Below are positions 1 through 64,000 of a DNA stretch of 64,000 nucleotides, piece after piece. The stretch is from Cellvibrio sp. 79. Lineage in GTDB: Bacteria > Pseudomonadota > Gammaproteobacteria > Pseudomonadales > Cellvibrionaceae. The DNA lies in assembly GCA_003056245.1 (NCBI GenBank), contig MVDH01000005.1, positions 137,513 through 201,512 on the forward strand. The letters are read 5' to 3'. The position numbers were made by a program, and so were the translations under genes. The notes below the pieces were generated by a model. That model saw only the letters and a program-made list of their open reading frames with translations, had not been told where the DNA came from and searched no databases. How positions within the stretch are numbered: position 1 is the first letter of the stretch; each line of letters starts with the position of its first letter.

Positions 1-59
1 TTGACCCCAACCCTGCGACGGGTCGGCTTACGGTGACATCGTTTTTTGAATTCAAATAA
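1..59 (+). CDS. 3' end of an unidentified gene (partial)
   Basis: The frame that starts at base 3 is open from the window edge to a TAA at 57-59. It encodes about 18 residues ending in TVTSFFEFK. The alternating hydrophobic and polar pattern with aromatic residues resembles the last strand of an outer membrane protein or secreted beta-domain, but this is too short to name. A bidirectional terminator lies about 110 bases further on, which fits a rightward gene ending here against the leftward chitinase. The frame could be chance. Confidence 0.3.
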   Translation, partial: DPNPATGRLTVTSFFEFK

Positions 60-170
60 TGTAATAGGAATTTTTAAGAAAAATCGTTGCAGGCGTAAAA
101 GCGTTATCTAAAAACCTTCATCTACAATTAACCTGTTATCTATAAAAAACTGGATAGGTATTGTCAAACT

Positions 171-208
171 AAAAATCCCCGTCGGCAAAACCGGCGGGAA
201 TTTTTTTA
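171..208. terminator. Bidirectional intrinsic terminator
   Basis: The stem CCCGTCGG/CCGGCGGG, with one G-T wobble, encloses the loop CAAAA. An A-run lies on its left and a T-run on its right. It sits 26 bases past the chitinase stop and can serve both the chitinase and the partial rightward gene. Confidence 0.75.
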
Positions 209-233
209 TTTTACCTCTCTATCTTTTATTTCG

Positions 234-2729
234 TTATTGCCTTAACGGCAGTATCAACTGCTCACACTCCTGCGCTGTAATATTTTTCCCACATACCGGA
301 ATTTGATTTTGCGGAGAGCCATCTGCCTTCGTGGTAATTAATGGATTACCCAAAATATGGTTGGCCGTATTCAGGTTGTAACCATTGTCCTGTTCTGCCA
401 TCCAGAAGAATATTCCTGCGAGGCCTTTGGATTTTGCGTATTTGGTTTTCAATGCAACGGTGCGTGGAGTTTCAATGCTGATGTATGACCCAATACTCTC
501 CTGGACCAGATAATCGGCATTAGCTCGTTTATCGGTATACAGCGTGTAGCCATTGCGCGGTTTTAAATCCCGATCCAAAAAGTTTTGGTAGAGGTCGTAG
601 CCTTCGACAACTCCCGCATCCCATGAACCTACGCCAGCAATTCCTAAAATTAATTGGGCGCCGGTCCAATTACTGCTACCTGTTGTTGTAGCACCAGTGA
701 GCCCATTGGTATATTCACGAATATCGCCGGGAACAGTCGCTTTTGCGCGATGATAATTCGCTGCACCAATCATTAATTTATTTGCCGGTACACCAATGCC
801 GAGCAAATAATTCAGTGTCCCATCCGCAGAGGTTCCGGCAGATGAGCCTGTTGCGTTTGGATTTATATAGAGTGGAGTGTGATGCGAAATTTCACGCTCC
901 CATGCGCCGGTGAGGTCATAAGTCATCACGTATAAACGATCCAGATACGGATGCACATTAGCCCAATTAATTTTTTCCAGATGATCGACCCTTGCAGGGA
1001 TTGCCGATGACAAACGATATTTTTTGCCGGTTTTGACGGTAAGCCAATCAAGACCCGCGCGTAATTCCTGAATCAATGCAGCGTAATTAGCGGCGTCGTT
1101 GGGGGTTGATGCACCGGGAACGGAACCATCTTTTGCCGGATATTCCCAATCAATATCTACGCCATCAAAATCAAATCGTTCGAGGAAATGAACGATTGAA
1201 TCAACGAACGCTTTGCGACGCGTTGGATTGCCAGCCATCCAATAAAAGCCTTCAGATAACGTCCAACCGCCCACAGATAAATCCAGTTTTAATTGCGGAT
1301 TTTGTTGACGCAATTGATAGAGAACGCCAAACACGCCGCCGACTTTTGTGCGATCCAATGAGTACTGGCTTTCTGTTCCCACTACACCTTTTGGTGCGAC
1401 GCCAACATTGCGCACAAATGCTGCTTCAAAATCGGCAAGCGCCATTGCACCATCGGGCAATTTGCTTTGCGTACAATTTCGCAACACGGACGCCGGTGCG
1501 GTAGTAGGGAAGACACCGTCTTGCAGATTGCTTGCACCTGGGTAACAAATACCAGCAAAGCCATACACAATGCGATGCACATTGGACGCCGCTAATTTAG
1601 TGAAATCAAATTTCCGGCCATAGATCGCCCAGTCGCCCATATAAGTAACAATTTCTGTTCCGCTGGTGACCTGGTAAGTATTGTGCTGCAACGCAATGCC
1701 CCCCGGAGCCAATTTGGAAACGCGCGCGCCGTTATCACCATCAAGCCCTGCATGTTCACCACCGTTATCGGTAGCAACATTAATTGCTCCTTGTTGGCCG
1801 CCCAGTGTTGATGCTGTATTGGAAATTCGTGCAGCGGCTACTGTACCGGTTGGATTCAAAACACCAGTATTTGGATTTCCGGCAACAGGTTGCGCTGTGC
1901 CGTAATTAATCGTGTTGGGAATTGGTACTGGGCATTTACTTGGATCAGGATAGCCAACCGGTGCGGACCATTGGCCAGGATAAGCGGTGTTTCCAGGCTG
2001 GATTGAATGCGTATCAACAAGCGCGCGATACACTGCGCCCTGATAAGCGACCAATGAACCGGCAGTATAAATTTTCCCGGTTGCAAATTCCTCTGCACAG
2101 AAACCGGTGTTTGGTGTACTGCTTGTGGAGCCGCTGGAATTGCTTGAGCCATTGCACGCGTTGGCTGTCGTTGTTGTCCATGCCGAGAGGTGAGCCCAGC
2201 CTACACCGGGTTCATAAGCAGGGTTGCCACTGGAGCACCAGCCGGGCACTGCACAAGCATAAAATCCGCCTGCATTTCTAACTACTGCACCTGCCGCATA
2301 ACTGGTTCCTGCTGCATAAAAAGGGCAGCTGCCAGTGACCACACTGGATTGACTTGAACTACTCAAGCTGCTGGATCGTAAACTTGTTGATGAAGTGCTG
2401 CTTGGCATTGAATTGCTGGAAAGTGATGAACTGGAGCGCGGCACGCTTGATGGAGTAATGGAGCTGCCAATGCTGGATGTTGTGGTATCGCAGCTGCCAA
2501 GGTCAGCCCACGCATTTGCCCATGCCCAACCAATACCAGGCGCATAAGGTCCTCCTACTGAACACCAACCACCGACGGTACAGCGATACGCTTTATTTTG
2601 ATTTTTCACTATGCTTCCCGTTGCATAGTTTCCTTGCGCGTATTGCGCAAGGCCATTGCAATCGTAAGCATAAAGTGAATTCGCGCAAAAAAATAAAATA
2701 CAGAGTAAAAGCAACTTTGTTTTGACCAT
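234..2729 (-). CDS. Secreted GH18 chitinase with CBM5/12-type modules
   Basis: This is an extracellular endo-acting chitinase, predicted to hydrolyse beta-1,4-GlcNAc linkages by substrate-assisted catalysis. Residues 1-21 form a Sec signal peptide. A first CBM5/12-like chitin-binding module covers about residues 22-80 and a second about 134-195. A third, more divergent one covers about 210-265. The first two are separated by serine-rich linkers, a habit of Cellvibrio and Saccharophagus enzymes. The GH18 barrel covers about residues 360-810, with the SVGGW strand near 490 and the catalytic DGVDIDWE motif, acid/base Glu529. The C-terminal tail has two Cys that may pair. It is a single-gene unit ending at a strong terminator. 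Family assignment is firm; endo versus exo action is not visible. Confidence 0.93.
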   Translation of the reverse strand: MVKTKLLLLCILFFCANSLYAYDCNGLAQYAQGNYATGSIVKNQNKAYRCTVGGWCSVGGPYAPGIGWAWANAWADLGSCDTTTSSIGSSITPSSVPRSSSSLSSNSMPSSTSSTSLRSSSLSSSSQSSVVTGSCPFYAAGTSYAAGAVVRNAGGFYACAVPGWCSSGNPAYEPGVGWAHLSAWTTTTANACNGSSNSSGSTSSTPNTGFCAEEFATGKIYTAGSLVAYQGAVYRALVDTHSIQPGNTAYPGQWSAPVGYPDPSKCPVPIPNTINYGTAQPVAGNPNTGVLNPTGTVAAARISNTASTLGGQQGAINVATDNGGEHAGLDGDNGARVSKLAPGGIALQHNTYQVTSGTEIVTYMGDWAIYGRKFDFTKLAASNVHRIVYGFAGICYPGASNLQDGVFPTTAPASVLRNCTQSKLPDGAMALADFEAAFVRNVGVAPKGVVGTESQYSLDRTKVGGVFGVLYQLRQQNPQLKLDLSVGGWTLSEGFYWMAGNPTRRKAFVDSIVHFLERFDFDGVDIDWEYPAKDGSVPGASTPNDAANYAALIQELRAGLDWLTVKTGKKYRLSSAIPARVDHLEKINWANVHPYLDRLYVMTYDLTGAWEREISHHTPLYINPNATGSSAGTSADGTLNYLLGIGVPANKLMIGAANYHRAKATVPGDIREYTNGLTGATTTGSSNWTGAQLILGIAGVGSWDAGVVEGYDLYQNFLDRDLKPRNGYTLYTDKRANADYLVQESIGSYISIETPRTVALKTKYAKSKGLAGIFFWMAEQDNGYNLNTANHILGNPLITTKADGSPQNQIPVCGKNITAQECEQLILPLRQ

Positions 2730-3313
2730 TTTTGTATCCTCATTATTAATTATGTTTTGAAACTCGGATAACAGCTTGCATCACAGCAAGTCAAACAGGC
2801 AGGCACGCGGTTGATTGGAATAAGTGCCAATGACAAAGATTCAAGCGTCAGGAATTGCAAAAAAATTTACCACGCATCCAGGCGTATCTCTCTGACTGCT
2901 TAATAAAGGAGAGCTTCACAGGTTCAGTTGCGAAGACAACAGACAACGTTGTCCATCGAAGTTATTATTTTTGGGGATATGTTGTCAATTAGAAAAGAGT
3001 TTGGGCGGCAAATAGTAAGTGGAATGGCGCATTATTGTAGGTAATTTCAAGCAGTAGTTTTAAATCAATTTTTGATAATCAATATTTATCTATGTAACGA
3101 CCATATTATTTCAAATCTCCCTAAACCCCGGTCCGCACAATAATTAAAGTGCAGTAGCTTCAGTTGCTTTTTTAATCGGTATCTATATATCTTGTAAAAG
3201 ACAGAGTAATAATTGCCAGTGGCGGCAGATGGCTAAACAAGTATTACCCTACTGAAATCCAGATAAAAAGGCCGTTTTCCATTTACGAGAGCAATGGCTT
3301 TTTATGACAGAAT
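2730..3313. other. Intergenic region upstream of the chitinase
   Basis: This stretch of 584 bases has no convincing gene. It should hold the chitinase promoter. A perfect 12-base palindrome, GACAACGTTGTC, lies at 2942-2953, about 210 bases upstream of the chitinase start, and could be an operator, but one copy proves nothing. The rest is AT-rich. Near the ybaK stop a weak AAAAAGGCC/GGCTTTTT pairing is possible, not a convincing terminator. Confidence 0.4.
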
Positions 3314-3784
3314 TTATTCCTGGGTTAAATTGAAAAAATTTGCACGTAAGATGTTACTAAAAACATCCGGCGCGATCTCAACTTCCAATCCGCGACGACC
3401 AGCGCTGACAAAAATACTTGAATAATTTTGCGCAGTAGCATCAATAAATGTTTTTAATATTTTCTTTTGCCCAAATGGGCTAACACCGCCCAGAACATAA
3501 CCGGTAATTCGTTCAACAGCTTGTTTGTCTGCCATGGCTGCTTTTTTTGCTCCGGCAGCTTTGGCAATTTGCTTCATGCTAAGCATGGCTGATACCGGAA
3601 TAACGCCGACCGCAAATTCTTTTGCGTCCAACATAACTACCAATGTTTTAAATACCTTACTGGAGTCAATGCCAAGCTTTTCAGCGGCTTCAAGGCCATA
3701 AGATTCCGCCGTAGGGTCATGATGATATTCATGGATTTTAAATGCGGCTTTTGCTTTTTCCAACGATTTAATAGCAGGAGTCAT
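3314..3784 (-). CDS. ybaK: YbaK/EbsC-type Cys-tRNA(Pro) deacylase
   Basis: This is a cytoplasmic trans-editing enzyme of the YbaK/ProX superfamily. It hydrolyses Cys-tRNA(Pro) that prolyl-tRNA synthetase has mischarged. The 156 residues match the usual length. The family features are the N-terminal EYHHDP segment, a VFKTLVV strand with the conserved Lys, and the GYVLGGVSPFGQKK loop near residues 92-105. Its start codon overlaps the stop of the upstream gene in an ATGA arrangement, so the two are probably translated together. Confidence 0.92.
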   Translation of the reverse strand: MTPAIKSLEKAKAAFKIHEYHHDPTAESYGLEAAEKLGIDSSKVFKTLVVMLDAKEFAVGVIPVSAMLSMKQIAKAAGAKKAAMADKQAVERITGYVLGGVSPFGQKKILKTFIDATAQNYSSIFVSAGRRGLEVEIAPDVFSNILRANFFNLTQE

Positions 3785-4365
3785 GGTAAAACTCGATGAA
3801 TAAGGATGTGATGAATCTTACCTGAATTACTCTGGTTATGCAGCGGCACAACCGTTGTGCTTATCTCGACTCTTTCATCAGCGTAAGTAATTCGTTCATT
3901 GGATAGCTGGCGGTAATCCGGATACGGCGCCACAATCAATCGGTGTTGCTTGTTAATTGCAAAATAAGAATCCAGCCATACTAACGGTGGTAAATCCACA
4001 TTGGCAGCGTAGGTTTTTCCCGCAATTATATTAATAGCCTGTGTGTTTTGATTCAATCTAAAATGGCTAAAGATCAGTGCTTCTTGTGAATGAGATTGGA
4101 ATAATTCCTGATCCCGATATTTCTGCCAGCTCTCTGGTAAATTTTTTCTGTTATTCACCTGATGCCAATCAAGTAGTAATTTGGCATAAACATTAAATAT
4201 TTTGCGCCAGTGATTGCTTGTGTGTTTAACAATATATTCCAGCTCACCCGCTGCTAAACTGCGAAAATCCTGCATTGTTGGATACCTATCAATGGGAGGG
4301 CGATTAGCAATATAAAAATTAATACAGTTATTAGAGCCGCCAAGGCCTATCGGATTTTGTGTCAT
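3781..4365 (-). CDS. Conserved-looking hypothetical protein coupled to ybaK
   Basis: I do not recognise this 194-residue protein with certainty. It begins with a short Gly- and Asn-containing motif (IGLGGSNNCINFYIANRPP), lacks a signal peptide or membrane segment, and is rich in aromatic and His residues, so it is probably a soluble cytoplasmic protein. It overlaps ybaK by four bases, which implies a shared transcript. No clear Shine-Dalgarno sequence is seen before the chosen ATG, but the N-terminal block looks protein-like and argues for this start. It may belong to a domain-of-unknown-function family. Confidence 0.7.
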   Translation of the reverse strand: MTQNPIGLGGSNNCINFYIANRPPIDRYPTMQDFRSLAAGELEYIVKHTSNHWRKIFNVYAKLLLDWHQVNNRKNLPESWQKYRDQELFQSHSQEALIFSHFRLNQNTQAINIIAGKTYAANVDLPPLVWLDSYFAINKQHRLIVAPYPDYRQLSNERITYADERVEISTTVVPLHNQSNSGKIHHILIHRVLP

Positions 4366-4644
4366 TTTTTTAATTACGTAGTTGTATTCTTAATAGGTCA
4401 AGCTGCATTCCACTAATTAGATAGTAAATAGACGGAACATATTTGAAACCCGGTAATCCTACCTTAAGGCGGCTATGATCAAGTGTATTGGCATTATTTA
4501 CAACTGCTGTGGGGTGATGGAAAAAAGTGCCTGGGATGAGACTTGGAAAATATAGCGTTTTCGATAGTTGTATTGATAAATGTTACCCTGCGGCGATTAA
4601 ACATCTTCAATGGATTAATTTTTATTTATAGGTAGGTGACTGAA
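4366..4644. other. Divergent promoter region
   Basis: This stretch of about 280 bases separates the leftward hypothetical-ybaK pair from the rightward VOC gene and must hold promoters for both. No operator or RNA structure stands out. Confidence 0.4.
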
Positions 4645-5073
4645 ATGGAAACACAAGAATTGTATCGTGGGCGGCTGATAGATCACATTCAATTGGTTGT
4701 GCGCGATCTTCCTGCTTCCCAAAAATTTTATACGGCTGTTCTCGATGTTCTGGAGATTCCACTTGGTGGTACCGGTGAGGATTTCTTTTGGGTAGATGAA
4801 TTGTTTGTATCTACTTCTGAGAGTAAAGCAGCTCAAGGCGCATTGACAGGTCGTCACCATTTAGCGTTTCAAGCGAATGATCGCAATCAAGTGGATGCTT
4901 TTTATAAGGCGGCGTTACTGAATGGCGGCAGAGATAATGGCAAACCTGGTGAAAGGCCTTATCACCCCGGTTATTACGCTGCATTTGTTTTGGACCCCGA
5001 TGGCAACAATATTGAAGCCGTTTTCCATGGTGAAGCAAAACGTAGTGCGACTTCCATTAAGATTACGTTTTAA
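4645..5073 (+). CDS. VOC-superfamily (glyoxalase/dioxygenase fold) protein
   Basis: This is a small metalloenzyme-like protein with a single vicinal-oxygen-chelate domain. The sequence shows the typical DHIQLVVRDL start, in which His is a likely metal ligand. A HHLAFQA strand in the middle and a DPDGNNIEAVFH end supply the other likely ligands (His and Glu). ATG 4645 is preferred over GTG 4636 because AGGTG then sits six bases upstream; this gives 142 residues. Substrate cannot be told from sequence; families of this shape include lactoylglutathione lyases, resistance proteins and ring-cleavage dioxygenases. It stands alone. Confidence 0.85.
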   Translation: METQELYRGRLIDHIQLVVRDLPASQKFYTAVLDVLEIPLGGTGEDFFWVDELFVSTSESKAAQGALTGRHHLAFQANDRNQVDAFYKAALLNGGRDNGKPGERPYHPGYYAAFVLDPDGNNIEAVFHGEAKRSATSIKITF

Positions 5074-5229
5074 TGCTGATATGTATAAACTCGCGCAATA
5101 ATATATGATTGGTTTGTTAGGGCTAATAGTTGGGCAGAAAATTATATCTATTTTTTTATTCTTAATCTTAATTGGATTAGGAATAATGTGATTATTATTA
5201 AGCAAAAAATAATAGAAGTTACATGCTTA

Positions 5230-5424
5230 TTAAAAATTAGCAGAAATAGTGGGCTTTTTTAAATATTCACTGACGTTTGAGCCTATAATCTTGTCTGCAG
5301 CAATCAACGGAAGGCCAAGCGTCTTCCATTCGATAAGTTGAATGATTGCATAAAGTGCGAAAAGAATAATAAAAACAGCAGGAGTTAACCAATGATAAGC
5401 TATTTTATTAAGCCATTTTGTCAT
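5230..5424 (-). CDS. Small single-span membrane protein, hypothetical
   Basis: A 64-residue ORF with a basic amphipathic start (MTKWLNKIAYHW), one clear membrane helix at about residues 14-31 and a soluble tail. The charge pattern suggests the N-terminus lies in the cytoplasm. Only a weak purine-rich tract (AAAAAAAGATG) precedes the start. It lies between VOC and metH with AT-rich DNA on its left. No family recognised; it could be a chance ORF, although the helix is well formed. Confidence 0.45.
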   Translation of the reverse strand: MTKWLNKIAYHWLTPAVFIILFALYAIIQLIEWKTLGLPLIAADKIIGSNVSEYLKKPTISANF

Positions 5425-5490
5425 CTTTTTTTAAACGACATATTACTTGCTTCTTTTGTATAATTTTTAGCGTTGTCAGTCATAAAATTT

Positions 5491-5531
5491 GGGCAACTGG
5501 GGCTGCGTAGCTAAGTCTACGCAGTTTGCCC
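5491..5531 (-). terminator. metH terminator hairpin
   Basis: The core stem CTGCGTAG/CTACGCAG has a six-base loop. A second pairing of GGGCAA with TTTGCCC extends it outward. On the minus strand it is followed by AAATTTTATG rather than a pure T-run. It ends 15 bases from the metH stop. Confidence 0.6.
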
Positions 5532-5546
5532 GGTTTATTATTTAAT

Positions 5547-8500
5547 TTATTCGTTGGCGGCACCTGGCTCATAAGCCAATATCGGACTTAACCATCTTTC
5601 TACTTCCAATGCACTAATTCCTTTACGCTCAGCCAAACTTTCCACCTGATCTTTTTCTATTTTTCCTGTGTTGAAATATTCCGCTTCAGGATGCGAAAAA
5701 TACCAACCAGATACCGCAGCGGTCGGCAACATTGCAAAGTGCTCAGTTAATGTAATACCAGTGTTTTTCTCTGCATCCAATAATTTAAACAGCGTTGCTT
5801 TTTCAGTATGGTCCGGGCAAGCAGGGTAACCCGGAGCAGGGCGGATGCCTTTGTATTGTTCTTTGATCAGCTCTTCGTTATCCAGGTTCTCATCGCGATC
5901 ATAGCCCCAGAATTCTTTGCGCACGCGTAAATGCATGTGCTCAGCAAAGGCTTCTGCCAAGCGGTCTGCGAGGGCTTTGACCATGATGCTGTTATAGTCA
6001 TCACCATTATCCTGGTATTGCTTCGCCAACTCTTCAGCGCCGATTCCTGTAGTCACTGCGAAGCCGCCGATATAATCCTGTTTGCCGGTTTCCGCTGGCG
6101 CAACATAATCAGCGAGTGAATAATGTGGTTTGGTTTCCATTCCCTGTTTCAGGTGTTGCTGGCGAATATGGTGCAGGGTATCGATTTGATTTCCTGTCGA
6201 ATCATATACAGCCACATCATCGGCATTAACAGTATTTGCTGGCCAAAAACCGATAACGCCATTGGCTTTAATTAATTTTTCGTCAATTAATTTGCGCAGC
6301 ATTTCTTGCGCGTCAGCGAATAAATTACGCGCTGCTTCACCAACGATTTCATCTTCCAGAATCCGCGGATATTTCCCCGCGAGATCCCAGCTAATAAAAA
6401 ATGGTGTCCAATCGATAAAATCAACCAGCGTATTTAAATCGTAATCTTCAAATACTTTGATGCCGGTAAATGCCGGTGTTGGTGGAATGTAATTGTCCCA
6501 ATCGAGTTTCAACCCTTTGGCAATAGCTTCAGGGTAGGTGCGTACAGTACCGCGTGGTTTGCGGTTAGCATTGCGCTCGCGGACTTCTATGTATTCTTGC
6601 TTGATATCTGCTACAAATTTGGGGCGAAGCTCATCGGAGAGCAATGTGCTGGCAACACCTACAGCACGCGAGGCATCGGCCACGTATACTACTTGATTAC
6701 GTTTAAATACCGGATCGATTTTTACAGCAGTGTGTGCTTTGGATGTTGTAGCGCCACCAATAAGCAAGGGTTTATTGATCCCGCGACGCTCCATCTCGCG
6801 ACCAACAAATACCATTTCATCCAGTGAAGGAGTAATTAATCCGGAGAGGCCGATAATGTCGCAATTTTTTTCAATTGCAGTATCAATAATTTTATCACAG
6901 GGCACCATCACACCCAGATCCACAACCTCGAAATTGTTGCACTGTAAAACAACACCGACAATATTTTTACCAATGTCATGCACGTCGCCTTTGACGGTCG
7001 CCATCAAAATCTTACCGTTAGGTTTTGATGCTTCAGTTTTTTCTGCTTCGATAAACGGTTGCAAATAAGCAACCGATTGTTTCATTACCCGCGCGGATTT
7101 CACTACTTGCGGTAAAAACATTTTGCCGGCGCCAAACAAATCACCAACCACATTCATGCCGTCCATCAATGGGCCTTCAATTACATCAAGCGGACGCGGG
7201 TAATGCTGGCGCGCTTCTTCGGTATCTGCCTCGATATGCGTAGAAATACCTTTCACCAGTGCGTGTTCAATACGTTTGGCAATGGGCAGCGAACGCCATT
7301 CAGCATCTTCTTTTACTTCGCCGGTGCCACCTTCGCCACGATATTTTTCGGCGACATCAAGTAGCGCTTCTGTGCCGCCGCTATGACGATTAAGAATTAC
7401 GTCTTCAACTTTATCTTTTAATTCCTGTGGTAAATCGTCGTATACAGCCAACTGGCTAGCGTTTACGATACCCATATTCATACCCGCTTTAATCGCGTGA
7501 TATAAAAACACCGAGTGAATTGCTTCGCGCACAGGGTTGTTGCCGCGGAATGAAAACGATACGTTGGATACACCACCACTCACGCCGGCGTGGGGCAGGT
7601 TAGTGCGAATCCAGTGCGTGGCTTCGATAAAATCGACAGCATAGTTGTTGTGTTCTTCGATGCCCGTTGCAACCGCAAAAATATTTGGATCAAAAATAAT
7701 ATCTTCCGGTGGGAAATTTAATTTATCGACCAGCGTGCGATAAGAGCGCTCGCAAATTTCTTTTTTGCGAGCCATGGTATCGGCCTGACCGGTTTCGTCA
7801 AACGCCATTACCACGACTGCCGCGCCGTAACGCATACACAATTTTGCTTTTTGTAAAAACTCTTCTTCGCCTTCTTTCAGGCTGATGGAGTTAACAATTG
7901 GTTTACCCTGGATGCATTTCAAACCGGCTTCAATCACTTCCCATTTGGATGAATCCACCATAATGGGCACGCGTGCGATATCCGGTTCGCCCGCAATTAA
8001 ATTCAAGAAGCGCACCATGGCTTTTTCGGCGTCGAGCATGCCCTCGTCCATGTTGATATCGATAACCTGCGCGCCGTTTTCTACTTGCTCCAACGCAACT
8101 TCAAGTGCGGTGGAATAATCTTCCTCCACAATCAAGCGTTTAAAACGCGCGGAACCGGTAACGTTACAACGCTCGCCCACGTTTACGAATAATGAGTCTT
8201 TGGTGATATTGAATGGTTCAAGGCCGGATAAGCGGCATGCGGGTTCAATGTGTGGAATTGCGCGCGGTGGATATTTCGCCATGGCGTCGGCAAGTGCTTT
8301 GATGTGCGCGGGTGTTGTGCCGCAACAACCTCCGATAATATTTAAAAATCCGCTTGCCGCGAATTCTTCAACAATTTCTACCATTTCCTGCGCGGTTTGG
8401 TCGTATTCACCGAATTCATTTGGCAAACCTGCGTTGGGGTGTGCGGAGACAAAACAATTCGCTACGCGGGACATTTCCTGTACGTATTGACGTAATTCTT

Positions 8501-9272
8501 TCGCGCCCAATGCGCAGTTCAAACCCATGCTGAGTGGGCGGGCGTGGGCGAGTGAGTTGTAAAACGCTTCCGTCGTTTGGCCTGAAAGTGTGCGGCCGGA
8601 AGCGTCAGTAATGGTGCCGGAAATCATAATCGGCAATTCAAAACCGACATCATCGAAGTATTTTTGTACTGCAAATACAGCGGCTTTAGCGTTTAACGTA
8701 TCGAAAATAGTTTCGATCAAAATAATGTCAGCGCCGCCTTTAACCAGGGCATCAGTAGCCTCGACGTAATTTTCCACCAGGAGATCAAAGGTGACGTTGC
8801 GAGCACCCGGATCGTTCACGTCGGGTGAAATGGAGCAGGTGCGACTGGTTGGACCAAGCACGCCGGCAACAAAACGTGGTTTGGCGGGATTTTGTGTAGT
8901 CAGTTCATCGCACAATTCACGTGCAAGCTTTGCAGCCGCGAAATTCAGCTCCGGCACCAAGTCTTCCATGTCGTAGTCGGCCATGGAAATGCGGGTTGAG
9001 TTGAAAGTATTGGTTTCCAGAATGTCGGCACCCGCTTCGAGGTAGGCACGCTGGATTTCGCGGATGACTTGTGGCTTGGTGATGCAGAGCAAATCGTTGT
9101 TGCCGGCGATATCCATGTGATAACTGGCAAAGCGCTCGCCGCGATAATCCGCCTCCTTCAATTTATAGCTTTGAATCATTGTGCCCATGCCGCCGTCCAA
9201 AATCAGGATGCGTTCTTTAATGGCTTTATGGAGGGAGTCAATACGAGCTTGCAGGGCAGCAGGTGCAGTCAT
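5547..9272 (-). CDS. metH: Cobalamin-dependent methionine synthase
   Basis: MetH transfers the methyl group of 5-methyltetrahydrofolate to homocysteine through cob(I)alamin. All four modules are present in order. The homocysteine domain has Zn ligands in GLNCALG near 250 and GGCCGTTP near 315. The pterin domain follows at about 355-640. The B12 cap and Rossmann domain has the DVHDIGKN motif near 760 that carries the lower axial His. The C-terminal SAM reactivation domain has [12 protein letters not shown] near 1155. At 1241 residues it is close to E. coli MetH. The gene stands alone with its own terminator. I saw no cobalamin or SAM riboswitch in the roughly 240 bases upstream, so regulation is unclear. 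Confidence 0.98.
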
Positions 9273-9511
9273 GGAAAACCTATCAATGGAAATCTTTGAG
9301 AAGAATAAAAATCAGAATGCAATATCAAAAAAAATTGATATTGGAATTGGCGTGAATTCTAGCAGAAAAGCAGGGGGAAATGGCTGATTGAGAGAGACGG
9401 AGAGTGTGCCCGTTGAGCGTAAATTGCGCAGGCTTCTTTTCGGTTGCCCCTTTTTGATTCGGAGGCGGTAAGTATATAAAGGGATAACTGATGACCCCCC
9501 GGTTTTAATAC

Positions 9512-9736
9512 TCACTTGTCCAGGTGAACGGTTTTCTCAACTTTGATTGTTTGGGAATGAGCGGGGCGAAGTTGAAAAAGCACTAACGCTGCAAAAAACG
9601 CAAAGCCCAAGGCCGCAATGGCAATTGATTCCGGATAAAGCACGCCAAAGAGCAAATGGCCTACAACAAGACTTATGTAAAGCGTAATACGCAAGTTTTT
9701 CGGGGTAAGCAAAAAGGCGCTTGATTGATCGTTCAT
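9512..9736 (-). CDS. Small two-span membrane protein, hypothetical
   Basis: The longest frame starts at 9814, but an AGGAG sequence lies seven bases before the ATG at 9736, so the 74-residue form beginning MNDQSSAF is preferred. It has two hydrophobic segments, about residues 16-33 and 38-54, and a basic C-terminal tail. That predicts an inner membrane hairpin with both ends in the cytoplasm. No family recognised. It lies upstream of metH in the same direction, separated by about 240 bases without an obvious gene. Confidence 0.6.
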   Translation of the reverse strand: MNDQSSAFLLTPKNLRITLYISLVVGHLLFGVLYPESIAIAALGFAFFAALVLFQLRPAHSQTIKVEKTVHLDK

Positions 9737-10118
9737 AGTCAGTACTCCTAAATTGGCGCGAAATGATACATGCATCACAAAATTTTGTATGCACACTTCA
9801 CACCATAAAATCATAGTTTCCTTAAAGGTTTATTACGTAATTAAATTTCTCAATGGGTTTTGATTTCCGACAGGCGGTCAAATTCATATTTTTTAATAGC
9901 AGAGTATGCTTACTACTAATGAAAAGTAGCGTTTTGGCGCATAATGCAACCGGTATGCTGAATAAGTTTTTGGCTGCGTATGAGCGATATGTACAGGTTC
10001 ACTATAGGGTTGATTGTAAAATCCTAGTGCGTTTCAAGGTGTCCATGCAGTAGAATACCTGAGTAATTTAATCGGGTATTATTTGTGTCCCTTGCCCGGG
10101 ATTTAGTGAAAGGTTTAT
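9737..10118. other. Divergent intergenic region upstream of nfuA
   Basis: These 382 bases lie between the small membrane protein and nfuA and contain only unconvincing ORFs. They should carry the nfuA promoter. I see no good IscR or Fur site by eye. Confidence 0.35.
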
Positions 10119-10706
10119 ATGGTTAACGTCGACATTACTGAGTCAGCTCAAAAGTATTTGAAAGAGTTGCTGGATAAGCAAAAAGACAATGATGGCATTG
10201 GTATACGCATGTTTGTAGCCAATCCAGGCACTTCTAGCGCAGAAACCTGCATTGCTTACTGCCGCCCGGGTGAACATAAAGAGGGAGATGTGATTGTCCC
10301 TTTAAATGGTTTCAATGCCTACTTTGAAGAGCGAAGCCTGCCGTTTCTAGAGGACGCTAAAGTTGATTATTCCGCTGATCGCATGGGTGGCCAGCTCACG
10401 ATCCGTGCCCCCAACTCCAAAATGCCACGCGTTACGGATGATAGTCCCTTGGAAGATCGTATTAACTACGTTTTATATAACGATGTGAATCCAAGTCTTG
10501 CGTCGCATGGTGGCAATGTAAGCCTGGTGGAGGTGACGCCGGATATGATTGCGATATTGAAGTTTGGTGGTGGTTGTCAGGGGTGTGGATCTGTGGCGAT
10601 TACGTTGAAGCAGGGGATAGAAGTTCAGTTGATGGATAAATTGCCAGAATTGAAAGGCATCCGCGATGTGACTGATCATACTGATCGTAGTAACGCGTAT
10701 ATGTAA
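10119..10706 (+). CDS. nfuA: Fe-S biogenesis protein NfuA
   Basis: NfuA is a cytoplasmic carrier that receives [4Fe-4S] clusters and hands them to target enzymes. The 195 residues show an N-terminal degenerate A-type (HesB-like) domain and a C-terminal Nfu domain. In the latter the CxxC motif GGGCQGCGS (Cys153, Cys156) binds a cluster at the dimer interface. AAAGG precedes the ATG. The length matches E. coli NfuA (191). It is a single gene closed by a strong bidirectional terminator. Confidence 0.97.
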
Positions 10707-10720
10707 TATTGATTACACAA

Positions 10721-10750
10721 AAAATACCGCCTTAATGGCGGTATTTTTTT
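10721..10750. terminator. Bidirectional terminator between nfuA and the solute-binding gene
   Basis: The perfect stem AAAATACCGCC/GGCGGTATTTT with loop TTAAT has an A-run on the left and a T-run on the right. It serves both convergent genes and touches the stop of the leftward one. Confidence 0.9.
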
Positions 10751-11525
10751 AAGGCATGTTTCTCCCTATTAATTGCTCATACTCCCCTGATTCTTTCAGT
10801 ATCAACAATCCCTTATCAAACTCTTGAGATAACCACAGAGCCCTGGGACTTTTGTGTGAAAACGCCAGATAAACATCGCCGCGATGATTAAGGAAGCGCT
10901 TATCAAAACGGTTTTGGCTTTGCCCCATTTTTTTTAACGCAAATTCTGCTTCCCGATCAAACATCACAGCCGCATCAATGCGCCCCTGGTTTAACATGCG
11001 AATAATTTGCGACTGCTGGGTTAGCTGGACCTCTATAAATCGATGGCGGTGTAATTCATAGATATCGCCATATTCATAATCGCGAATAATTCCTACGCGA
11101 AATTTTGCCGGAATGTCCTCAATACGTTTTATCTGCGGGAACGTGCCTGGCAAAAAAAACCAATAAGACTCCACAGTAAGCAGAGGGACTTTGCCAAACA
11201 GGTATTTATCTTTGGTGGTGGATTGCAGGGTGACGTTGTATCCACCATCAATTTTCCCTGAAGAAAGATCATGCAGTACGCGCGCGTAAGGTAAAACTTG
11301 AAAGCTCGGATACAACCCCGATTTGGCGAAAGCCGCCTTGATTAACTCGGTCGATATTCCTTGTCCCTGCTCGTTGGAATAAGGGGGCCAGGAATCCTCT
11401 GCACCTAAACGGATACGAATAGATGTGTCTGTATCCTGCTTGACTTGTTCCGGTGTGGTTTCTGCATTCAAAGGCAGGCAGATAATACCTAGCAGCAGCC
11501 ATATATAAGTCCAGTATTTACTCAT
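10749..11525 (-). CDS. Periplasmic solute-binding protein (SBP_bac_3-like)
   Basis: A secreted protein of the family-3 amino-acid-binding fold, also used by polar-amino-acid ABC transporters and by sensor domains. The frame is open from 11582, but MSKYWTYIW at 11525 gives a proper signal peptide ending near NAE and has GGAG upstream, so that start is used (258 residues). Visible landmarks are AEDSWPPYSNEQGQG at the start of the binding lobe and GIIRDYEYGD in the hinge region. No ABC permease or ATPase gene is adjacent. The ligand is unknown. Confidence 0.8.
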   Translation of the reverse strand: MSKYWTYIWLLLGIICLPLNAETTPEQVKQDTDTSIRIRLGAEDSWPPYSNEQGQGISTELIKAAFAKSGLYPSFQVLPYARVLHDLSSGKIDGGYNVTLQSTTKDKYLFGKVPLLTVESYWFFLPGTFPQIKRIEDIPAKFRVGIIRDYEYGDIYELHRHRFIEVQLTQQSQIIRMLNQGRIDAAVMFDREAEFALKKMGQSQNRFDKRFLNHRGDVYLAFSHKSPRALWLSQEFDKGLLILKESGEYEQLIGRNMP

Positions 11526-11672
11526 CGGCGATATTCTCCAGCATGGACCAATACGCAATATATGACACCAGACTAATCGCATTTGGTTATATGATCAATA
11601 AGTTAAATAACGATTAAAAAGGCTGGTGGCGTCATAAACCATAAATAAAAGTTATTTTGTGCGTCAAATAGG

Positions 11673-11710
11673 AATTGTTATCATTGCAATTGGTAATGCT
11701 TATCGATAAA
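11673..11710 (+). promoter_or_regulatory. Fur-like operator upstream of the siderophore receptor
   Basis: A 19-base imperfect inverted repeat, AATTGTTATCATTGCAATT (11673-11691), is followed directly by a second AT-rich half-site, GGTAATGCTTATCGATAAA. Both resemble the Fur consensus (GATAAT repeats) and lie 50-90 bases before the receptor start. Iron repression is inferred from this and from the gene function. Confidence 0.5.
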
Positions 11711-11760
11711 ATTTGCAAAAGTTATTAATTGTAAATACCTATTACTATAAAGGCTTAGTC

Positions 11761-14136
11761 ATGACCATATCGAAGTCACCCTCAAAGCACATCGTTTCAA
11801 AAAAGCGCACCAACACGTTATCGTTAACCGTCACTGCATTATCTTCTGCGATGTTATTGGCATCTGCAGGTGTTATGGCTGCTGATGAAGCTAAAGATCC
11901 CAAAAAATTGAATGCTGTAAAAGTGGAGGCTGATGCCGACGTTGGCTCTTTTAAAGCTGAGAAGGTTAGTTCTCCCAAATTTACCCAACCCCTGGTTGAT
12001 ACCCCGCAGACTATTGTGGTTGTAAAAAAAGAATTGTTCCAGCAGCAATCCGCTACCACCCTCAGCGAAGCCCTGCGCAATACCCCGGGTATCACTATGT
12101 TGATGGGGGAGAATGGTAATACGTCAACTGGTGATTCCATTTTCATGCGCGGATTTGATACCCAGGGCAGTATTTATGTAGATGGTATTCGCGATTTGGG
12201 CAGCATTAGCCGCGACACCTTTAACACGGAGCAAGTTGAAATTGCCAAAGGTCCAGCCGGTGTTGATAACGGTCGCGGAGCTGCATCCGGTTATGTAAAC
12301 CTCAGCTCCAAATTGGCCAATCAGGAAGATGCTACCTCTGGTGCAGTAACGCTGGGAACTGCGGATTACAAGCGCGGAACTATCGATGTAAACCGTACGT
12401 TGGGCGAGAGCTCCGCTGTACGTGTAAACCTGATGAAGCAGGAAGCCGGTGTAGATGGTCGCGATGAAGTAGAAAATAACTTCCAGGGTTTTGCGGCGTC
12501 ATTGGGTCTGGGTTTGGGAACTGATACCCGCACTTACATCAATATTTTGTCGATGGAGCAATCCGGCATTCCAGACGGCGGCATTCCAACTATTGGCCTT
12601 GATGGTTATTACAATGCGATTTTTGCCACTGGTGCATTGAAAGGCCAGACTCCCGAGCGTGTAGATAGCGAAAACTTCTACGGCTCAACCAACGACTTCA
12701 ACGACGTAAAAGCCAATATGCTTACTGTGCGTATTGAGCAGGATTTGGCCGAGGGTGTAACTCTGCGCAATACTTCTCGCTATGGTCGTACCAATCAGGA
12801 TCAGGTGTTGACTGGTATTAATGCGATAACGTTCGCTACTCCGGCGAGTAAGGATACCTGGACCATTTCCCGCTCTCGTCAGGGCAAAGATCAAACTAAC
12901 CAGATTTTGACTAACCAAACTAACCTGACTGCTTCGTTTGATGCGGGTGGCGTTAAGCATGATCTGGTTTCCGGTGTTGAGTTTGTTTACGAAAGCCAAC
13001 TGAATTACACCTTGGGTATTCCGTTTGTATCGCCGACCTCATCAACAACAGCAACTCAGATTAACGCAAACCTTTATAGCCCTAAAACGGGTGATGTATT
13101 CCAGCCGGTTCATCGCACTGGTGCAAAGACTGACGGTGAAACTACCACCTATGCTTTCTACGCACAGGACACTATTTCGTTCAATGAGCAGTGGGAATTG
13201 AGTGCAGGTATTCGTGCGGATCGCTTCCACACCAAGACTGATGTAATTACCCGTCAGGCGGCAGTGACCGCACCAGCGCCACAAACTATTCCAGTAGGCA
13301 CTTTATTGGCGAGTGATGCGCATCTGACCGACGAATTATTCGGTTGGAAATTGGGCGGCGTGTACAAGCCAACAACAAATGGATCTGTTTATGTAAGCTA
13401 CGCAACTTCCGAGCTGCCACCGGGTGGTGCGAACTTTGCGTTGAACACTACTAACGCAGCCAACAATATCAACAACCCTAACCTTGATCCGCAGGAAGGT
13501 ACTAACGCTGAGTTGGGTACCAAGTGGAATGTGTTGAACAATAAATTGTTCCTGACAGCCGCTTTGTTCCGTAGCACTAACGAAAATGAAATTGCAACCA
13601 ACCCCGATGGCTCATCAGTTGCTATCGGTGAAAAACAAGTGGAAGGTTTGGAGTTGGGTGCTGTTGGTTCATTGACTGACAAATGGCAAATCAGTGCCGG
13701 CCTCGCGTTTATGGATAACGAGATTACCCGTGGCAACCGCACTGTTGATGATCCAAACACTACCGCTAACGAAGCTTCAGGCAATAACGAAGGCGGTGCA
13801 ATTCAGTGGTCACCCAAAACGACTTTCACTTTGTGGAATAGCTATACCTTCGAAGGTGGTTTGGTAATTGGTGGCGGTGCACGTTATATAGATACGATGG
13901 TTAGTTCCAGCGTTGTGAATTCAACCGCACTGAGCACTCGTTCTGTACTTGAATTTGGCGATTACTGGGTGTTGGATGCAATGGCTTCCTACCCGATTAA
14001 TAAAAACATCAATATTCAGTTGAACGTCCTCAACATTACCGACGAAGATTACGTTGGTAGCTTGAATAACGGTGGTTCACGCTATTATCCAGGTGCCCCA
14101 TTGTCTGCACGTTTAGGTGTTAACTTCGCATTCTAA
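11761..14136 (+). CDS. fiu: Fiu/PiuA-type TonB-dependent catecholate siderophore receptor
   Basis: An outer membrane beta-barrel receptor that imports ferric catecholates using TonB energy. ATG 11761 is chosen over the frame start at 11713 because AAGG precedes it. A long signal peptide ends near VMAADE. The plug domain (about residues 40-200) has PQTIVVVKKE, the MRGFDTQGSIYVDGIRD segment and the RDTFNTEQVE motif, strongly like E. coli Fiu; DGGIPTIGL in the barrel is also Fiu-like. The barrel closes with a C-terminal Phe (NFAF). The next gene is piuC, exactly as in fiu-ybiX of E. coli and piuA-piuC of Pseudomonas. A Fur-like site lies upstream. Confidence 0.93.
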   Translation: MTISKSPSKHIVSKKRTNTLSLTVTALSSAMLLASAGVMAADEAKDPKKLNAVKVEADADVGSFKAEKVSSPKFTQPLVDTPQTIVVVKKELFQQQSATTLSEALRNTPGITMLMGENGNTSTGDSIFMRGFDTQGSIYVDGIRDLGSISRDTFNTEQVEIAKGPAGVDNGRGAASGYVNLSSKLANQEDATSGAVTLGTADYKRGTIDVNRTLGESSAVRVNLMKQEAGVDGRDEVENNFQGFAASLGLGLGTDTRTYINILSMEQSGIPDGGIPTIGLDGYYNAIFATGALKGQTPERVDSENFYGSTNDFNDVKANMLTVRIEQDLAEGVTLRNTSRYGRTNQDQVLTGINAITFATPASKDTWTISRSRQGKDQTNQILTNQTNLTASFDAGGVKHDLVSGVEFVYESQLNYTLGIPFVSPTSSTTATQINANLYSPKTGDVFQPVHRTGAKTDGETTTYAFYAQDTISFNEQWELSAGIRADRFHTKTDVITRQAAVTAPAPQTIPVGTLLASDAHLTDELFGWKLGGVYKPTTNGSVYVSYATSELPPGGANFALNTTNAANNINNPNLDPQEGTNAELGTKWNVLNNKLFLTAALFRSTNENEIATNPDGSSVAIGEKQVEGLELGAVGSLTDKWQISAGLAFMDNEITRGNRTVDDPNTTANEASGNNEGGAIQWSPKTTFTLWNSYTFEGGLVIGGGARYIDTMVSSSVVNSTALSTRSVLEFGDYWVLDAMASYPINKNINIQLNVLNITDEDYVGSLNNGGSRYYPGAPLSARLGVNFAF

Positions 14137-14153
14137 TCAATTGATCGAATGCG

Positions 14154-14251
14154 AATTGTAGGGGCGCGATTTATCGCGCCCTTATGCATTACAGGATGGC
14201 AAAAATTAAAGGTAAAAACAGGGCGCAATAAATTGCACCCCTACGGGAATT
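14154..14251. repeat. Inverted-repeat element (MITE/REPIN-like) between fiu and piuC
   Basis: Two REP-like units face each other. The left unit has TGTAGGGGCGCGATTT and a perfect hairpin GGGCGCGAT-TT-ATCGCGCCC. The right unit reads, in reverse complement, CGTAGGGGTGCAATTTATTG with a matching hairpin. Both outer ends carry AATT, and about 40 AT-rich bases separate the units. The right end supplies the GGGA tract just before the piuC start. Palindromes of this GTAGGGGCGCAATTTATTGC type are widespread intergenic repeats. Confidence 0.7.
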
Positions 14252-14254
14252 GCT

Positions 14255-14935
14255 ATGTTAATTCATATTCCGGACGTCTTAACGAAACAACAGGTAGCGG
14301 AATTTCGCGCGCGTTTAAATCAAGCTGATTGGGTTGATGGCAAGGAGACTGTTGGTATTCAGGGCGCGCAGGTGAAGAAAAATCGCCAACTGCCTGTTGA
14401 TGGAATAGTGGCTCGTGAACTCGGTGAATTTATTTTAAAAGCGCTCTACGTCAATCCGGTTTTTATGTCTGCCGCGTTACCGTTGCGAATTGTTCCTCCG
14501 CTATTTAATGCTTACGCCGGTGGTGAGCATTACGGTTTCCATGTCGATGGAGCGATACGTTTAATTCCAGGCAGCAATTTGAGTTTGCGCACCGATGTTT
14601 CGTGCACATTATTCCTATCGGAACCGGATGAGTACGAAGGTGGTGAATTAATTGTTCAGGACACCTACGGCAACCACGAAGTGAAATTGCCTGCCGGTGA
14701 TTTGATTTTATATCCCTCCACCAGTTTGCATCAGGTTGAGCCAGTTACCCGCGGTGAGCGCGTGTGCAGTTTTTTCTGGACCCAAAGTATGGTGCGCGAT
14801 GATTGGCAGCGTAATTTGTTGTACGAGCTGGATTGCAATATCCAATCCCTCCGCCAAAAAGTGGGCGATAGTGAGGAAATTGTTGGTTTGACTGGTCACT
14901 ATCACAATCTGTTGCGGCAATGGGCGCAGGTTTAG
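14255..14935 (+). CDS. piuC: PKHD-type Fe(II)/2-oxoglutarate hydroxylase PiuC/YbiX
   Basis: A cytoplasmic dioxygenase of the PKHD family, commonly encoded beside Fiu/PiuA receptors. Its role in catecholate iron use is known genetically, but its substrate is not settled. The 226 residues show the Fe ligands HVD (in HYGFHVDG, near residues 98-100) and the distal His in SLHQVEP (near 159), followed by the 2-oxoglutarate-binding Arg (RGERVCSFF). The N-terminal QVKKNRQLP segment is typical. It starts directly after the repeat element and probably shares transcription with fiu. Confidence 0.95.
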
Positions 14936-15101
14936 CGATGGCATTTAAGGCTGAAGCAAGGCATTTAAAGGACAAAATCAACAATTCCAAATAAAAGGAT
15001 TTGTCGCGCCATTTGTTGTAACAGGTGAGCTACAACGGCAAAAATAAAGCGCGTAATTTCCTGGTTGGTGTAAATGTTAAATTCTGGAATATTTCTATCT
15101 C

Positions 15102-15134
15102 ACACAGGGTTCCTTCTGCAAGGAACCCTTGTGT
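15102..15134 (+). terminator. Strong hairpin between piuC and the PepSY gene
   Basis: Stem ACACAGGGTTCCTT pairs with AAGGAACCCTTGTGT through a four-base loop, with one bulged A. No T-run follows (ATTTAAAAGG), so it may be a factor-assisted terminator or an mRNA-processing or stability element; the next SD begins a few bases later. A second inverted repeat, GTTGTA/TACAAC, lies at 15015-15036. Confidence 0.5.
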
Positions 15135-15158
15135 ATTTAAAAGGTAAGTAAAAGTCGG

Positions 15159-15755
15159 ATGAAAATATATTTGGGAAGCTTGCGCGAGTGGCATTGGATC
15201 AGCTCGGCAATGTGTCTTGTCGGCATGCTGTTATTCGCCATAACGGGCATTACCCTTAATCACGCCGCACAAATCAATGCTACCCCCAAAGTTACTACAA
15301 TAGAAGCAAAAATTCCTGCTGCTATTGTAACGGGCATAAAAATTCCCACCGCAGAAAATGCGCCTTTACCAGAAGAAATAATAAATTGGTTGAATGAAAA
15401 CCAGGGCATTTATACGGGAACAAAAAATGCAGAATGGAGCGAAGATGAAATTTATCTTTCATTACCACGTCCCGGTGGTGATGCATGGTTAACAATTGAT
15501 TTAAGCACCGGTGCGCTCGAATATGAATTGACTGAGCGTGGCTGGATTTCCTATTTCAATGATTTGCACAAAGGCCGCAATACCGGCACCCCCTGGAGCT
15601 GGTTCATCGATTTTTTTGCGGTTGCCTGCATTATTTTTTGTATTACGGGTTTGCTGTTGTTAAAACGCTATGCCGGAGGGCGCCCCGCAACCTGGCCAAT
15701 GGTTGGTTTGGGCCTGGTGTTGCCCTGGATTCTGATTTTATTATTTATTCATTAA
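15159..15755 (+). CDS. Small PepSY-associated membrane protein
   Basis: A 198-residue inner membrane protein with an N-terminal helix at about residues 14-32, a periplasmic PepSY-like domain (about 35-135) and two C-terminal helices (about 145-165 and 174-196). The motifs WHWISSAMC, FNDLHKGRNTG and TGLLLLKR, with the His residues in and next to the helices, are those of the PepSY_TM family. That family includes b-type haem-binding ferric reductases such as PiuB/FoxB relatives. With the separate reductase at 17355 it could form an electron path from cytoplasmic NADPH to periplasmic ferric siderophore; that is inference. Confidence 0.88.
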   Translation: MKIYLGSLREWHWISSAMCLVGMLLFAITGITLNHAAQINATPKVTTIEAKIPAAIVTGIKIPTAENAPLPEEIINWLNENQGIYTGTKNAEWSEDEIYLSLPRPGGDAWLTIDLSTGALEYELTERGWISYFNDLHKGRNTGTPWSWFIDFFAVACIIFCITGLLLLKRYAGGRPATWPMVGLGLVLPWILILLFIH

Positions 15756-15779
15756 TTAAAAATAAATGGCGAGGCTGTT

Positions 15780-16319
15780 ATGAAAAAAATGGTTATGCGT
15801 TCGCGTTTCTTTGTGTCTTCTTTTTGTGCGATTTCACTGTTGGGAGTTTCTTCCGTGCAGGCCGCTGATTTAACCGTATCTGTTGAAATTCCATCGCTCA
15901 CTGTTGCTGAATATCACACACCTTATGTTTCAGTGTGGTTGGAAAATGAAAAAGGTGAAAGTACTACGCTCGCAGTTTGGTATCAGCTTGAAGAGCGCGG
16001 CCAAAAAAGTGAAAAAGGTGAAGAGTGGTTGAAGGATATGCGCCAATGGTGGCGCCGTATTGGTCGCGAAACTGATATGCCGGTCGATGGTGTGAGTGGC
16101 GCAACGCGCAAGCCGGGGAAACATGAACTGGTTTTTACCGAAGGCAAAGCACCGCTGGGCAAGTTGGCAAAAGGGAATTATGTATTGTTGGTTGAAGCGG
16201 CGCGTGAAGTTGGGGGGCGTGAATTAGTAAAAGTCCCTTTCACATGGCCAGTAGCGGGCGAGCAAAGTGCCAAAGGCAGCGCCGAATTGGGTGAAATTAA
16301 AATTATCGTAAATCCGTAA
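15780..16319 (+). CDS. Exported DUF2271 protein
   Basis: A periplasmic protein with a signal peptide (residues 1 to about 28, ending VQAAD) and a DUF2271 beta-sandwich-like domain. YHTPYVSVWLEN, the RQWWRRIGRETD segment and DGVSGATRKPG are its recognisable blocks. Function is unknown in the family, which co-occurs with PepSY membrane proteins and DUF4198 in iron loci. GAGG precedes the ATG and the gene follows the PepSY gene by 24 bases, so they form one operon. The VSGAT sequence recalls flavinylation sites of the FMN-binding type, but the context differs and I do not claim FMN attachment. Confidence 0.85.
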   Translation: MKKMVMRSRFFVSSFCAISLLGVSSVQAADLTVSVEIPSLTVAEYHTPYVSVWLENEKGESTTLAVWYQLEERGQKSEKGEEWLKDMRQWWRRIGRETDMPVDGVSGATRKPGKHELVFTEGKAPLGKLAKGNYVLLVEAAREVGGRELVKVPFTWPVAGEQSAKGSAELGEIKIIVNP

Positions 16320-16389
16320 TCACCACATGAATCGCTTTTGTCGTGAATGGAATAACTTTTATATCGAACTGAGTAATTAGAGGAGAATA

Positions 16390-17220
16390 ATGATGAATAA
16401 GTTTTTGAAAGCATCACTCTGTACTGCGCTGGTTATGTGTTTGCCTTTAAGTGCACAAGCGCATCGTGCCTGGTTGTTGCCGAGTGCAACAGTGCTCTCC
16501 AGTGACGACGCATGGGTGAGTGTCGATGCTGCAGTGTCGAATGATATTTTTCATGCTGATCACGCACCAATGGGTGTGGATGGCATAACAATTACTGCAC
16601 CGGATGGCACTAGCCTTACGCCGCAAAATAGCATCACCGGAAAATTCCGCAGCGTATTTGATGTGCAATTGCCGCAAAAAGGCACCTACAAAATTGCGCT
16701 CGCTTCTTCAGGGATTATGGCGACCTGGAAAACCCCGGAAGGTGAGCGTCGTATGTGGCCTGGTCGTGGCGAAAAAGCGAATCCTGCTGATCTGGAAAAA
16801 AATATTCCTAAAGATGCAAAGGAATTGCAGGTGTCACAATTCTCTCGCCGCATGGAAACTTTTGTAACTTCTGGTACTCCAGATGACAAGGTGTTGAAAG
16901 CAACCAAACAAGGCTTGGAATTGGTGCCAATCACTCACCCGAATGATTTGTTTGCAGGCGAGGCGGCTAAATTTCAATTTTTAATTGATGGTAAACCGGC
17001 GGAAGGGGTCAAGGTTACGGTAATTCCCGCTGGTATGCGCTATCGCAATAGTCAAGCGGCGATTGAAGTGCAAACCGACAAAAAAGGCGAATTATCCGTT
17101 ACCTGGCCGCAAGCAGGTATGTACTGGTTAAGCGCAAATTATCGCGATGATAAAGCGAAAAAACCGGCGACCTCCCGCAGTGGTAGTTATGCTGCAACGT
17201 TTGAAGTATTGCCGGAGTAA
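16390..17220 (+). CDS. Exported DUF4198 protein
   Basis: A periplasmic 276-residue protein: signal peptide to about residue 24 (SAQAHRAWLLPS) and a DUF4198 domain, a family of Ni/Co/Fe-associated periplasmic proteins of mostly unproven role. His25 immediately after the predicted cleavage site could be a metal ligand, as in related beta-sandwich proteins; this is inference. The C-terminal part (GEAAKFQFLIDGKPAEGVKVTVIP) has the look of a second immunoglobulin-like domain. AGGAG fits either ATG 16390 or 16393. It probably shares the operon with the DUF2271 gene 70 bases upstream. Confidence 0.85.
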   Translation: MMNKFLKASLCTALVMCLPLSAQAHRAWLLPSATVLSSDDAWVSVDAAVSNDIFHADHAPMGVDGITITAPDGTSLTPQNSITGKFRSVFDVQLPQKGTYKIALASSGIMATWKTPEGERRMWPGRGEKANPADLEKNIPKDAKELQVSQFSRRMETFVTSGTPDDKVLKATKQGLELVPITHPNDLFAGEAAKFQFLIDGKPAEGVKVTVIPAGMRYRNSQAAIEVQTDKKGELSVTWPQAGMYWLSANYRDDKAKKPATSRSGSYAATFEVLPE

Positions 17221-17255
17221 TCGGATAGGAATAGCTTTGTTTGCTGTGATGTAAC

Positions 17256-17322
17256 GCGTTGGTGAACTCAATAATGTGAGTGTAAAGATTGCACTGTATT
17301 CACTGAGTTCACCAGCGCATTT
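17256..17322 (+). terminator. Long hairpin after the DUF4198 gene
   Basis: GCGTTGGTGAACTCA and TGAGTTCACCAGCGC are 15-base arms with one mismatch. They are separated by about 32 bases that hold a further short GTGA/TCAC pairing. A short ATTTTT follows. It is probably a terminator or processing site between the DUF4198 gene and the reductase gene. Confidence 0.5.
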
Positions 17323-17354
17323 TTCCGGCGTGCAAAAATCTGAAAGGTTTATCT

Positions 17355-18857
17355 GTGCATTATATTGCTGCCAGTATTTTATTTATTTTTTACCTCGCAT
17401 TTTGTTGGTTTTGCTGGCGAAAGTATGAAGCTCGCCAGCAACAATTATTCGTTCAATATCAAACGGAATCCGCTGCATCTCAGGTCGTTATCGCTTACGC
17501 AAGCCAGTCTGGATCTGCTGCTATGTTTGCCAGCCAAACCGCATTGCAGCTACAGGCTGCAGGAATGGCAAGCCACCGTGTAAGCTTGAATCAACTTACG
17601 CCAGAATTATTAATGCAGGCTAAAACCCTGTTGGTTATCGCCAGCACTTATGGTGAAGGCGAGGCTCCGGATAATGGTGATCGCTTTATTGCACGCACGC
17701 TGGGCAAATTAAAACAACATTCATTGCAGCATTTGCAAGTTGCTGTGCTCGGTTTGGGCGATTCTTCCTACCAATATTTTTGCGGTTTTGCCCATCAGTT
17801 GCAGCATGGATTACAGCATCGCGGTGCGCATTTTTTTACCGATGTTATTGAAGTCGATAAGCTGGAAGAAAGCGCTCTGCGCCACTGGCAATATTATCTT
17901 GGACAAATTTCCGGTCAATCGCATTACGCTGATTGGAGCAAGCCTGAATATGGTCAATGGAAAATAGTGCAGCGTGAATGCATTAATCCCGGTAGCCCGG
18001 GTGCGCCTGTATTCCATATCAAATTAATTCCTATAGAAGGAGCAACTCCTGTTGATGCATGGAATGCAGGTGATATTGCTGAAATAGGGCCGGGCAATAG
18101 CGAACAACTGATCCAAAATTTTTTGCAAGTTTTGGGGCGTGAAACTATTCCCCAGGAAAAGTTGTTGCATAGCGACTTGATGATTAGTGATGATCGCTTT
18201 GCACAACTTAAAACGCTGGATGATGATGCATTATTGGCTTCACTTAATGAGTTGCCTCATCGCGAATACTCCATTGCATCGGTGCCGGCTGAAAATTCCC
18301 TCGATTTACTGGTGCGTCAGGTCAAAATTGCTCCGGAACAATTTGGTTTGGGTTCCGGTTGGTTGAGCGTACATGCGCAATTACATCAGCCGATTCGATT
18401 GCGAATTCGTACCAATTCGCATTTTCACTCCCCGGCAAATAATTGCCCGCTGATTCTTATTGGCAATGGCACGGGCATCGCCGGTTTGCGCTCGCATTTG
18501 GCGAATCCGGTGCGCGCAGGAACATCTAACTGGTTGTTATTCGGTGAGCGCACTGCCGCCGCAGACAGTTTTTTCAACAGCGATATTCTTCATTGGCAAA
18601 AAACAGGATTGCTAACGCGTGTTGATCGAATATTTTCACGCGATGCCCAGCCCGGCAGTGCACATTATGTGCAGGATTTGCTGCAACCAAATGCGCAGGA
18701 AATCCAGCGTTGGGTGAAGGAGGGCGCAGCAATATTTGTATGCGGCAGCTTGCACGGTATGGCTCAGGCCGTCGATGTGGAGTTACGCAATATTATCGGC
18801 GCGCAGCAACTGGAAATGATGGCAGACCAGCGTCGGTATTGCCGCGATGTTTATTGA
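17355..18857 (+). CDS. Membrane-anchored flavodoxin/FNR reductase (sulfite reductase alpha-like)
   Basis: A diflavin oxidoreductase of the CysJ/cytochrome-P450-reductase type, predicted to pass electrons from NADPH through FAD to FMN. One N-terminal membrane helix (about residues 3-22) is followed by a flavodoxin domain (ASQSGSA phosphate loop near 50; ASTYGEGEAPD). The FAD domain has HREYSIASV near 305. The NADPH domain has GNGTGIAGLRSH, CGSLHGMA and a terminal RRYCRDVY. Its 500 residues are shorter than CysJ because much of the connecting domain is missing. No sulfite reductase haem subunit lies nearby, so ferric-siderophore reduction is the likelier role. A paralogue is fused to PepSY at 23827. 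Confidence 0.88.
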   Translation: MHYIAASILFIFYLAFCWFCWRKYEARQQQLFVQYQTESAASQVVIAYASQSGSAAMFASQTALQLQAAGMASHRVSLNQLTPELLMQAKTLLVIASTYGEGEAPDNGDRFIARTLGKLKQHSLQHLQVAVLGLGDSSYQYFCGFAHQLQHGLQHRGAHFFTDVIEVDKLEESALRHWQYYLGQISGQSHYADWSKPEYGQWKIVQRECINPGSPGAPVFHIKLIPIEGATPVDAWNAGDIAEIGPGNSEQLIQNFLQVLGRETIPQEKLLHSDLMISDDRFAQLKTLDDDALLASLNELPHREYSIASVPAENSLDLLVRQVKIAPEQFGLGSGWLSVHAQLHQPIRLRIRTNSHFHSPANNCPLILIGNGTGIAGLRSHLANPVRAGTSNWLLFGERTAAADSFFNSDILHWQKTGLLTRVDRIFSRDAQPGSAHYVQDLLQPNAQEIQRWVKEGAAIFVCGSLHGMAQAVDVELRNIIGAQQLEMMADQRRYCRDVY

Positions 18858-18981
18858 TCATTTGTGGCTGCAATAGATTGTTGCAGATTGTGAAACAAGT
18901 GTTCATTTAATCCCTGTGCGGCCTTTTCAAATCATGCATAAGGTATACTCGCGCCCATAAAACACTGGACGAGAAAATATT

Positions 18982-20388
18982 ATGCAAGCCCGCGGATTTC
19001 CCCTCTCTTTTTTGCGTCGACCAAAAGGTTTGGCGCTGTTGACCCTGGTACTGTTAATCGTTATTTGGCTGTTGTGGAAGCTTGCGTTTGGCAAGGATGA
19101 AAACGAAGTCGTTTTCACCACAGAAACAGTCACCCGTGGCGATATTGAAAATCTGGTAACGGCTACCGGTACTTTGCAACCGCAGGATTATGTGGATGTG
19201 GGTGCACAGGTTTCCGGTCAGCTTAAAAAACTGCACGTTGAAGTAGGAAGCGAAGTTAAAGCAGGGGATTTACTTGCTGAAATTGATGCAACCGTTTATG
19301 CCGCAAAAGTGGACGCAACGCGCGCGCAGTTGCAAAACCAGAAAGCACAACTGTTGGATCGCGAAGCCCAGTTGAAATTAGCCGAGATTAATTTCAAGCG
19401 CGAACAAAATTTATTTGCTGAAGATGCAACTACGAGTGAATCATTGGAAACAGCGGATGCCGGTTTGAAATCCGCGCGTGCGCAACTTAAGTCATTACAA
19501 GCACAAATTGCACAGATCGAATCCACGTTGCGTGTAGAAGCGGCGAACCTCGACTACGCAAAAATTTATGCCCCTATGGACGGCACCGTTGTGTCCATCA
19601 CTTCACGTCAAGGTCAAACGCTTAACACCAACCAAATGGCCCCCACCATCATGCGTGTGGCTGACCTTTCCACCATGACGGTACAAACCCAGGTCTCTGA
19701 AGCGGACATCGGTAAATTGCGTAAGGAGATGGATGTTTATTTCACTACTTTGGGCAGCCAGGGGCGTCGTTGGTACAGCAAGCTGGATCGTATTCAACCT
19801 ACACCGGAAATTCTCAATAACGTTGTTTTGTATAACGCGCTTTTCGATGTGCCGAATGAAAGCCGTTTGCTGATGACGCAAATGAGCACGCAGGTGTTTT
19901 TTATTGAATCGCAAGCGAAAGATGTGTTGTTAGTGCCTATGTCTGCAATCAGCTTTGCTCCATTGCGCGGCCCACGTGGCGCGCCTCAGGATGGAAAGTC
20001 GCAAGGCGAAAAACAACCGGCTGAAAATATTCAAAGTGAAAAACCATCAGTGGAAAAAAGTTCTGCTACTCCTGCGCAAGCAAAACCGGAATTTGCGACT
20101 GCCCGTCCCGATGGTGCTCCAAACGATGAATGGAAAGGTCGTCGCGATAGAGGCGAATCCCAGGCTGCAACAAATCGTCCACGCCCCGCTATGGTAAAAG
20201 TGATGGATGAAGATGGTGATGTTGAAGAGCGTAAAGTATTGGTGGGTGTTACCAATCGTGTGCAAGCGCAAATCATTGAAGGTTTGAACGAAGGTGAAAA
20301 AGTTGTCAGTGGTAGCACTAAACCCAATCAGGTAAAAGTTGCACCAGCAGGTGGTTTTGGTGGCGGCCCGGGAATGGGTAGACGTTAA
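18982..20388 (+). CDS. macA: MacA/PvdR-like periplasmic adaptor of an ABC exporter
   Basis: Membrane fusion protein that bridges a MacB-type transporter and an outer membrane channel. One N-terminal helix at about residues 13-31 anchors it. The lipoyl and barrel-sandwich parts ([23 protein letters not shown]) flank an alpha-hairpin at about 100-185. A charged, Pro/Gln-rich insert of about 80 residues (roughly 325-405) interrupts the membrane-proximal part; it is longer than I expect in MacA. The C-terminus is Gly-rich. A TATACT -10-like box lies at 18944-18949. The stop and the macB start overlap as TAATG. Confidence 0.92.
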
Positions 20389-22331
20389 TGACCACAGCTA
20401 ATTCAATTCAACCGCTGATTAAATTATCCGGCGTTACCAAAACCTTTCGCAATGGTGAAATTGCAACCCAGGTTTTGCACGGCGTTGATCTTGAAATTTA
20501 CCCCGGCGAATTTGTTGCCATCATGGGACAATCGGGTTCTGGCAAATCTACCTTGATGAATATTCTTGGTTGCCTTGACCGTGCGAGCACCGGCGAATAT
20601 TTATTTAATGGTACCAGCGTAGCAACGCTGGATACTGATGGCCTCGCACAATTGCGCCGCGAAGCATTTGGTTTTGTATTCCAGAGTTATAACTTGCTGG
20701 CAGGTTCTACGGCATGCGAAAACGTGGAAATGCCGGCGACTTATTCAGGGATGACACCTGAAGCGCGCCGCGAACGCTCTACAGCACTATTAAGCTCACT
20801 GGGATTGCAGGAACGTTTGCATCATCGCCCCAATCAATTATCCGGTGGCCAACAGCAGCGCGTTTCAATTGCACGTGCGTTGATGAATGGTGGCCAGATA
20901 ATCCTTGCTGATGAACCCACCGGTGCATTGGATAGTCACAGCGGTAAAGAAGTGATGCGCTTGCTGAAAGAATTATCCGCGCAAGGGCACACTATTATTT
21001 TGATCACTCATGATGCAGACGTGGCACATCATGCGCAGAGGTTAATTGAAATTCGCGATGGAAAAATTATCGCTGATCCCGGTCCTGCAATTCCTGATCA
21101 TTTGCCGGCAGAGGAGCATGCCCTGCATGGTGCCCCGCAAATTAAAACGGAAATTCTGGAAGCAACCAAAACAGCATTTCGCTCATTGCGCAGTAATGTA
21201 TTTCGCACAATATTAACGTTATTGGGCATCGTGATTGGCGTAGCCTCTGTAATTAGTATGCTTGCAATTGGCGATGGTGCAAAAAAATCGGTGGTGGATA
21301 GCATCAGTGCAATGGGCAGTAATTTACTGCTAGTGCGGCCCGGCGGCCCAATGCAACGCTTTCGCTGGGACTCGGTAACCCTGGTACCGGAAGACGTCGA
21401 TGCAATTGCAACTTTGCCCCATGTTGCCGCAGCATTACCCGAACTTAATGGCAGTTTTACGTTGCGCTACGGCAACGTGGACCACGCTACTGAAATCAGT
21501 GCAACTGCTGCGCAATTTCCCATGGCTCGCAAATGGGATGTGGCCCAGGGTACTTTCTTTACTGATGAAGACAACAAAAACTATGCAACCGTTGTGGTGT
21601 TAGGTAAAACCGTCGCCACCAAATTATTTGCGGATAAAAATCCGCTGGGTGAATTTATTATCATCAATAACGTGTTGTTTCAGGTTATTGGTGTGATGAG
21701 TGAGCGCGGTGCCGATCCAGGCGGGCAAGACCAGGACGATAAAGTATTTGTCCCTTTCAATACTGGCAGCTTGCGTGTAATTGGCCAACGTTTCTTACGC
21801 AACATCACGATTTCGGTTGACGATGAAAAAAATATGGAAGAGGTGCAAACCCGTGTGCATGCATTAATGATGGAGCGTCACGGCACTGAAGATTTCCAGA
21901 TTCGCAGTATGTCATCGTTAATCGATATGGTTTCTGAAACGCAAAATACCATGACGTTTTTGCTGGGCTCCATCGCGGCGATTTCGCTGCTCGTAGGCGG
22001 TATAGGTGTAATGAATATTATGCTGGTGAGTGTTACCGAGCGAACGCGGGAAATTGGTGTGCGTATGGCGACTGGTGCGCGCACGCGCAATATTATGCAA
22101 CAGTTTTTAATTGAAGCATTGGTTGTGTCTGCGCTCGGTGGTGTGATTGGTGTAGTAATTGGATTAAGTACAGCTATGTTAATTGCCAAATTCGGTACGC
22201 CAGTGGCCTATTCATTTGGTCCGGTGATTATGGCGTTTAGCTGTGCGTTTTTAACAGGTTTGTTGTTTGGTTATTTGCCTGCACGCAAAGCGGCCCGTCT
22301 CGATCCGGTTGCAGCGTTGGCGACGGAGTAA
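20388..22331 (+). CDS. macB: MacB/PvdT-like ABC exporter, fused ATPase and permease
   Basis: A 647-residue inner membrane transporter of the MacB mechanotransmission type. The ATPase has GQSGSGKS (Walker A, near 49), LSGGQQQR (signature, near 152) and [12 protein letters not shown] (Walker B). The permease half has one helix near 275, a large periplasmic domain (about 300-520), and three C-terminal helices (about 525-640). The family exports macrolides, peptides, enterotoxin or, as PvdT, pyoverdine. Its position beside a siderophore receptor and reductases favours siderophore recycling or export, but that is inference from context only. Confidence 0.94.
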
Positions 22332-22336
22332 TGGTT

Positions 22337-23761
22337 ATGCAATTACACAAGAAAACATTATTGGTGAAAAAACTGGCATGTAAAATATTGCCATTGGTTA
22401 TTGCATCATTCTTTATTGCTGCGTGCTCATCTACCCAGGTGCAAAAACCGGATATTAATTATGCGAGTCATTATTCCGTAGTGCCTGTTCAGTCAGGAAT
22501 CGAAAATGCGGTTGTAGATTCAAGCTGGTGGCAGTCATTTCAATCGCCTGCATTAAATAATTTGATGCAGGCCGCGCAGCAACAAAGCCCGGATTTTTTA
22601 ATCTCGGTGGAACGGGTAAAGCAGGCTGAGCTGCAAATGCGCATCGCTAATGCGAGTTTATTTCCGTCGCTATCAGCAAATGCATCGAGTAGTGAATCAC
22701 GCAATAAAGCGGATGGCAAAAGCAGTACTCGTACTGAATCGACGCGCGCCGGTGTGGGTATCAGCTATGAAATAGATTTATGGGGTGGGTTGGCCGCTGA
22801 TCGTGCGTCAGCTCGCGCTGGCTACGACGCGATGCGTTATGACCAGGACGCTGCAACCCTAAGTATTAAAGCCGCTATTGCCAATGGCTGGTTTCAATGG
22901 CTGGCGTTGCAAGAACGTATCGCCACTGCCAACAAAAATATTGCTATCGCCGAGCGCGTACAAAAAATTGTGGATGCGCGATACAACAACGGTGCAGCTA
23001 CCGCCGCTGATGTTGCACAGCAAAAAACCAATTTGTTAAGTCAGCGCTCATCGCTGCTGCCGCTGGAATTGCAAGCTCGTCAAACTCAATCGGCACTGGC
23101 GATTTTATTGGGTAAAACACCGCAAGAGTTTTCGCTTGTTGCCGGGCAATTACTGGATGTGAATGTTCCGCAAATTGCACCGGGCACTCCGGCAGATTTG
23201 GTAACCCGACGTCCGGATTTGGCGGCCAATGAAGCCGAGTTGCGTGGCGCTAATGCCGACATACACGTGGCGCGGGCAGCGCTTTTACCGGGTATTAAGT
23301 TGAGCGCTGATGCGGGGAAATCAGCCAGTGAATTATTCAGTCTGAACCCTGCAACACAAACTTCTGGTTGGGCTGTGTCCCTGGTGCAAACATTATTTAG
23401 CGGCGGGCGATTGATTAATCAAAAACGGTTGAGTGAAGCGAAGCAAGTGGAAATGGTGTTGCAATATCACAAAGCGATTTTAACCGCGCTGCAGGAAGTG
23501 GATAACGCTTTGGTAGCAGCCGATATAAGCCAGCGCCAGGAAATCAGCCAACAGGAAATTGTCGCGAATGCCGAGCGCAGCTTGCGTTTGACCGAAGCGC
23601 GTTATCGCGCGGGTACAGATGATTTGTTATCGCTGCTTGATGCGCAACGTAGCTTATTTCAAGCGCAGGATTCATTGGTGCAACAACGCTTGTCGCGTTT
23701 GAACGCAGCGGTGGATTTGTATAAATCGCTCGGGGGCGGTTGGTCGCTCGCTGCAAATTAA
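22337..23761 (+). CDS. NodT-family outer membrane efflux lipoprotein
   Basis: TolC/OprM-type channel partner of the MacAB pair before it. A lipobox (FFIAAC) near residue 30 predicts lipidation. The two outer-membrane-factor repeats follow, with the typical DSSWWQSF start, VGISYEIDLWGG, TRRPDLAANEAELRGA and TEARYRAGTDDLLSLLDAQR blocks. ATG 22337 is preferred to 22331 because GGAG then has proper spacing; either way it is translationally coupled to macB. The 474-residue length is normal. It corresponds in position to OpmQ in the PvdRT-OpmQ system. Confidence 0.93.
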   Translation: MQLHKKTLLVKKLACKILPLVIASFFIAACSSTQVQKPDINYASHYSVVPVQSGIENAVVDSSWWQSFQSPALNNLMQAAQQQSPDFLISVERVKQAELQMRIANASLFPSLSANASSSESRNKADGKSSTRTESTRAGVGISYEIDLWGGLAADRASARAGYDAMRYDQDAATLSIKAAIANGWFQWLALQERIATANKNIAIAERVQKIVDARYNNGAATAADVAQQKTNLLSQRSSLLPLELQARQTQSALAILLGKTPQEFSLVAGQLLDVNVPQIAPGTPADLVTRRPDLAANEAELRGANADIHVARAALLPGIKLSADAGKSASELFSLNPATQTSGWAVSLVQTLFSGGRLINQKRLSEAKQVEMVLQYHKAILTALQEVDNALVAADISQRQEISQQEIVANAERSLRLTEARYRAGTDDLLSLLDAQRSLFQAQDSLVQQRLSRLNAAVDLYKSLGGGWSLAAN

Positions 23762-23826
23762 CACGTTAAATTTTTAATAACGATGCACACCATGTTGTGC
23801 GGTTTTTGGGACTTGGGGGAACAAGA

Positions 23827-26346
23827 GTGAGAAACGGTTTATTCCAGATTCACTGGTTTTTGGGAATCACGGCAGGCGTAGTGTTGGCAATCGTTGGTGT
23901 TACCGGCGGCTTGATGAGTTTCGAACGGACAATCATGGAGGCGATTAGCCCCGATGTTGTACATGTGGAGGTCAATGGCGAACGCTTAACACCCGATGCG
24001 ATTGCCGAGCGCTTCAGTGCACAACGTGAAGGCGCGCGCGTCGAACAAATTACCTTATGGCCTGATGCAGATCGCAGTGCGTTAGTCCGTGTTGCGCCAC
24101 CACCCGGCGAGCGCCGTGGCGATGCAATTTATATCAATCCTTACACCGGGGAATTGTTAGGGAAGCTCACTGGCGAACAATTTTTTCGGACAGTGCGTTC
24201 GCTGCATCGTTGGTTATTAATCCCATCGGAACCTGATGGAATTAATATTGGCCGCCAGATCACCGGTTTCAGTGCGTTTGCCCTGGTTTTTTTTGCCTTG
24301 TCCGGTTTGTATTTGCGCTGGCCGCGTCGCGCATTGAATTGGCGCAACTGGTTTCGAATTGATTTCAGCTTAAAAGGCCGCAATTTTTATTGGGCATTGC
24401 ATTCGGTGATTGGTACCTGGGTGATACTCATGTATTTGCTCATGGCATTAACCGGCCTTACCTGGTCTTACAGCTGGTTTAAAAGCGGTGCATCAATTGT
24501 GTTGACGGGTGAGCCTGTGCAAGAGCGTCGCGGTTTTGGCCCGGGAAGTTCCGGCGGCAGTAAGGGGGCTGGCGGTATGGGTAATCGGGAAGGGCGAGAA
24601 GTCCGCGGTCCAGGTCGCGAAGGTAGTGAAAATCGTCGTGGCGGTGAAGGCCGTCCGGATGGTGATGGTCGCATGAACCGTGAAGGGAATATGCAGCATG
24701 AACATTCTGCATCTGCTCCTGTTAAGGTCGATAGTGCGTGGAATAGTTTTTTAACGAAAGCAGAAAATAATTTTAAATTTGCGAGCGTGACTATTCCTCG
24801 CTCGGAAAAAGATCCGGTGATGATTAACTACGTCACGCCGGATGCGACCAATGATCGCCAGCGCAGCATGATCAGCTTCAATGCACAATCCGGTGAGTTA
24901 GTCAGTGATCAACCTTATAAACCCATCGAGCCTTTGGGTAAGCGCATTATGCAAGGCATTTATGAGTTGCACACGGGTGAATGGTTTGGCACGCCCGGTT
25001 TGATTATTAATATGACTGCATCACTATTGATGCCGTTGTTCACGATCACCGGTTTCCTGTTGTATTTCGACCGTCGTAAAAAGAAACGCAATAGCAAAAG
25101 CGCTGCGGCCGGTATTGCGAATGCGCATACTGATGCAGATTATTGGATTGTGTATGCAACACAGACTGGAACAGCGGAACAACTTGCCTGGAACACAGCG
25201 ACTATTTTGCAATCCGGTGGCATTAAGGCCAGCGTAAAAAATATCGCTGCGCTGGATAAAGCTACGCTTGAATCTGCAAAGAAAATATTGTTTTTGGTGT
25301 CCACCTTCGGTGAAGGTGAAGCGCCGGATTCTGCGCGCGCTTTCGCGCGGAAATTAATGAATTCATCATTGTCCCTGAAGCAATTGCAGTTTGGTGTGCT
25401 GGCATTGGGCGATAAACGCTACGCCGATTACTGCGCATTTGCCACACACGTTGAACAATGGTTATTAGCCAATGGGGCGAGCCCGCTCTTTGCCCGCATT
25501 GATGTCGACAATGGCAATGAGCAATCGATTCACCAATGGCAGCAGCAAATTGCAACTATCAGCGGCGTGAAAAATGTAACGGCCTGGGCGGCTCCGGAAT
25601 ATGAAGAATGGCATTTGCAAAAGCGTGAATTATTGAATGCCGGTAGCGTGGGTACACCAGTTTATCGAGTGACGTTACAGCCTTCTGCGCCGGGAAATAC
25701 CCATTGGCAAGCTGGTGATATTCTCGAAATAAAACCGCACAATAATTCGGAATTGCCGCACCGTGAATATTCCATCGCTTCTTTGACAACAGATGGTCAA
25801 TTGGATCTGGTGGTGCGCCAGACATTTAATGACAAAGGCGAATTGGGCTTGGGGTCCGGTTGGTTAACCGCGACGGCGGAAGAGGGCGGTAAGGTGTTGG
25901 CGCGTATTCGTGCGAACCCATCGTTCCATGCTCCACAAACCAATTGCCCGATGATTTTAATTGGTGCTGGTACTGGCATCGCTGGTTTGCGTGCGCATTT
26001 GCATGATCGCTATTTAAAAGACCAGCAACAAAACTGGTTGATTTTTGGAGAGCGCCAGCGCAGCAAAGACCGCCTGTTTGGACACGAACTGGATGCATGG
26101 CAGCAATCAGGTTTCCTCACTGAGTTGGATGAAGTTTATTCGCGCGATGGTGACGGCTATGTGCAAAATATATTGGGTACAAAGCAACAACAATTATGTG
26201 AATGGCTGGATCGTGGTGCAGCCATTTATGTGTGCGGCGGAATAGCAATGGGTACCGGCATCCATCAAGTACTGGTTGCAATACTCGGCGAAAATGATGT
26301 GCAGGCCTTGATAGAAAGCAATCGTTATCGTCGCGACATTTATTAA
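23827..26346 (+). CDS. PepSY membrane domain fused to flavodoxin and FNR reductase
   Basis: An inner membrane reductase that joins in one chain what genes 15159 and 17355 hold separately. GTG 23827, preceded by GGGGGA, is preferred to GTG 23797 (839 residues). The PepSY_TM part has helices at about residues 10-30, 140-160, 190-215 and 385-405, with His residues suited to haem (HWFLG, RSLHRW, LHSVIG, ELHTGEW). A periplasmic Gly/Arg-rich insert covers about 230-300. The cytoplasmic part has a flavodoxin domain (ATQTGTAEQ, STFGEGEAPD), an FAD domain (HREYSIAS) and an NADPH domain (GAGTGIAGLRAH), ending RYRRDIY. Ferric siderophore reduction across the membrane is the likely role. Confidence 0.9.
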   Translation: MRNGLFQIHWFLGITAGVVLAIVGVTGGLMSFERTIMEAISPDVVHVEVNGERLTPDAIAERFSAQREGARVEQITLWPDADRSALVRVAPPPGERRGDAIYINPYTGELLGKLTGEQFFRTVRSLHRWLLIPSEPDGINIGRQITGFSAFALVFFALSGLYLRWPRRALNWRNWFRIDFSLKGRNFYWALHSVIGTWVILMYLLMALTGLTWSYSWFKSGASIVLTGEPVQERRGFGPGSSGGSKGAGGMGNREGREVRGPGREGSENRRGGEGRPDGDGRMNREGNMQHEHSASAPVKVDSAWNSFLTKAENNFKFASVTIPRSEKDPVMINYVTPDATNDRQRSMISFNAQSGELVSDQPYKPIEPLGKRIMQGIYELHTGEWFGTPGLIINMTASLLMPLFTITGFLLYFDRRKKKRNSKSAAAGIANAHTDADYWIVYATQTGTAEQLAWNTATILQSGGIKASVKNIAALDKATLESAKKILFLVSTFGEGEAPDSARAFARKLMNSSLSLKQLQFGVLALGDKRYADYCAFATHVEQWLLANGASPLFARIDVDNGNEQSIHQWQQQIATISGVKNVTAWAAPEYEEWHLQKRELLNAGSVGTPVYRVTLQPSAPGNTHWQAGDILEIKPHNNSELPHREYSIASLTTDGQLDLVVRQTFNDKGELGLGSGWLTATAEEGGKVLARIRANPSFHAPQTNCPMILIGAGTGIAGLRAHLHDRYLKDQQQNWLIFGERQRSKDRLFGHELDAWQQSGFLTELDEVYSRDGDGYVQNILGTKQQQLCEWLDRGAAIYVCGGIAMGTGIHQVLVAILGENDVQALIESNRYRRDIY

Positions 26347-26365
26347 TTTGTAAAAATTTCAAATT

Positions 26366-26397
26366 TAAAAAGCCCTCCATCGCGAGGGCTTTTTTTA
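26366..26397 (+). terminator. Intrinsic terminator of the iron cluster
   Basis: Stem AAAAAGCCCTC/GAGGGCTTTTTTT with a six-base loop lies 20 bases after the PepSY-reductase stop, marking the end of the whole rightward cluster. Confidence 0.9.
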
Positions 26398-26475
26398 TGA
26401 TCCATTTTTTTTACGATAGAACTTGTGCCAGCAAATATTTGTCCATAACTTATCGTTGATTGTAGGGAAGGTGTT

Positions 26476-27483
26476 ATGAACACTAAAGCGGTGGCGTTGT
26501 TTGTTCGGTTTTCTTCGGTGTCTCGTTACTTGCTGCTGGGCTCTGCGCTTATGGGTAGCCAGGTTGCAGTTGCTGAACGCAACTGGTTTTCAGCGAGTTG
26601 GGAAAATGATCTGGTCGCAGGGAAAGACGGTGGTGGTTACACCAACGGTATCTATTTTTCCCTGGGGCAGCGCAATGATCCCGGTGAAGAAATTACCCAA
26701 TCACCTTTATTGACGTTGCCATTGGCGTGGATGGTGGATGATGATCCAACCTACGCTTACAAATTGCACTCGTTAGGGCAGGCGATGATTACACCGGAAG
26801 ATATCACCAAGGAAATTCCTGACCCTGCTGATGCGCCTTACGCAGGTTTGTTGTATCTGCGCTCCACCTACGTCGTAGTAAAAAATGACTTTTCAGATCA
26901 CGTCGCAACATTAGTAGGAATTGTTGGCCCTTCGTCGCGCGCCGAGGAAACGCAAAAGTTTGTACACAAAGTGGTGGGTTCGGAACAGCCCAAAGGTTGG
27001 GATTACCAACTTGATGATAAATTTGTCTGGCAGATTCAGCGAACGGCGGTGTGGCGTTTTTCTACAAGCGACTCGAGCCCGTTCGATGCTGTTTTGTTGG
27101 CCGACTTGGCGGGCGGAAACCTGGAATCACGGGCTGGTGCCGGGTTGTTTTTGCGGGCCGGCAGCGGCTTGGCCCGCAATTATTCGACGATGGGATTTTT
27201 ATCCAGTCGTATAAGCAATGCAGTAGCGGTGTCTGACGGTTGGTATATCTATGTTGGCGGCACAGCAAATTATGTGCATAACCAGATCCTTGTCGATGGT
27301 AATGAGTTTGGTGCGAGTGCTTCTGAAGGTTTGGAGAATTATCAATACTCGTTAATGGGGGGCATCACTTACGCGTGGCAACGTGCGAGCATCTGTTTTT
27401 CTTTCCAGTCTGATACCGATCCGAGTCAAAGCAGGACGGCACGAAAAAATTTCGGCGCGATTACATTGGCCTGGCAAATTTAA
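26476..27483 (+). CDS. LpxR-like outer membrane lipid A deacylase (DUF2219)
   Basis: Predicted outer membrane barrel that removes the 3'-acyloxyacyl group of lipid A. A signal peptide ends near VAVAERN. The mature start NWFSASWENDLVAGKDGGGYTNG carries the Asn-Asp pair and the GYTNG turn that hold active-site and Ca ligands in Salmonella LpxR. LHSLGQAMITPED has the candidate catalytic His, and PYAGLLY is another family block. GGGAAGG precedes the ATG. It is separated from thrS by a terminator and is probably independent. Confidence 0.88.
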   Translation: MNTKAVALFVRFSSVSRYLLLGSALMGSQVAVAERNWFSASWENDLVAGKDGGGYTNGIYFSLGQRNDPGEEITQSPLLTLPLAWMVDDDPTYAYKLHSLGQAMITPEDITKEIPDPADAPYAGLLYLRSTYVVVKNDFSDHVATLVGIVGPSSRAEETQKFVHKVVGSEQPKGWDYQLDDKFVWQIQRTAVWRFSTSDSSPFDAVLLADLAGGNLESRAGAGLFLRAGSGLARNYSTMGFLSSRISNAVAVSDGWYIYVGGTANYVHNQILVDGNEFGASASEGLENYQYSLMGGITYAWQRASICFSFQSDTDPSQSRTARKNFGAITLAWQI

Positions 27484-27539
27484 GCGCGGCAGTTTCATCG
27501 AAGTTGCCTCTTTTCCCCTTGCTCCCCTATACTCCCCGA

Positions 27540-27573
27540 CCCGCACAATCGTAGGTGCGGGCTTTTTATTTTT
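27540..27573 (+). terminator. Terminator between lpxR-like gene and thrS
   Basis: CCCGCAC/GTGCGGG with an eight-base loop is followed by CTTTTTATTTTT. It ends the lpxR-like transcript about 60 bases before thrS. A role as a thrS attenuator cannot be excluded. Confidence 0.8.
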
Positions 27574-27633
27574 AACTCCCTGTTTTTCATCATGTGACCT
27601 TTCGTAGGGGTCACCACTGACCAAGGATTTATC

Positions 27634-29559
27634 ATGCCTGTAATTACTCTCCCCGACGGTTCCAAACGTCCGTTCGAAAATCCCGTATCTGTCTATGAAG
27701 TTGCTGCCTCTATCGGCGCTGGCCTGGCTAAAGCTACCCTTGGCGGCCGCGTCAATGGCCAACGTGTTGATGCGCACGATTTGATCACTGAAGATGCTGA
27801 TTTGGTGATTTTCACCCCGAAAGACGAAGACGGTTTGGAAATTATTCGCCACTCCTGTGCGCACTTGCTCGGTCATGCGATTAAACAACTGTTCCCCGAT
27901 GTGAAAATGGCGATCGGCCCAACCATCGACAACGGTTTTTATTACGACATAGACCTGGAGCAAAAGCTGACTGATGAGGATGTCGCCCGTCTGGAAGCGC
28001 GCATGCTGGAATTGGCGAAAACCGAATATGACGTTGTTAAAAAGAAAGTCAGCTGGCAAGAGGCCTACGACGTTTTCACCGCGCGCGGCGAGACTTATAA
28101 GCTGGAAATTTTGGATCGCGACGTGCCTAAAGATGCAACGCCGGGTCTGTATCACCATGAAGAATACGTCGACATGTGCCGTGGCCCCCACGTGCCCAAC
28201 ATGCGTTTCTGCTTGAACTTTAAGTTGATGCGTACTTCAGGTGCCTACTGGCGTGGCGATTCCAACAATAAAATGTTGCAGCGCATCTACGGCACTGCGT
28301 TCGCTGATGCCAAACAATTAAAAGCTTATTTGAATTTGCTTGAAGAAGCGGCCAAGCGCGATCACCGCAAGCTGGCGAAAAAATTCGATCTGTTCCACCT
28401 GCAAGATGAAGCACCGGGCATGGTGTTTTGGCATCCCAAAGGCTGGACTCTCTGGCAACAAATCGAACAGTACATGCGCACCAAGCAAAACGAGTGGGGC
28501 TATCAGGAAGTAAAAACGCCGCTGATTATGGACCGCACCCTGTGGGAGAAATCCGGTCACTGGGAAAACTATCGCGATAACATGTTCACTACTGAATCGG
28601 AGAAACGCGACTTTGCGGTTAAACCGATGAACTGTCCGGGCCACATCCAGATCTTCAATCATGGTTTGCGTTCACACAAAGACTTGCCGTTGCGCTTGGC
28701 GGAATTCGGTTCCTGTCATCGCAATGAAGCGTCGGGTGCGCTGCATGGCATTATGCGTGTACGCGGTTTTGTGCAGGATGATGCACATATTTTCTGTACT
28801 GATGACATGGTGGTGGAAGAGGTTTCGTCTTTTAACCAGATGCTCAAATCGGTCTATGACGATTTCGGTTTTACTGATATCGCTGTAAAACTTTCCCTGC
28901 GCCCTGAAAAATATGCCGGCACTTTGGAAACATGGAACAAGGCAGAAGAGGGTTTGCGTGCGGCACTGCGGGCAGCGGGGCTGGAGTGGGAAGAGCTTCC
29001 CGGCGAAGGCGCTTTCTATGGCCCGAAAATTGAATACCAGATCAAGGACGCGCTGGGTCGCTCCTGGCAGTGCGGTACTATCCAACTGGATTATGTGTTG
29101 CCTGAGCGTCTGGATGCGGAATATGTGGCTGAAGACAATGTACGCAAGCGTCCCGTAATGCTCCATCGTGCGATCCTGGGTTCGTTCGAACGTTTCCTCG
29201 GAATCCTGATTGAACATTATGAAGGTTCGTTTCCGGTTTGGCTGGCTCCGGCCCAGGTTGCGGTGATGAATATCACTGATAACCAGGCTGAATACGTCAA
29301 ATTAGTGGAAAAAACCCTGCGTGATAAAGGCATTCGTGTCATTCCGGACTTGAGAAACGAGAAGATCGGCTTTAAAATCCGCGAGCACACAATTCAGCGG
29401 GTACCCTACCTGCTCGTCGTTGGCGATAAAGAGGTTGAAAATCAATCACTTGCAGTTCGCACAAGGGACGGACAAGATTTGGGTGTAATGACTCTGGAAG
29501 CTTTCATCGAGCACTTGACCGCCGATATAGCGCGTCGAGGCAGAAATATTTCTGCTTAA
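27634..29559 (+). CDS. thrS: Threonyl-tRNA synthetase
   Basis: Class II synthetase that charges tRNA(Thr). The 641 residues contain, in order, the TGS domain (to about 62) and the editing domain with [10 protein letters not shown] near 73. The catalytic core has NCPGHIQIF, which carries the Zn-ligand Cys (near 336), and the motif 2 segment [13 protein letters not shown]. The anticodon-binding domain covers about 540-640. AAGGA precedes the ATG. Gene order thrS-infC-rpmI-rplT is the standard one; in E. coli thrS represses its own translation through a tRNA-like leader, which I did not model here. Confidence 0.98.
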
Positions 29560-29633
29560 AATCGGGTTTTGGGACCTGATCGATGCGAAAAGTGAAAAAG
29601 ATTCGTTCCTATTAATTATTTGGAGATACAACT

Positions 29634-30182
29634 ATCAAACGAGATAACGCTCCCGCGGCCAAAGGCAATTCTAAAAAAGCGCGGATCAACGATCAGATCG
29701 AAGCCAAACAGGTTCGTTTAATTAATGCAGAAGGTGAGCAGGTTGGTATTGTTCCCCTGAGTGATGCACTGGCTCAAGCTCAGGCTGCGACGCTGGATTT
29801 GGTGGAGATCGTTGCTGATAGCGATCCAATAGTCTGCAAGATTATGGATTACGGCAAGCATCTGTTTGAGATCAAGAAGACCAAAGCGGCTGCCAAGAAG
29901 AAACAAAAGCAGCAGCAAATCAAAGAAATGAAATTTCGCCCAGGGACGGAGGAAGCAGACTATCAGGTGAAATTGAAAGCCTTGGTTCGCTTCCTGGAGC
30001 ATGGGGACAAGGCCAAGGTAACGTTAAAGTTCCGTGGCCGCGAGCTTGCCCATCAAGAGTTGGGGATGGAAATGATGCAGCGCATCGAGAAAGACCTAGC
30101 TGAGATGGGCGCCGTAGAGCAAGCTGCCAAAATGGAAGGTAAGCAGCTCACCATGGTGCTCGCTCCCAAAAAGAGAAAATAG
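29634..30182 (+). CDS. infC: Translation initiation factor IF-3 (ATC start)
   Basis: IF-3 binds the 30S subunit and checks start codon-anticodon pairing. The protein reads [11 protein letters not shown] then [14 protein letters not shown], the conserved N-domain opening, so the gene must begin upstream of the first in-frame ATG (29844). The only plausible start is ATC at 29634, with TGGAGAT eight bases before it. That gives 182 residues, matching E. coli (180, ATT start). Rare start codons are the basis of IF-3 autoregulation: free IF-3 rejects them. Domain linker rich in Lys (about 75-95) and the C domain (VTLKFRGRE) are intact. Confidence 0.96.
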
Positions 30183-30243
30183 TCGGGCTTTTAGCTGCCT
30201 TGATTATTTATATTATTTACCTAGATGTGTGGAGTTTTATCAC

Positions 30244-30441
30244 ATGGCAACCAAAGCTAAAGTACACAGTGGCGCGTCAAAGCGCTTCAAAAAGACTGGC
30301 GCGGGCTTCAAGTTCAAGCACGCTAACAAGAGCCACATCCTGACCAAAATGACGACCAAGCGTAAGCGCCAATTACGCGGCACTGCCATCGTTGATGCTG
30401 CCGACGTACCACGCGTAAAACGTTTGTTCCGTGCTATCTAA
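30244..30441 (+). CDS. rpmI: 50S ribosomal protein L35
   Basis: A 65-residue basic ribosomal protein. Start at ATG 30244 ([10 protein letters not shown]) rather than the frame start at 30229, in keeping with family length and a GGAG about ten bases upstream. The [11 protein letters not shown] and [10 protein letters not shown] blocks are diagnostic. It follows infC by 61 bases and is probably controlled together with rplT by L20 binding, as known in E. coli. Confidence 0.97.
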
Positions 30442-30476
30442 TAGCGCTTTTTGAGAATTTTGTAGAGGATTGAATT

Positions 30477-30836
30477 ATGGCCCGTGTTAAGCGTGGTGTA
30501 GAGGCGCGTCGTCGTCACAAGAAAGTTTTAAAAGCTGCTAAAGGTTACTACGGTGCACGTTCGCGTACATTCCGTGTTGCCAAGCAAGCGGTTATCAAGG
30601 CCGGTCAATATGCTTACCGCGATCGTCGCGTTAAAAAGCGTAATTTCCGCGCTCTGTGGATCACTCGTATCAATGCCCAATCTCGCGCTGAAGGTTTGAC
30701 CTACAGCCAATTGATTGCTGGCTTGAAAAAGGCGAGCATCGTTCTCGATCGTCGTGTACTGGCCGATTTGGCGGTATATGACAAAGCAGCTTTTGCTGCT
30801 GTTGTTGCGAAGGCTAAATCAGCTCTGGCTGCTTAA
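30477..30836 (+). CDS. rplT: 50S ribosomal protein L20
   Basis: A 119-residue assembly protein of the large subunit, with the basic N-terminal extension ([16 protein letters not shown]) and the C-terminal globular domain. L20 is the translational repressor of the rpmI-rplT unit in E. coli. AGAGGA precedes the ATG. Two short hairpins follow the stop before pheS. Confidence 0.98.
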
Positions 30837-30849
30837 TCGTCCAACAACT

Positions 30850-30912
30850 GAAAACCCGCAAGGTTTTTGTGAACGCGATGAAAGGGGAGGAGCTTTGGTT
30901 CCTCCCTTTTTT
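30850..30912 (+). terminator. Two stem-loops between rplT and pheS
   Basis: A small stem AAAACC/GGTTTT lies at about 30851-30866. A stronger one, GGGAGG/CCTCCC with flanking AAA/TTT and a T-run of seven, lies at about 30882-30912. The second is a good intrinsic terminator or attenuator before pheS. Confidence 0.7.
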
Positions 30913-30955
30913 TATGGTGGTTTTTCTATCGATTTATTGTGATTTTTATCGATAA
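30878..30955 (+). CDS. Possible Phe-rich leader peptide before pheS
   Basis: A 25-codon ORF begins at ATG 30878. It contains five Phe, one Trp and two Tyr codons, including a WFLPFF run, and ends about 57 bases before pheS. In E. coli pheST is attenuated through the Phe-rich leader pheM. Against the idea, no good SD precedes this ATG and the clearest terminator overlaps its early codons rather than following the Phe codons. An inverted repeat TATCGAT/ATCGATA (30928-30954) lies within its end. Confidence 0.25.
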   Translation: MKGEELWFLPFFMVVFLSIYCDFYR

Positions 30956-31000
30956 CGTCGCGTGTGAATAAAAAATATTTTTAATTCTTATCGAATTTAA

Positions 31001-32026
<1,026 letters not shown>

Positions 32027-32040
32027 AGTTAAATTTGATC

Positions 32041-32126
32041 GTAGCCCGTCATGTAGCGAAGCGAAATGCGGGATAAAGGTTTAAGCAGACCCAGTCCCGT
32101 ATTGTGTTGCATTTCATGCGGGCCAC
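32041..32126. repeat. REP-like inverted doublet between pheS and pheT
   Basis: The left unit GTAGCCCGTCATGTAGCG continues to GAAATGCGGG and folds back on itself through CCCG...CGGG. The right unit, in reverse complement, reads GTGGCCCGCATGAAATGC and ends ATACGGGA. Two REP-type units in opposite orientation about 20 bases apart make a REPIN-like structure. It fills almost the whole 112-base gap inside the pheST operon. Confidence 0.6.
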
Positions 32127-32138
32127 AGAGACAAGAAT

Positions 32139-34508
32139 ATGAAAATCAGTGAATCCTGGTTGCGTGAATGGGTAAATCCGGCAATTGGTACCGACGAATT
32201 GGTCGCCCAGTTAACGATGGCCGGTTTGGAAGTTGATGCTGTTGAGTCTGTCGCGGGCGACTTCAGTGGTGTAATCGTCGGCGAGATTGTTGGTTGTGAG
32301 CAACATCCGGATGCCGACAAATTACGTGTATGTCAGGTGGCAGGCCTTGAAGGTTTATCGCAAGTGGTTTGTGGTGCACCTAATGCGCGTGTTGGAATTA
32401 AAATCCCATTTGCAACTATCGGTGCAAAATTGCCCGAGTTTGATATCAAAAAAGCAAAACTGCGCGGCGTTGAATCTTTTGGAATGTTGTGCGGACAGAC
32501 AGAATTAAAAGCTGGTGATGACGATTCCGGTGTATGGGAGCTCCCTGCTGATGCTCCGGTAGGGGCTAATCTGCGCGATTATCTCGATCTGAATGATAAA
32601 CTTATCGAAGTTGATTTAACCCCAAATCGCAGTGACTGTTTGAGTGTGAAGGGTATTGCGCGCGAAGTCGGCGTATTGAATCGCGCTCCTGTAACTGCAC
32701 CTGAAATTTCTGCTGTTCCTGCATCCATTGTTGATACCTTTCCTGTGCATTTGGAAGCCGGCTATGCATGTAGCCGTTATGTCGGTCGTGTAATTCGTAA
32801 CATTGATATCACTCGCCCGAGCCCTGCCTGGTTGCAGGACAAATTGGTTCGCTCCGGTTTGCGCAGTATTGATGCGGTGGTTGATGTTACCAATTACGTT
32901 CTGATCGAATTGGGACAGCCGATGCATGCATTTGATCTATCTGCCTTGCAGGATGCAATTCATGTCCGCCTCGCGCGTCAGGGCGAACAATTAGTACTGC
33001 TCGATGGACAGGAAATAAAACTGAATGCTGACACTATGGTTATTGCTGATGAAAAAGCAGCGTTGGCTATTGCCGGCGTAATGGGGGGTAAAGCCAGTGC
33101 TGTTTCTGAAAGCACACGCGATATTTTCCTCGAAAGCGCATTTTTCAATCCGTTAGCAATTGCCGGTCGTGCGCGTTCCTATGGTTTGCATACAGACTCT
33201 TCCCATCGCTTTGAACGAGGAGTTGATTACAACCTGCAAGTAGACGCCATTGAGCGTGCAACGCAATTGTTGCTGGACATTGTTGGCGGTGAAGCCGGTC
33301 CATTAGTTCATGCAAGTAATGAACATTTGCCGCAAGAGCGCGAAGTCACATTACGCAAAGCACGCATTGTGAGTGGTTTGAGTTTGGAGATGGCCGATGA
33401 TGAGGTGGTGGATATTCTTTCCCGCCTTGGCTTGAAACTGGTATCTCAATCTGTTGCCGGTTGGACTTTTGCCGTTCCAAGCTATCGTTTTGATATTTCC
33501 ATCGAAGCTGATTTGCTGGAAGAGCTTGCGCGCGTTTATGGCTACAACCGTTTGCCAACGCGCAGTCTTGCTGCTCCATTGGACATTGAACCGCGTCCCG
33601 AAGCAAAAATGGGTCTACCTGCGTTGCGCAAGCAATTGATCGCACGTGGCTACCAGGAAGCTATTACCTACAGTTTCATCGAGCCCAAGCTATCTGCTTT
33701 GTTCGATCCGAAGATTGAGCCAGTGATTCTGCGCAACCCGATCAGTGCGGATATGGCAGCGATGCGTACCAGCTTGATACCTGGCTTGGTTAGCGTTCTG
33801 CGCAACAACCTCAATCGTCAGCAGAACCGTGTGCGTTTATTTGAATCGGGATTGCGTTTTGTGCCTTCTGCCAATGGTCTTAAACAAGAGCCAATGCTTG
33901 CCGGTTTGATTTACGGCAGCCGTACGCCAGAGTCCTGGGCGAATGTTGCTGAGGTCGTGGATTTTTTTGATCTCAAGGGCGATCTGGAATCATTGCTGGC
34001 ATTAACCGGCGATGAGTCTGCGTTCACCATCAAGCCTGGTACTCATTCCGCATTGCATCCTGGCCAAACTGCCGATATTTATCGCGATGGTGAGTGGCAG
34101 GGCGTAATAGGTGCCTTGCATCCGAGCTTGCAGCAGCAACTGGATATCCCGCAAACCGCCTATGTATTTGAAGTTCGTTTGTCGGCATTGCTGGGTGCGC
34201 GCATTCCGGCGTTTAGCGCATTGTCCAAATTCCCTGAGGTTCGTCGCGATCTTGCACTCTTGGTAGACCGTAATCTGGCGGCTGACAAACTCTTGACAGC
34301 AGTAAGAAGTCAGGCTGGGGAACACCTCACAGACTTAAAGGTCTTTGACGTTTATATGGGCAAAGGTATTGATCCACATAGAAAAAGTGTTGCAATGGGG
34401 TTGACCTTTCAGCATCCTTCACGCACTCTTAATGAAGATGAGATCAACGCCTCCATAAACTCGATTGTTCAGTATCTGGGGGCGCATTTTTCTGCCACCC
34501 TCAGATAG
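32139..34508 (+). CDS. pheT: Phenylalanyl-tRNA synthetase beta subunit
   Basis: The 789-residue beta subunit includes an EMAP/tRNA-binding OB domain (about 40-150), B1/B5 DNA-binding-like domains, the B3/B4 editing domain (about 200-400) and a C-terminal ferredoxin-like anticodon-binding domain (about 695-789, SKFPEVRRDLALLVD). Length matches E. coli PheT (795). It removes Tyr mischarged on tRNA(Phe). Transcribed with pheS and followed 12 bases later by ihfA. Confidence 0.98.
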   Translation: MKISESWLREWVNPAIGTDELVAQLTMAGLEVDAVESVAGDFSGVIVGEIVGCEQHPDADKLRVCQVAGLEGLSQVVCGAPNARVGIKIPFATIGAKLPEFDIKKAKLRGVESFGMLCGQTELKAGDDDSGVWELPADAPVGANLRDYLDLNDKLIEVDLTPNRSDCLSVKGIAREVGVLNRAPVTAPEISAVPASIVDTFPVHLEAGYACSRYVGRVIRNIDITRPSPAWLQDKLVRSGLRSIDAVVDVTNYVLIELGQPMHAFDLSALQDAIHVRLARQGEQLVLLDGQEIKLNADTMVIADEKAALAIAGVMGGKASAVSESTRDIFLESAFFNPLAIAGRARSYGLHTDSSHRFERGVDYNLQVDAIERATQLLLDIVGGEAGPLVHASNEHLPQEREVTLRKARIVSGLSLEMADDEVVDILSRLGLKLVSQSVAGWTFAVPSYRFDISIEADLLEELARVYGYNRLPTRSLAAPLDIEPRPEAKMGLPALRKQLIARGYQEAITYSFIEPKLSALFDPKIEPVILRNPISADMAAMRTSLIPGLVSVLRNNLNRQQNRVRLFESGLRFVPSANGLKQEPMLAGLIYGSRTPESWANVAEVVDFFDLKGDLESLLALTGDESAFTIKPGTHSALHPGQTADIYRDGEWQGVIGALHPSLQQQLDIPQTAYVFEVRLSALLGARIPAFSALSKFPEVRRDLALLVDRNLAADKLLTAVRSQAGEHLTDLKVFDVYMGKGIDPHRKSVAMGLTFQHPSRTLNEDEINASINSIVQYLGAHFSATLR

Positions 34509-34520
34509 GGAATAATAATT

Positions 34521-34829
34521 ATGTCGGACGGTGCTCTGACCAAAGCAGACTTGGCCGAGAAACTTTATGAGGATCTTGGCCTCAATAAACGTGAAGCGAA
34601 AGAGTTGGTGGAGCTCTTCTTTGAAGAGATTCGCCATGCTTTGGAAAATAACGAACAGGTCAAATTGTCTGGCTTTGGTAACTTTGAGTTACGCGATAAA
34701 AGCCAGCGTCCCGGGCGAAATCCCAAGACAGGCGAGGAGATTCCTATCAGCGCCCGTCGCGTGGTTACCTTTCGTCCAGGACAAAAACTTAAGGCACGAG
34801 TAGAAGCTTATGTTGGAACCGAGTCATAA
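34521..34829 (+). CDS. ihfA: Integration host factor alpha subunit
   Basis: A 102-residue DNA-bending protein of the HU/IHF family that pairs with IHF-beta. [26 protein letters not shown] opens the dimer core, and the DNA-binding arm carries [18 protein letters not shown] with its intercalating Pro. Operon position after pheT is standard. Its 3' end overlaps the merR-type gene by 20 bases. Confidence 0.98.
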
Positions 34830-35169
34830 CGACGAACTTCCCGTAATTCCAGGAAAACGCTATTTCACTATTGGTGAAGTCAGTGAGTTATGTGCTGTTA
34901 AACCTCACGTATTGCGTTATTGGGAGCAGGAATTTCCCCAATTAAATCCGGTAAAGCGCCGTGGTAATCGCCGTTATTACCAGCGCCAGGATGTATTAAC
35001 CATCCGCCAAATCCGCAGTCTTTTATACGATCAGGGGTTTACTATTGGCGGTGCTCGTTTGCAGATGACCAATGAAGTGGGGCAGTCCGAATCCGGGCAA
35101 TTAAATCAGTTGGTTGTTCGTATGATCGATGATCTTGAGCACTTGCTGGATCTTCTAAAAATCAAATAA
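34810..35169 (+). CDS. MerR-family transcriptional regulator
   Basis: A 119-residue regulator with an N-terminal winged HTH ([30 protein letters not shown]) and a short C-terminal coiled coil (about residues 90-117), without the Cys of metal-sensing MerR proteins. A gene of this kind after ihfA, before a Pro tRNA, is the usual arrangement in pseudomonads and relatives; its target is not known to me. It overlaps ihfA by 20 bases in a different frame, so translation is probably coupled. Confidence 0.93.
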
Positions 35170-35320
35170 AGTTATACTAGAATCAATGCGATTTTTGCGT
35201 ATTGACTGCCTTTTATTCTTGCCAATTAAATCTGAATTCTCTGATTGCATTAGTAATAAATTAAGGTATTATGCCGAGCCTTCGCGATGCTGAATTGATT
35301 CAGTATCCGTTAGAAAAAAT

Positions 35321-35397
35321 CGGAGCGTAGCGCAGCCAGGTAGCGCACTATACTGGGGGTGTAGGGGTCGTGGGTTCAAATCCCGCCGTTCCGACCA
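35321..35397 (+). tRNA. tRNA-Pro (anticodon GGG)
   Basis: A complete 77-base cloverleaf. The acceptor stem is CGGAGCG/CGTTCCG. The D arm GCGC...GCGC contains AGCCAGGTA. The anticodon stem is CTATA/TGTAG with loop CTGGGGG, so the anticodon is GGG. The T arm is GTGGG-TTCAAAT-CCCGC, and CCA is encoded. It reads CCC and CCU codons. Confidence 0.97.
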
Positions 35398-35417
35398 TTT
35401 TTTAAACAAAGCTTTTA

Positions 35418-35457
35418 ACAAAAAAGCCCGCATTAGAAGATGCGGGCTTTTTTGTTT
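35418..35457 (+). terminator. tRNA-Pro terminator
   Basis: AAAAAAGCCCGCAT/ATGCGGGCTTTTTT, six-base loop, about 22 bases after the tRNA, with a further GTTTTT. A typical intrinsic terminator. Confidence 0.92.
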
Positions 35458-35459
35458 TT

Positions 35460-36020
35460 AAATTTCGGATTTTATTTAAATAATCCAAATAGTAATCGTA
35501 GCCACACTGCCGTTAATGAATTTGTGTGTCTTGCTGTGAGCAGCAATTTTATCTTTATTTTTCCCCGTTTTTCAATTAGCAGATAAAACACTGCTACCAA
35601 TGTAGTTCCAGTTGATCCTTCATTTTTTAAATCCAAAAATATTTGAATTTCTATTTTGCAGCAGATATGAATGTTTGTATTCAATAAAATAAAAGGAGTT
35701 TGCAGAGGCTTTTTGCCATAAATTCCATTACGTTTTGTTATTTATGGTTCCATGAATTATTTATCTATATAAAATTTAAGCATCAAGTAGATCTCATGAT
35801 GAATGTTATGTTTATTTCTGAATGATTATTGCGAATAAAGTCGGCGTGATTGAATTCATTCGAGTTGCAAAGCATTAGTGTTAGACGTATCGTTTTATCA
35901 AAAATTAGAATGACCTCCTACTACTATCGTATTTATATCTTAAATAATGAGTGCTCATACTTTTCTGCGTAAATAATTCTGTTATTGAACATATTAGATT
36001 GTTGTTTTGGAAAAGGAAAA
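35460..36020. other. AT-rich intergenic region after tRNA-Pro
   Basis: About 560 bases, noticeably richer in A and T than its surroundings. A leftward 70-codon ORF at 35472-35684 has no clear SD or recognisable family and is probably spurious. I found no integrase gene and no repeated tRNA 3' end in the window, so nothing shows an integrated element. The last part holds the promoter of the dioxygenase gene. Confidence 0.4.
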
Positions 36021-36992
36021 ATGATGAATACCTTATTTGAAGACCCTGAAGCTGTACGCGCTATACCGGAAGATACAACCAAGCTAGTTGTATTGGATGA
36101 AAGTGTTATTGAAAGAGTAGGGCGAATTGTTCTTGCTCTTAAAAATGACCAGGTTGTTTTGGTCCGGGATGTAACGCAAAAAGATGCAGATGACATCATG
36201 TTCAGTGTTGCCAGGCATTTTGGCTTGGATAATAAGTTGGAGGTGGAAGCTGGATTTGCGTCCGTTAAGGGACATCGGGAAAATGTTGGAAAATATTTTA
36301 TGACTGTCAATAAGCGCGAGGACTATCATTTTATACCCGCTCATTGTGAAGGCAGTTCGCGCATGCGAATGCAGTTAGCCTCTTTTTATGCTGTAGAGAA
36401 TACTACGGATGGTGGAGCCTCAATTCTGTTGAATATAAACGATGAAAGCGCTGAGTGGGGTGCTCTTCGTGAGTTGGTAAAAAAATGCAAGGCAGGCGAT
36501 AAAAAACTATCACCTTTTGAAATTATGAAATTAAAGATGATTCACGGTATTGAACTGCCTGACGATCTTCTGGACGAGCAGGACGTAATAATTTCAGATG
36601 GCGGCTCACCTGTTGATGGGGTGGACATTTTTAATGTTCTTGAGCAATTAAAAAAAGTTTATTCCGTTATTCTCGATCGTGATTGTTATGCCTATTGGGA
36701 TACTATAGCTAGCTATGATTTTGATTCAGGAGAAGGATATTTTGATTTGCTGAAATCATCACATATGCTGAAGGTACCTGATGGCTTACGTGATTTTACT
36801 ACGTTGGATAATGCATACGCCCGCAGGGTATGGAAATCAGGTGTTAACTATAAGTCACTATTTAAATCAAAGCTTACCCAAACGTTGATGGCGGGGGATT
36901 TAGTGTTTATGAATAACCTGTCATGGGCTCATTCTACGAGTAATTGGAGTCCTCATTCAGGGCGGCGTAAAGTATTGGCCGCGTTTGCATGA
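36021..36992 (+). CDS. TauD/TfdA- or clavaminate-synthase-like Fe/2-oxoglutarate oxygenase
   Basis: A 323-residue cytoplasmic protein. ATG 36021 (or 36024) is preferred over 35985 because GGAAAAGGAAAA lies just before it. It shows the double-stranded beta-helix pattern: HCE (in FIPAHCEGSS, near residue 108) as HxE iron ligands, and near the end SWAHSTSNW with RRKVLAAF supplying the distal His and the 2-oxoglutarate-binding Arg. The HxE form recalls clavaminate synthase. Codon and base use are more AT-rich than in neighbouring operons, and it stands alone. The substrate is unknown; similar enzymes act in natural-product or small-molecule metabolism. Confidence 0.7.
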   Translation: MMNTLFEDPEAVRAIPEDTTKLVVLDESVIERVGRIVLALKNDQVVLVRDVTQKDADDIMFSVARHFGLDNKLEVEAGFASVKGHRENVGKYFMTVNKREDYHFIPAHCEGSSRMRMQLASFYAVENTTDGGASILLNINDESAEWGALRELVKKCKAGDKKLSPFEIMKLKMIHGIELPDDLLDEQDVIISDGGSPVDGVDIFNVLEQLKKVYSVILDRDCYAYWDTIASYDFDSGEGYFDLLKSSHMLKVPDGLRDFTTLDNAYARRVWKSGVNYKSLFKSKLTQTLMAGDLVFMNNLSWAHSTSNWSPHSGRRKVLAAFA

Positions 36993-37023
36993 TAGATTCA
37001 CCAAAGAAAATTTTTTAATGCTT

Positions 37024-38061
37024 TCATAACAAAGAAGCTCCATCAGATTTTGTTAATGGGGCTTTTTTCATCTCTTGTTTTGTATTTGTTGCCCTCATTT
37101 TTTTGGCCCTGCTTTCCAGTATTAAATAAATTATTACTGCTATTCCTAGCGGTATTAGGAAATAGATAACGCGATAACCGATTAATGCTGCCAAAATAGT
37201 ACCTTTGGATAATTGATGTTGCAGCAGAGTAATAAAAATAGTTTCTAATACGCCGAGCCCAGCAGGAATATGGGTAATAACGCCGGCAATAGCGCCTATC
37301 AATAAAATTCCCAATACTGTGGGGTAGCCGACTTTTCCTTGAGGTAATAATGTAAATATTATTAGTCCCATGAGTGACCAATTTAATATAGCCAAGCCTG
37401 CCTGGAGAAATGATATGGATGATTCTGGTAAACTTAGTTTATGATGGAAAAAATTAACAGATCGCCGTTTTGCATATTTGCAAGCAACCAGATAAAAGAT
37501 AGCAACTGCAATCATTACTGCCCCAATTACTTGCAATGCAGTAGTTCCTATTTTCCAGTTATCCGGAAGGTTAATTAAGCCAAATAGAAAAATTATGCCT
37601 GCCAGAATTAAATAACCTAACCAGTTGGTTATCAGGTTCATGCTTAGGATTTTAGTGATGGTTGGTACATTCAATCCAAGGCGGGTGTAGAGTCGATAGC
37701 GTAATGCAATTCCTCCAACCCAGCTAGACAGATTCAAATTGAACGCATAACAAACAAATCCTAAAGGGATGATCTGGCGGGTAGGTATGTTATGTCCTGT
37801 ATATTTTTTTCCGATCAGATCATAGCTGGCAAAGATACAATAACTGCTGAGTGCAATCGCAATGCATAGTAACAGTGTCGATACTTTGTAAGAAATAAGG
37901 GCTTCTTTTACTTCATGCCATTCTATTTGTTTAATCAGTGTGAATAATAAAACAGGGACGAGTATGAAAAAAAATAGTGTTAATATGCGTTTTAGCCACA
38001 CTATTTTTTTATTTGGAGTTGTATTACGTTTTGTGTACATAGATGCTTCGTTTGTGGTCAT
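37024..38061 (-). CDS. ybhN: YbhN/LPG-synthase-type polytopic membrane protein
   Basis: A 345-residue inner membrane protein with about eight hydrophobic segments of the lysylphosphatidylglycerol-synthase transmembrane (UPF0104) family. SSWVGGIALRYRLY near 115 and the HIPAGLGVLE loop near 268 are the family signatures. The catalytic aminoacyl-transfer domain of MprF is absent, as in YbhN. Its ATG overlaps the clsB stop (ATGA), and the ybhP-clsB-ybhN order matches E. coli. A role in lipid flipping or handling ClsB products is plausible but unproven. Confidence 0.9.
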   Translation of the reverse strand: MTTNEASMYTKRNTTPNKKIVWLKRILTLFFFILVPVLLFTLIKQIEWHEVKEALISYKVSTLLLCIAIALSSYCIFASYDLIGKKYTGHNIPTRQIIPLGFVCYAFNLNLSSWVGGIALRYRLYTRLGLNVPTITKILSMNLITNWLGYLILAGIIFLFGLINLPDNWKIGTTALQVIGAVMIAVAIFYLVACKYAKRRSVNFFHHKLSLPESSISFLQAGLAILNWSLMGLIIFTLLPQGKVGYPTVLGILLIGAIAGVITHIPAGLGVLETIFITLLQHQLSKGTILAALIGYRVIYFLIPLGIAVIIYLILESRAKKMRATNTKQEMKKAPLTKSDGASLL

Positions 38062-39335
38062 GAAACACTTTCCTTGTCGTATGTTTTGATTGGATTATCC
38101 CCATTATTTTCTGCACTAGGTTGAGCAGTCTTTTTAGACCAAAAGCGCCGCTTTGGCAGTATGTGTTTAAATGTTGGTGCATGTGCAGGTAGCCAGCCTG
38201 CTATTGATGGGAATACTCTTAAAAAATAGAAGCTTATAAATATGAGTGGAACTCGCCACCAGTAGCCTCGTTGCGCAACGTCAAGATCAATTTTATGGCA
38301 GTGCTGTTCGATAAGCTCCTGTAAATGCGCATCAATTTTTTTATTAAAATCCCGATCCTGAATAATTACATTCGCTTCAAGGTTAAGGGAGAAGCTCAGT
38401 GGGTCCAGATTGCTTGAGCCAACGGTGGACCATTCGTCGTCCATTAATGCGATCTTTCCATGCAAGCTTCGTTGATGATATTCATAAATTTTTACGTTAG
38501 AACGCAATAAATATTTATACAACAAACGTGATAAGGCAGATACCCAAGGCATATCAGGTTGGCCTTGCATGATAAGTGTTACATCGACACCGCGCATTGT
38601 TGCGCGGCGCAATGACAATAGAAAATAGTAGCGCGGAAAAAAGTAGGCGTTCGCGATAATCAGGCGCTTTTTTGCCAGTCTGATAGCTAAAAGGTATTGT
38701 TGCTCGATATCTTTTTTGTGGGCAATGTTATCGCGCTCTACAAGTAAAACTTTTGTATCACCTGCTGGTCGAGCTGTCTCTTCTTCTACTGCTCGCAGAC
38801 GAGCTTTTTGTTCCTTTCTGTTTAACTCTTGCAATGATAACCGCAAGCAGGTTCGATAAACATCGGCCACAACCGGCCCGTGCAATTCTACGGCGTAATC
38901 TTGTTTTGCTTTTTTTCCTGCATCCATCAGATGGTCTGCGGAATAATTTATTCCACCAATAAAAGCAATTTCGCGATCTACAACTACAATTTTCCGATGT
39001 AATCGCCGGAATAAATTAAGCCTTACTCCCAGTAGTTTTGGTTGGGGATCAAAGATATGCAGCTTCACACCGCTATCCGTCATTGCTTTTACGAAATCAG
39101 TACTAAGATCCCATGTCCCATAGTCATCAACAGTAAACTCTACGCGCGCACCATTGCGTGCGGCTTTGATCAGAGCCTGCTGTAGTTGGTGGCCAACTTT
39201 ATCTTCATAAATAATGAATGTTTCCACAATAACTTCTTTTTTTGCGTTCCCAATACATTCAAATACTCGCGGATAAAATTCTTCACCGTTAATAAGCAAA
39301 TCAACTTTGTTGTTATCGCGCCAATTATTTTTCAT
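38058..39335 (-). CDS. clsB: Cardiolipin synthase B (phospholipase D family)
   Basis: A 425-residue enzyme with two PLD active-site motifs: LHRKIVVVD near 113 and LHGKIALMD near 290, each with the H-x-K-x4-D pattern. It joins phosphatidyl groups to make cardiolipin, or as reported for E. coli ClsB phosphatidylglycerol. A hydrophobic stretch near 365-385 may touch the membrane. It lies 36 bases after ybhP and overlaps ybhN, so the three form one operon. Confidence 0.94.
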   Translation of the reverse strand: MKNNWRDNNKVDLLINGEEFYPRVFECIGNAKKEVIVETFIIYEDKVGHQLQQALIKAARNGARVEFTVDDYGTWDLSTDFVKAMTDSGVKLHIFDPQPKLLGVRLNLFRRLHRKIVVVDREIAFIGGINYSADHLMDAGKKAKQDYAVELHGPVVADVYRTCLRLSLQELNRKEQKARLRAVEEETARPAGDTKVLLVERDNIAHKKDIEQQYLLAIRLAKKRLIIANAYFFPRYYFLLSLRRATMRGVDVTLIMQGQPDMPWVSALSRLLYKYLLRSNVKIYEYHQRSLHGKIALMDDEWSTVGSSNLDPLSFSLNLEANVIIQDRDFNKKIDAHLQELIEQHCHKIDLDVAQRGYWWRVPLIFISFYFLRVFPSIAGWLPAHAPTFKHILPKRRFWSKKTAQPSAENNGDNPIKTYDKESVS

Positions 39336-39371
39336 AGATATGCCCTAACTGTTAAGGATGTATTTCAGTTA

Positions 39372-40202
39372 TCACAAGTGTATTTCAACAATTAACGGTG
39401 CATGGTCTGATAGGTGAGACCAGGGTTTTCTAGAGAGTACTTCAGGGTTTGATGCACTCGCGTTGCGAATATAAATTCTATCCAAGCAAAGAAAAGGCCA
39501 CCGTGCTGGAAAACTTTTTGCCGGTTTTCCATATTGGCTGACAAAAACCTCTTTCATGTTAGATGCAGAAAGGACTTGATCCGCGCGTTGGCGCCAGTCG
39601 TTAAAATCGCCTGCCACAATTACCGGTGCTGTCGCCTGAAAGCTATCAATCAGTTCACGCAATAATACTAATTGCCTTTGTCGATGATTTTCTCTCAGCC
39701 CTAAATGCACACATATTGCGTGTACTTCATCATGCCCGGGGACTTTCAAAATGGAATGAAGTAATCCTCGTTGCTCAATGGTACCTATAGATACATCCAG
39801 ATTCTGGAAGCGAATGATTGGGTACTTGGAAAGCAGGGCGTTGCCATGGTCGCCATCGGGGTAAATAGCGTTGCGTCCGTAAGAAAACTCCGGCCACATG
39901 CTATCAGCTAGAAATTCATATTGCGGAACGCTTGGCCAGTTTGGATGACGCAATGCATGGCGGTTATGGCTTCCATGAACTTCCTGCAAAAAAACTACAT
40001 CTGTTGACAGGCTACGTACAGCATCGCGTAATTCAGGCAAAACAAAATTACGATTAAAAACATTAAAGCCTTTATGCATATTTAATGTTAGTAATCGTAA
40101 TTTGTGAACCTCAGGTTTCATCTCAGTTAATTCGATTGTTTCTCTGTCAGGGAGAATAATTCCTTGGGATTTGTTTTTTTCCGAGCCAGCATAAATATTC
40201 AT
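39372..40202 (-). CDS. ybhP: YbhP-like endonuclease/exonuclease/phosphatase-family protein
   Basis: A 276-residue metal-dependent hydrolase of the EEP fold. Visible motifs are LTLNMHKGFN, VVFLQEVHG (metal-binding Glu), HLGLRENHRQRQ, AGDFNDWR and SDHAPLIVEI (catalytic Asp-His). About 30 residues precede the domain, with AGGTG seven bases before the chosen ATG. First gene of the ybhP-clsB-ybhN operon. The fold also includes sphingomyelinases and phosphoinositide phosphatases, so a phospholipid-related phosphodiester is likely but not shown. Confidence 0.9.
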   Translation of the reverse strand: MNIYAGSEKNKSQGIILPDRETIELTEMKPEVHKLRLLTLNMHKGFNVFNRNFVLPELRDAVRSLSTDVVFLQEVHGSHNRHALRHPNWPSVPQYEFLADSMWPEFSYGRNAIYPDGDHGNALLSKYPIIRFQNLDVSIGTIEQRGLLHSILKVPGHDEVHAICVHLGLRENHRQRQLVLLRELIDSFQATAPVIVAGDFNDWRQRADQVLSASNMKEVFVSQYGKPAKSFPARWPFLCLDRIYIRNASASNPEVLSRKPWSHLSDHAPLIVEIHL

Positions 40203-40765
40203 AATGCATCACCTGAATAGGAAGTGTAATTGCATAATGATTGGTTGATGTTGTATGGGGCTTTGGTCACGCCATCTACTTAAATACAAAAAACTGTAGT
40301 GTCCAAGCAACAGGAGCGATCTAACCTGTGGAGTTAAATTTATGGACCACTATTTAGTTAAAATAATTCCATTATTTCTTTTTAATGTAAAAAAACAATT
40401 ACTCACCTGGGGTTTGAGACTTTGACTTGTAAGCTTTTCAATGTGGCTATTGTATGTTTGTAAAAATATATTCATCACCTGTACTTGTCTCCGTCATTCT
40501 TATTGTTAGTGACTGAGTGATAGTGGTGCTTTAACGTAATTCCTTTTATAACGGTATGTTTGATTGAGAGGGCCAATCAACGTCCTCTGATGGATTCAGG
40601 ATGAGCTATCTGAATTCCCTAATTGGTTATTTTGATTGTTTTTTGTACTGTTTTCGCTGCTTTATTGAGTAGTGGCATCAGCTAGCGAAAGTGCTACCAT
40701 GCATTCCTGCTTTGTAGCATTAACCGGTTTTTCCCCAAGCCAAGACAATAAATAGAGGTATTCTC
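40203..40765. other. Intergenic region between ybhP and sapC
   Basis: About 560 bases separating divergent genes. It must hold promoters for both. One short rightward ORF of 27 codons (40342-40425) has a GGAG nine bases before its ATG and a hydrophobic centre (VKIIPLFLF); I consider it possible but unsupported. No clear repeat or RNA structure was found. Confidence 0.35.
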
Positions 40766-41509
40766 GTGGCCAAGCAATTAATGATTTATGACAACATTCA
40801 GCCATTGTCATCTGATATCCATCGCAGTTGGGCGGTGCAAGTGGATGATTATTCATTTGTGTCCAATATAATTTCAGCGCCCCTGCTGGCGACAGAAATT
40901 CCATTTGCTGCTGGTGAATTCCCTATCGTTTTCTCCGCGACTGCCAATGAGGGGGAATATATTCCTTTGGCAATCATGGGTTTGAAGGAGGGGGAAAACC
41001 TGTGTCTGAATCAAAATAACCAATTTACTACTCGCTATATCCCTGCTTTTATCCGTCGTTATCCGTTTGTATTGGGTGGTGATAAAAATGCAGATACTCT
41101 GGCATTGTGCATTGATGAGGGTAGTAGCTCGGTTATTAAAGATGGCAGCAAGGGGCGCCCACTTTTTGAACAAAACGGTGAGCAATCAGCGCATTTGAAA
41201 GAAGTGGTTGAGTTTCTAAAGGATTACCAATATCGCGCTGAAATGACCAAATTATTTTGTAAGCGCTTGCACGAATTAAATTTGCTTGAACCAATGCAGG
41301 CAAATATTACCTTTAAAGGCCGTGAAGACGCTAATATGAATCTCTTAGGTTTTTATGTAGTTAAGCGTGAAAAACTAAAAGAGTTGAGTGACGCTGATGC
41401 TCTGGACTTGTTTAAGAAGGATGGTTTGGAGTTGATCTACAGTCATATCCAGTCACTGTCTAATTTGAATGAATTAATCAATAAGAAATCGCAAAGACTT
41501 GGTGTTTGA
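40766..41509 (+). CDS. sapC: SapC-family protein
   Basis: A 247-residue soluble protein of the SapC family, named for a protein of a Campylobacter S-layer locus and of unclear biochemistry. It begins at GTG 40766 with AGAGG seven bases upstream. Blocks such as FVSNIISAPLLATEIPFAAGEFPIVFS, YIPAFIRRYPFVLG and LCIDEGSS are characteristic. There is no signal peptide and no S-layer gene nearby. In marine and polymer-degrading proteobacteria such genes often accompany TonB-dependent receptors and tryptophan halogenase genes; here it stands alone. Confidence 0.88.
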   Translation: MAKQLMIYDNIQPLSSDIHRSWAVQVDDYSFVSNIISAPLLATEIPFAAGEFPIVFSATANEGEYIPLAIMGLKEGENLCLNQNNQFTTRYIPAFIRRYPFVLGGDKNADTLALCIDEGSSSVIKDGSKGRPLFEQNGEQSAHLKEVVEFLKDYQYRAEMTKLFCKRLHELNLLEPMQANITFKGREDANMNLLGFYVVKREKLKELSDADALDLFKKDGLELIYSHIQSLSNLNELINKKSQRLGV

Positions 41510-41534
41510 ATTGAATTTATTTTAAGTTATTTAG

Positions 41535-41563
41535 GCCGGGACCAGCATTGATCCCGGCTTTTT
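41535..41563 (+). terminator. sapC terminator
   Basis: GCCGGGA/TCCCGGC with a ten-base loop is followed by TTTTT, 25 bases after the sapC stop. Confidence 0.85.
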
Positions 41564-41608
41564 CATTTGGAGGAAATGAAAATTAATAAGGCGTTGAGCC
41601 TTTTGTGG

Positions 41609-41920
41609 TTAGCGATTTCGTTGGCGGGCTGCTAATTGTTTCACTTTGCGTTCAGCGCTGGAAAATGCATCGCGCACAGCAACATGGATGGATTCGTCAT
41701 CTTGGGTAATTGCAACGGGGTGGCCTTTAATATCCAGCTCAATGGAGGCCCGGAATTGTTTACCTTTGTGTTTGTGGTTGTGAGGGGTATCAAGTACAAC
41801 ACGGCTATGAACTATCTGGTCAGTGTAGCGATTGAGCTTTTCAAGCTTCTTGGTAATGATTTCGTTTAGTGCGGCAGAAGAATCCAAATCACGATATACA
41901 ACGTCGACAGCAGGTTTCAT
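41609..41920 (-). CDS. hpf: Hibernation-promoting factor / RaiA-like (S30AE) protein
   Basis: A 103-residue ribosome-associated protein that occupies the decoding channel during slow growth or stress. It has the short form: DVVYRDLDSSAALNEIITKKLEKLNRY, a central HKGKQFRASIELDIKG strand pair and a C-terminal helix AVRDAFSSAERKVKQLAARQ. It lacks the long C-terminal dimerisation domain. It is not beside rpoN, the usual hpf place in gammaproteobacteria, so it may be a second S30AE gene related to YfiA. Confidence 0.88.
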   Translation of the reverse strand: MKPAVDVVYRDLDSSAALNEIITKKLEKLNRYTDQIVHSRVVLDTPHNHKHKGKQFRASIELDIKGHPVAITQDDESIHVAVRDAFSSAERKVKQLAARQRNR

Positions 41921-42370
41921 CGTAAAGCTCCTTAACGTTTATGTTAGAGGGCTGAGGTTCCGAATCAGTTTCGCGAACAATCTTGACCCTCACATCTTAT
42001 ATTGATCATCCCCAAATAAATTTCAAGTTTTTCTTACAGTTTTCTTAATAACATTTGAGTTGCTTATTAGTACTTAATGGCATTAATGCTTATATCTGGC
42101 TTTGAGGCATTTGTTTGAGGCTAACTAATGCTTCTTAAATTTCACTTAAAGATGATTGGAGGGGCGAAAGATTAGTGAGCTCGTATGCGCATTCTGATGG
42201 TGCAAAAGGGGCCAGTCACGTGCATATTTGGGGCGGTGTTATCTGTCATGTGGTCGGCTTGCACGTATTGTTAAAAAATATTGCAGGTTAGTACTCTATG
42301 GCAGTTCTGAATTTTATTATTCGTATTTGAGGGCTTTTTTGGAATTGAAATAAAAAATTTTAATATTGTG
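41921..42370. other. Intergenic region between hpf and the hsp20 promoter
   Basis: About 450 bases, mostly AT-rich. One short rightward ORF of 38 codons (GTG 42175 to 42291), His- and Gly-containing (SHVHIWGGVICHVVG), has only a distant GGAGGGG upstream. It is not supported further. The hpf promoter should lie at the left end. Confidence 0.3.
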
Positions 42371-42398
42371 CTTGAAATATTTCAGCTGGGCCTTACTT
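42371..42398 (+). promoter_or_regulatory. Sigma-32-like heat-shock promoter of hsp20
   Basis: CTTGAAA at 42371-42377 matches the sigma-32 -35 element, and CCTTACTT at 42391-42398, 13 bases further on, partly matches CCCCATNT. The position, about 100 bases before the hsp20 start, leaves room for the RNA thermometer leader. Confidence 0.45.
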
Positions 42399-42439
42399 AA
42401 GTTGTGCGATAGCTCTATAGAGGATCGCATTCACTTAAA

Positions 42440-42492
42440 TGACTCGATCAATTGGTGAGTCACATTGTTAATATTGCTCATGTTGAGGATAT
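42440..42492 (+). promoter_or_regulatory. ROSE-type RNA thermometer in the hsp20 leader
   Basis: The final hairpin (42471-42492) pairs ATATTGCTCA with TGAGGATAT, leaving the G of TTGCT bulged. That is the ROSE signature, a UUGCU opposite the AGGA of the Shine-Dalgarno sequence. The SD (42485-42490) is thus buried at low temperature. An upstream hairpin TGACTC/GAGTCA (42440-42462) matches the multi-stem form of ROSE leaders. Temperature control of translation is inferred from this structure. Confidence 0.7.
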
Positions 42493-42495
42493 TTT

Positions 42496-42966
42496 ATGCG
42501 TAATTTTGATTTTTCTCCGTTATACCGTTCTGCAATTGGTTTTGATCGCATGGCTAATTTATTGGATAACCTTGCGCGAACAGAACAGAACCAACCATCT
42601 TATCCACCCTACAATATTGAATTGACCGGTGAAGATAAATACCGGATTACCATGGCAGTTGCCGGTTTTGATCAGAGTGAGTTAACCATTGAGGTTAATC
42701 AAAATAATCTGACGGTGTCTGCTAATAAAACGGCTGAAACTGAACAGCGAACCTATTTACATCAGGGAATTGCTGCGCGCAGTTTTGAGCGTCGCTTCCA
42801 GCTGGCTGACCACGTGCAAGTGCAATCAGCCAATTATGCGAATGGTTTATTGCACATAGATTTGCAGCGAATAATTCCTGAGGCATTGAAACCACGTACT
42901 ATCCCGATTGGTGTGCAAACTCCGGAAAAACTAACAGTTGTTCCCGCAGCGACAAATGCGGCGTAA
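42496..42966 (+). CDS. ibpA: Small heat-shock protein, IbpA/Hsp20 family
   Basis: A 156-residue ATP-independent holdase. The N-terminus RNFDFSPLYRSAIGFDRM is IbpA/IbpB-like. The alpha-crystallin domain covers about residues 35-135, with YRITMAVAGFDQSELTIEV and the ANYANGLLHIDL strand. The usual C-terminal IxI motif is not evident; the tail has RTIPIG instead. It is a single gene with a heat-shock promoter and thermometer upstream and a bidirectional terminator downstream. Confidence 0.95.
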   Translation: MRNFDFSPLYRSAIGFDRMANLLDNLARTEQNQPSYPPYNIELTGEDKYRITMAVAGFDQSELTIEVNQNNLTVSANKTAETEQRTYLHQGIAARSFERRFQLADHVQVQSANYANGLLHIDLQRIIPEALKPRTIPIGVQTPEKLTVVPAATNAA

Positions 42967-42986
42967 CTTGCTGGTGTATCTTATGT

Positions 42987-43018
42987 AAAAAATCCCCGCC
43001 AATATGCGGGGATTTTTT
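42987..43018. terminator. Bidirectional terminator between hsp20 and the AraC-type gene
   Basis: A perfect stem AAAAAATCCCCGC/GCGGGGATTTTTT with loop CAATAT. It overlaps the stop codon of the leftward regulator gene. Confidence 0.93.
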
Positions 43019-44021
43019 AGGTCCTGAAAAGTTTTGCACGCACAGTGTCCCTGTATGCATTGGGTGTTGTAGATAAATGTTTTTTAAACAGACGAGTAAA
43101 ATAGCCGGTATCTTCGTAGCCAACTTTATCAGCAATTTCGCTGATTGATAGGTTGCTTGTTTTTAACAAATCTTTTGCCGTATTAATACGTATCTCTTGT
43201 AAATACTCCAGTGGTGTTTGTCCCAGCGCAGTTTTAAAGCGGCGGTTGAGGGTGCGTATACTCATGCCGAAGCGCTCCGCAATTTGCGGAAATAATATTT
43301 CACGGTGGTAATTGTCTTGTAACCATATTTGAATCTGGGTGATTTGTTCATCCGGGTGAGGGTTTTCGCTTGCTTCAAAAAAACCACTTGTCTCATAAGC
43401 TTTGCGTATTTCGTGAGAAAAATGTCTTTCCACATGACTCGCAATTGCTTTCCCAAAAAAGCGTTGAATAAAATGTACTGTTAGATCGGCAAGTGAATTG
43501 ACGCTTGCAGCGCAATAAAGGTTTCCGGCCTGGGTAATAAAATATTGTCGTTTGAGTTGTATTTGAGGGTAGTCTTTTTGAAATTGATCAAAGTAATGCC
43601 AGTGTGTAGTTGCCGCTTTTCCATCTAATAATCCCGCCTCAGCTAAAAAGCAGCAGCCAGTACCTACGGCGCTAATAATTGCTCCGTTTTGGTATTGTTC
43701 TCGCAGCCAATCGAGCAGGGAAGCGTGTTGTTTAACGATAGGGCGAGGATTGCGCCATAGGCCTGGAATATAAATCAGATCGCTAGCCGGGTTATCGCCA
43801 ATGCTTAAATCAGGTTGCCAGCGTAATCCGGTGCGAGTAGCAACGGCGCCTGTAGTTGATGCCAGGGTTTTTATTTCCAGAGGGCGGAGTTGATCCGGCG
43901 GCAGCATGGTGTGCATTGCGCTTTCTGCTGCTAGCAGCATTTCCATTGGAAGTGTACTGCTGGTCGTAAGCATGCGTTCGCACAGAATAAAATGAATTCG
44001 AATAGGTAAGTTTTGGTGCAT
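43017..44021 (-). CDS. GlxA-type AraC-family transcriptional regulator
   Basis: A 334-residue regulator with an N-terminal DJ-1/PfpI-like (class I glutamine amidotransferase) domain, in which GTGCCFLAEAGLL carries the nucleophile-elbow Cys pair. The C-terminal AraC domain holds two HTHs, FPQIAERFGMSIRTLNRRFK and the second ending VGYEDTGYFTRLFKKH. It is transcribed away from fabY across about 120 bases, so it could regulate that gene, although GlxA-type regulators more often act on quaternary-amine metabolism. The ligand is unknown. Confidence 0.92.
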   Translation of the reverse strand: MHQNLPIRIHFILCERMLTTSSTLPMEMLLAAESAMHTMLPPDQLRPLEIKTLASTTGAVATRTGLRWQPDLSIGDNPASDLIYIPGLWRNPRPIVKQHASLLDWLREQYQNGAIISAVGTGCCFLAEAGLLDGKAATTHWHYFDQFQKDYPQIQLKRQYFITQAGNLYCAASVNSLADLTVHFIQRFFGKAIASHVERHFSHEIRKAYETSGFFEASENPHPDEQITQIQIWLQDNYHREILFPQIAERFGMSIRTLNRRFKTALGQTPLEYLQEIRINTAKDLLKTSNLSISEIADKVGYEDTGYFTRLFKKHLSTTPNAYRDTVRAKLFRT

Positions 44022-44143
44022 GTTAAGTACTGTTTGGAAGTTTTGGCCAATTTAACACTAAAAATGACCGAAATGGCATGGGAATGTTTTGGGGAAGCTC
44101 ATACACTGCAGTCATCAGTGTTGTTTTGTTATGGAGTTGTCCT

Positions 44144-46051
44144 ATGTCTGTTGCGCGCCTGCCGGTTATCGTAGGTTTTGGTGGATTTAATGCGGCTGGT
44201 CGAGCGTCTGGCCATCATGCCTACCGTCGTATGGTCATCGAAAGTCTCCCTGCGTTGGCTCGTCAGGAGACCCTTGCCGGTTTGGCGGTGATGATGGGGT
44301 TAGTATCTTTTGCAGATGGCGAATACCGCGATGCAACAGATCAAATCCTTGGTGTGGCAGATATAGAGGCTCGTTTTAGTGAGCAGATTTTAGATGGAAC
44401 CCTTATTCGTCGCATAGATAAAACTTTTTTTGACGTGGATGCTGCTCATTGGCAAAAGTCAGCGACGTTAGGTGCTGGAGATGCTCCTTTAATATTTGAA
44501 CTACGTAAGCGCGATCTACCGGAGCCGGTTCCATCTGATTGGCAGGTTGAGGATGTAGATGGTGATCGTGTACGTATCGCTACATTCACACCTCTTGAGG
44601 TTAAGTTTGATAGTTATCGCGATATTCCTGTTAAGTCTGCAGGCCAGTTGCCGCGCGGCTTCAATCCGGGTTCTTTGTACAACTCCCATTATCATCCGCG
44701 TGCGTTACAACTTGCTGTTGTCGGGGCGTCCGATGCAATTCAGTCCGTTGGTATTAAATGGCAAACAATCATGGCTGCGGTGCAGCCGGACCAGGTTGGT
44801 GTTTATGCCAGCAACGTTATGAGTCAGATGGACGAAAACGGTTTCGGTGGTTTATTGCAGTCGCGTTTGAAAGGGGGGCGCGTCAGTGCAAAACAATGTC
44901 CGCTTGGTTTGAATACCATGCCTGCCGATTTTGTAAATGCCTACATTCTTGGGAGTGTCGGGCAAACTGGTGCGATTACCGGTGCATGTGCTTCGTTCCT
45001 CTACAATCTTCAAGCAGCGGCTGAGGATATTGCTTCGGGTAAGTGCCGTGTGGCAGTTGTAGGTTGTGCGGAAGCGCCAATCGTGCCGGAGATTATTGAT
45101 GGTTATGCAACCATGGGAGCGTTGGCCAGCGAAGAAAAGCTGAAAAAGCTGGATGGTACTGAAGAGGCTGATCCTCGTCGAACCAGTCGTCCTTTTGGCG
45201 AAAACGCCGGTTTTACTATGGCAGAGGCAAGCCAATACGTGGTGTTGATGGATGATGCATTGGCAATTGAGCTGGGTGCGGATATTCATGGTGCTGTTGG
45301 CGATGTGTTTATCAATGCCGATGGTTTTAAGAAGTCCATTTCGGCTCCTGGTCCTGGGAACTACATCACTATGGCTAAAGCGGTCGCTTCAGCCAAAGCG
45401 ATTTTGGGTGAGGAATCAATCAGGCAGCGTTCATTAATACAAGCGCACGGCTCAAGTACTCCACAGAACCGTGTTACTGAATCGCAGATTTTTGATCAGG
45501 TGGCGCAAGTTTTCGGCATTGAGAATTGGCCGGTATCGGCTGTTAAGGCTTATGTGGGACATTCATTATCCGCTGCCAGTGGAGAGCAATTAATTGCCAG
45601 TCTCGGGGTTTTCAAATATGGCATTATTCCTGGCATCAAAACTATCGATAAGGTAGCGGACGATGTTTTTGCTGATAGATTGCAAATCTCTATAAAAGAT
45701 GTGCCTGTGTCAGTGCCATTGGATGTTGCCTTTCTGAACTCCAAAGGTTTTGGCGGTAACAATGCAACAGCCAGTGTTTTTGCTCCGCACGTAGTCGAAC
45801 GTATGTTGACTCGTCGTTACGGCGATAAGGTTGTCGCTCGGTATCAACATAAGCGTGAGCAGGTTCGTGCAGCGGCGCAAGCCTATGATCAAGCTGCCCG
45901 GCAGGGTAATTTTGCTACGATTTATCACTTTGGTGAGGGTTTGATTGACGAGTCGCAGATCAAGCTGGATCAGGAAAAGGTGCAGTTGCCGGGTTTTGCA
46001 CACGCAGTGGATTTAACCTTCACCAACCGATTTTCCGACATGTGTGACTGA
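44144..46051 (+). CDS. fabY: Beta-ketoacyl synthase, FabY-like
   Basis: A condensing enzyme resembling FabY, which in Pseudomonas aeruginosa starts fatty acid synthesis from acetyl-CoA in place of FabH. ATG 44144 (MSVARLPVIVGFGGFNAAGR), with GGAG upstream, is preferred over 44078, giving 635 residues, about the FabY length. The thiolase fold shows the active-site Cys in ITGACASFLYNL (near 285), the first His in LIQAHGSSTPQNR and the second in AYVGHSLSAASGEQ. A long N-terminal region of about 180 residues precedes the core, unlike FabB/FabF. It is a single gene. Confidence 0.88.
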   Translation: MSVARLPVIVGFGGFNAAGRASGHHAYRRMVIESLPALARQETLAGLAVMMGLVSFADGEYRDATDQILGVADIEARFSEQILDGTLIRRIDKTFFDVDAAHWQKSATLGAGDAPLIFELRKRDLPEPVPSDWQVEDVDGDRVRIATFTPLEVKFDSYRDIPVKSAGQLPRGFNPGSLYNSHYHPRALQLAVVGASDAIQSVGIKWQTIMAAVQPDQVGVYASNVMSQMDENGFGGLLQSRLKGGRVSAKQCPLGLNTMPADFVNAYILGSVGQTGAITGACASFLYNLQAAAEDIASGKCRVAVVGCAEAPIVPEIIDGYATMGALASEEKLKKLDGTEEADPRRTSRPFGENAGFTMAEASQYVVLMDDALAIELGADIHGAVGDVFINADGFKKSISAPGPGNYITMAKAVASAKAILGEESIRQRSLIQAHGSSTPQNRVTESQIFDQVAQVFGIENWPVSAVKAYVGHSLSAASGEQLIASLGVFKYGIIPGIKTIDKVADDVFADRLQISIKDVPVSVPLDVAFLNSKGFGGNNATASVFAPHVVERMLTRRYGDKVVARYQHKREQVRAAAQAYDQAARQGNFATIYHFGEGLIDESQIKLDQEKVQLPGFAHAVDLTFTNRFSDMCD

Positions 46052-46102
46052 GTTGGTGAGGAGCCTGACTAGGCAGGCACAACATCTGGTGGTGCTAAAA
46101 GA

Positions 46103-46130
46103 GCTTGTCCCATAGGAAAAGTGGGCAAGC
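46103..46130 (+). terminator. Weak hairpin after fabY
   Basis: GCTTGTCCCA/GTGGGCAAGC pair with one G-T wobble around an eight-base loop. Only CTTTATG follows, so terminator function is uncertain. Confidence 0.4.
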
Positions 46131-46251
46131 CTTTATGATGAGATGATTGATTAGCCTATACAAAGCCAAATCTTTCCCTTAAAATGCCGCGCCTTTCGCA
46201 CAGCTAATTGTGCGACTAACGATTTTTTAACTTGAAAGTCGAATTTTAACT

Positions 46252-46269
46252 GGAAAGCCCAGGCTTTCC
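46252..46269 (+). other. Palindromic hairpin in the rpsP leader
   Basis: GGAAAGCC-CA-GGCTTTCC forms a perfect eight-base stem 29 bases before the rpsP start. It may be a stability or regulatory hairpin in the leader of the rpsP-rimM-trmD-rplS operon. No known ligand motif was recognised. Confidence 0.4.
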
Positions 46270-46298
46270 CCATAAGTAAATACAGGAAGAAGACCTCA

Positions 46299-46547
46299 AT
46301 GGTAACTATTCGTCTGTCTCGTGGTGGCTCTAAAAAGCGTCCATTTTATCATCTGACCGTAACCAACAGCCGTAGCGCCCGTAATGGCCGCTTCCTTGAG
46401 CGTATTGGTTTCTTCAATCCGGTTGCTCGTGGTCAGGAAGAGCGTCTGCGCATTGATGCTGACCGTCTGCAACACTGGGTTGGCCAAGGTGCGCAGCTGT
46501 CTGAGCGCGTTGAACAACTGGTTAAAGAAAGCAAAAAAGCAGCTTAA
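46299..46547 (+). CDS. rpsP: 30S ribosomal protein S16
   Basis: An 82-residue small-subunit protein with the standard start [19 protein letters not shown] and the [12 protein letters not shown] block. First gene of the conserved rpsP-rimM-trmD-rplS operon. Confidence 0.98.
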
Positions 46548-46575
46548 TTGCTGTTTTTGTTGCGGTTAACGCCTG

Positions 46576-47115
46576 ATGTCTAGCCAATCCAATCTGGTCA
46601 ATGTTGGGCGTATCACTGCGGTTTATGGCGTTAAAGGGTGGGTTAAAGTTCATTCCTATACCGATCCGGAAGAAAATTTGTTTGAGTACCATCCTTGGTT
46701 TTTAAAGACCAAGCATGGTGTCAAAAAAATTGAAATCGACGAAGCTCGACCTCATGGTGATGCATTTGTTGCGCACATTGTAGGTATCGATGATCGCGAT
46801 TTGGCCGCGCAATACACAGCGGTTGATATTGCTGTCGAGCGCGATCTATTGCCTGAATTGGATGATGGCGAATACTACTGGAGCCAGCTTGAAGGTTTGG
46901 TGGTATTTACCGAGTTCGATGGTGGTGCGCGTCAGCGTCTCGGTGTGATTTCCAAATTAATGGAAACTGGTGCAAATGACGTGCTTGTTGTGGTTGCAGA
47001 TGGAGAAAGTATTGATCAGCGCGAGCGATTAATACCCTATGTGCCTGAGCAGTTTGTGTTATCTGTTGATCTTGATGCTGGCGAAATGCTGGTTGATTGG
47101 GATCCCGAGTTTTAG
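46576..47115 (+). CDS. rimM: Ribosome maturation factor RimM
   Basis: A 179-residue 16S rRNA processing factor that assists maturation of the 30S head near S19. The N-terminal RimM domain opens with VNVGRITAVYGVKGWVKVHSYT, and the C-terminal PRC-barrel has EYYWSQLEGLVV and LIPYVPEQFVLSVDLDAGEMLVDWDPEF. It lies 28 bases after rpsP. Confidence 0.97.
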   Translation: MSSQSNLVNVGRITAVYGVKGWVKVHSYTDPEENLFEYHPWFLKTKHGVKKIEIDEARPHGDAFVAHIVGIDDRDLAAQYTAVDIAVERDLLPELDDGEYYWSQLEGLVVFTEFDGGARQRLGVISKLMETGANDVLVVVADGESIDQRERLIPYVPEQFVLSVDLDAGEMLVDWDPEF

Positions 47116-47172
47116 TTTTAAAACTTATTTTTTCTGGCGTAAATGCTGTGAGGCGAGAGGGGTAATCGTCAA

Positions 47173-47946
47173 TTGCTTAAAATTGCGGTTGTTTCCATTT
47201 TTCCTGACATGTTTAACGCGATTGCCGGTTTTGGAATTACCAGTCGTGCAATCAAGCAAGGTTTGGTGGAGTTAAAAATTTTAACTCCACGTGATTTTGC
47301 TCATGATCGCCATTCAACAGTTGATGACCGTCCGTTCGGTGGTGGTCCTGGAATGGTGATGATGGTGCAGCCACTGCGCGATGCCATAGCTGCTGCAAGA
47401 GCTTGGGCCGGTGATGATGCAAAGGTAATTTACTTATCACCTCAGGGGCGAACGCTGGATCAATCCGGTGTTGTTGAGCTTGCCGCATACGGCAATATGG
47501 TTTTGGTGGCTGGTCGTTACGAGGGTATTGACGAGCGTTTGATTCAAACAGTCATTGATGAGGAATGGTCCATCGGTGATTATGTGTTAAGTGGCGGTGA
47601 GCTACCGGCAATGGTGCTAATCGATGCTATAACACGGCTGGTTCCGGGTGCTCTTGGGCATGCCTTATCAGCAGAGCAGGATTCATTTACGGATGGTTTG
47701 CTGGATTGTCCCCATTACACCCGTCCGGAAGAATTTGAAGGAATGCGTGTGCCGGATGTATTGGTGTCCGGCAATCACGAACTGATTCGGCGCTGGCGAT
47801 TAAAGCAATCGCTAGGGCGAACATGGCTGAGAAGGCCAGATTTATTGCAAGCAATAAACTTAACCAAGGAACAGCAGCAGCTGTTGACGGAGTATCGTCG
47901 AGACCTTGATACGACAAACTCTAGCTGTGAAGCTATAGACTCTTAG
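47173..47946 (+). CDS. trmD: tRNA (guanine-N1-)-methyltransferase TrmD
   Basis: Methylates G37 of tRNAs using SAM, within a trefoil-knot fold. The 257 residues include [33 protein letters not shown] and the SAM-loop segment [16 protein letters not shown]. The only in-frame start matching the family N-terminus is TTG 47173, preceded by AGAGGGG at somewhat long spacing, so translation is likely moderate. This fits the known lower yield of TrmD than of ribosomal proteins in this operon. Confidence 0.97.
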
Positions 47947-47955
47947 GAGATTATC

Positions 47956-48306
47956 ATGAGTAACCCGATTATCGATGCACTGGAAAAAGAACAGCTCAAG
48001 TCAAACCTGCCTGAGTTTTCTCCTGGTGATACTGTTGTTGTAAACGTAAAAGTAAAAGAAGGTGATCGTGAGCGTGTTCAGGCTTACGAAGGTGTTGTAA
48101 TTGCAATTCGCAATCGCGGCCTTAACTCTGCTTTCACTGTGCGTAAAATTTCTCACGGTGTAGGTGTTGAGCGTACTTTCCAGACTCACAGCCCATTGAT
48201 CGACAGCGTTGTGCTGAAGCGTCGTGGTGATGTGCGTCAAGCTAAACTTTACTACCTGCGTGACCTTACTGGTAAGGCTGCTCGTATTAAAGAGAAGCTG
48301 GTATAA
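47956..48306 (+). CDS. rplS: 50S ribosomal protein L19
   Basis: A 116-residue large-subunit protein at the 30S-50S interface. Diagnostic blocks are [36 protein letters not shown] and [25 protein letters not shown]. It lies nine bases after trmD and is last in the operon, ended by a strong terminator. Confidence 0.98.
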
Positions 48307-48331
48307 GATTGAATCGATAATATCGATTGCT

Positions 48332-48367
48332 AAAAAAGCCGAAACAGGAAACTGTTTCGGCTTTTTT
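48332..48367 (+). terminator. rpsP operon terminator
   Basis: Perfect stem AAAAAAGCCGAAACAG/CTGTTTCGGCTTTTTT with a GAAA tetraloop, 25 bases after rplS. A separate palindrome AATCGATAATATCGATT lies just before it. Confidence 0.95.
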
Positions 48368-48495
48368 GTTTGTATGGCTTATTTGTAGGCATTTTATAGG
48401 TTTTTATAGTTAATTTGATTTCTTTTCGGGGTTGGTGGGTGTTAAGTTAACCCTGAAGCGTGTGTTTTGATTTTTGATCAGGGTGATGATTATCT

Positions 48496-49437
48496 ATGTA
48501 TGAGATTTTGCCAGATGAGGGCACTGATCACATAAAAATGCCCAGTGAGCCCGATCAGGATCTTATTAATGCATTTCTGGATAGTAGTTGGATGGAGAAA
48601 GGGTTGAGCGACCTCACGCAGGAATCTTATCGTCGTGATCTTTCACAGTTTTCTATCTGGTTAAATCAACGCAGAAATGAATTGATTCGTGCTGATTCTG
48701 TAGCAATTCAGGAGTTTCTCGATTTTCGATTCCAGCAAAAACTGTCAAGCCGGACCTCTGCACGCTTCTTGTCCTGCTTGCGAGGTTTTTATCGATACTT
48801 ACTCCGAGAAAATTTACTGAAGGAAAATCCGGTAGCTTTGATAGAGAATCCCAAATTAGGTAAGCCATTACCGAAATCTTTAACTGAATCTGATGTCGAA
48901 GCGCTGCTTGCTGCGCCGGATGTGGAAAATCCAATAGGGTTACGTGATCGCACCATGTTGGAGGTGCTTTATGCTTGCGGCTTGCGAGTAAGTGAGTTGG
49001 TTGGCTTAAGTATGTCGCAAATTAACCTTCGCCAAAATGTGGTTCGCATAATTGGTAAAGGAAGTAAGGAGCGATTAGTGCCTATGGGGGAGGAGGCTGC
49101 GCGGTGGTTGGAGCGTTATTTGCGTGAAGCGCGACCTGTGTTGCTGAATAATATGCCGGATGAGATAGTATTCCCCAGCACAAGGGCTCAACCCATGACT
49201 CGCCAGACATTCTGGTACCGGATTAAATATTGGGCGGAGGTAGCAGGGATTCAGGCAGGGTTGTCGCCTCATACCTTGCGTCATGCTTTTGCGACCCATT
49301 TATTGAATCACGGAGCGGATTTACGTGTGGTACAGTTGCTGCTCGGGCATAGCGATCTATCCACGACCCAAATTTATACCCACGTAGCAAAATTGCGGAT
49401 GAAACAACAGCATGCGCTGCATCATCCGCGCGGTTAG
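48496..49437 (+). CDS. xerD: Site-specific tyrosine recombinase XerD
   Basis: Partner of XerC in resolving chromosome dimers at dif. The 313 residues have an N-terminal SAM-like core-binding domain and a catalytic domain with LYACGLRVSELVGL (Arg), HTLRHAFATHLL (His-x-x-Arg), LGHSDLSTTQIYTH (His, then nucleophile Tyr). An extra 14 residues precede the usual start; ATG 48538 is an alternative, but an AGGG tract supports 48496. It is followed by dsbC, the common xerD-dsbC-hom-thrC-recJ order. Confidence 0.96.
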   Translation: MYEILPDEGTDHIKMPSEPDQDLINAFLDSSWMEKGLSDLTQESYRRDLSQFSIWLNQRRNELIRADSVAIQEFLDFRFQQKLSSRTSARFLSCLRGFYRYLLRENLLKENPVALIENPKLGKPLPKSLTESDVEALLAAPDVENPIGLRDRTMLEVLYACGLRVSELVGLSMSQINLRQNVVRIIGKGSKERLVPMGEEAARWLERYLREARPVLLNNMPDEIVFPSTRAQPMTRQTFWYRIKYWAEVAGIQAGLSPHTLRHAFATHLLNHGADLRVVQLLLGHSDLSTTQIYTHVAKLRMKQQHALHHPRG

Positions 49438-49470
49438 AACGACGATTATTGACATTCACGAGACATCATT

Positions 49471-50262
49471 ATGATAAAAACATTGAAACACTTAGGATTG
49501 GTTGCGCTGGCGGGATTGTCCATTTCGGCATTTACCCCCATGGCTTTGGCTCAGGGTGATTTGCTCAAGCGCAAAACGGTTGAAGAAACTATTTTGGAAA
49601 ACTTGCACAAGGCGCGTCCGGACATTAATTTCGGCCAGCCTCGCCCTTCAATGATTAAAGGTTTGTATCAGGTACAGGTTCCAGGTGGTCCTGTTCTCTA
49701 TGTAACGCCGGAAGGCGATAAGTTTATCGCTGGTGAGATTTTTGGTATTGATGCTACTGGCTTTGCCAAAATCGAAGATCCTTATGTGATTGAAGAGCGC
49801 AAGAAAGCTCTGGCTGGTTTGGATGGCAAATCCAGTATCAATTTCAAGCCTAAAGGTAAAGCGAAAGCCGTCGTTTATGTATTTACTGATGTAGATTGCG
49901 GTTATTGCCGTAAATTGCATAGTCAAATGCACGCGTACAACGAAGGTGGCCAGCAAAAGCCCGGTTACAATGATTTGGGAATTGAAATCCGTTATCTGGC
50001 TTATCCTCGCGCTGGCATTCCCAGCCCATCAGCAGACAAGCTGATTTCTGCCTGGTGTGCCAAAGACAAATTAGCCGCACTGACAAAGTTGAAAGTGGAT
50101 GAATCTATTCCTAATGCGACTTGCGATAATCCGGTTGCGCAACAATTTCAATTGGGTGGTCATTTGGGGGTAAATGGTACCCCTGCGTTATTCCTGCCTG
50201 ATGGCAAGTTAATGCCAGGTTATTTGCCACCGGAAGATCTTGCAAAAAGTTTGGGTATTTAA
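49471..50262 (+). CDS. dsbC: Periplasmic disulfide isomerase DsbC
   Basis: A secreted homodimeric thiol isomerase. Signal peptide to about residue 28 (MALAQGD), an N-terminal dimerisation domain (to about 90) and a thioredoxin domain with the active site CGYC at Cys143/Cys146 (FTDVDCGYCRKLH). A second Cys pair is visible in SAWCAKDK and ATCDNP, and the cis-Pro loop is NGTPALFLPDG. The length is slightly above E. coli DsbC (236). Confidence 0.96.
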   Translation: MIKTLKHLGLVALAGLSISAFTPMALAQGDLLKRKTVEETILENLHKARPDINFGQPRPSMIKGLYQVQVPGGPVLYVTPEGDKFIAGEIFGIDATGFAKIEDPYVIEERKKALAGLDGKSSINFKPKGKAKAVVYVFTDVDCGYCRKLHSQMHAYNEGGQQKPGYNDLGIEIRYLAYPRAGIPSPSADKLISAWCAKDKLAALTKLKVDESIPNATCDNPVAQQFQLGGHLGVNGTPALFLPDGKLMPGYLPPEDLAKSLGI

Positions 50263-50332
50263 TCGATATTTCATCAATTACCGGTACCCTGCGATTTCTG
50301 TTTGGGGCGCCTTTTTCGATGCAATTGACACT

Positions 50333-50366
50333 GACGGCCACCATGAGTATGGTGGCCGTCTTTTTT
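50333..50366 (+). terminator. Terminator between dsbC and hom
   Basis: A perfect 12-base stem GACGGCCACCAT/ATGGTGGCCGTC with loop GAGT is followed by TTTTTT. It separates xerD-dsbC from hom-thrC, although it could act as an attenuator of hom. Confidence 0.92.
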
Positions 50367-50409
50367 AGTATTGGCGTAAAACACACTTCAATTTGGCGAG
50401 GAAATCACC

Positions 50410-51714
50410 TTGAAACCGGTAAGAATAGGCATCTGCGGTCTGGGTACCGTGGGCAGCGGTACAGTAAATATTCTCACGCGCAACAAAGCGCATATTGATG
50501 CCCGTGCCGGTAGTGATATTACCATCGTACAAATTGGTGCCCGTCGCGATAACCCCAATGTGGACACGTCAAAATTTAACGTTACCCGCGATATTTTCGA
50601 GGTAGCCAATAATCCTGATGTTGACGTGTTGGTCGAGGTGATCGGCGGTACCACTATCGCCAAAGATCTGGTGCTCAAAGCCATTGAGAATGGCAAGCAT
50701 GTAGTAACTGCTAACAAAGCCTTGATTGCCCATTATGGCAACGAAATTTTTGCGGCGGCTAAAGCTAAAGGTGTAACTGTAGCGTTTGAAGCGGCCGTGG
50801 CTGGCGGTATTCCAATTATTAAAGCAATTCGCGAAGGTTTGGCGGCCAATAATATCGAGTGGCTGGCCGGCATTATTAACGGTACCGGCAACTTTATCCT
50901 CACCGAAATGCGTGATAAGGGTCGCTCATTTGAGGATGTGTTGGCTGAAGCCCAGGCACTTGGTTATGCTGAAGCGGATCCAACCTTTGATGTTGAAGGT
51001 ATTGACGCTGCACACAAACTGGTGATTCTGGCTTCGCTGGCATTTGGTATCCCGCTGGAGATTAATAAAGTTTTCACTGAAGGCATTACAAAAATCGCTA
51101 GCGAAGATGTGACCTACGCCGAAGAACTTGGCTATCGCATCAAAAATCTCGGCATTGCCCGTCGCACCGATAAAGGGATCGAGTTGCGAGTACATCCAAC
51201 TCTGATTCCGGAAAAGCGTTTAATTGCCAATGTTGATGGCGTAATGAACGCTGTGTTGGTGAAAGGCGATGCTGTAGGTCCGACATTATATTACGGTGCA
51301 GGCGCAGGTGCCGAACCAACCGGTTCATCAATTGTTGGTGATATCGTTGATGTAGCGCGTACTCTGACCGCATCACCGGAACATCGCGTTCCGTATCTTG
51401 GTTTTGGTGCAGATTTTGTTTCCGAGCAACCAATCCTCGCGATTGAAGAAGTTGAAACAGCCAACTACCTGCGTATGTCTGCACAAGACAAGCCTGGTGT
51501 GCTTTCCAAAATTGCCACTATTTTGAGTGATTCAGGAATCAGTATCGAAGCAATGATCCAGAAAGAAGCGAAAGAAGGTGAATCCACCGTGCCGCTGATT
51601 TTGCTGACCAATAGTGTTCAGGACAAAAAGCTCGCTGCTGCTATTCGCAGTATCGAAGCGCTGGATTCCATCAGCGGTTCTGTGCAACGTATTCGCGTTG
51701 AAGCATTGAAATAA
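50410..51714 (+). CDS. hom: Homoserine dehydrogenase
   Basis: Reduces aspartate semialdehyde to homoserine in the threonine/methionine pathway. It starts at TTG 50410, with GCGAGGAA upstream. The 434 residues show the Rossmann IGICGLGTVGSG, the VVTANKALIAHYG segment, the catalytic region IINGTGNFILTEM and YAEADPTFDVEGIDAAHK, and a C-terminal ACT domain (about 350-434, KPGVLSKIATILSDSGISIEAM) for feedback by threonine. It has no aspartokinase domain. thrC follows 48 bases later, so they are co-transcribed. Confidence 0.97.
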   Translation: MKPVRIGICGLGTVGSGTVNILTRNKAHIDARAGSDITIVQIGARRDNPNVDTSKFNVTRDIFEVANNPDVDVLVEVIGGTTIAKDLVLKAIENGKHVVTANKALIAHYGNEIFAAAKAKGVTVAFEAAVAGGIPIIKAIREGLAANNIEWLAGIINGTGNFILTEMRDKGRSFEDVLAEAQALGYAEADPTFDVEGIDAAHKLVILASLAFGIPLEINKVFTEGITKIASEDVTYAEELGYRIKNLGIARRTDKGIELRVHPTLIPEKRLIANVDGVMNAVLVKGDAVGPTLYYGAGAGAEPTGSSIVGDIVDVARTLTASPEHRVPYLGFGADFVSEQPILAIEEVETANYLRMSAQDKPGVLSKIATILSDSGISIEAMIQKEAKEGESTVPLILLTNSVQDKKLAAAIRSIEALDSISGSVQRIRVEALK

Positions 51715-51762
51715 TCACGGTACTACAAACTGGCAGGCAAAATTTTTTAAAGGTTATCAATT

Positions 51763-53160
51763 GTGAAATACATCAGCACTCGCGGTCAGGCGCCCGCACT
51801 TAGTTTTGAAGAAGTAGTACTCACTGGTCTTGCTCCGGATGGTGGATTGTACGTACCTGAAACCCTGCCGACATTTTCCAAAGAAGACATTGCTTCATGG
51901 GCCGGTTTGTCTTATCAGGAGCTCGCATTCAATGTGATGAAGCCGTTTGTTGCCGGTGCAGTTAGTGATGAAGATTTCAAAAAAATCATCGCTGATGCTT
52001 ACGCTACTTTCCGTCACGATGCTATCGCACCTTTAGTGCAAACCGCGCACAACGAATGGATTCTGGAATTGTTCCAGGGGCCGACTCTCGCGTTTAAAGA
52101 TTTCGCGTTGCAATTCCTCGGTCACTTGCTTGATCACTTGCTGAAAAAGCGCAATCAAAAAGTGGTAGTGATGGGCGCAACCTCTGGTGATACCGGCTCG
52201 GCGGCAATTGAAGGTTGCCGCCGTTGCGATAACATCGATATTTTTATCATGCACCCGAACAATCGTGTGTCCAACGTACAGCGTCGCCAAATGACCACTG
52301 TACTTGCACCGAATGTATTTAACATTGCGCTCGAGGGTAATTTCGACGATTGCCAGAACATGGTGAAGGCCAGTTTTGGCGACCAATCTTTCTTGCCGGA
52401 AGGCCGCCAACTGGTGGCAGTAAACTCGATTAACTGGGCGCGTATCATGGCGCAAATCGTTTATTACTTTTATGCAGGTTTGGCGTTGGGTGCTCCGCAT
52501 CGCCCGATTGCGTTCTCGGTTCCCACTGGAAATTTTGGCGATATTTTTGCCGGTTACCTCGCGAAAAAAATGGGTCTGCCGATTGACCAGTTAGTGATTG
52601 CTACTAACAGCAACGATATTCTCCACCGTTGCATCAGCAGTAACGATCACAGCAAAAATCAATTGCAACACACGTTGTCGCCCAGTATGGACATTATGGT
52701 GTCCAGCAACTTCGAGCGGATGTTATTTGATTTGTATGATCGCGATGGCAGTGCAATTCGTCAGCTGATGGAAGATTTCAAATCCGGCAGCATGACATTG
52801 AAGGAATCGGCACTGGCACGTGCACGCGAATTATTCAGCAGCCACGGCGTTAGCGACGAAGTCACTATCGATGTCATCCGCGACGTATTTGATCGCACTG
52901 AATACTTGTTGGACCCGCACACCGCAATTGGTGTGGATGCAGCGCGCAAAACCCGTCGTCGCCAGGATATTCCAATGGTGATATTAGCTACTGCTCATCC
53001 GGCAAAATTCCCGGAAGCAGTGCGCAAAGCAGGGCAAGATGCTGATCCGGCTTTGCCACATCATATGAACGATTTATTCGAGCGCGAAGAACGTTACACA
53101 GTATTGCCGCAGGATCTTGCCAAAGTGCAGCAATTTGTTGCTGCCAATGTGCGCAAATAA
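51763..53160 (+). CDS. thrC: Threonine synthase
   Basis: PLP enzyme converting O-phosphohomoserine to threonine. The GTG start is at 51763. Features in its 465 residues are the N-terminal YISTRGQAPALSFEEV, the PLP Lys in LAFKDFALQ (near residue 111), GATSGDTGSAA and the phosphate-binding VPTGNFGDIFAGY. The length suits the longer, E. coli/yeast-like class. Terminator follows. Confidence 0.97.
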   Translation: MKYISTRGQAPALSFEEVVLTGLAPDGGLYVPETLPTFSKEDIASWAGLSYQELAFNVMKPFVAGAVSDEDFKKIIADAYATFRHDAIAPLVQTAHNEWILELFQGPTLAFKDFALQFLGHLLDHLLKKRNQKVVVMGATSGDTGSAAIEGCRRCDNIDIFIMHPNNRVSNVQRRQMTTVLAPNVFNIALEGNFDDCQNMVKASFGDQSFLPEGRQLVAVNSINWARIMAQIVYYFYAGLALGAPHRPIAFSVPTGNFGDIFAGYLAKKMGLPIDQLVIATNSNDILHRCISSNDHSKNQLQHTLSPSMDIMVSSNFERMLFDLYDRDGSAIRQLMEDFKSGSMTLKESALARARELFSSHGVSDEVTIDVIRDVFDRTEYLLDPHTAIGVDAARKTRRRQDIPMVILATAHPAKFPEAVRKAGQDADPALPHHMNDLFEREERYTVLPQDLAKVQQFVAANVRK

Positions 53161-53174
53161 TTTCGTGTGATATC

Positions 53175-53211
53175 AAAAAGCCGCACTGGTAATTTCAGTG
53201 CGGCTTTTTTT
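53175..53211 (+). terminator. hom-thrC terminator
   Basis: AAAAAGCCGCACTG/CAGTGCGGCTTTTTTT with a seven-base loop, 14 bases after thrC. Confidence 0.94.
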
Positions 53212-53294
53212 ATTCCCCTTTTTGAAAGGGGTTAGGGGAAATTAATCCTCCGGCCTTTCTTGTGAATGTTCAACTGCTAAAGCCCATAAACCCT

Positions 53295-55025
53295 ATGCAA
53301 AAAACTATTCGCCGTCGTGAGCCGGCACAGCTCGCCCAATTTGATCAGCCCCTGCATCCGTTGTTGCAGCGCATTTATTCCGCTCGCGGCGTACAACACG
53401 GGCGTGAATTGCAATATCAGTTAGCGCATCTACATAAACCAAATTTTAAAGGACTTGCGGAGGCGGTGAGCCTGTTGGCAGACGCGGTTGTTGCACAAGC
53501 AAAAATTGTTGTTGTCGGTGATTTCGATGCAGATGGTGCGACGAGTAGTGCGCTAGCAGTATTAGCGTTGCGTGCGATGGGATTATCCAGTGTAGATTTC
53601 CTGGTGCCCAATCGTTTTGAGTACGGTTATGGTTTAACACCGGAAATTGTTGCAGTCGCGGCAGCGCAGCAACCTGACATTATCATCACTGTCGACAATG
53701 GGATCTCCAGTATTGAAGGTGTGAATGCAGCGCGTGAATTGGGAATTGCAGTCGTAGTCACTGATCACCATTTGCCCGGCGCAGAATTACCGGATGCCGA
53801 TGCGATTGTGAATCCCAATCAACCCGGTTGTGAATTTCCCAGTAAAAACCTTGCGGGTGTTGGTGTTATTTTTTACGTAATGAATGCACTGCGGGGCGAG
53901 CTTCGCCAAATAGGTTGGTTCGAAGAAAATGGAATTCCCGAGCCCAATATGGCGAGTTTTCTCGATTTGGTTGCTTTGGGAACTGTAGCGGATGTTGTGC
54001 CATTGGATCACAACAATCGTATTCTGGTTGCGCAAGGTTTGGAGCGAATTCGCGCGGGCCGTTGTCGTCCAGGCATAAAAGCCATGCTGGAAATCGCTGG
54101 CAAGCAAGCCCATAAATTGGTGGCAAGTGATTTTGGTTTTGCATTGGGACCGCGTTTGAATGCAGCGGGGCGCCTGGATGATATGTCGCTCGGCATTCAA
54201 TGTTTGTTGTGCGATAGCGAAAATCTCGCGCGCGAAATGGCAGCGCAAATGGATGAATTAAATCGCGACCGCAAAGCCATTGAGACCGGAATGCAACAGG
54301 AAGCGATGGGCATGCTGCAAAAAACCTTGCAGGCTAATGCAGAAGATTTGCCTTGGGGTGTGTGTTTATTTGATGAAACCTGGCATCAAGGTGTTATCGG
54401 TATTCTCGCATCGCGCATCAAGGATAAATATCATCGCCCCACCATTGTTTTTGCTGAGGTGGGCAATAACGAAATAAAAGGTTCGGCACGTTCTGTTCCT
54501 GGTTTACATATTCGCGATGCGCTGGATGCAATTGCTGCGCGCCATCCACAATTGCTGCAAAAATTTGGTGGCCACGCGATGGCGGCAGGAATGAGTTTGT
54601 CGCGCGATAACTTCAGTGCGTTTGCGCAAGCATTTGACGAGGAGGTTCGTCGCCAGTTAACGGACGCGGATCTGCAAGCGGTGATTGTCAGTGATGGCGA
54701 ATTGGTTTCGCAAGATATCAATTTACAGCTCGCCGCCCAATTGCGTGACGCCGGCCCATGGGGGCAACATTTTCCAGAACCGGTATTCGATGGTGAATTC
54801 TATTTATTGCAGCAGCGCAAAGTCGGTGAGAAACATTTAAAAATGACATTGGCGCTGGATCAGAAAGGGCAGCAGATTATTGATGCAATTGCATTCAATG
54901 TGGACACCAGCATTTGGCCTAATCCGCAAATTCAACGAGTACGTTTGGCTTATAAGTTAGACATTAATGAGTTTCGTGGAAATACCAATTTGCAATTGTT
55001 GGTCGATTATCTGGAGCCGCTGTAA
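53295..55025 (+). CDS. recJ: Single-stranded-DNA exonuclease RecJ
   Basis: 5'-3' ssDNA exonuclease used in RecF recombination, base excision and mismatch repair. The chosen ATG gives 576 residues beginning MQKTIRRREPAQ, aligned with the E. coli start (577); GTG 53262 is an alternative. DHH-family motifs are VVGDFDADGATSS, TVDNGISS, VVTDHHLPG and LGPRLNAAGRLDD. The DHHA1 part has KFGGHAMAAGMS. An OB-like C-terminal domain follows. A GGAGCCGC/GCGGCTC hairpin overlaps the stop between it and convergent tesA. Confidence 0.97.
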   Translation: MQKTIRRREPAQLAQFDQPLHPLLQRIYSARGVQHGRELQYQLAHLHKPNFKGLAEAVSLLADAVVAQAKIVVVGDFDADGATSSALAVLALRAMGLSSVDFLVPNRFEYGYGLTPEIVAVAAAQQPDIIITVDNGISSIEGVNAARELGIAVVVTDHHLPGAELPDADAIVNPNQPGCEFPSKNLAGVGVIFYVMNALRGELRQIGWFEENGIPEPNMASFLDLVALGTVADVVPLDHNNRILVAQGLERIRAGRCRPGIKAMLEIAGKQAHKLVASDFGFALGPRLNAAGRLDDMSLGIQCLLCDSENLAREMAAQMDELNRDRKAIETGMQQEAMGMLQKTLQANAEDLPWGVCLFDETWHQGVIGILASRIKDKYHRPTIVFAEVGNNEIKGSARSVPGLHIRDALDAIAARHPQLLQKFGGHAMAAGMSLSRDNFSAFAQAFDEEVRRQLTDADLQAVIVSDGELVSQDINLQLAAQLRDAGPWGQHFPEPVFDGEFYLLQQRKVGEKHLKMTLALDQKGQQIIDAIAFNVDTSIWPNPQIQRVRLAYKLDINEFRGNTNLQLLVDYLEPL

Positions 55026-55043
55026 TGCGGCTCATACCACAAA

Positions 55044-55664
55044 CTATTGATGTAAATGTTTTTTAATTTCCGGTAGCACGTTATCAACGATAATGGACTG
55101 TGCTTCTGCGGTGGGATGAATACCATCGCGTTGCATCAACTCTGCTTTTCCACCAATGCCTTCCAATAAAAATGGAATTAATCCCGCTTCATTTTTCTCG
55201 GCAAGATTGACGAATAGTGTTTTAAATTCGCTGCTATAACGCGGGCCATAATTCGGTGGAATTTGCATGCCCGCCAAAATAACTTTGGCTCCGGAATTTT
55301 TGCTGGCATCAATCATTGTTTGCAGATTTTTTTCCAGCAATTTTAATGGTTGTCCCCTTAACCCGTCATTGCCGCCCAATTCCAGTATTACTACGTCTGG
55401 TTTATGTTCGGTCAGTAGCGCGGGCAAACGGGTTTTTCCGCCGGAACTGGTTTCACCGCTCACACTCGCGTTGATTACTTGCACTTTATGGGTTTTTGCC
55501 AATTCTTTTTGCAGCAGGTTTACCCAGCCTTGTTGTATATCTATCCCATAGCCCGCACTGAGGCTGTCGCCCAGCACCAGAATTTTATCTGTCGGTTGTT
55601 GTGCCGCTGCGAGATTGGTGACAAAAGTCAGGAGTAAAAACAAGTAAATGTGCAATTTTTGCAT
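55044..55664 (-). CDS. tesA: Periplasmic GDSL esterase, TesA/arylesterase
   Basis: A secreted multifunctional thioesterase/arylesterase/lysophospholipase. ATG 55664 (MQKLHIYLFLLLTF) is preferred over TTG 55673; the signal peptide ends near AAAQQ. SGNH motifs are block I GDSLSAGYG (Ser nucleophile), block II VSGETSSGG, block III ELGGNDGLRG and block V DGIHPTAEAQ (Asp-x-x-His). 206 residues. It is divergent from the YbbA-like ATPase gene, the same arrangement as tesA-ybbA-ybbP in E. coli. Confidence 0.95.
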   Translation of the reverse strand: MQKLHIYLFLLLTFVTNLAAAQQPTDKILVLGDSLSAGYGIDIQQGWVNLLQKELAKTHKVQVINASVSGETSSGGKTRLPALLTEHKPDVVILELGGNDGLRGQPLKLLEKNLQTMIDASKNSGAKVILAGMQIPPNYGPRYSSEFKTLFVNLAEKNEAGLIPFLLEGIGGKAELMQRDGIHPTAEAQSIIVDNVLPEIKKHLHQ

Positions 55665-55725
55665 GGTGAACAAAATCCTCTGCCAATAGAATGGGCCTAA
55701 TCAACTTGCTACAGGTTAATCAATT

Positions 55726-56460
55726 ATGTCTGCGCTTTCCAGCCAAGTATCGCTTCACAATGCCACACCGAGTGCCGCCCAATTAATGCCGATGGTTCAG
55801 GCAAATGAAGTCACCAAGCATGTGCCGACACAGGAAGGAGAATTAACGATTCTCCAGCCAATTTCATTAACCGTGAATGCCGGTGAGTCATTGGCCATTA
55901 CCGGTGCATCCGGGTCTGGTAAATCCACGCTTCTTGGAATTCTTGCGGGGCTGGATGTTCCCTCTACCGGTGAAGTTATTTTAAACGGCACCAATTTATC
56001 GCAATTGGATGAAGAGGGCCGCGCCGCAGTGCGTGCACAAAATGTGGGATTTATTTTCCAATCCTTTCAATTGCTACCCGGCCTAACTGCATTGGAAAAT
56101 GTGATGTTGCCATTGGAGTTACGTGGCGATAAATCTGCGTCAACCAAAGCAAAAGAATTTTTACAGCGCGTGGGATTGGACGCACGCTTACATCATTATC
56201 CCCAACAATTGTCAGGTGGTGAGCAGCAACGTGTTGCGATTGCACGCGCATTTGCGAGTGAGCCACGGATTTTATTTGCAGATGAACCGACGGGTAATCT
56301 GGACTCATCTACCGGCGCGCGAATTATCGAATTGTTATTTGAATTAAATCGAGCCCAGGGGACTACGTTGATTTTGATTACCCACGAAGAACGTTTGGCG
56401 CAATTGTGCCAGCGTCGTATTGAAATTGCTGCGGGCGCAATAGTATCCAACAAGGAGTAA
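55726..56460 (+). CDS. ybbA: YbbA-like ABC transporter ATPase
   Basis: A 244-residue ATPase of the LolD/MacB-type exporters. Walker A GASGSGKST near 70, QSFQLLPGLTALENV (Q loop), LSGGEQQR signature near 165, ILFADEPTGNLDS (Walker B) and LITHEERLA (H loop). It pairs with the permease gene five bases downstream. Its neighbour tesA matches the E. coli order. The substrate of YbbA-YbbP is not established. Confidence 0.94.
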   Translation: MSALSSQVSLHNATPSAAQLMPMVQANEVTKHVPTQEGELTILQPISLTVNAGESLAITGASGSGKSTLLGILAGLDVPSTGEVILNGTNLSQLDEEGRAAVRAQNVGFIFQSFQLLPGLTALENVMLPLELRGDKSASTKAKEFLQRVGLDARLHHYPQQLSGGEQQRVAIARAFASEPRILFADEPTGNLDSSTGARIIELLFELNRAQGTTLILITHEERLAQLCQRRIEIAAGAIVSNKE

Positions 56461-56464
56461 CGGC

Positions 56465-58960
56465 ATGCTGGCAATTCAATTACTCAAACGCAATTGGCGC
56501 AGTGGTGAATTAAAGCTGCTGGGTTTTTCGTTGATTCTTGCAGTAGCGGTGTTAAGTGGCATTGCGATTTTTACTGATCGCCTTGAGTCTACATTGATCA
56601 GTGAAAGTAATAGCGTGTTGGGCGCCGACTATATTGTGCGCGGTTCGCAGCCTCACAATAGTGAATGGGCAAAAGCAGCAGCGGATGCGGAAATTCGCCA
56701 AACCCAATCTGCGCTATTTTCTTCTATGGTGTTCGCGGGCGATGAAATGCATCTCGCTTCGGTAAAAGCGGTGGATCAGGGCTATCCACTACGCGGCCAA
56801 TTTGAAATTAGTCGTGTTCCCTTTGCAATGAATACGAGCGATATTGAAATTGCAAAAACGATTCCCGCGTCGGGCGAAGCCTGGGTGGATTCGCGTTTAT
56901 TACCACTGTTAAAAATTAATCTCGGCGATAAAGTTGCAGTCGGCGAATTTGAATTAACCGTTACCAATGTGTTAATTCGCGAGCCGGATAGTGCCAGTCC
57001 TTTCAGCATGACCGGTGCACGCTTGATTATGAATATTGCTGATTTGCCCAGCACAAAAGTGGTGCAACCAGGCAGTCGTGTTGATTATCAATGGTTGGTT
57101 GCCAGCGATAACGTGCAGCAACTTAAGCAATTTATCGACCAGTTAAAACCGCAACTTAATAAACACCAGCGTTTGGTGGATATCAATTCCGCACAAGAGC
57201 GAGTAGGGCGTACCTTACAAACCAGTAAACAGTTTTTGTTGCTCTCTGCGGTGATTGCCGTGTTGCTAGCGGGGGTTGCCATTGCGATTGCCGCTCGTCA
57301 ATTTTCCGGGCGCCATACTGATCAGGTGGCTTTAATGAAAAGCCTGGGGGCCAGCGCGACTCGCATTCGCAGTTTGTATTTTTCCCAATTGTTTTTTCTA
57401 GGCGTTATCTCATCGTTATTAGGCTTGGTATTGGGCAGTTTTCTGCAACAGATTATAGCGGTGAGTTTGCAAGAGGCTTATCAAATTCGTCTCGGGCCTT
57501 CCAGCATTTATCCCTACACACTGAGTTTTTTCAGCGGATTAATGTGTGTGGTATTTTTCGCGTTGCCCGCGCTCTGGTATTTACCCACGGTGCCGCCATT
57601 AAAAATTCTGCGCCGCGAACTTGCAGTGAATGCGACACAAGTGTGGATGCAAGCGGCGCTTGCATTGTTCGCGGTATTGACCCTGGTGATTTTATTTAGC
57701 CGCGATCTTAAACTCGCATTAAGTATTGGCGGCGCTTTGTTGGGCGTAATTGTTGCAACACTGGTTATTGCTTATGGGTTGTTAGCGCTGAGTAAAAAAT
57801 GGGTGGTTAATCTTGGCGGTTTCTGGCGCTTGGCCTTTGCAAATTTACAACGCAATCGCGGCCAGAGCCTTATCCAGATTCTGGTATTTGCCATTGCGAT
57901 TATGTTGTTGTTTACCCTGACGATTGTCCGTACTTCATTGATTGAAGAGTGGAAAGTCCAGGTGCCGGATGATGCCCCCAATCATTTCCTGGTAAATATT
58001 CCACCAGATGAATTGCAGCAGGTAAAAAACCTGTTACAGGAAGCAAACGTTCGCCCTGAACCTATTTACCCAATGATGCGCGCCCGATTAACGCATATTA
58101 ACGGAATTGAATCCAATCAAGAGCAGCGCTCCTCAGCTGAAGCATTGCGGCGCGAATTAAATGTTACCTGGTCAGAACAATTGGCGGCCGATAATAAAAT
58201 TCTGGAGGGGCAATGGTGGGACAAATGGCAGCGCAAAGAAACTGAGTTACCTGGTGTATCCGTTGAAATTGAAACGGCCACTGCCATTGGTTTGAAAATT
58301 GGCGATAAATTGCAATTTTCGTTTGGTGGTTTGGAGATGCATGCGCAAGTGGCCAGTTTTCGCAGCCTCGATTGGCGCAGCATGCGGCCTAATTTTTTCT
58401 TTATTTTTGAACCGGGTTCATTGGATGGTTACTCGCCCACCTATATCACCAGTATTTATTTACCGCCTTCGCAAAAGTCATTTATCAACACATTGTTGCA
58501 TGAACATCCAACTATTTTACTAATGGAATTGGATCGTATCATTGAACAAATCCGTTCGATTGTGAATCAGGTAAGCGATGGTGTTTTATTGGTGTTGTGG
58601 CTCACGTTGATTGGTGGTTGCCTGGTTTTATTTGCCGCGGTGATGGGAAGTATTGCGGCGCGTAAGCAACAAGCGGGTTTGTTGCGCGCGTTAGGCAGTC
58701 CACGGCAATTGATTGTGGGGAGTATCTGTGCCGAGTTTGCGATTCTGGGTTTCCTCGCCGGTTTGATTGCGATTATCGGAACGGAAATATTATTGATTAG
58801 CCTGCAGACTTTTGTGTTGGAAACGCCTATCCAACCGCATTATCTATTCTGGTTGATCTCCCCTCTGAGCGGTGCACTTTTTGTCACCGGGCTTGGTTAT
58901 CTTGGTTGTCGCCGCGTGGTCACTACGCCACCGGCCATCGTATTACGAGAGGCGACCTGA
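56465..58960 (+). CDS. ybbP: YbbP-like ABC transporter permease (FtsX-type, double)
   Basis: An 831-residue inner membrane protein with two FtsX/MacB-type halves. A first helix lies near residue 22, a periplasmic domain at about 45-255, and helices at about 257-280, 310-335, 355-380, 395-415 and 420-440. A second periplasmic domain precedes C-terminal helices at about 710-830. SLGASATRIRSLYFSQLFF and AARKQQAGLLRALGS are the cytoplasmic coupling loops of this family. AAGGAG precedes the ATG. Possible extraction of lipids or lipoproteins is inferred from the class. Confidence 0.92.
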   Translation: MLAIQLLKRNWRSGELKLLGFSLILAVAVLSGIAIFTDRLESTLISESNSVLGADYIVRGSQPHNSEWAKAAADAEIRQTQSALFSSMVFAGDEMHLASVKAVDQGYPLRGQFEISRVPFAMNTSDIEIAKTIPASGEAWVDSRLLPLLKINLGDKVAVGEFELTVTNVLIREPDSASPFSMTGARLIMNIADLPSTKVVQPGSRVDYQWLVASDNVQQLKQFIDQLKPQLNKHQRLVDINSAQERVGRTLQTSKQFLLLSAVIAVLLAGVAIAIAARQFSGRHTDQVALMKSLGASATRIRSLYFSQLFFLGVISSLLGLVLGSFLQQIIAVSLQEAYQIRLGPSSIYPYTLSFFSGLMCVVFFALPALWYLPTVPPLKILRRELAVNATQVWMQAALALFAVLTLVILFSRDLKLALSIGGALLGVIVATLVIAYGLLALSKKWVVNLGGFWRLAFANLQRNRGQSLIQILVFAIAIMLLFTLTIVRTSLIEEWKVQVPDDAPNHFLVNIPPDELQQVKNLLQEANVRPEPIYPMMRARLTHINGIESNQEQRSSAEALRRELNVTWSEQLAADNKILEGQWWDKWQRKETELPGVSVEIETATAIGLKIGDKLQFSFGGLEMHAQVASFRSLDWRSMRPNFFFIFEPGSLDGYSPTYITSIYLPPSQKSFINTLLHEHPTILLMELDRIIEQIRSIVNQVSDGVLLVLWLTLIGGCLVLFAAVMGSIAARKQQAGLLRALGSPRQLIVGSICAEFAILGFLAGLIAIIGTEILLISLQTFVLETPIQPHYLFWLISPLSGALFVTGLGYLGCRRVVTTPPAIVLREAT

Positions 58961-59043
58961 TCGCTTTCACGCTACACTAGGCAAATGAAAATCAGCGGAT
59001 AAACGCGGCTGATCCCGACTTCTTGCCATAACGGTATTGCTTT

Positions 59044-59094
59044 ACAAAACAAGGACGCAAATTTGTGCACACAGATTTGCGTTTTGTGTTTTGG
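59044..59094 (+). terminator. Terminator after ybbP
   Basis: ACGCAAAT/ATTTGCGT with a 12-base loop, extended by CAAAAC/GTTTTG, then TTTTGTGTTTTGG. A GTG that could start the MATE gene (59063) falls inside this hairpin, one reason to prefer ATG 59117. Confidence 0.6.
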
Positions 59095-59116
59095 CATTAT
59101 CTATTTTGAGTTTGCT

Positions 59117-60520
59117 ATGAGTTCTCGTTCAGAAAAATCTACTTCCAAACGGCCACCGCAAAGCAAGGTACTTGAAAAAGGTATTTGGGGAATGTCTGGC
59201 CCTATGTTTGTTGATCAGGCGGTGACTTATACAATCCCGCTTGTGGATATGTATTTTCTCAGCCGTATTTCTGACAGCGCGGCGGCGGCCGTAGGCGCGA
59301 TTACACCGCTGGTATTTGTCGCTAACGCATTTTTGATTGTCAGTGCATTTGCCGGGGCGAGTATTGCCAGTCAGCGTATCGGCGCGAATGATTATGCGCG
59401 TGGCAATGCTACTATCGCGGCCTACGCTATTTTCGTCGTTATTCTCGCGTTAATCGCCGGGTTGTCGGTGAATCATGGTGGGCCATGGGTTGCGTCTGCT
59501 ATGTCATTAAGTCCGGATGTAGAAGCGTATGCGCGCACGTATTTATCGATTATCGGCTGGATGGTTGCGCTCTGGGGTTGTCGGGTAATTTACCAAACGA
59601 TTCTCAACATTTATGGCGAACCCAAATGGAATACCTTTAGTAATATTATTTTGTTTGTTGCCAATATTATTGGTTGCTCAATAGCCGTTTATGGATTTAT
59701 GGGCTTGCCACCGACGGGCGTAAAAGGCGTGGCAATTGCCAGCACTATCGCCGCGGGTTGCAGTTTATTATTTGTTATGGTGATTGTGCATTTTAAATTG
59801 CGCATTCATATTCCGCTGCGTGAAGGTTTGAAAAACTTTACAGTGTTGATTGCGCCGGTGATTATGATTGCGGCGCCCTCTATCCTTGAGCCCATGTCAT
59901 TTCAGGCTTATATGATTGCGCTTAATTGGATCGCTGCTGAAGTCGGTGACCTGGCACTCAAAGTGAAAGTTTACGCCTACAACACTTTTTTATTTTGTTT
60001 GATGATTTCAATCGCCATAGGTATGGCGACAGAAGCAATTATTGCGCAGCGAGTAGGGCGCGGTGAATTTGATCTGGTTAATAAACAGCTTAAACAAAGT
60101 TTAAAAATATCCTTGATTGGCACAACTATTCTGGCGTTTTGCTGGTTGCTGTTTAATCAACCTATTTTGAAATTATTCAGTAGTGATCCAGAAGTAGTCG
60201 CGATAGGGTTGTGGGCTTTTGTGCTGAGCTTTCTGGCGGAGCCCTGGCGTACCGTCAACATTACGGTGGGGTCCGCATTACGCTGTACGGGCGATGCGGC
60301 ATTTACATCTATTTCCAGTATCGGTGTAATTTGGTTGTTCTCAGTGCCTCTTGCTTACCTGTTGGCGATTCCTTGCGGTCTCGGTTTATATGGATTACTG
60401 ATTGCTGCAATTCTTGATGAATGTATCCGTGCGCTAATCAAGCGCTGGCGCTGGAAGCAGGGCAAATGGAAATACACCGGCATAGCGGCGCGTGAGGCAC
60501 GCTTGGCGATTTCTGAATAA
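59117..60520 (+). CDS. MATE-family multidrug/ion exporter
   Basis: A 467-residue inner membrane antiporter with about 12 helices in two homologous bundles. ATG 59117 gives the natural start MSSRSEKSTSKRPPQ and then KGIWGMSGPMFVDQAVTYTIPLVDMYFLS, the MATE N-terminal helix. A GTG 54 bases upstream would add an odd Cys-rich leader. Substrate unknown; MATE proteins use Na+ or H+ gradients to export cationic drugs, flavins or polyketides. Confidence 0.9.
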   Translation: MSSRSEKSTSKRPPQSKVLEKGIWGMSGPMFVDQAVTYTIPLVDMYFLSRISDSAAAAVGAITPLVFVANAFLIVSAFAGASIASQRIGANDYARGNATIAAYAIFVVILALIAGLSVNHGGPWVASAMSLSPDVEAYARTYLSIIGWMVALWGCRVIYQTILNIYGEPKWNTFSNIILFVANIIGCSIAVYGFMGLPPTGVKGVAIASTIAAGCSLLFVMVIVHFKLRIHIPLREGLKNFTVLIAPVIMIAAPSILEPMSFQAYMIALNWIAAEVGDLALKVKVYAYNTFLFCLMISIAIGMATEAIIAQRVGRGEFDLVNKQLKQSLKISLIGTTILAFCWLLFNQPILKLFSSDPEVVAIGLWAFVLSFLAEPWRTVNITVGSALRCTGDAAFTSISSIGVIWLFSVPLAYLLAIPCGLGLYGLLIAAILDECIRALIKRWRWKQGKWKYTGIAAREARLAISE

Positions 60521-60853
60521 TTTATCAGCCTTGAATAAATCATCGCTGCTAATAAATCGGCGGTTTCTGAATATTATGTTGTACCGGTAAAACAAATCGG
60601 TAGTGGATATCCCACCGAAAATCTTCTGTGAAGTGTGAATAGAAGGCTGGTTGTTGCCGGGTGATATCGGATAATATTCACACAATAATACATTCAGGGA
60701 AGCGTTGAACGATTTTTATCCTCAGGGTATGTGATGCTGGGGATTATTGCTTCCATCCCCCCGTTGTTTTGGACCTGCACTTCTCGATGCCATTGGCATT
60801 GAATGTTCAAAATTTCCCTGAGAATCTCAAAATTATTCAGGAGAATAATAATA
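60521..60853. other. Intergenic region before the glycosyltransferase
   Basis: 333 bases between two rightward genes with no convincing ORF. It includes the C-run ATCCCCCCG near 60760 and an AGGAGA Shine-Dalgarno at the right end. I see no clear terminator for the MATE gene. Confidence 0.35.
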
Positions 60854-63166
60854 ATGCTTGCTGCTTTTGGCCAATCGCGATTTCGCTATGAAATTTTTGT
60901 TTTTTTCGCTGTATTACTCCTTGGTGCATTGGTGCGATTTTATGCGCTTGGATCCGTACCCGCCGGATTAAACCAGGATGAGGCATCAATGGGCTACGAT
61001 GCCTACGCATTATTGCAGTACGGCGTTGATCGTAATGGAATGCATAATCCGGTACAGATGATCGCGTGGGGAAGTGGACAGAATGCCCTGCAGGCTTATG
61101 CAACCATTCCCTTCATTGCGCTATTTGATTTAAGTGTATTTAGTATTCGTCTTGTTCCCGCACTGTTTGGTGTGTTTTGCCTCGCGCTTTTTTATTGGGT
61201 GGCGAGAAGAATTGCCGGCCCCAGGCTTGCTGCTGTAGCGTTATTTATTCTGGCGATTAGCCCTTGGCATATTGTGTTAAGCCGCTGGGCACTTGAATCC
61301 AACTTTCTACCCGGCACTATGCTGATTGCAATGGCGCTTTTGATCTTTGCGCAAGAGCGTCCTCGCTTGTTATATGTATCGTTTGCATTCTTCGCTATTT
61401 CACTTTATGCCTATTCAACCGCCTATGCATTTGTACCTGCATTTTTTCTGCTGTATGGCATCTATGCGCTCTGGAATAAAATTTACAGCATTAAAGATTG
61501 GGTAATCGCATGCAGTGTTTTTGCGGTGGTTGCAGCACCGATAATGCTGTTTGTTATTGTTAACCTATTCAAGCTGGAAACCATTGACTTGGGATTATTC
61601 AGTGTGCCGCGTATGCCTGGTGAGGCACGCTATACCCACATGACATCTTTTTTCAGTAATGAATTCTGGGTTGAGTTAGCCAAGAATTTCCATCGTGTCA
61701 TCGAAATTTTATTTATCCAGTTTAATGATCGTGAAACACAAAGTAGTGTCAAGGATATTGGTACTGTTTACGCGTTCAGCATTCCGTTTTTATTTATCGG
61801 GCTTGTATTGTTCATTCGCGATCTCTGGCGGGATTGTTGGAAGGAAAAACAAATCTCAGCAAAAATGCCAATCCTGTTGTGGTTAATTGCTGCATTGGGT
61901 GTGGCGGTATTGAGCTGGCCAGCAGTTCACCGCATGAATCTGGTTTTCTTCCCCATCATCCTGTTGATTGCTTACGGCATTCACGCGGTGTGGTTAAAAA
62001 GCAATGTAGTTTTTGCGGCGATTGTTCTGGTGTATATCGGATTATTTGTGCGCTTTGAAAAAGTATACTTCACCGAATATGCCGAAGAAGTCGGATCATT
62101 TTTCTTTGAGTCATACACCGATGCAGTAGGTTACGCCTACAAGCATGCGGATGCCTCGCACACACTATATGTGAGCGATAATCTCAACCAACCTTATATC
62201 CATGTCCTTTTCATCACTAAATATGATGTGCGGGATTATATCTCTACCGTCGATATTCCTAATCGCAACGATGCGTTCCAGATCGTTAAATCGTTTGGTC
62301 GCTTTGTATTTGGAGTGCAAACACCGCAAGCGGCTGAAGGTAAAGTGGTTGTTGCACGCAACGATGAAGCAGGGCGTTTCCCGCCGGAACGGTATATTGC
62401 CAAAGCCTTTAAAAATTACACGGCATTATTTAATCGCGATTATTACGGGTTAAATGCAGATGGCGATCCGGTTTTTCAAAGTAATCGATTTGAACTGGCG
62501 GACTCGCAGGTTTCCAATGGGCAAATCACCTTGATTAAACCGGAAGCATTAGCAAGTGTTTCCAATGCGAATTTCCAATCGTTTTATTCACCTGACAAAG
62601 CAGGCAGTTTGCCTTTTGCTATTGAAGAAAATAAGTTGGTACTCGATGCAGCTCAGTTGCCTGAGGGAATTAATAAAATCGTGGTTGTGAGCAAATTGCA
62701 GAATTCTGATTTGGATTCAACCCAGTTTTTCCTGGTCTTTAAGCCCGGTGAAAATCTTTCTTTGCTTGATTTGGAGCGATTGCACGGCACTCAGAGTTTC
62801 GGCGCGCTGGAAAAAAATCGTGCCTACGAAGGCAGTGTGTTTACCCACGAGGGCTTTAACATTCCGTGGGGCTTCGGAACTCATACTGATAGCAGTTACG
62901 TTTACGAAATACCTGCACCTATGGCTTCGTTGGAAATCACAGTAGCGATGTCGCAAGCCAGTGGCAATTGCGGCGACGGTGCGGTATTTGAAATTTGGGG
63001 CAATAGTAATCCGCTTGTTAATTCTGATTTGGCGCCAGCACAATCGCGTAAACTGGTGGTGGATTTGAAAGGGATCACTGTTCTTGAATTTAAAACCTAT
63101 ATGAAAGAGTCACCGCATTGCGATCATACCAACTGGATTGCTCCGGTTTTTACCCGCGCTAAATAA
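60854..63166 (+). CDS. PMT/ArnT-like (GT39/GT83-type) membrane glycosyltransferase
   Basis: A 770-residue polytopic protein. ATG 60854 with AGGAGA upstream is preferred over 60803. After helix 1 comes LNQDEASMGYDAYALLQYG, the acidic Asp-Glu loop typical of catalysis in PMT/ArnT-type enzymes that use polyprenyl-linked sugars. About ten to twelve helices extend to residue 415, followed by a large periplasmic C-terminal region (about 420-770) with a jelly-roll-like end (CGDGAVFEIWGNS) that may bind carbohydrate. Acceptor and sugar are unknown. The next gene, on the other strand, is also a polytopic protein of similar type. Confidence 0.8.
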   Translation: MLAAFGQSRFRYEIFVFFAVLLLGALVRFYALGSVPAGLNQDEASMGYDAYALLQYGVDRNGMHNPVQMIAWGSGQNALQAYATIPFIALFDLSVFSIRLVPALFGVFCLALFYWVARRIAGPRLAAVALFILAISPWHIVLSRWALESNFLPGTMLIAMALLIFAQERPRLLYVSFAFFAISLYAYSTAYAFVPAFFLLYGIYALWNKIYSIKDWVIACSVFAVVAAPIMLFVIVNLFKLETIDLGLFSVPRMPGEARYTHMTSFFSNEFWVELAKNFHRVIEILFIQFNDRETQSSVKDIGTVYAFSIPFLFIGLVLFIRDLWRDCWKEKQISAKMPILLWLIAALGVAVLSWPAVHRMNLVFFPIILLIAYGIHAVWLKSNVVFAAIVLVYIGLFVRFEKVYFTEYAEEVGSFFFESYTDAVGYAYKHADASHTLYVSDNLNQPYIHVLFITKYDVRDYISTVDIPNRNDAFQIVKSFGRFVFGVQTPQAAEGKVVVARNDEAGRFPPERYIAKAFKNYTALFNRDYYGLNADGDPVFQSNRFELADSQVSNGQITLIKPEALASVSNANFQSFYSPDKAGSLPFAIEENKLVLDAAQLPEGINKIVVVSKLQNSDLDSTQFFLVFKPGENLSLLDLERLHGTQSFGALEKNRAYEGSVFTHEGFNIPWGFGTHTDSSYVYEIPAPMASLEITVAMSQASGNCGDGAVFEIWGNSNPLVNSDLAPAQSRKLVVDLKGITVLEFKTYMKESPHCDHTNWIAPVFTRAK

Positions 63167-63188
63167 GCGGCATTGCCGCAAGCAAAAA

Positions 63189-63218
63189 TAAAAATGCCCT
63201 CGCAAGAGGGCATTTTTA
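63189..63218. terminator. Bidirectional terminator between two membrane protein genes
   Basis: AAAAATGCCCTC/GAGGGCATTTTT with loop GCAA, A-rich on the left and T-rich on the right, lies between convergent genes. Confidence 0.92.
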
Positions 63219-63240
63219 TTTCCAGTTAATTTCTATCCGG

Positions 63241-64000
63241 TTAGATCCCTAACACAAAGAAAAAGTTGGCTATTGTGAAAATGATTGCCATAAGCACTCC
63301 AATATTCGCCAGACGTATAGCGCCGATGCGATGGAAATTGGTGATGCTGCTCGCATACAAAATACAATAAGGAATTAATATCGGAAGAATATAACGGAAA
63401 TCAATATTTACCGGGAACGTCATCCTCATATAAGTAACACCTGCTATTAATAAAAGGCCAGTGAGTAAAATGACGGTTTGCCGTTTAAATTCTTCCCTCT
63501 GCATGTGGTAGAGGCCAAACAACATATAAGCACTCATTAGCACTGCCAGTAAACTCGAAATAACCGCTGAGTTTTTTGCCAACAAACTGCTGTAACCAAA
63601 TTCACCAAATAATCCGGTTTTGCCCTGGTAATTCATAAAATACTGGCGGCCTTTTTCATCTTCCCAAGGGGAAGTAAAAGGTTCAGTAATAAATGTTTTC
63701 ATATCGAACCAGACAAAATTTTGCGCCGCGTTGCCAACACGAAGTGCGGAAGAAACATTGTTGATGTTGTCGATATAAAGTTGGTCGCGTTTGCCTTGCA
63801 GTTTTAACAACAAGCCAGGACCCACTGTAATTGCCAAAGATAACAACACGATAATGCCGGGGACAATTGCCAGTTTCAGGTAGTAAATCCATTCTCTGGA
63901 TTTAATCATTTTGGCGAGACCGATAACTCCAATAACAGCAATTAATATTTCGCCGTTTGCCTTAGTCAGCGTGGTCAGTGCCGTTACTATGCTGGCAATC
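63241..64000 (-). CDS. C-terminal part of a polytopic membrane protein, possibly a glycosyltransferase (partial)
   Basis: The frame stays open from the stop at 63241 to the window edge, so the gene starts beyond base 64000 and the ATG at 63909 is probably internal. The visible 252 residues hold at least five membrane helices and a soluble loop (about 60-140 from the visible ATG) with FGEFGYSSLLAKN. The upstream codons encode TALTTLTKANGEIL, like the loop of GT39/GT83-type glycosyltransferases in which a Lys-rich turn precedes a helix. Assignment is by overall appearance only. Confidence 0.7.
   Translation of the reverse strand, partial: IASIVTALTTLTKANGEILIAVIGVIGLAKMIKSREWIYYLKLAIVPGIIVLLSLAITVGPGLLLKLQGKRDQLYIDNINNVSSALRVGNAAQNFVWFDMKTFITEPFTSPWEDEKGRQYFMNYQGKTGLFGEFGYSSLLAKNSAVISSLLAVLMSAYMLFGLYHMQREEFKRQTVILLTGLLLIAGVTYMRMTFPVNIDFRYILPILIPYCILYASSITNFHRIGAIRLANIGVLMAIIFTIANFFFVLGI

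Follow-up and report, generated by a model that had tools for sequence, protein, structure and literature searches.

A run of ten genes in the Cellvibrio genome studied here joins, on a single strand, a Fiu-type receptor, predicted periplasmic electron-transfer proteins and a complete MacAB-type exporter with its outer membrane factor (OMF). By analogy with known systems, we think it rather probable that the run is a Fur-controlled operon for siderophore use, periplasmic release of the iron and export of the freed ligand via MacAB-OMF. The siderophore would probably be a catecholate and probably often a foreign one. What we observed directly is which genes are present, how well they are conserved and how tightly they are packed on one strand. 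The component systems are known and their combination without synthesis genes is a new variation on them.

The window, i.e., the whole stretch of DNA analyzed (64,000 nucleotides), belongs to contig C11 of a genome labelled G000. The host is a soil-type bacterium of the genus Cellvibrio. All ten genes listed by the first-pass annotation were recovered among the open reading frames of the window, on the + strand and in the order it gave, from the receptor to the PepSY-reductase fusion (11761-26346, Table 1). Its domain calls hold as well, all ten family assignments being upheld by Pfam and NCBIfam, with three of the ten genes lacking an NCBIfam match. One-base overlaps connect macA to macB and macB to the OMF gene. 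A 125-bp gap precedes macA; it leaves room for a second promoter and counts against the single-operon reading. The receptor reading frame is open from a TTG at 11713, and the upstream border is a divergent solute-binding-type gene (10749-11582). At the other end, the strong terminator described earlier was confirmed as a hairpin whose stability is equalled by 1 of 200 shuffles. A simple terminator scan of the window, with counts not above those in its shuffles, did not report this hairpin, the likely cause being that the stem takes up the T-run by pairing. The next gene is of the LpxR type (26476-27483), followed by a frame (27634-29559) that we take to be thrS.

Table 1. Features of the ten-gene run and its flanking signals (window positions)
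Feature	Position	Strand	Evidence or remark
Fur-like site (putative)	11686..11704		13/19 consensus bases
Fiu-type catecholate TonB-dependent receptor	11761..14136	+	NF007349 806 bits (cut-off 686); Pfam plug + barrel
PiuC/YbiX PKHD-type Fe(II)/2-oxoglutarate oxygenase	14255..14935	+	NF003975 above cut-off; PDB PiuC entries (9qn1, others)
PepSY_TM_like_2 membrane protein (PF16357), likely electron carrier	15159..15755	+	5.6e-83
DUF2271 periplasmic-type protein, DGVSGAT motif	15780..16319	+	Predicted covalent flavin on T109
DUF4198 protein, metal-binding fold	16390..17220	+	Conserved His25, likely mature N-terminus
Flavodoxin/NAD(P)H diflavin reductase, hydrophobic N-terminus	17355..18857	+	Likely electron donor to PepSY protein
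MacA-type periplasmic adaptor	18982..20388	+	43% identity PvdR, 38% E. coli MacA
MacB-type ABC transporter (PF12704, ABC_tran, FtsX)	20388..22331	+	50% identity PvdT, 46% E. coli MacB
NodT-type outer membrane factor (OMF)	22331..23761	+	TIGR01845 327 bits (cut-off 210)
PiuB-type reductase: PepSY_TM + flavodoxin + NAD-binding fusion	23797..26346	+	PF03929 1.8e-60
Intrinsic terminator hairpin	26367..26394	+	-16.5 kcal/mol, z = -4.1

A Fur-like site in front of the run had also been proposed, and a putative one lies there. No match to the Fur consensus with up to three mismatches was found anywhere in the window, so the assessment relied on the highest 19-mer score of the site and on how upstreams at other loci compare. 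Alone, the candidate is weak, its score of 13 being reached by 11.5% of 200 shuffles. Across 20 loci (one Cellvibrio locus entered twice, as L026 and L156, and some upstreams being those of a locus's second receptor), a score of at least 13 was found for 22 of 27 receptor upstreams versus 17 of 95 control upstreams, taken from unassigned frames of at least 600 bases, some of them perhaps not genes (Mann-Whitney p = 3.5e-8). Such sites precede piuC in 4/18 cases, macA in 1/17 and macB in 1/18 at the same 20 loci. This distribution, with sites at the receptor and few inside, fits a single predicted Fur-controlled promoter at the receptor. The Caulobacter cassette homologous to the PepSY-DUF2271-DUF4198 genes is Fur-repressed (PMC3751524).

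The Fiu-type receptor adjoins a PKHD oxygenase with the HxD...H motif, the arrangement of a Fiu-PiuC pair, and the PiuC residues H96, D98, H159 and R169 are invariant among 25 homologs. Downstream, a membrane protein of the PF16357/PF03929 type stands together with DUF2271 and DUF4198. In the DUF2271 protein, A108 and T109 are invariant among 26 homologs; 23 of these have the flavin attachment motif [S/T]GA[S/T], which is SGAT in the window, and the remaining three have SAAT or TSAT, with the threonine retained. This motif and flavinylation have been described (PMC8238504), and the protein is likely a flavin carrier with a covalent flavin predicted on T109. When it was compared with PDB sequences, all matches were weak and to unrelated chains (best E 0.012). 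ApbE is frequent, though not universal, in such clusters; none was detected by Pfam or NCBIfam in the ten-gene run, and there are three matches elsewhere in G000. A fold search assigned DUF4198 to a fold known from solved metal-binding proteins; the families retrieved besides Zcp and DUF4198 itself have only a common beta-sandwich arrangement. The N-terminal part of the PiuB-type fusion matched the PepSY entry 7abw (E 6e-12), which we take to be FoxB, and its residues H137, H202 and H392 reach 90% conservation or more across 19 rows. The PepSY_TM_like_2 protein, in which H12 and H137 are present in all of 26 homologs and H35 in 96%, may bind haem by analogy with FoxB (for which see also PMC11334425).

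From this gene content we infer a ligand, a direction of transport and a series of biochemical steps. The Fiu-type receptor would bring in the ferric complex. The membrane-anchored diflavin reductase would take electrons from NAD(P)H and pass them, via the PepSY protein, to the covalent flavin on DUF2271, and the PiuB-type fusion would provide a parallel route; both would reduce Fe(III) to Fe(II). Once released, the metal may be held by DUF4198, and FeoB or another importer encoded elsewhere would bring Fe(II) into the cell. FeoB is present in G000; no ferrous importer is encoded in the operon and no FeoB match was found in another Cellvibrio genome carrying the exporter (G015). Finally, MacA-MacB-OMF would expel the iron-free ligand from the periplasm. 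The first-pass annotation had suggested much the same, namely, import of foreign catecholates, reduction by two electron-transfer chains and expulsion of the spent ligand. This is partly supported. The domain content is compatible with two separate chains, and conservation and the Fur-type site at the receptor place the exporter in the iron module. That reading missed the flavinylation motif of DUF2271, the metal-binding-protein fold of DUF4198, the siderophore-type synthesis genes elsewhere in the genome and the fact that G000 has a lone MacB match at E <= 1e-100.

The association of exporter and iron genes is conserved throughout the genus. Of 21 Cellvibrio genomes, 18 have MacB (E <= 1e-100) and 18 have PiuC (E <= 1e-20); in 14 of the 18 with MacB the two lie within 10 kb of each other (hand count from coordinates). 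MacB adjoins receptor or reductase-cassette genes in all 17 genomes with readable surroundings; the one exception is G002, whose piece of MacB comes from a contig that is too small to reveal the neighbors. G015 and G018 have MacB beside receptors, PepSY and DUF2271 genes, with PiuC elsewhere or not found, and in G008 (L027), MacB is beside DUF4198 and a reductase, where the contig ends. Cellvibrio sp. UBA7671 (L026) has a MacB 96% identical to that of the window. No MacB match at E <= 1e-100 was obtained in G011, G019 and G006, the last of which also lacks PiuC. In G019, fiu, piuC and a reductase remain; in G011, a 5.5-kb contig of a draft carries piuC along with a PiuB-type reductase. The exporter is retained at differing loci while the type of reductase changes. 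Both the DUF cassette and the PiuB fusion are found in the window, L025, L142 and L147, only the DUF cassette in L146 and L148, and only the fusion in L156, L157 and L159 (fiu-piuC-macAB-OMF-piuB). L030 has neither, with an FMN-dependent dehydrogenase and a cytochrome b561 beside fiu-piuC, and L149 combines the DUF cassette with a similar dehydrogenase and cytochrome. The module reading had been made dependent on the exporter remaining beside fiu-piuC in relatives, and it is indeed kept next to fiu/piuC or a reductase cassette across Cellvibrio and beyond.

By its score against NF007826 (MacB macrolide exporter; 690 bits, curated cut-off 966), the MacB of the window belongs to the same superfamily and is not the E. 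coli equivalog. In a tree of 121 MacB rows (quick method, midpoint root, E. coli MacB on a long branch), it falls within a clade of 50 rows (SH-aLRT 98) from Cellvibrionaceae, other Pseudomonadales, Burkholderiales-type bacteria and Campylobacterota. E. coli MacB is outside this clade and so is PvdT (L191), for which reason orthology with PvdT was rejected. The survey behind these rows used one genome per species and included the best 80 of 551 relatives' loci; at the order level, 31 of 293 genomes gave a match with E <= 1e-180. Neighbors were counted on the longest flanks, and only loci with at least 5 kb on both sides were used, which removed 16 of 50 clade rows and 18 of 71 outside rows. 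In the rows thus retained, which still include those from the best 80 of 551, MacB has a PepSY/DUF2271 gene within 9 kb in 20/34 clade loci versus 4/53 outside (Fisher p = 2.5e-7), a receptor in 21/34 versus 10/53 (p = 7e-5), and both receptor and reductase in 18/34 versus 3/53, the Fisher tests treating related loci as independent. With Cellvibrio removed, PepSY/DUF2271 genes are near MacB in 10 of 23 clade loci (p = 5e-4; hand count, best 80 of 551). The other 14 of the 34 clade loci with full flanks have no PepSY/DUF2271 gene within 9 kb. Seven Oxalobacteraceae and most Campylobacteraceae loci of the clade are without reductase neighbors in the flanks examined. The MacA of the window has a long hydrophilic insertion, which we discarded as a possible hallmark of iron modules: Oxalobacteraceae loci that lack reductase neighbors also have a long one, and L053 and L061, two short MAG contigs on which no receptor was seen, have a short one.

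Gene order varies among the more distant loci. Receptor-PepSY-MacAB sets were found in one Comamonadaceae, one Rhodocyclaceae and one Campylobacterales locus. The last (L050) reads receptor, DUF4198 (weak match, 31 bits, below the cut-off of 34), PepSY, MacA, MacB, OMF and receptor. The PepSY cassette precedes MacAB in L044, follows it in L045 and L046, and lies 7-9 kb downstream on the opposite strand in L065; in L048, a PepSY protein comes directly after the OMF. At L195, genes for PepSY, DUF2271, DUF4198, DUF6162, a ZnuA-type binding protein, an ABC ATPase, an ABC-3 permease and one unassigned protein lead into MacA and MacB, and L197 has a similar set in a different order. The longest frames at these two loci (649 and 738 residues) are not NRPS-sized. 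On two Azospirillum plasmids, a sigma factor, FecR, a siderophore receptor, MacA and MacB face a convergent importer-type set (PepSY, two small proteins, DUF6162, binding protein, ATPase, permease, binding protein). Neither an NRPS gene nor an OMF is among the annotated genes listed for these stretches (26 and 24 kb), in tables that describe themselves as incomplete. The arrangements at L195 and in Azospirillum, with their ZnuA-type binding proteins and metal-type ABC importer, speak for iron release and recycling.

The closest known process is the recycling of pyoverdine after periplasmic reduction in Pseudomonas aeruginosa, by FpvA, FpvGHJK, FpvCDEF and PvdRT-OpmQ (PMC6954188), FpvG being of the PepSY type (PMC10866019). 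A receptor, a PepSY-type periplasmic reductase and a MacAB-OMF-type pump are common to both. The window differs in its Fiu-type receptor, the added DUF2271/DUF4198 chain, the single gene run and a MacB outside the PvdT branch. Also, the PvdRT locus has linked synthesis genes, whereas there are none in the ten-gene run, nor is there an FpvCDEF-type importer, although FpvCDE-like families stand beside MacAB in L195 and Azospirillum. The likeness of those loci to fpvGHJKCDEF plus pvdRT (PMC6954188) is one of gene order and family names rather than of direct protein comparison; no FpvG-to-FpvF protein was among the entries listed for two P. aeruginosa records. With the Caulobacter CC_3059-3063 cassette (PepSY-type, DUF2271, DUF4198, ApbE and flavoprotein reductase) and the related PepSY-like flavinylation clusters, the window shares genes and order except for ApbE (PMC3751524, PMC8238504, PMC12004947), but its cassette is joined to fiu-piuC and MacAB-OMF. 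The PKHD oxygenase adjoins the receptor as in the Fiu-YbiX, PiuA-PiuC and CciT-CciO pairs, for which the accessible portion of PMC12004947 mentions no exporter, whereas MacAB-OMF follows in the window. Like MacAB-TolC, the exporter is a complete tripartite set, but it has its own OMF gene, an iron operon around it and the long MacA insertion. Our literature search, covering mainly open papers and these in part, found none joining receptor, PepSY reductase and MacAB, which does not prove absence.

The locus had been described as lacking synthesis genes, which holds for the ten-gene run and not for the organism. Outside the operon, G000 has 17 NRPS condensation domains above cut-off and one lysine/ornithine-monooxygenase match (C1:1220608); receptors adjoin two NRPS regions, and a cyclic-peptide exporter is next to a receptor (C10:46-50 kb). 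Given these genes, the pump in G000 could also serve the cell's own product. Furthermore, a single MacB match was obtained in this genome at E <= 1e-100 (58 of 76 first-look candidates scored), so the pump may serve several substrates. PvdRT-OpmQ has been reported to export newly made pyoverdine too. Nevertheless, we consider it improbable that the pump is there to secrete the product of an NRPS cluster located elsewhere. The operon contains no synthesis gene, and the module occurs in G004, G009 and G015, each ~100% complete by listing and with MacB in the module, where no match was found to PF00668 (NRPS condensation, E <= 1e-10), PF04183 (NIS synthetase) or PF13434 (lysine/ornithine monooxygenase, E <= 1e-10). 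These three could use synthesis routes other than the families searched. A DHB-AMP ligase was above cut-off in G019 only among the Cellvibrio genomes searched.

A protective role for MacAB-OMF, namely, disposal of harmful catechols, oxidised ligands, porphyrins or siderophore-drug conjugates entering with iron complexes instead of ligand recycling, appears unlikely but deserves more weight. MacAB-TolC pumps protoporphyrin (PMC4263509), and in Salmonella its secreted products include a linear metabolite of enterobactin that protects against peroxide (PMC7403778). PiuA/PirA-type transporters have plant catechols among their named substrates (PMC9426570), and the missing exporter in G011 and G019 would agree with such a role. 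However, MacAB is paired closely with reductases, not with receptors only, and an FpvCDE-like importer accompanies it in other lineages. That a general drug pump merely happens to sit in an iron operon seems very improbable: MacAB is a widespread family and 14 of the 34 clade loci lack the reductase genes, but the association is genus-wide and persists in other lineages with different gene orders. For ligand recycling, we count the gene order, the conservation in Cellvibrio, the clade association, the Fur-like sites at receptors and FeoB in G000. Against it, we count G011 and G019 without a MacB match, the clade loci without reductases, the lack of a ferrous importer in the operon and the fact that G000 has further loci with PepSY or DUF2271 genes (C1:1991-2011 kb) where no MacAB is seen.

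A more general suggestion, which we make only tentatively and regard as doubtful at this breadth, is that bacteria of at least two phyla, Pseudomonadota and Campylobacterota, encode a catch-strip-release strategy: siderophores that need not be self-made would be imported, reduced in the periplasm and re-exported intact by a dedicated MacAB-type pump. If so, a foreign siderophore would be a reusable shuttle handed back to the community and not consumed. An earlier paper considers that foreign siderophores might be recycled and notes that the efflux system had yet to be investigated (PMC10866019); the window locus and its relatives offer candidate pumps for this. As some of these candidates are in genomes without a match to the three synthesis families, a single deletion would be enough to address the question. 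The locus also ties DUF2271, DUF4198, PiuC and MacAB into one unit, and it has a bearing on the possible expulsion of catechol siderophore-drug conjugates.

In the MacA of the ten-gene run, a hydrophilic insertion spans about 80 residues; the equivalent stretch is 8 to 9 residues long in PvdR and in E. coli MacA. Among relatives in the clade of 50 MacB sequences that includes the one from the window, the insertion reaches about 200 residues, and it is not confined to iron modules. The PiuB-type protein that closes the run has a low-complexity stretch rich in Gly, Arg and Glu (around residues 245 to 305), located inside its PepSY_TM part.

Two intergenic gaps within the run contain inverted repeats. 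Those between fiu and piuC resemble REP elements, and the hairpin that follows piuC might limit how much transcription continues into the remaining genes of the run. Ahead of the operon, several relatives have opposite-strand genes of similar length (ca. 256 to 275 amino acids) at the position that matches the solute-binding protein gene.

Coordinates of features in and around the ten-gene run
Feature	Position	Location or orientation
Solute-binding protein family 3 gene	10749-11582	divergent, upstream of operon
Two similar G+C-rich inverted repeats, GGGGCGCGATTTATCGCGCCC and GGGCGCAATAAATTGCACCCC	14160-14241	fiu/piuC gap
10-pair hairpin without a good T-run	15106-15129	gap between piuC and PepSY gene
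MacA	18982-20388	
PiuB-type protein	23797-26346	

In several receptor loci, piuC is adjoined by a gene for an FMN-dependent dehydrogenase (L030, which lacks the DUF cassette; L149, which has it; and L212), accompanied in L030 and L149 by a cytochrome b561, a possible third electron route. On Azospirillum plasmids (L252 and L253), a receptor-MacAB set is convergent with a PepSY protein and ABC importer resembling P. aeruginosa fpvGHJKCDEF, and no synthesis genes are annotated nearby. The P. aeruginosa pyoverdine locus was also found on records labelled as plasmids (L191, L250 and L255; CP075837.1 and NZ_CP137515.1), reflecting either plasmid carriage or an assembly error.

The Cellvibrio sp. 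79 genome has further iron-type loci on contig C1 (L154, 1991-2011 kb), one made up of a receptor and a PepSY protein and another of a receptor, an ApbE-DUF2271 protein, an EF-hand protein and DUF4198; no MacAB was seen at these loci. Contig C12 harbors an NRPS region (L237 and L238) that also encodes an FkbO/Hyg5-type chorismatase, a carbamoyltransferase and a FauA/FhuE-like receptor. It may direct the synthesis of an undescribed siderophore or of some other product.
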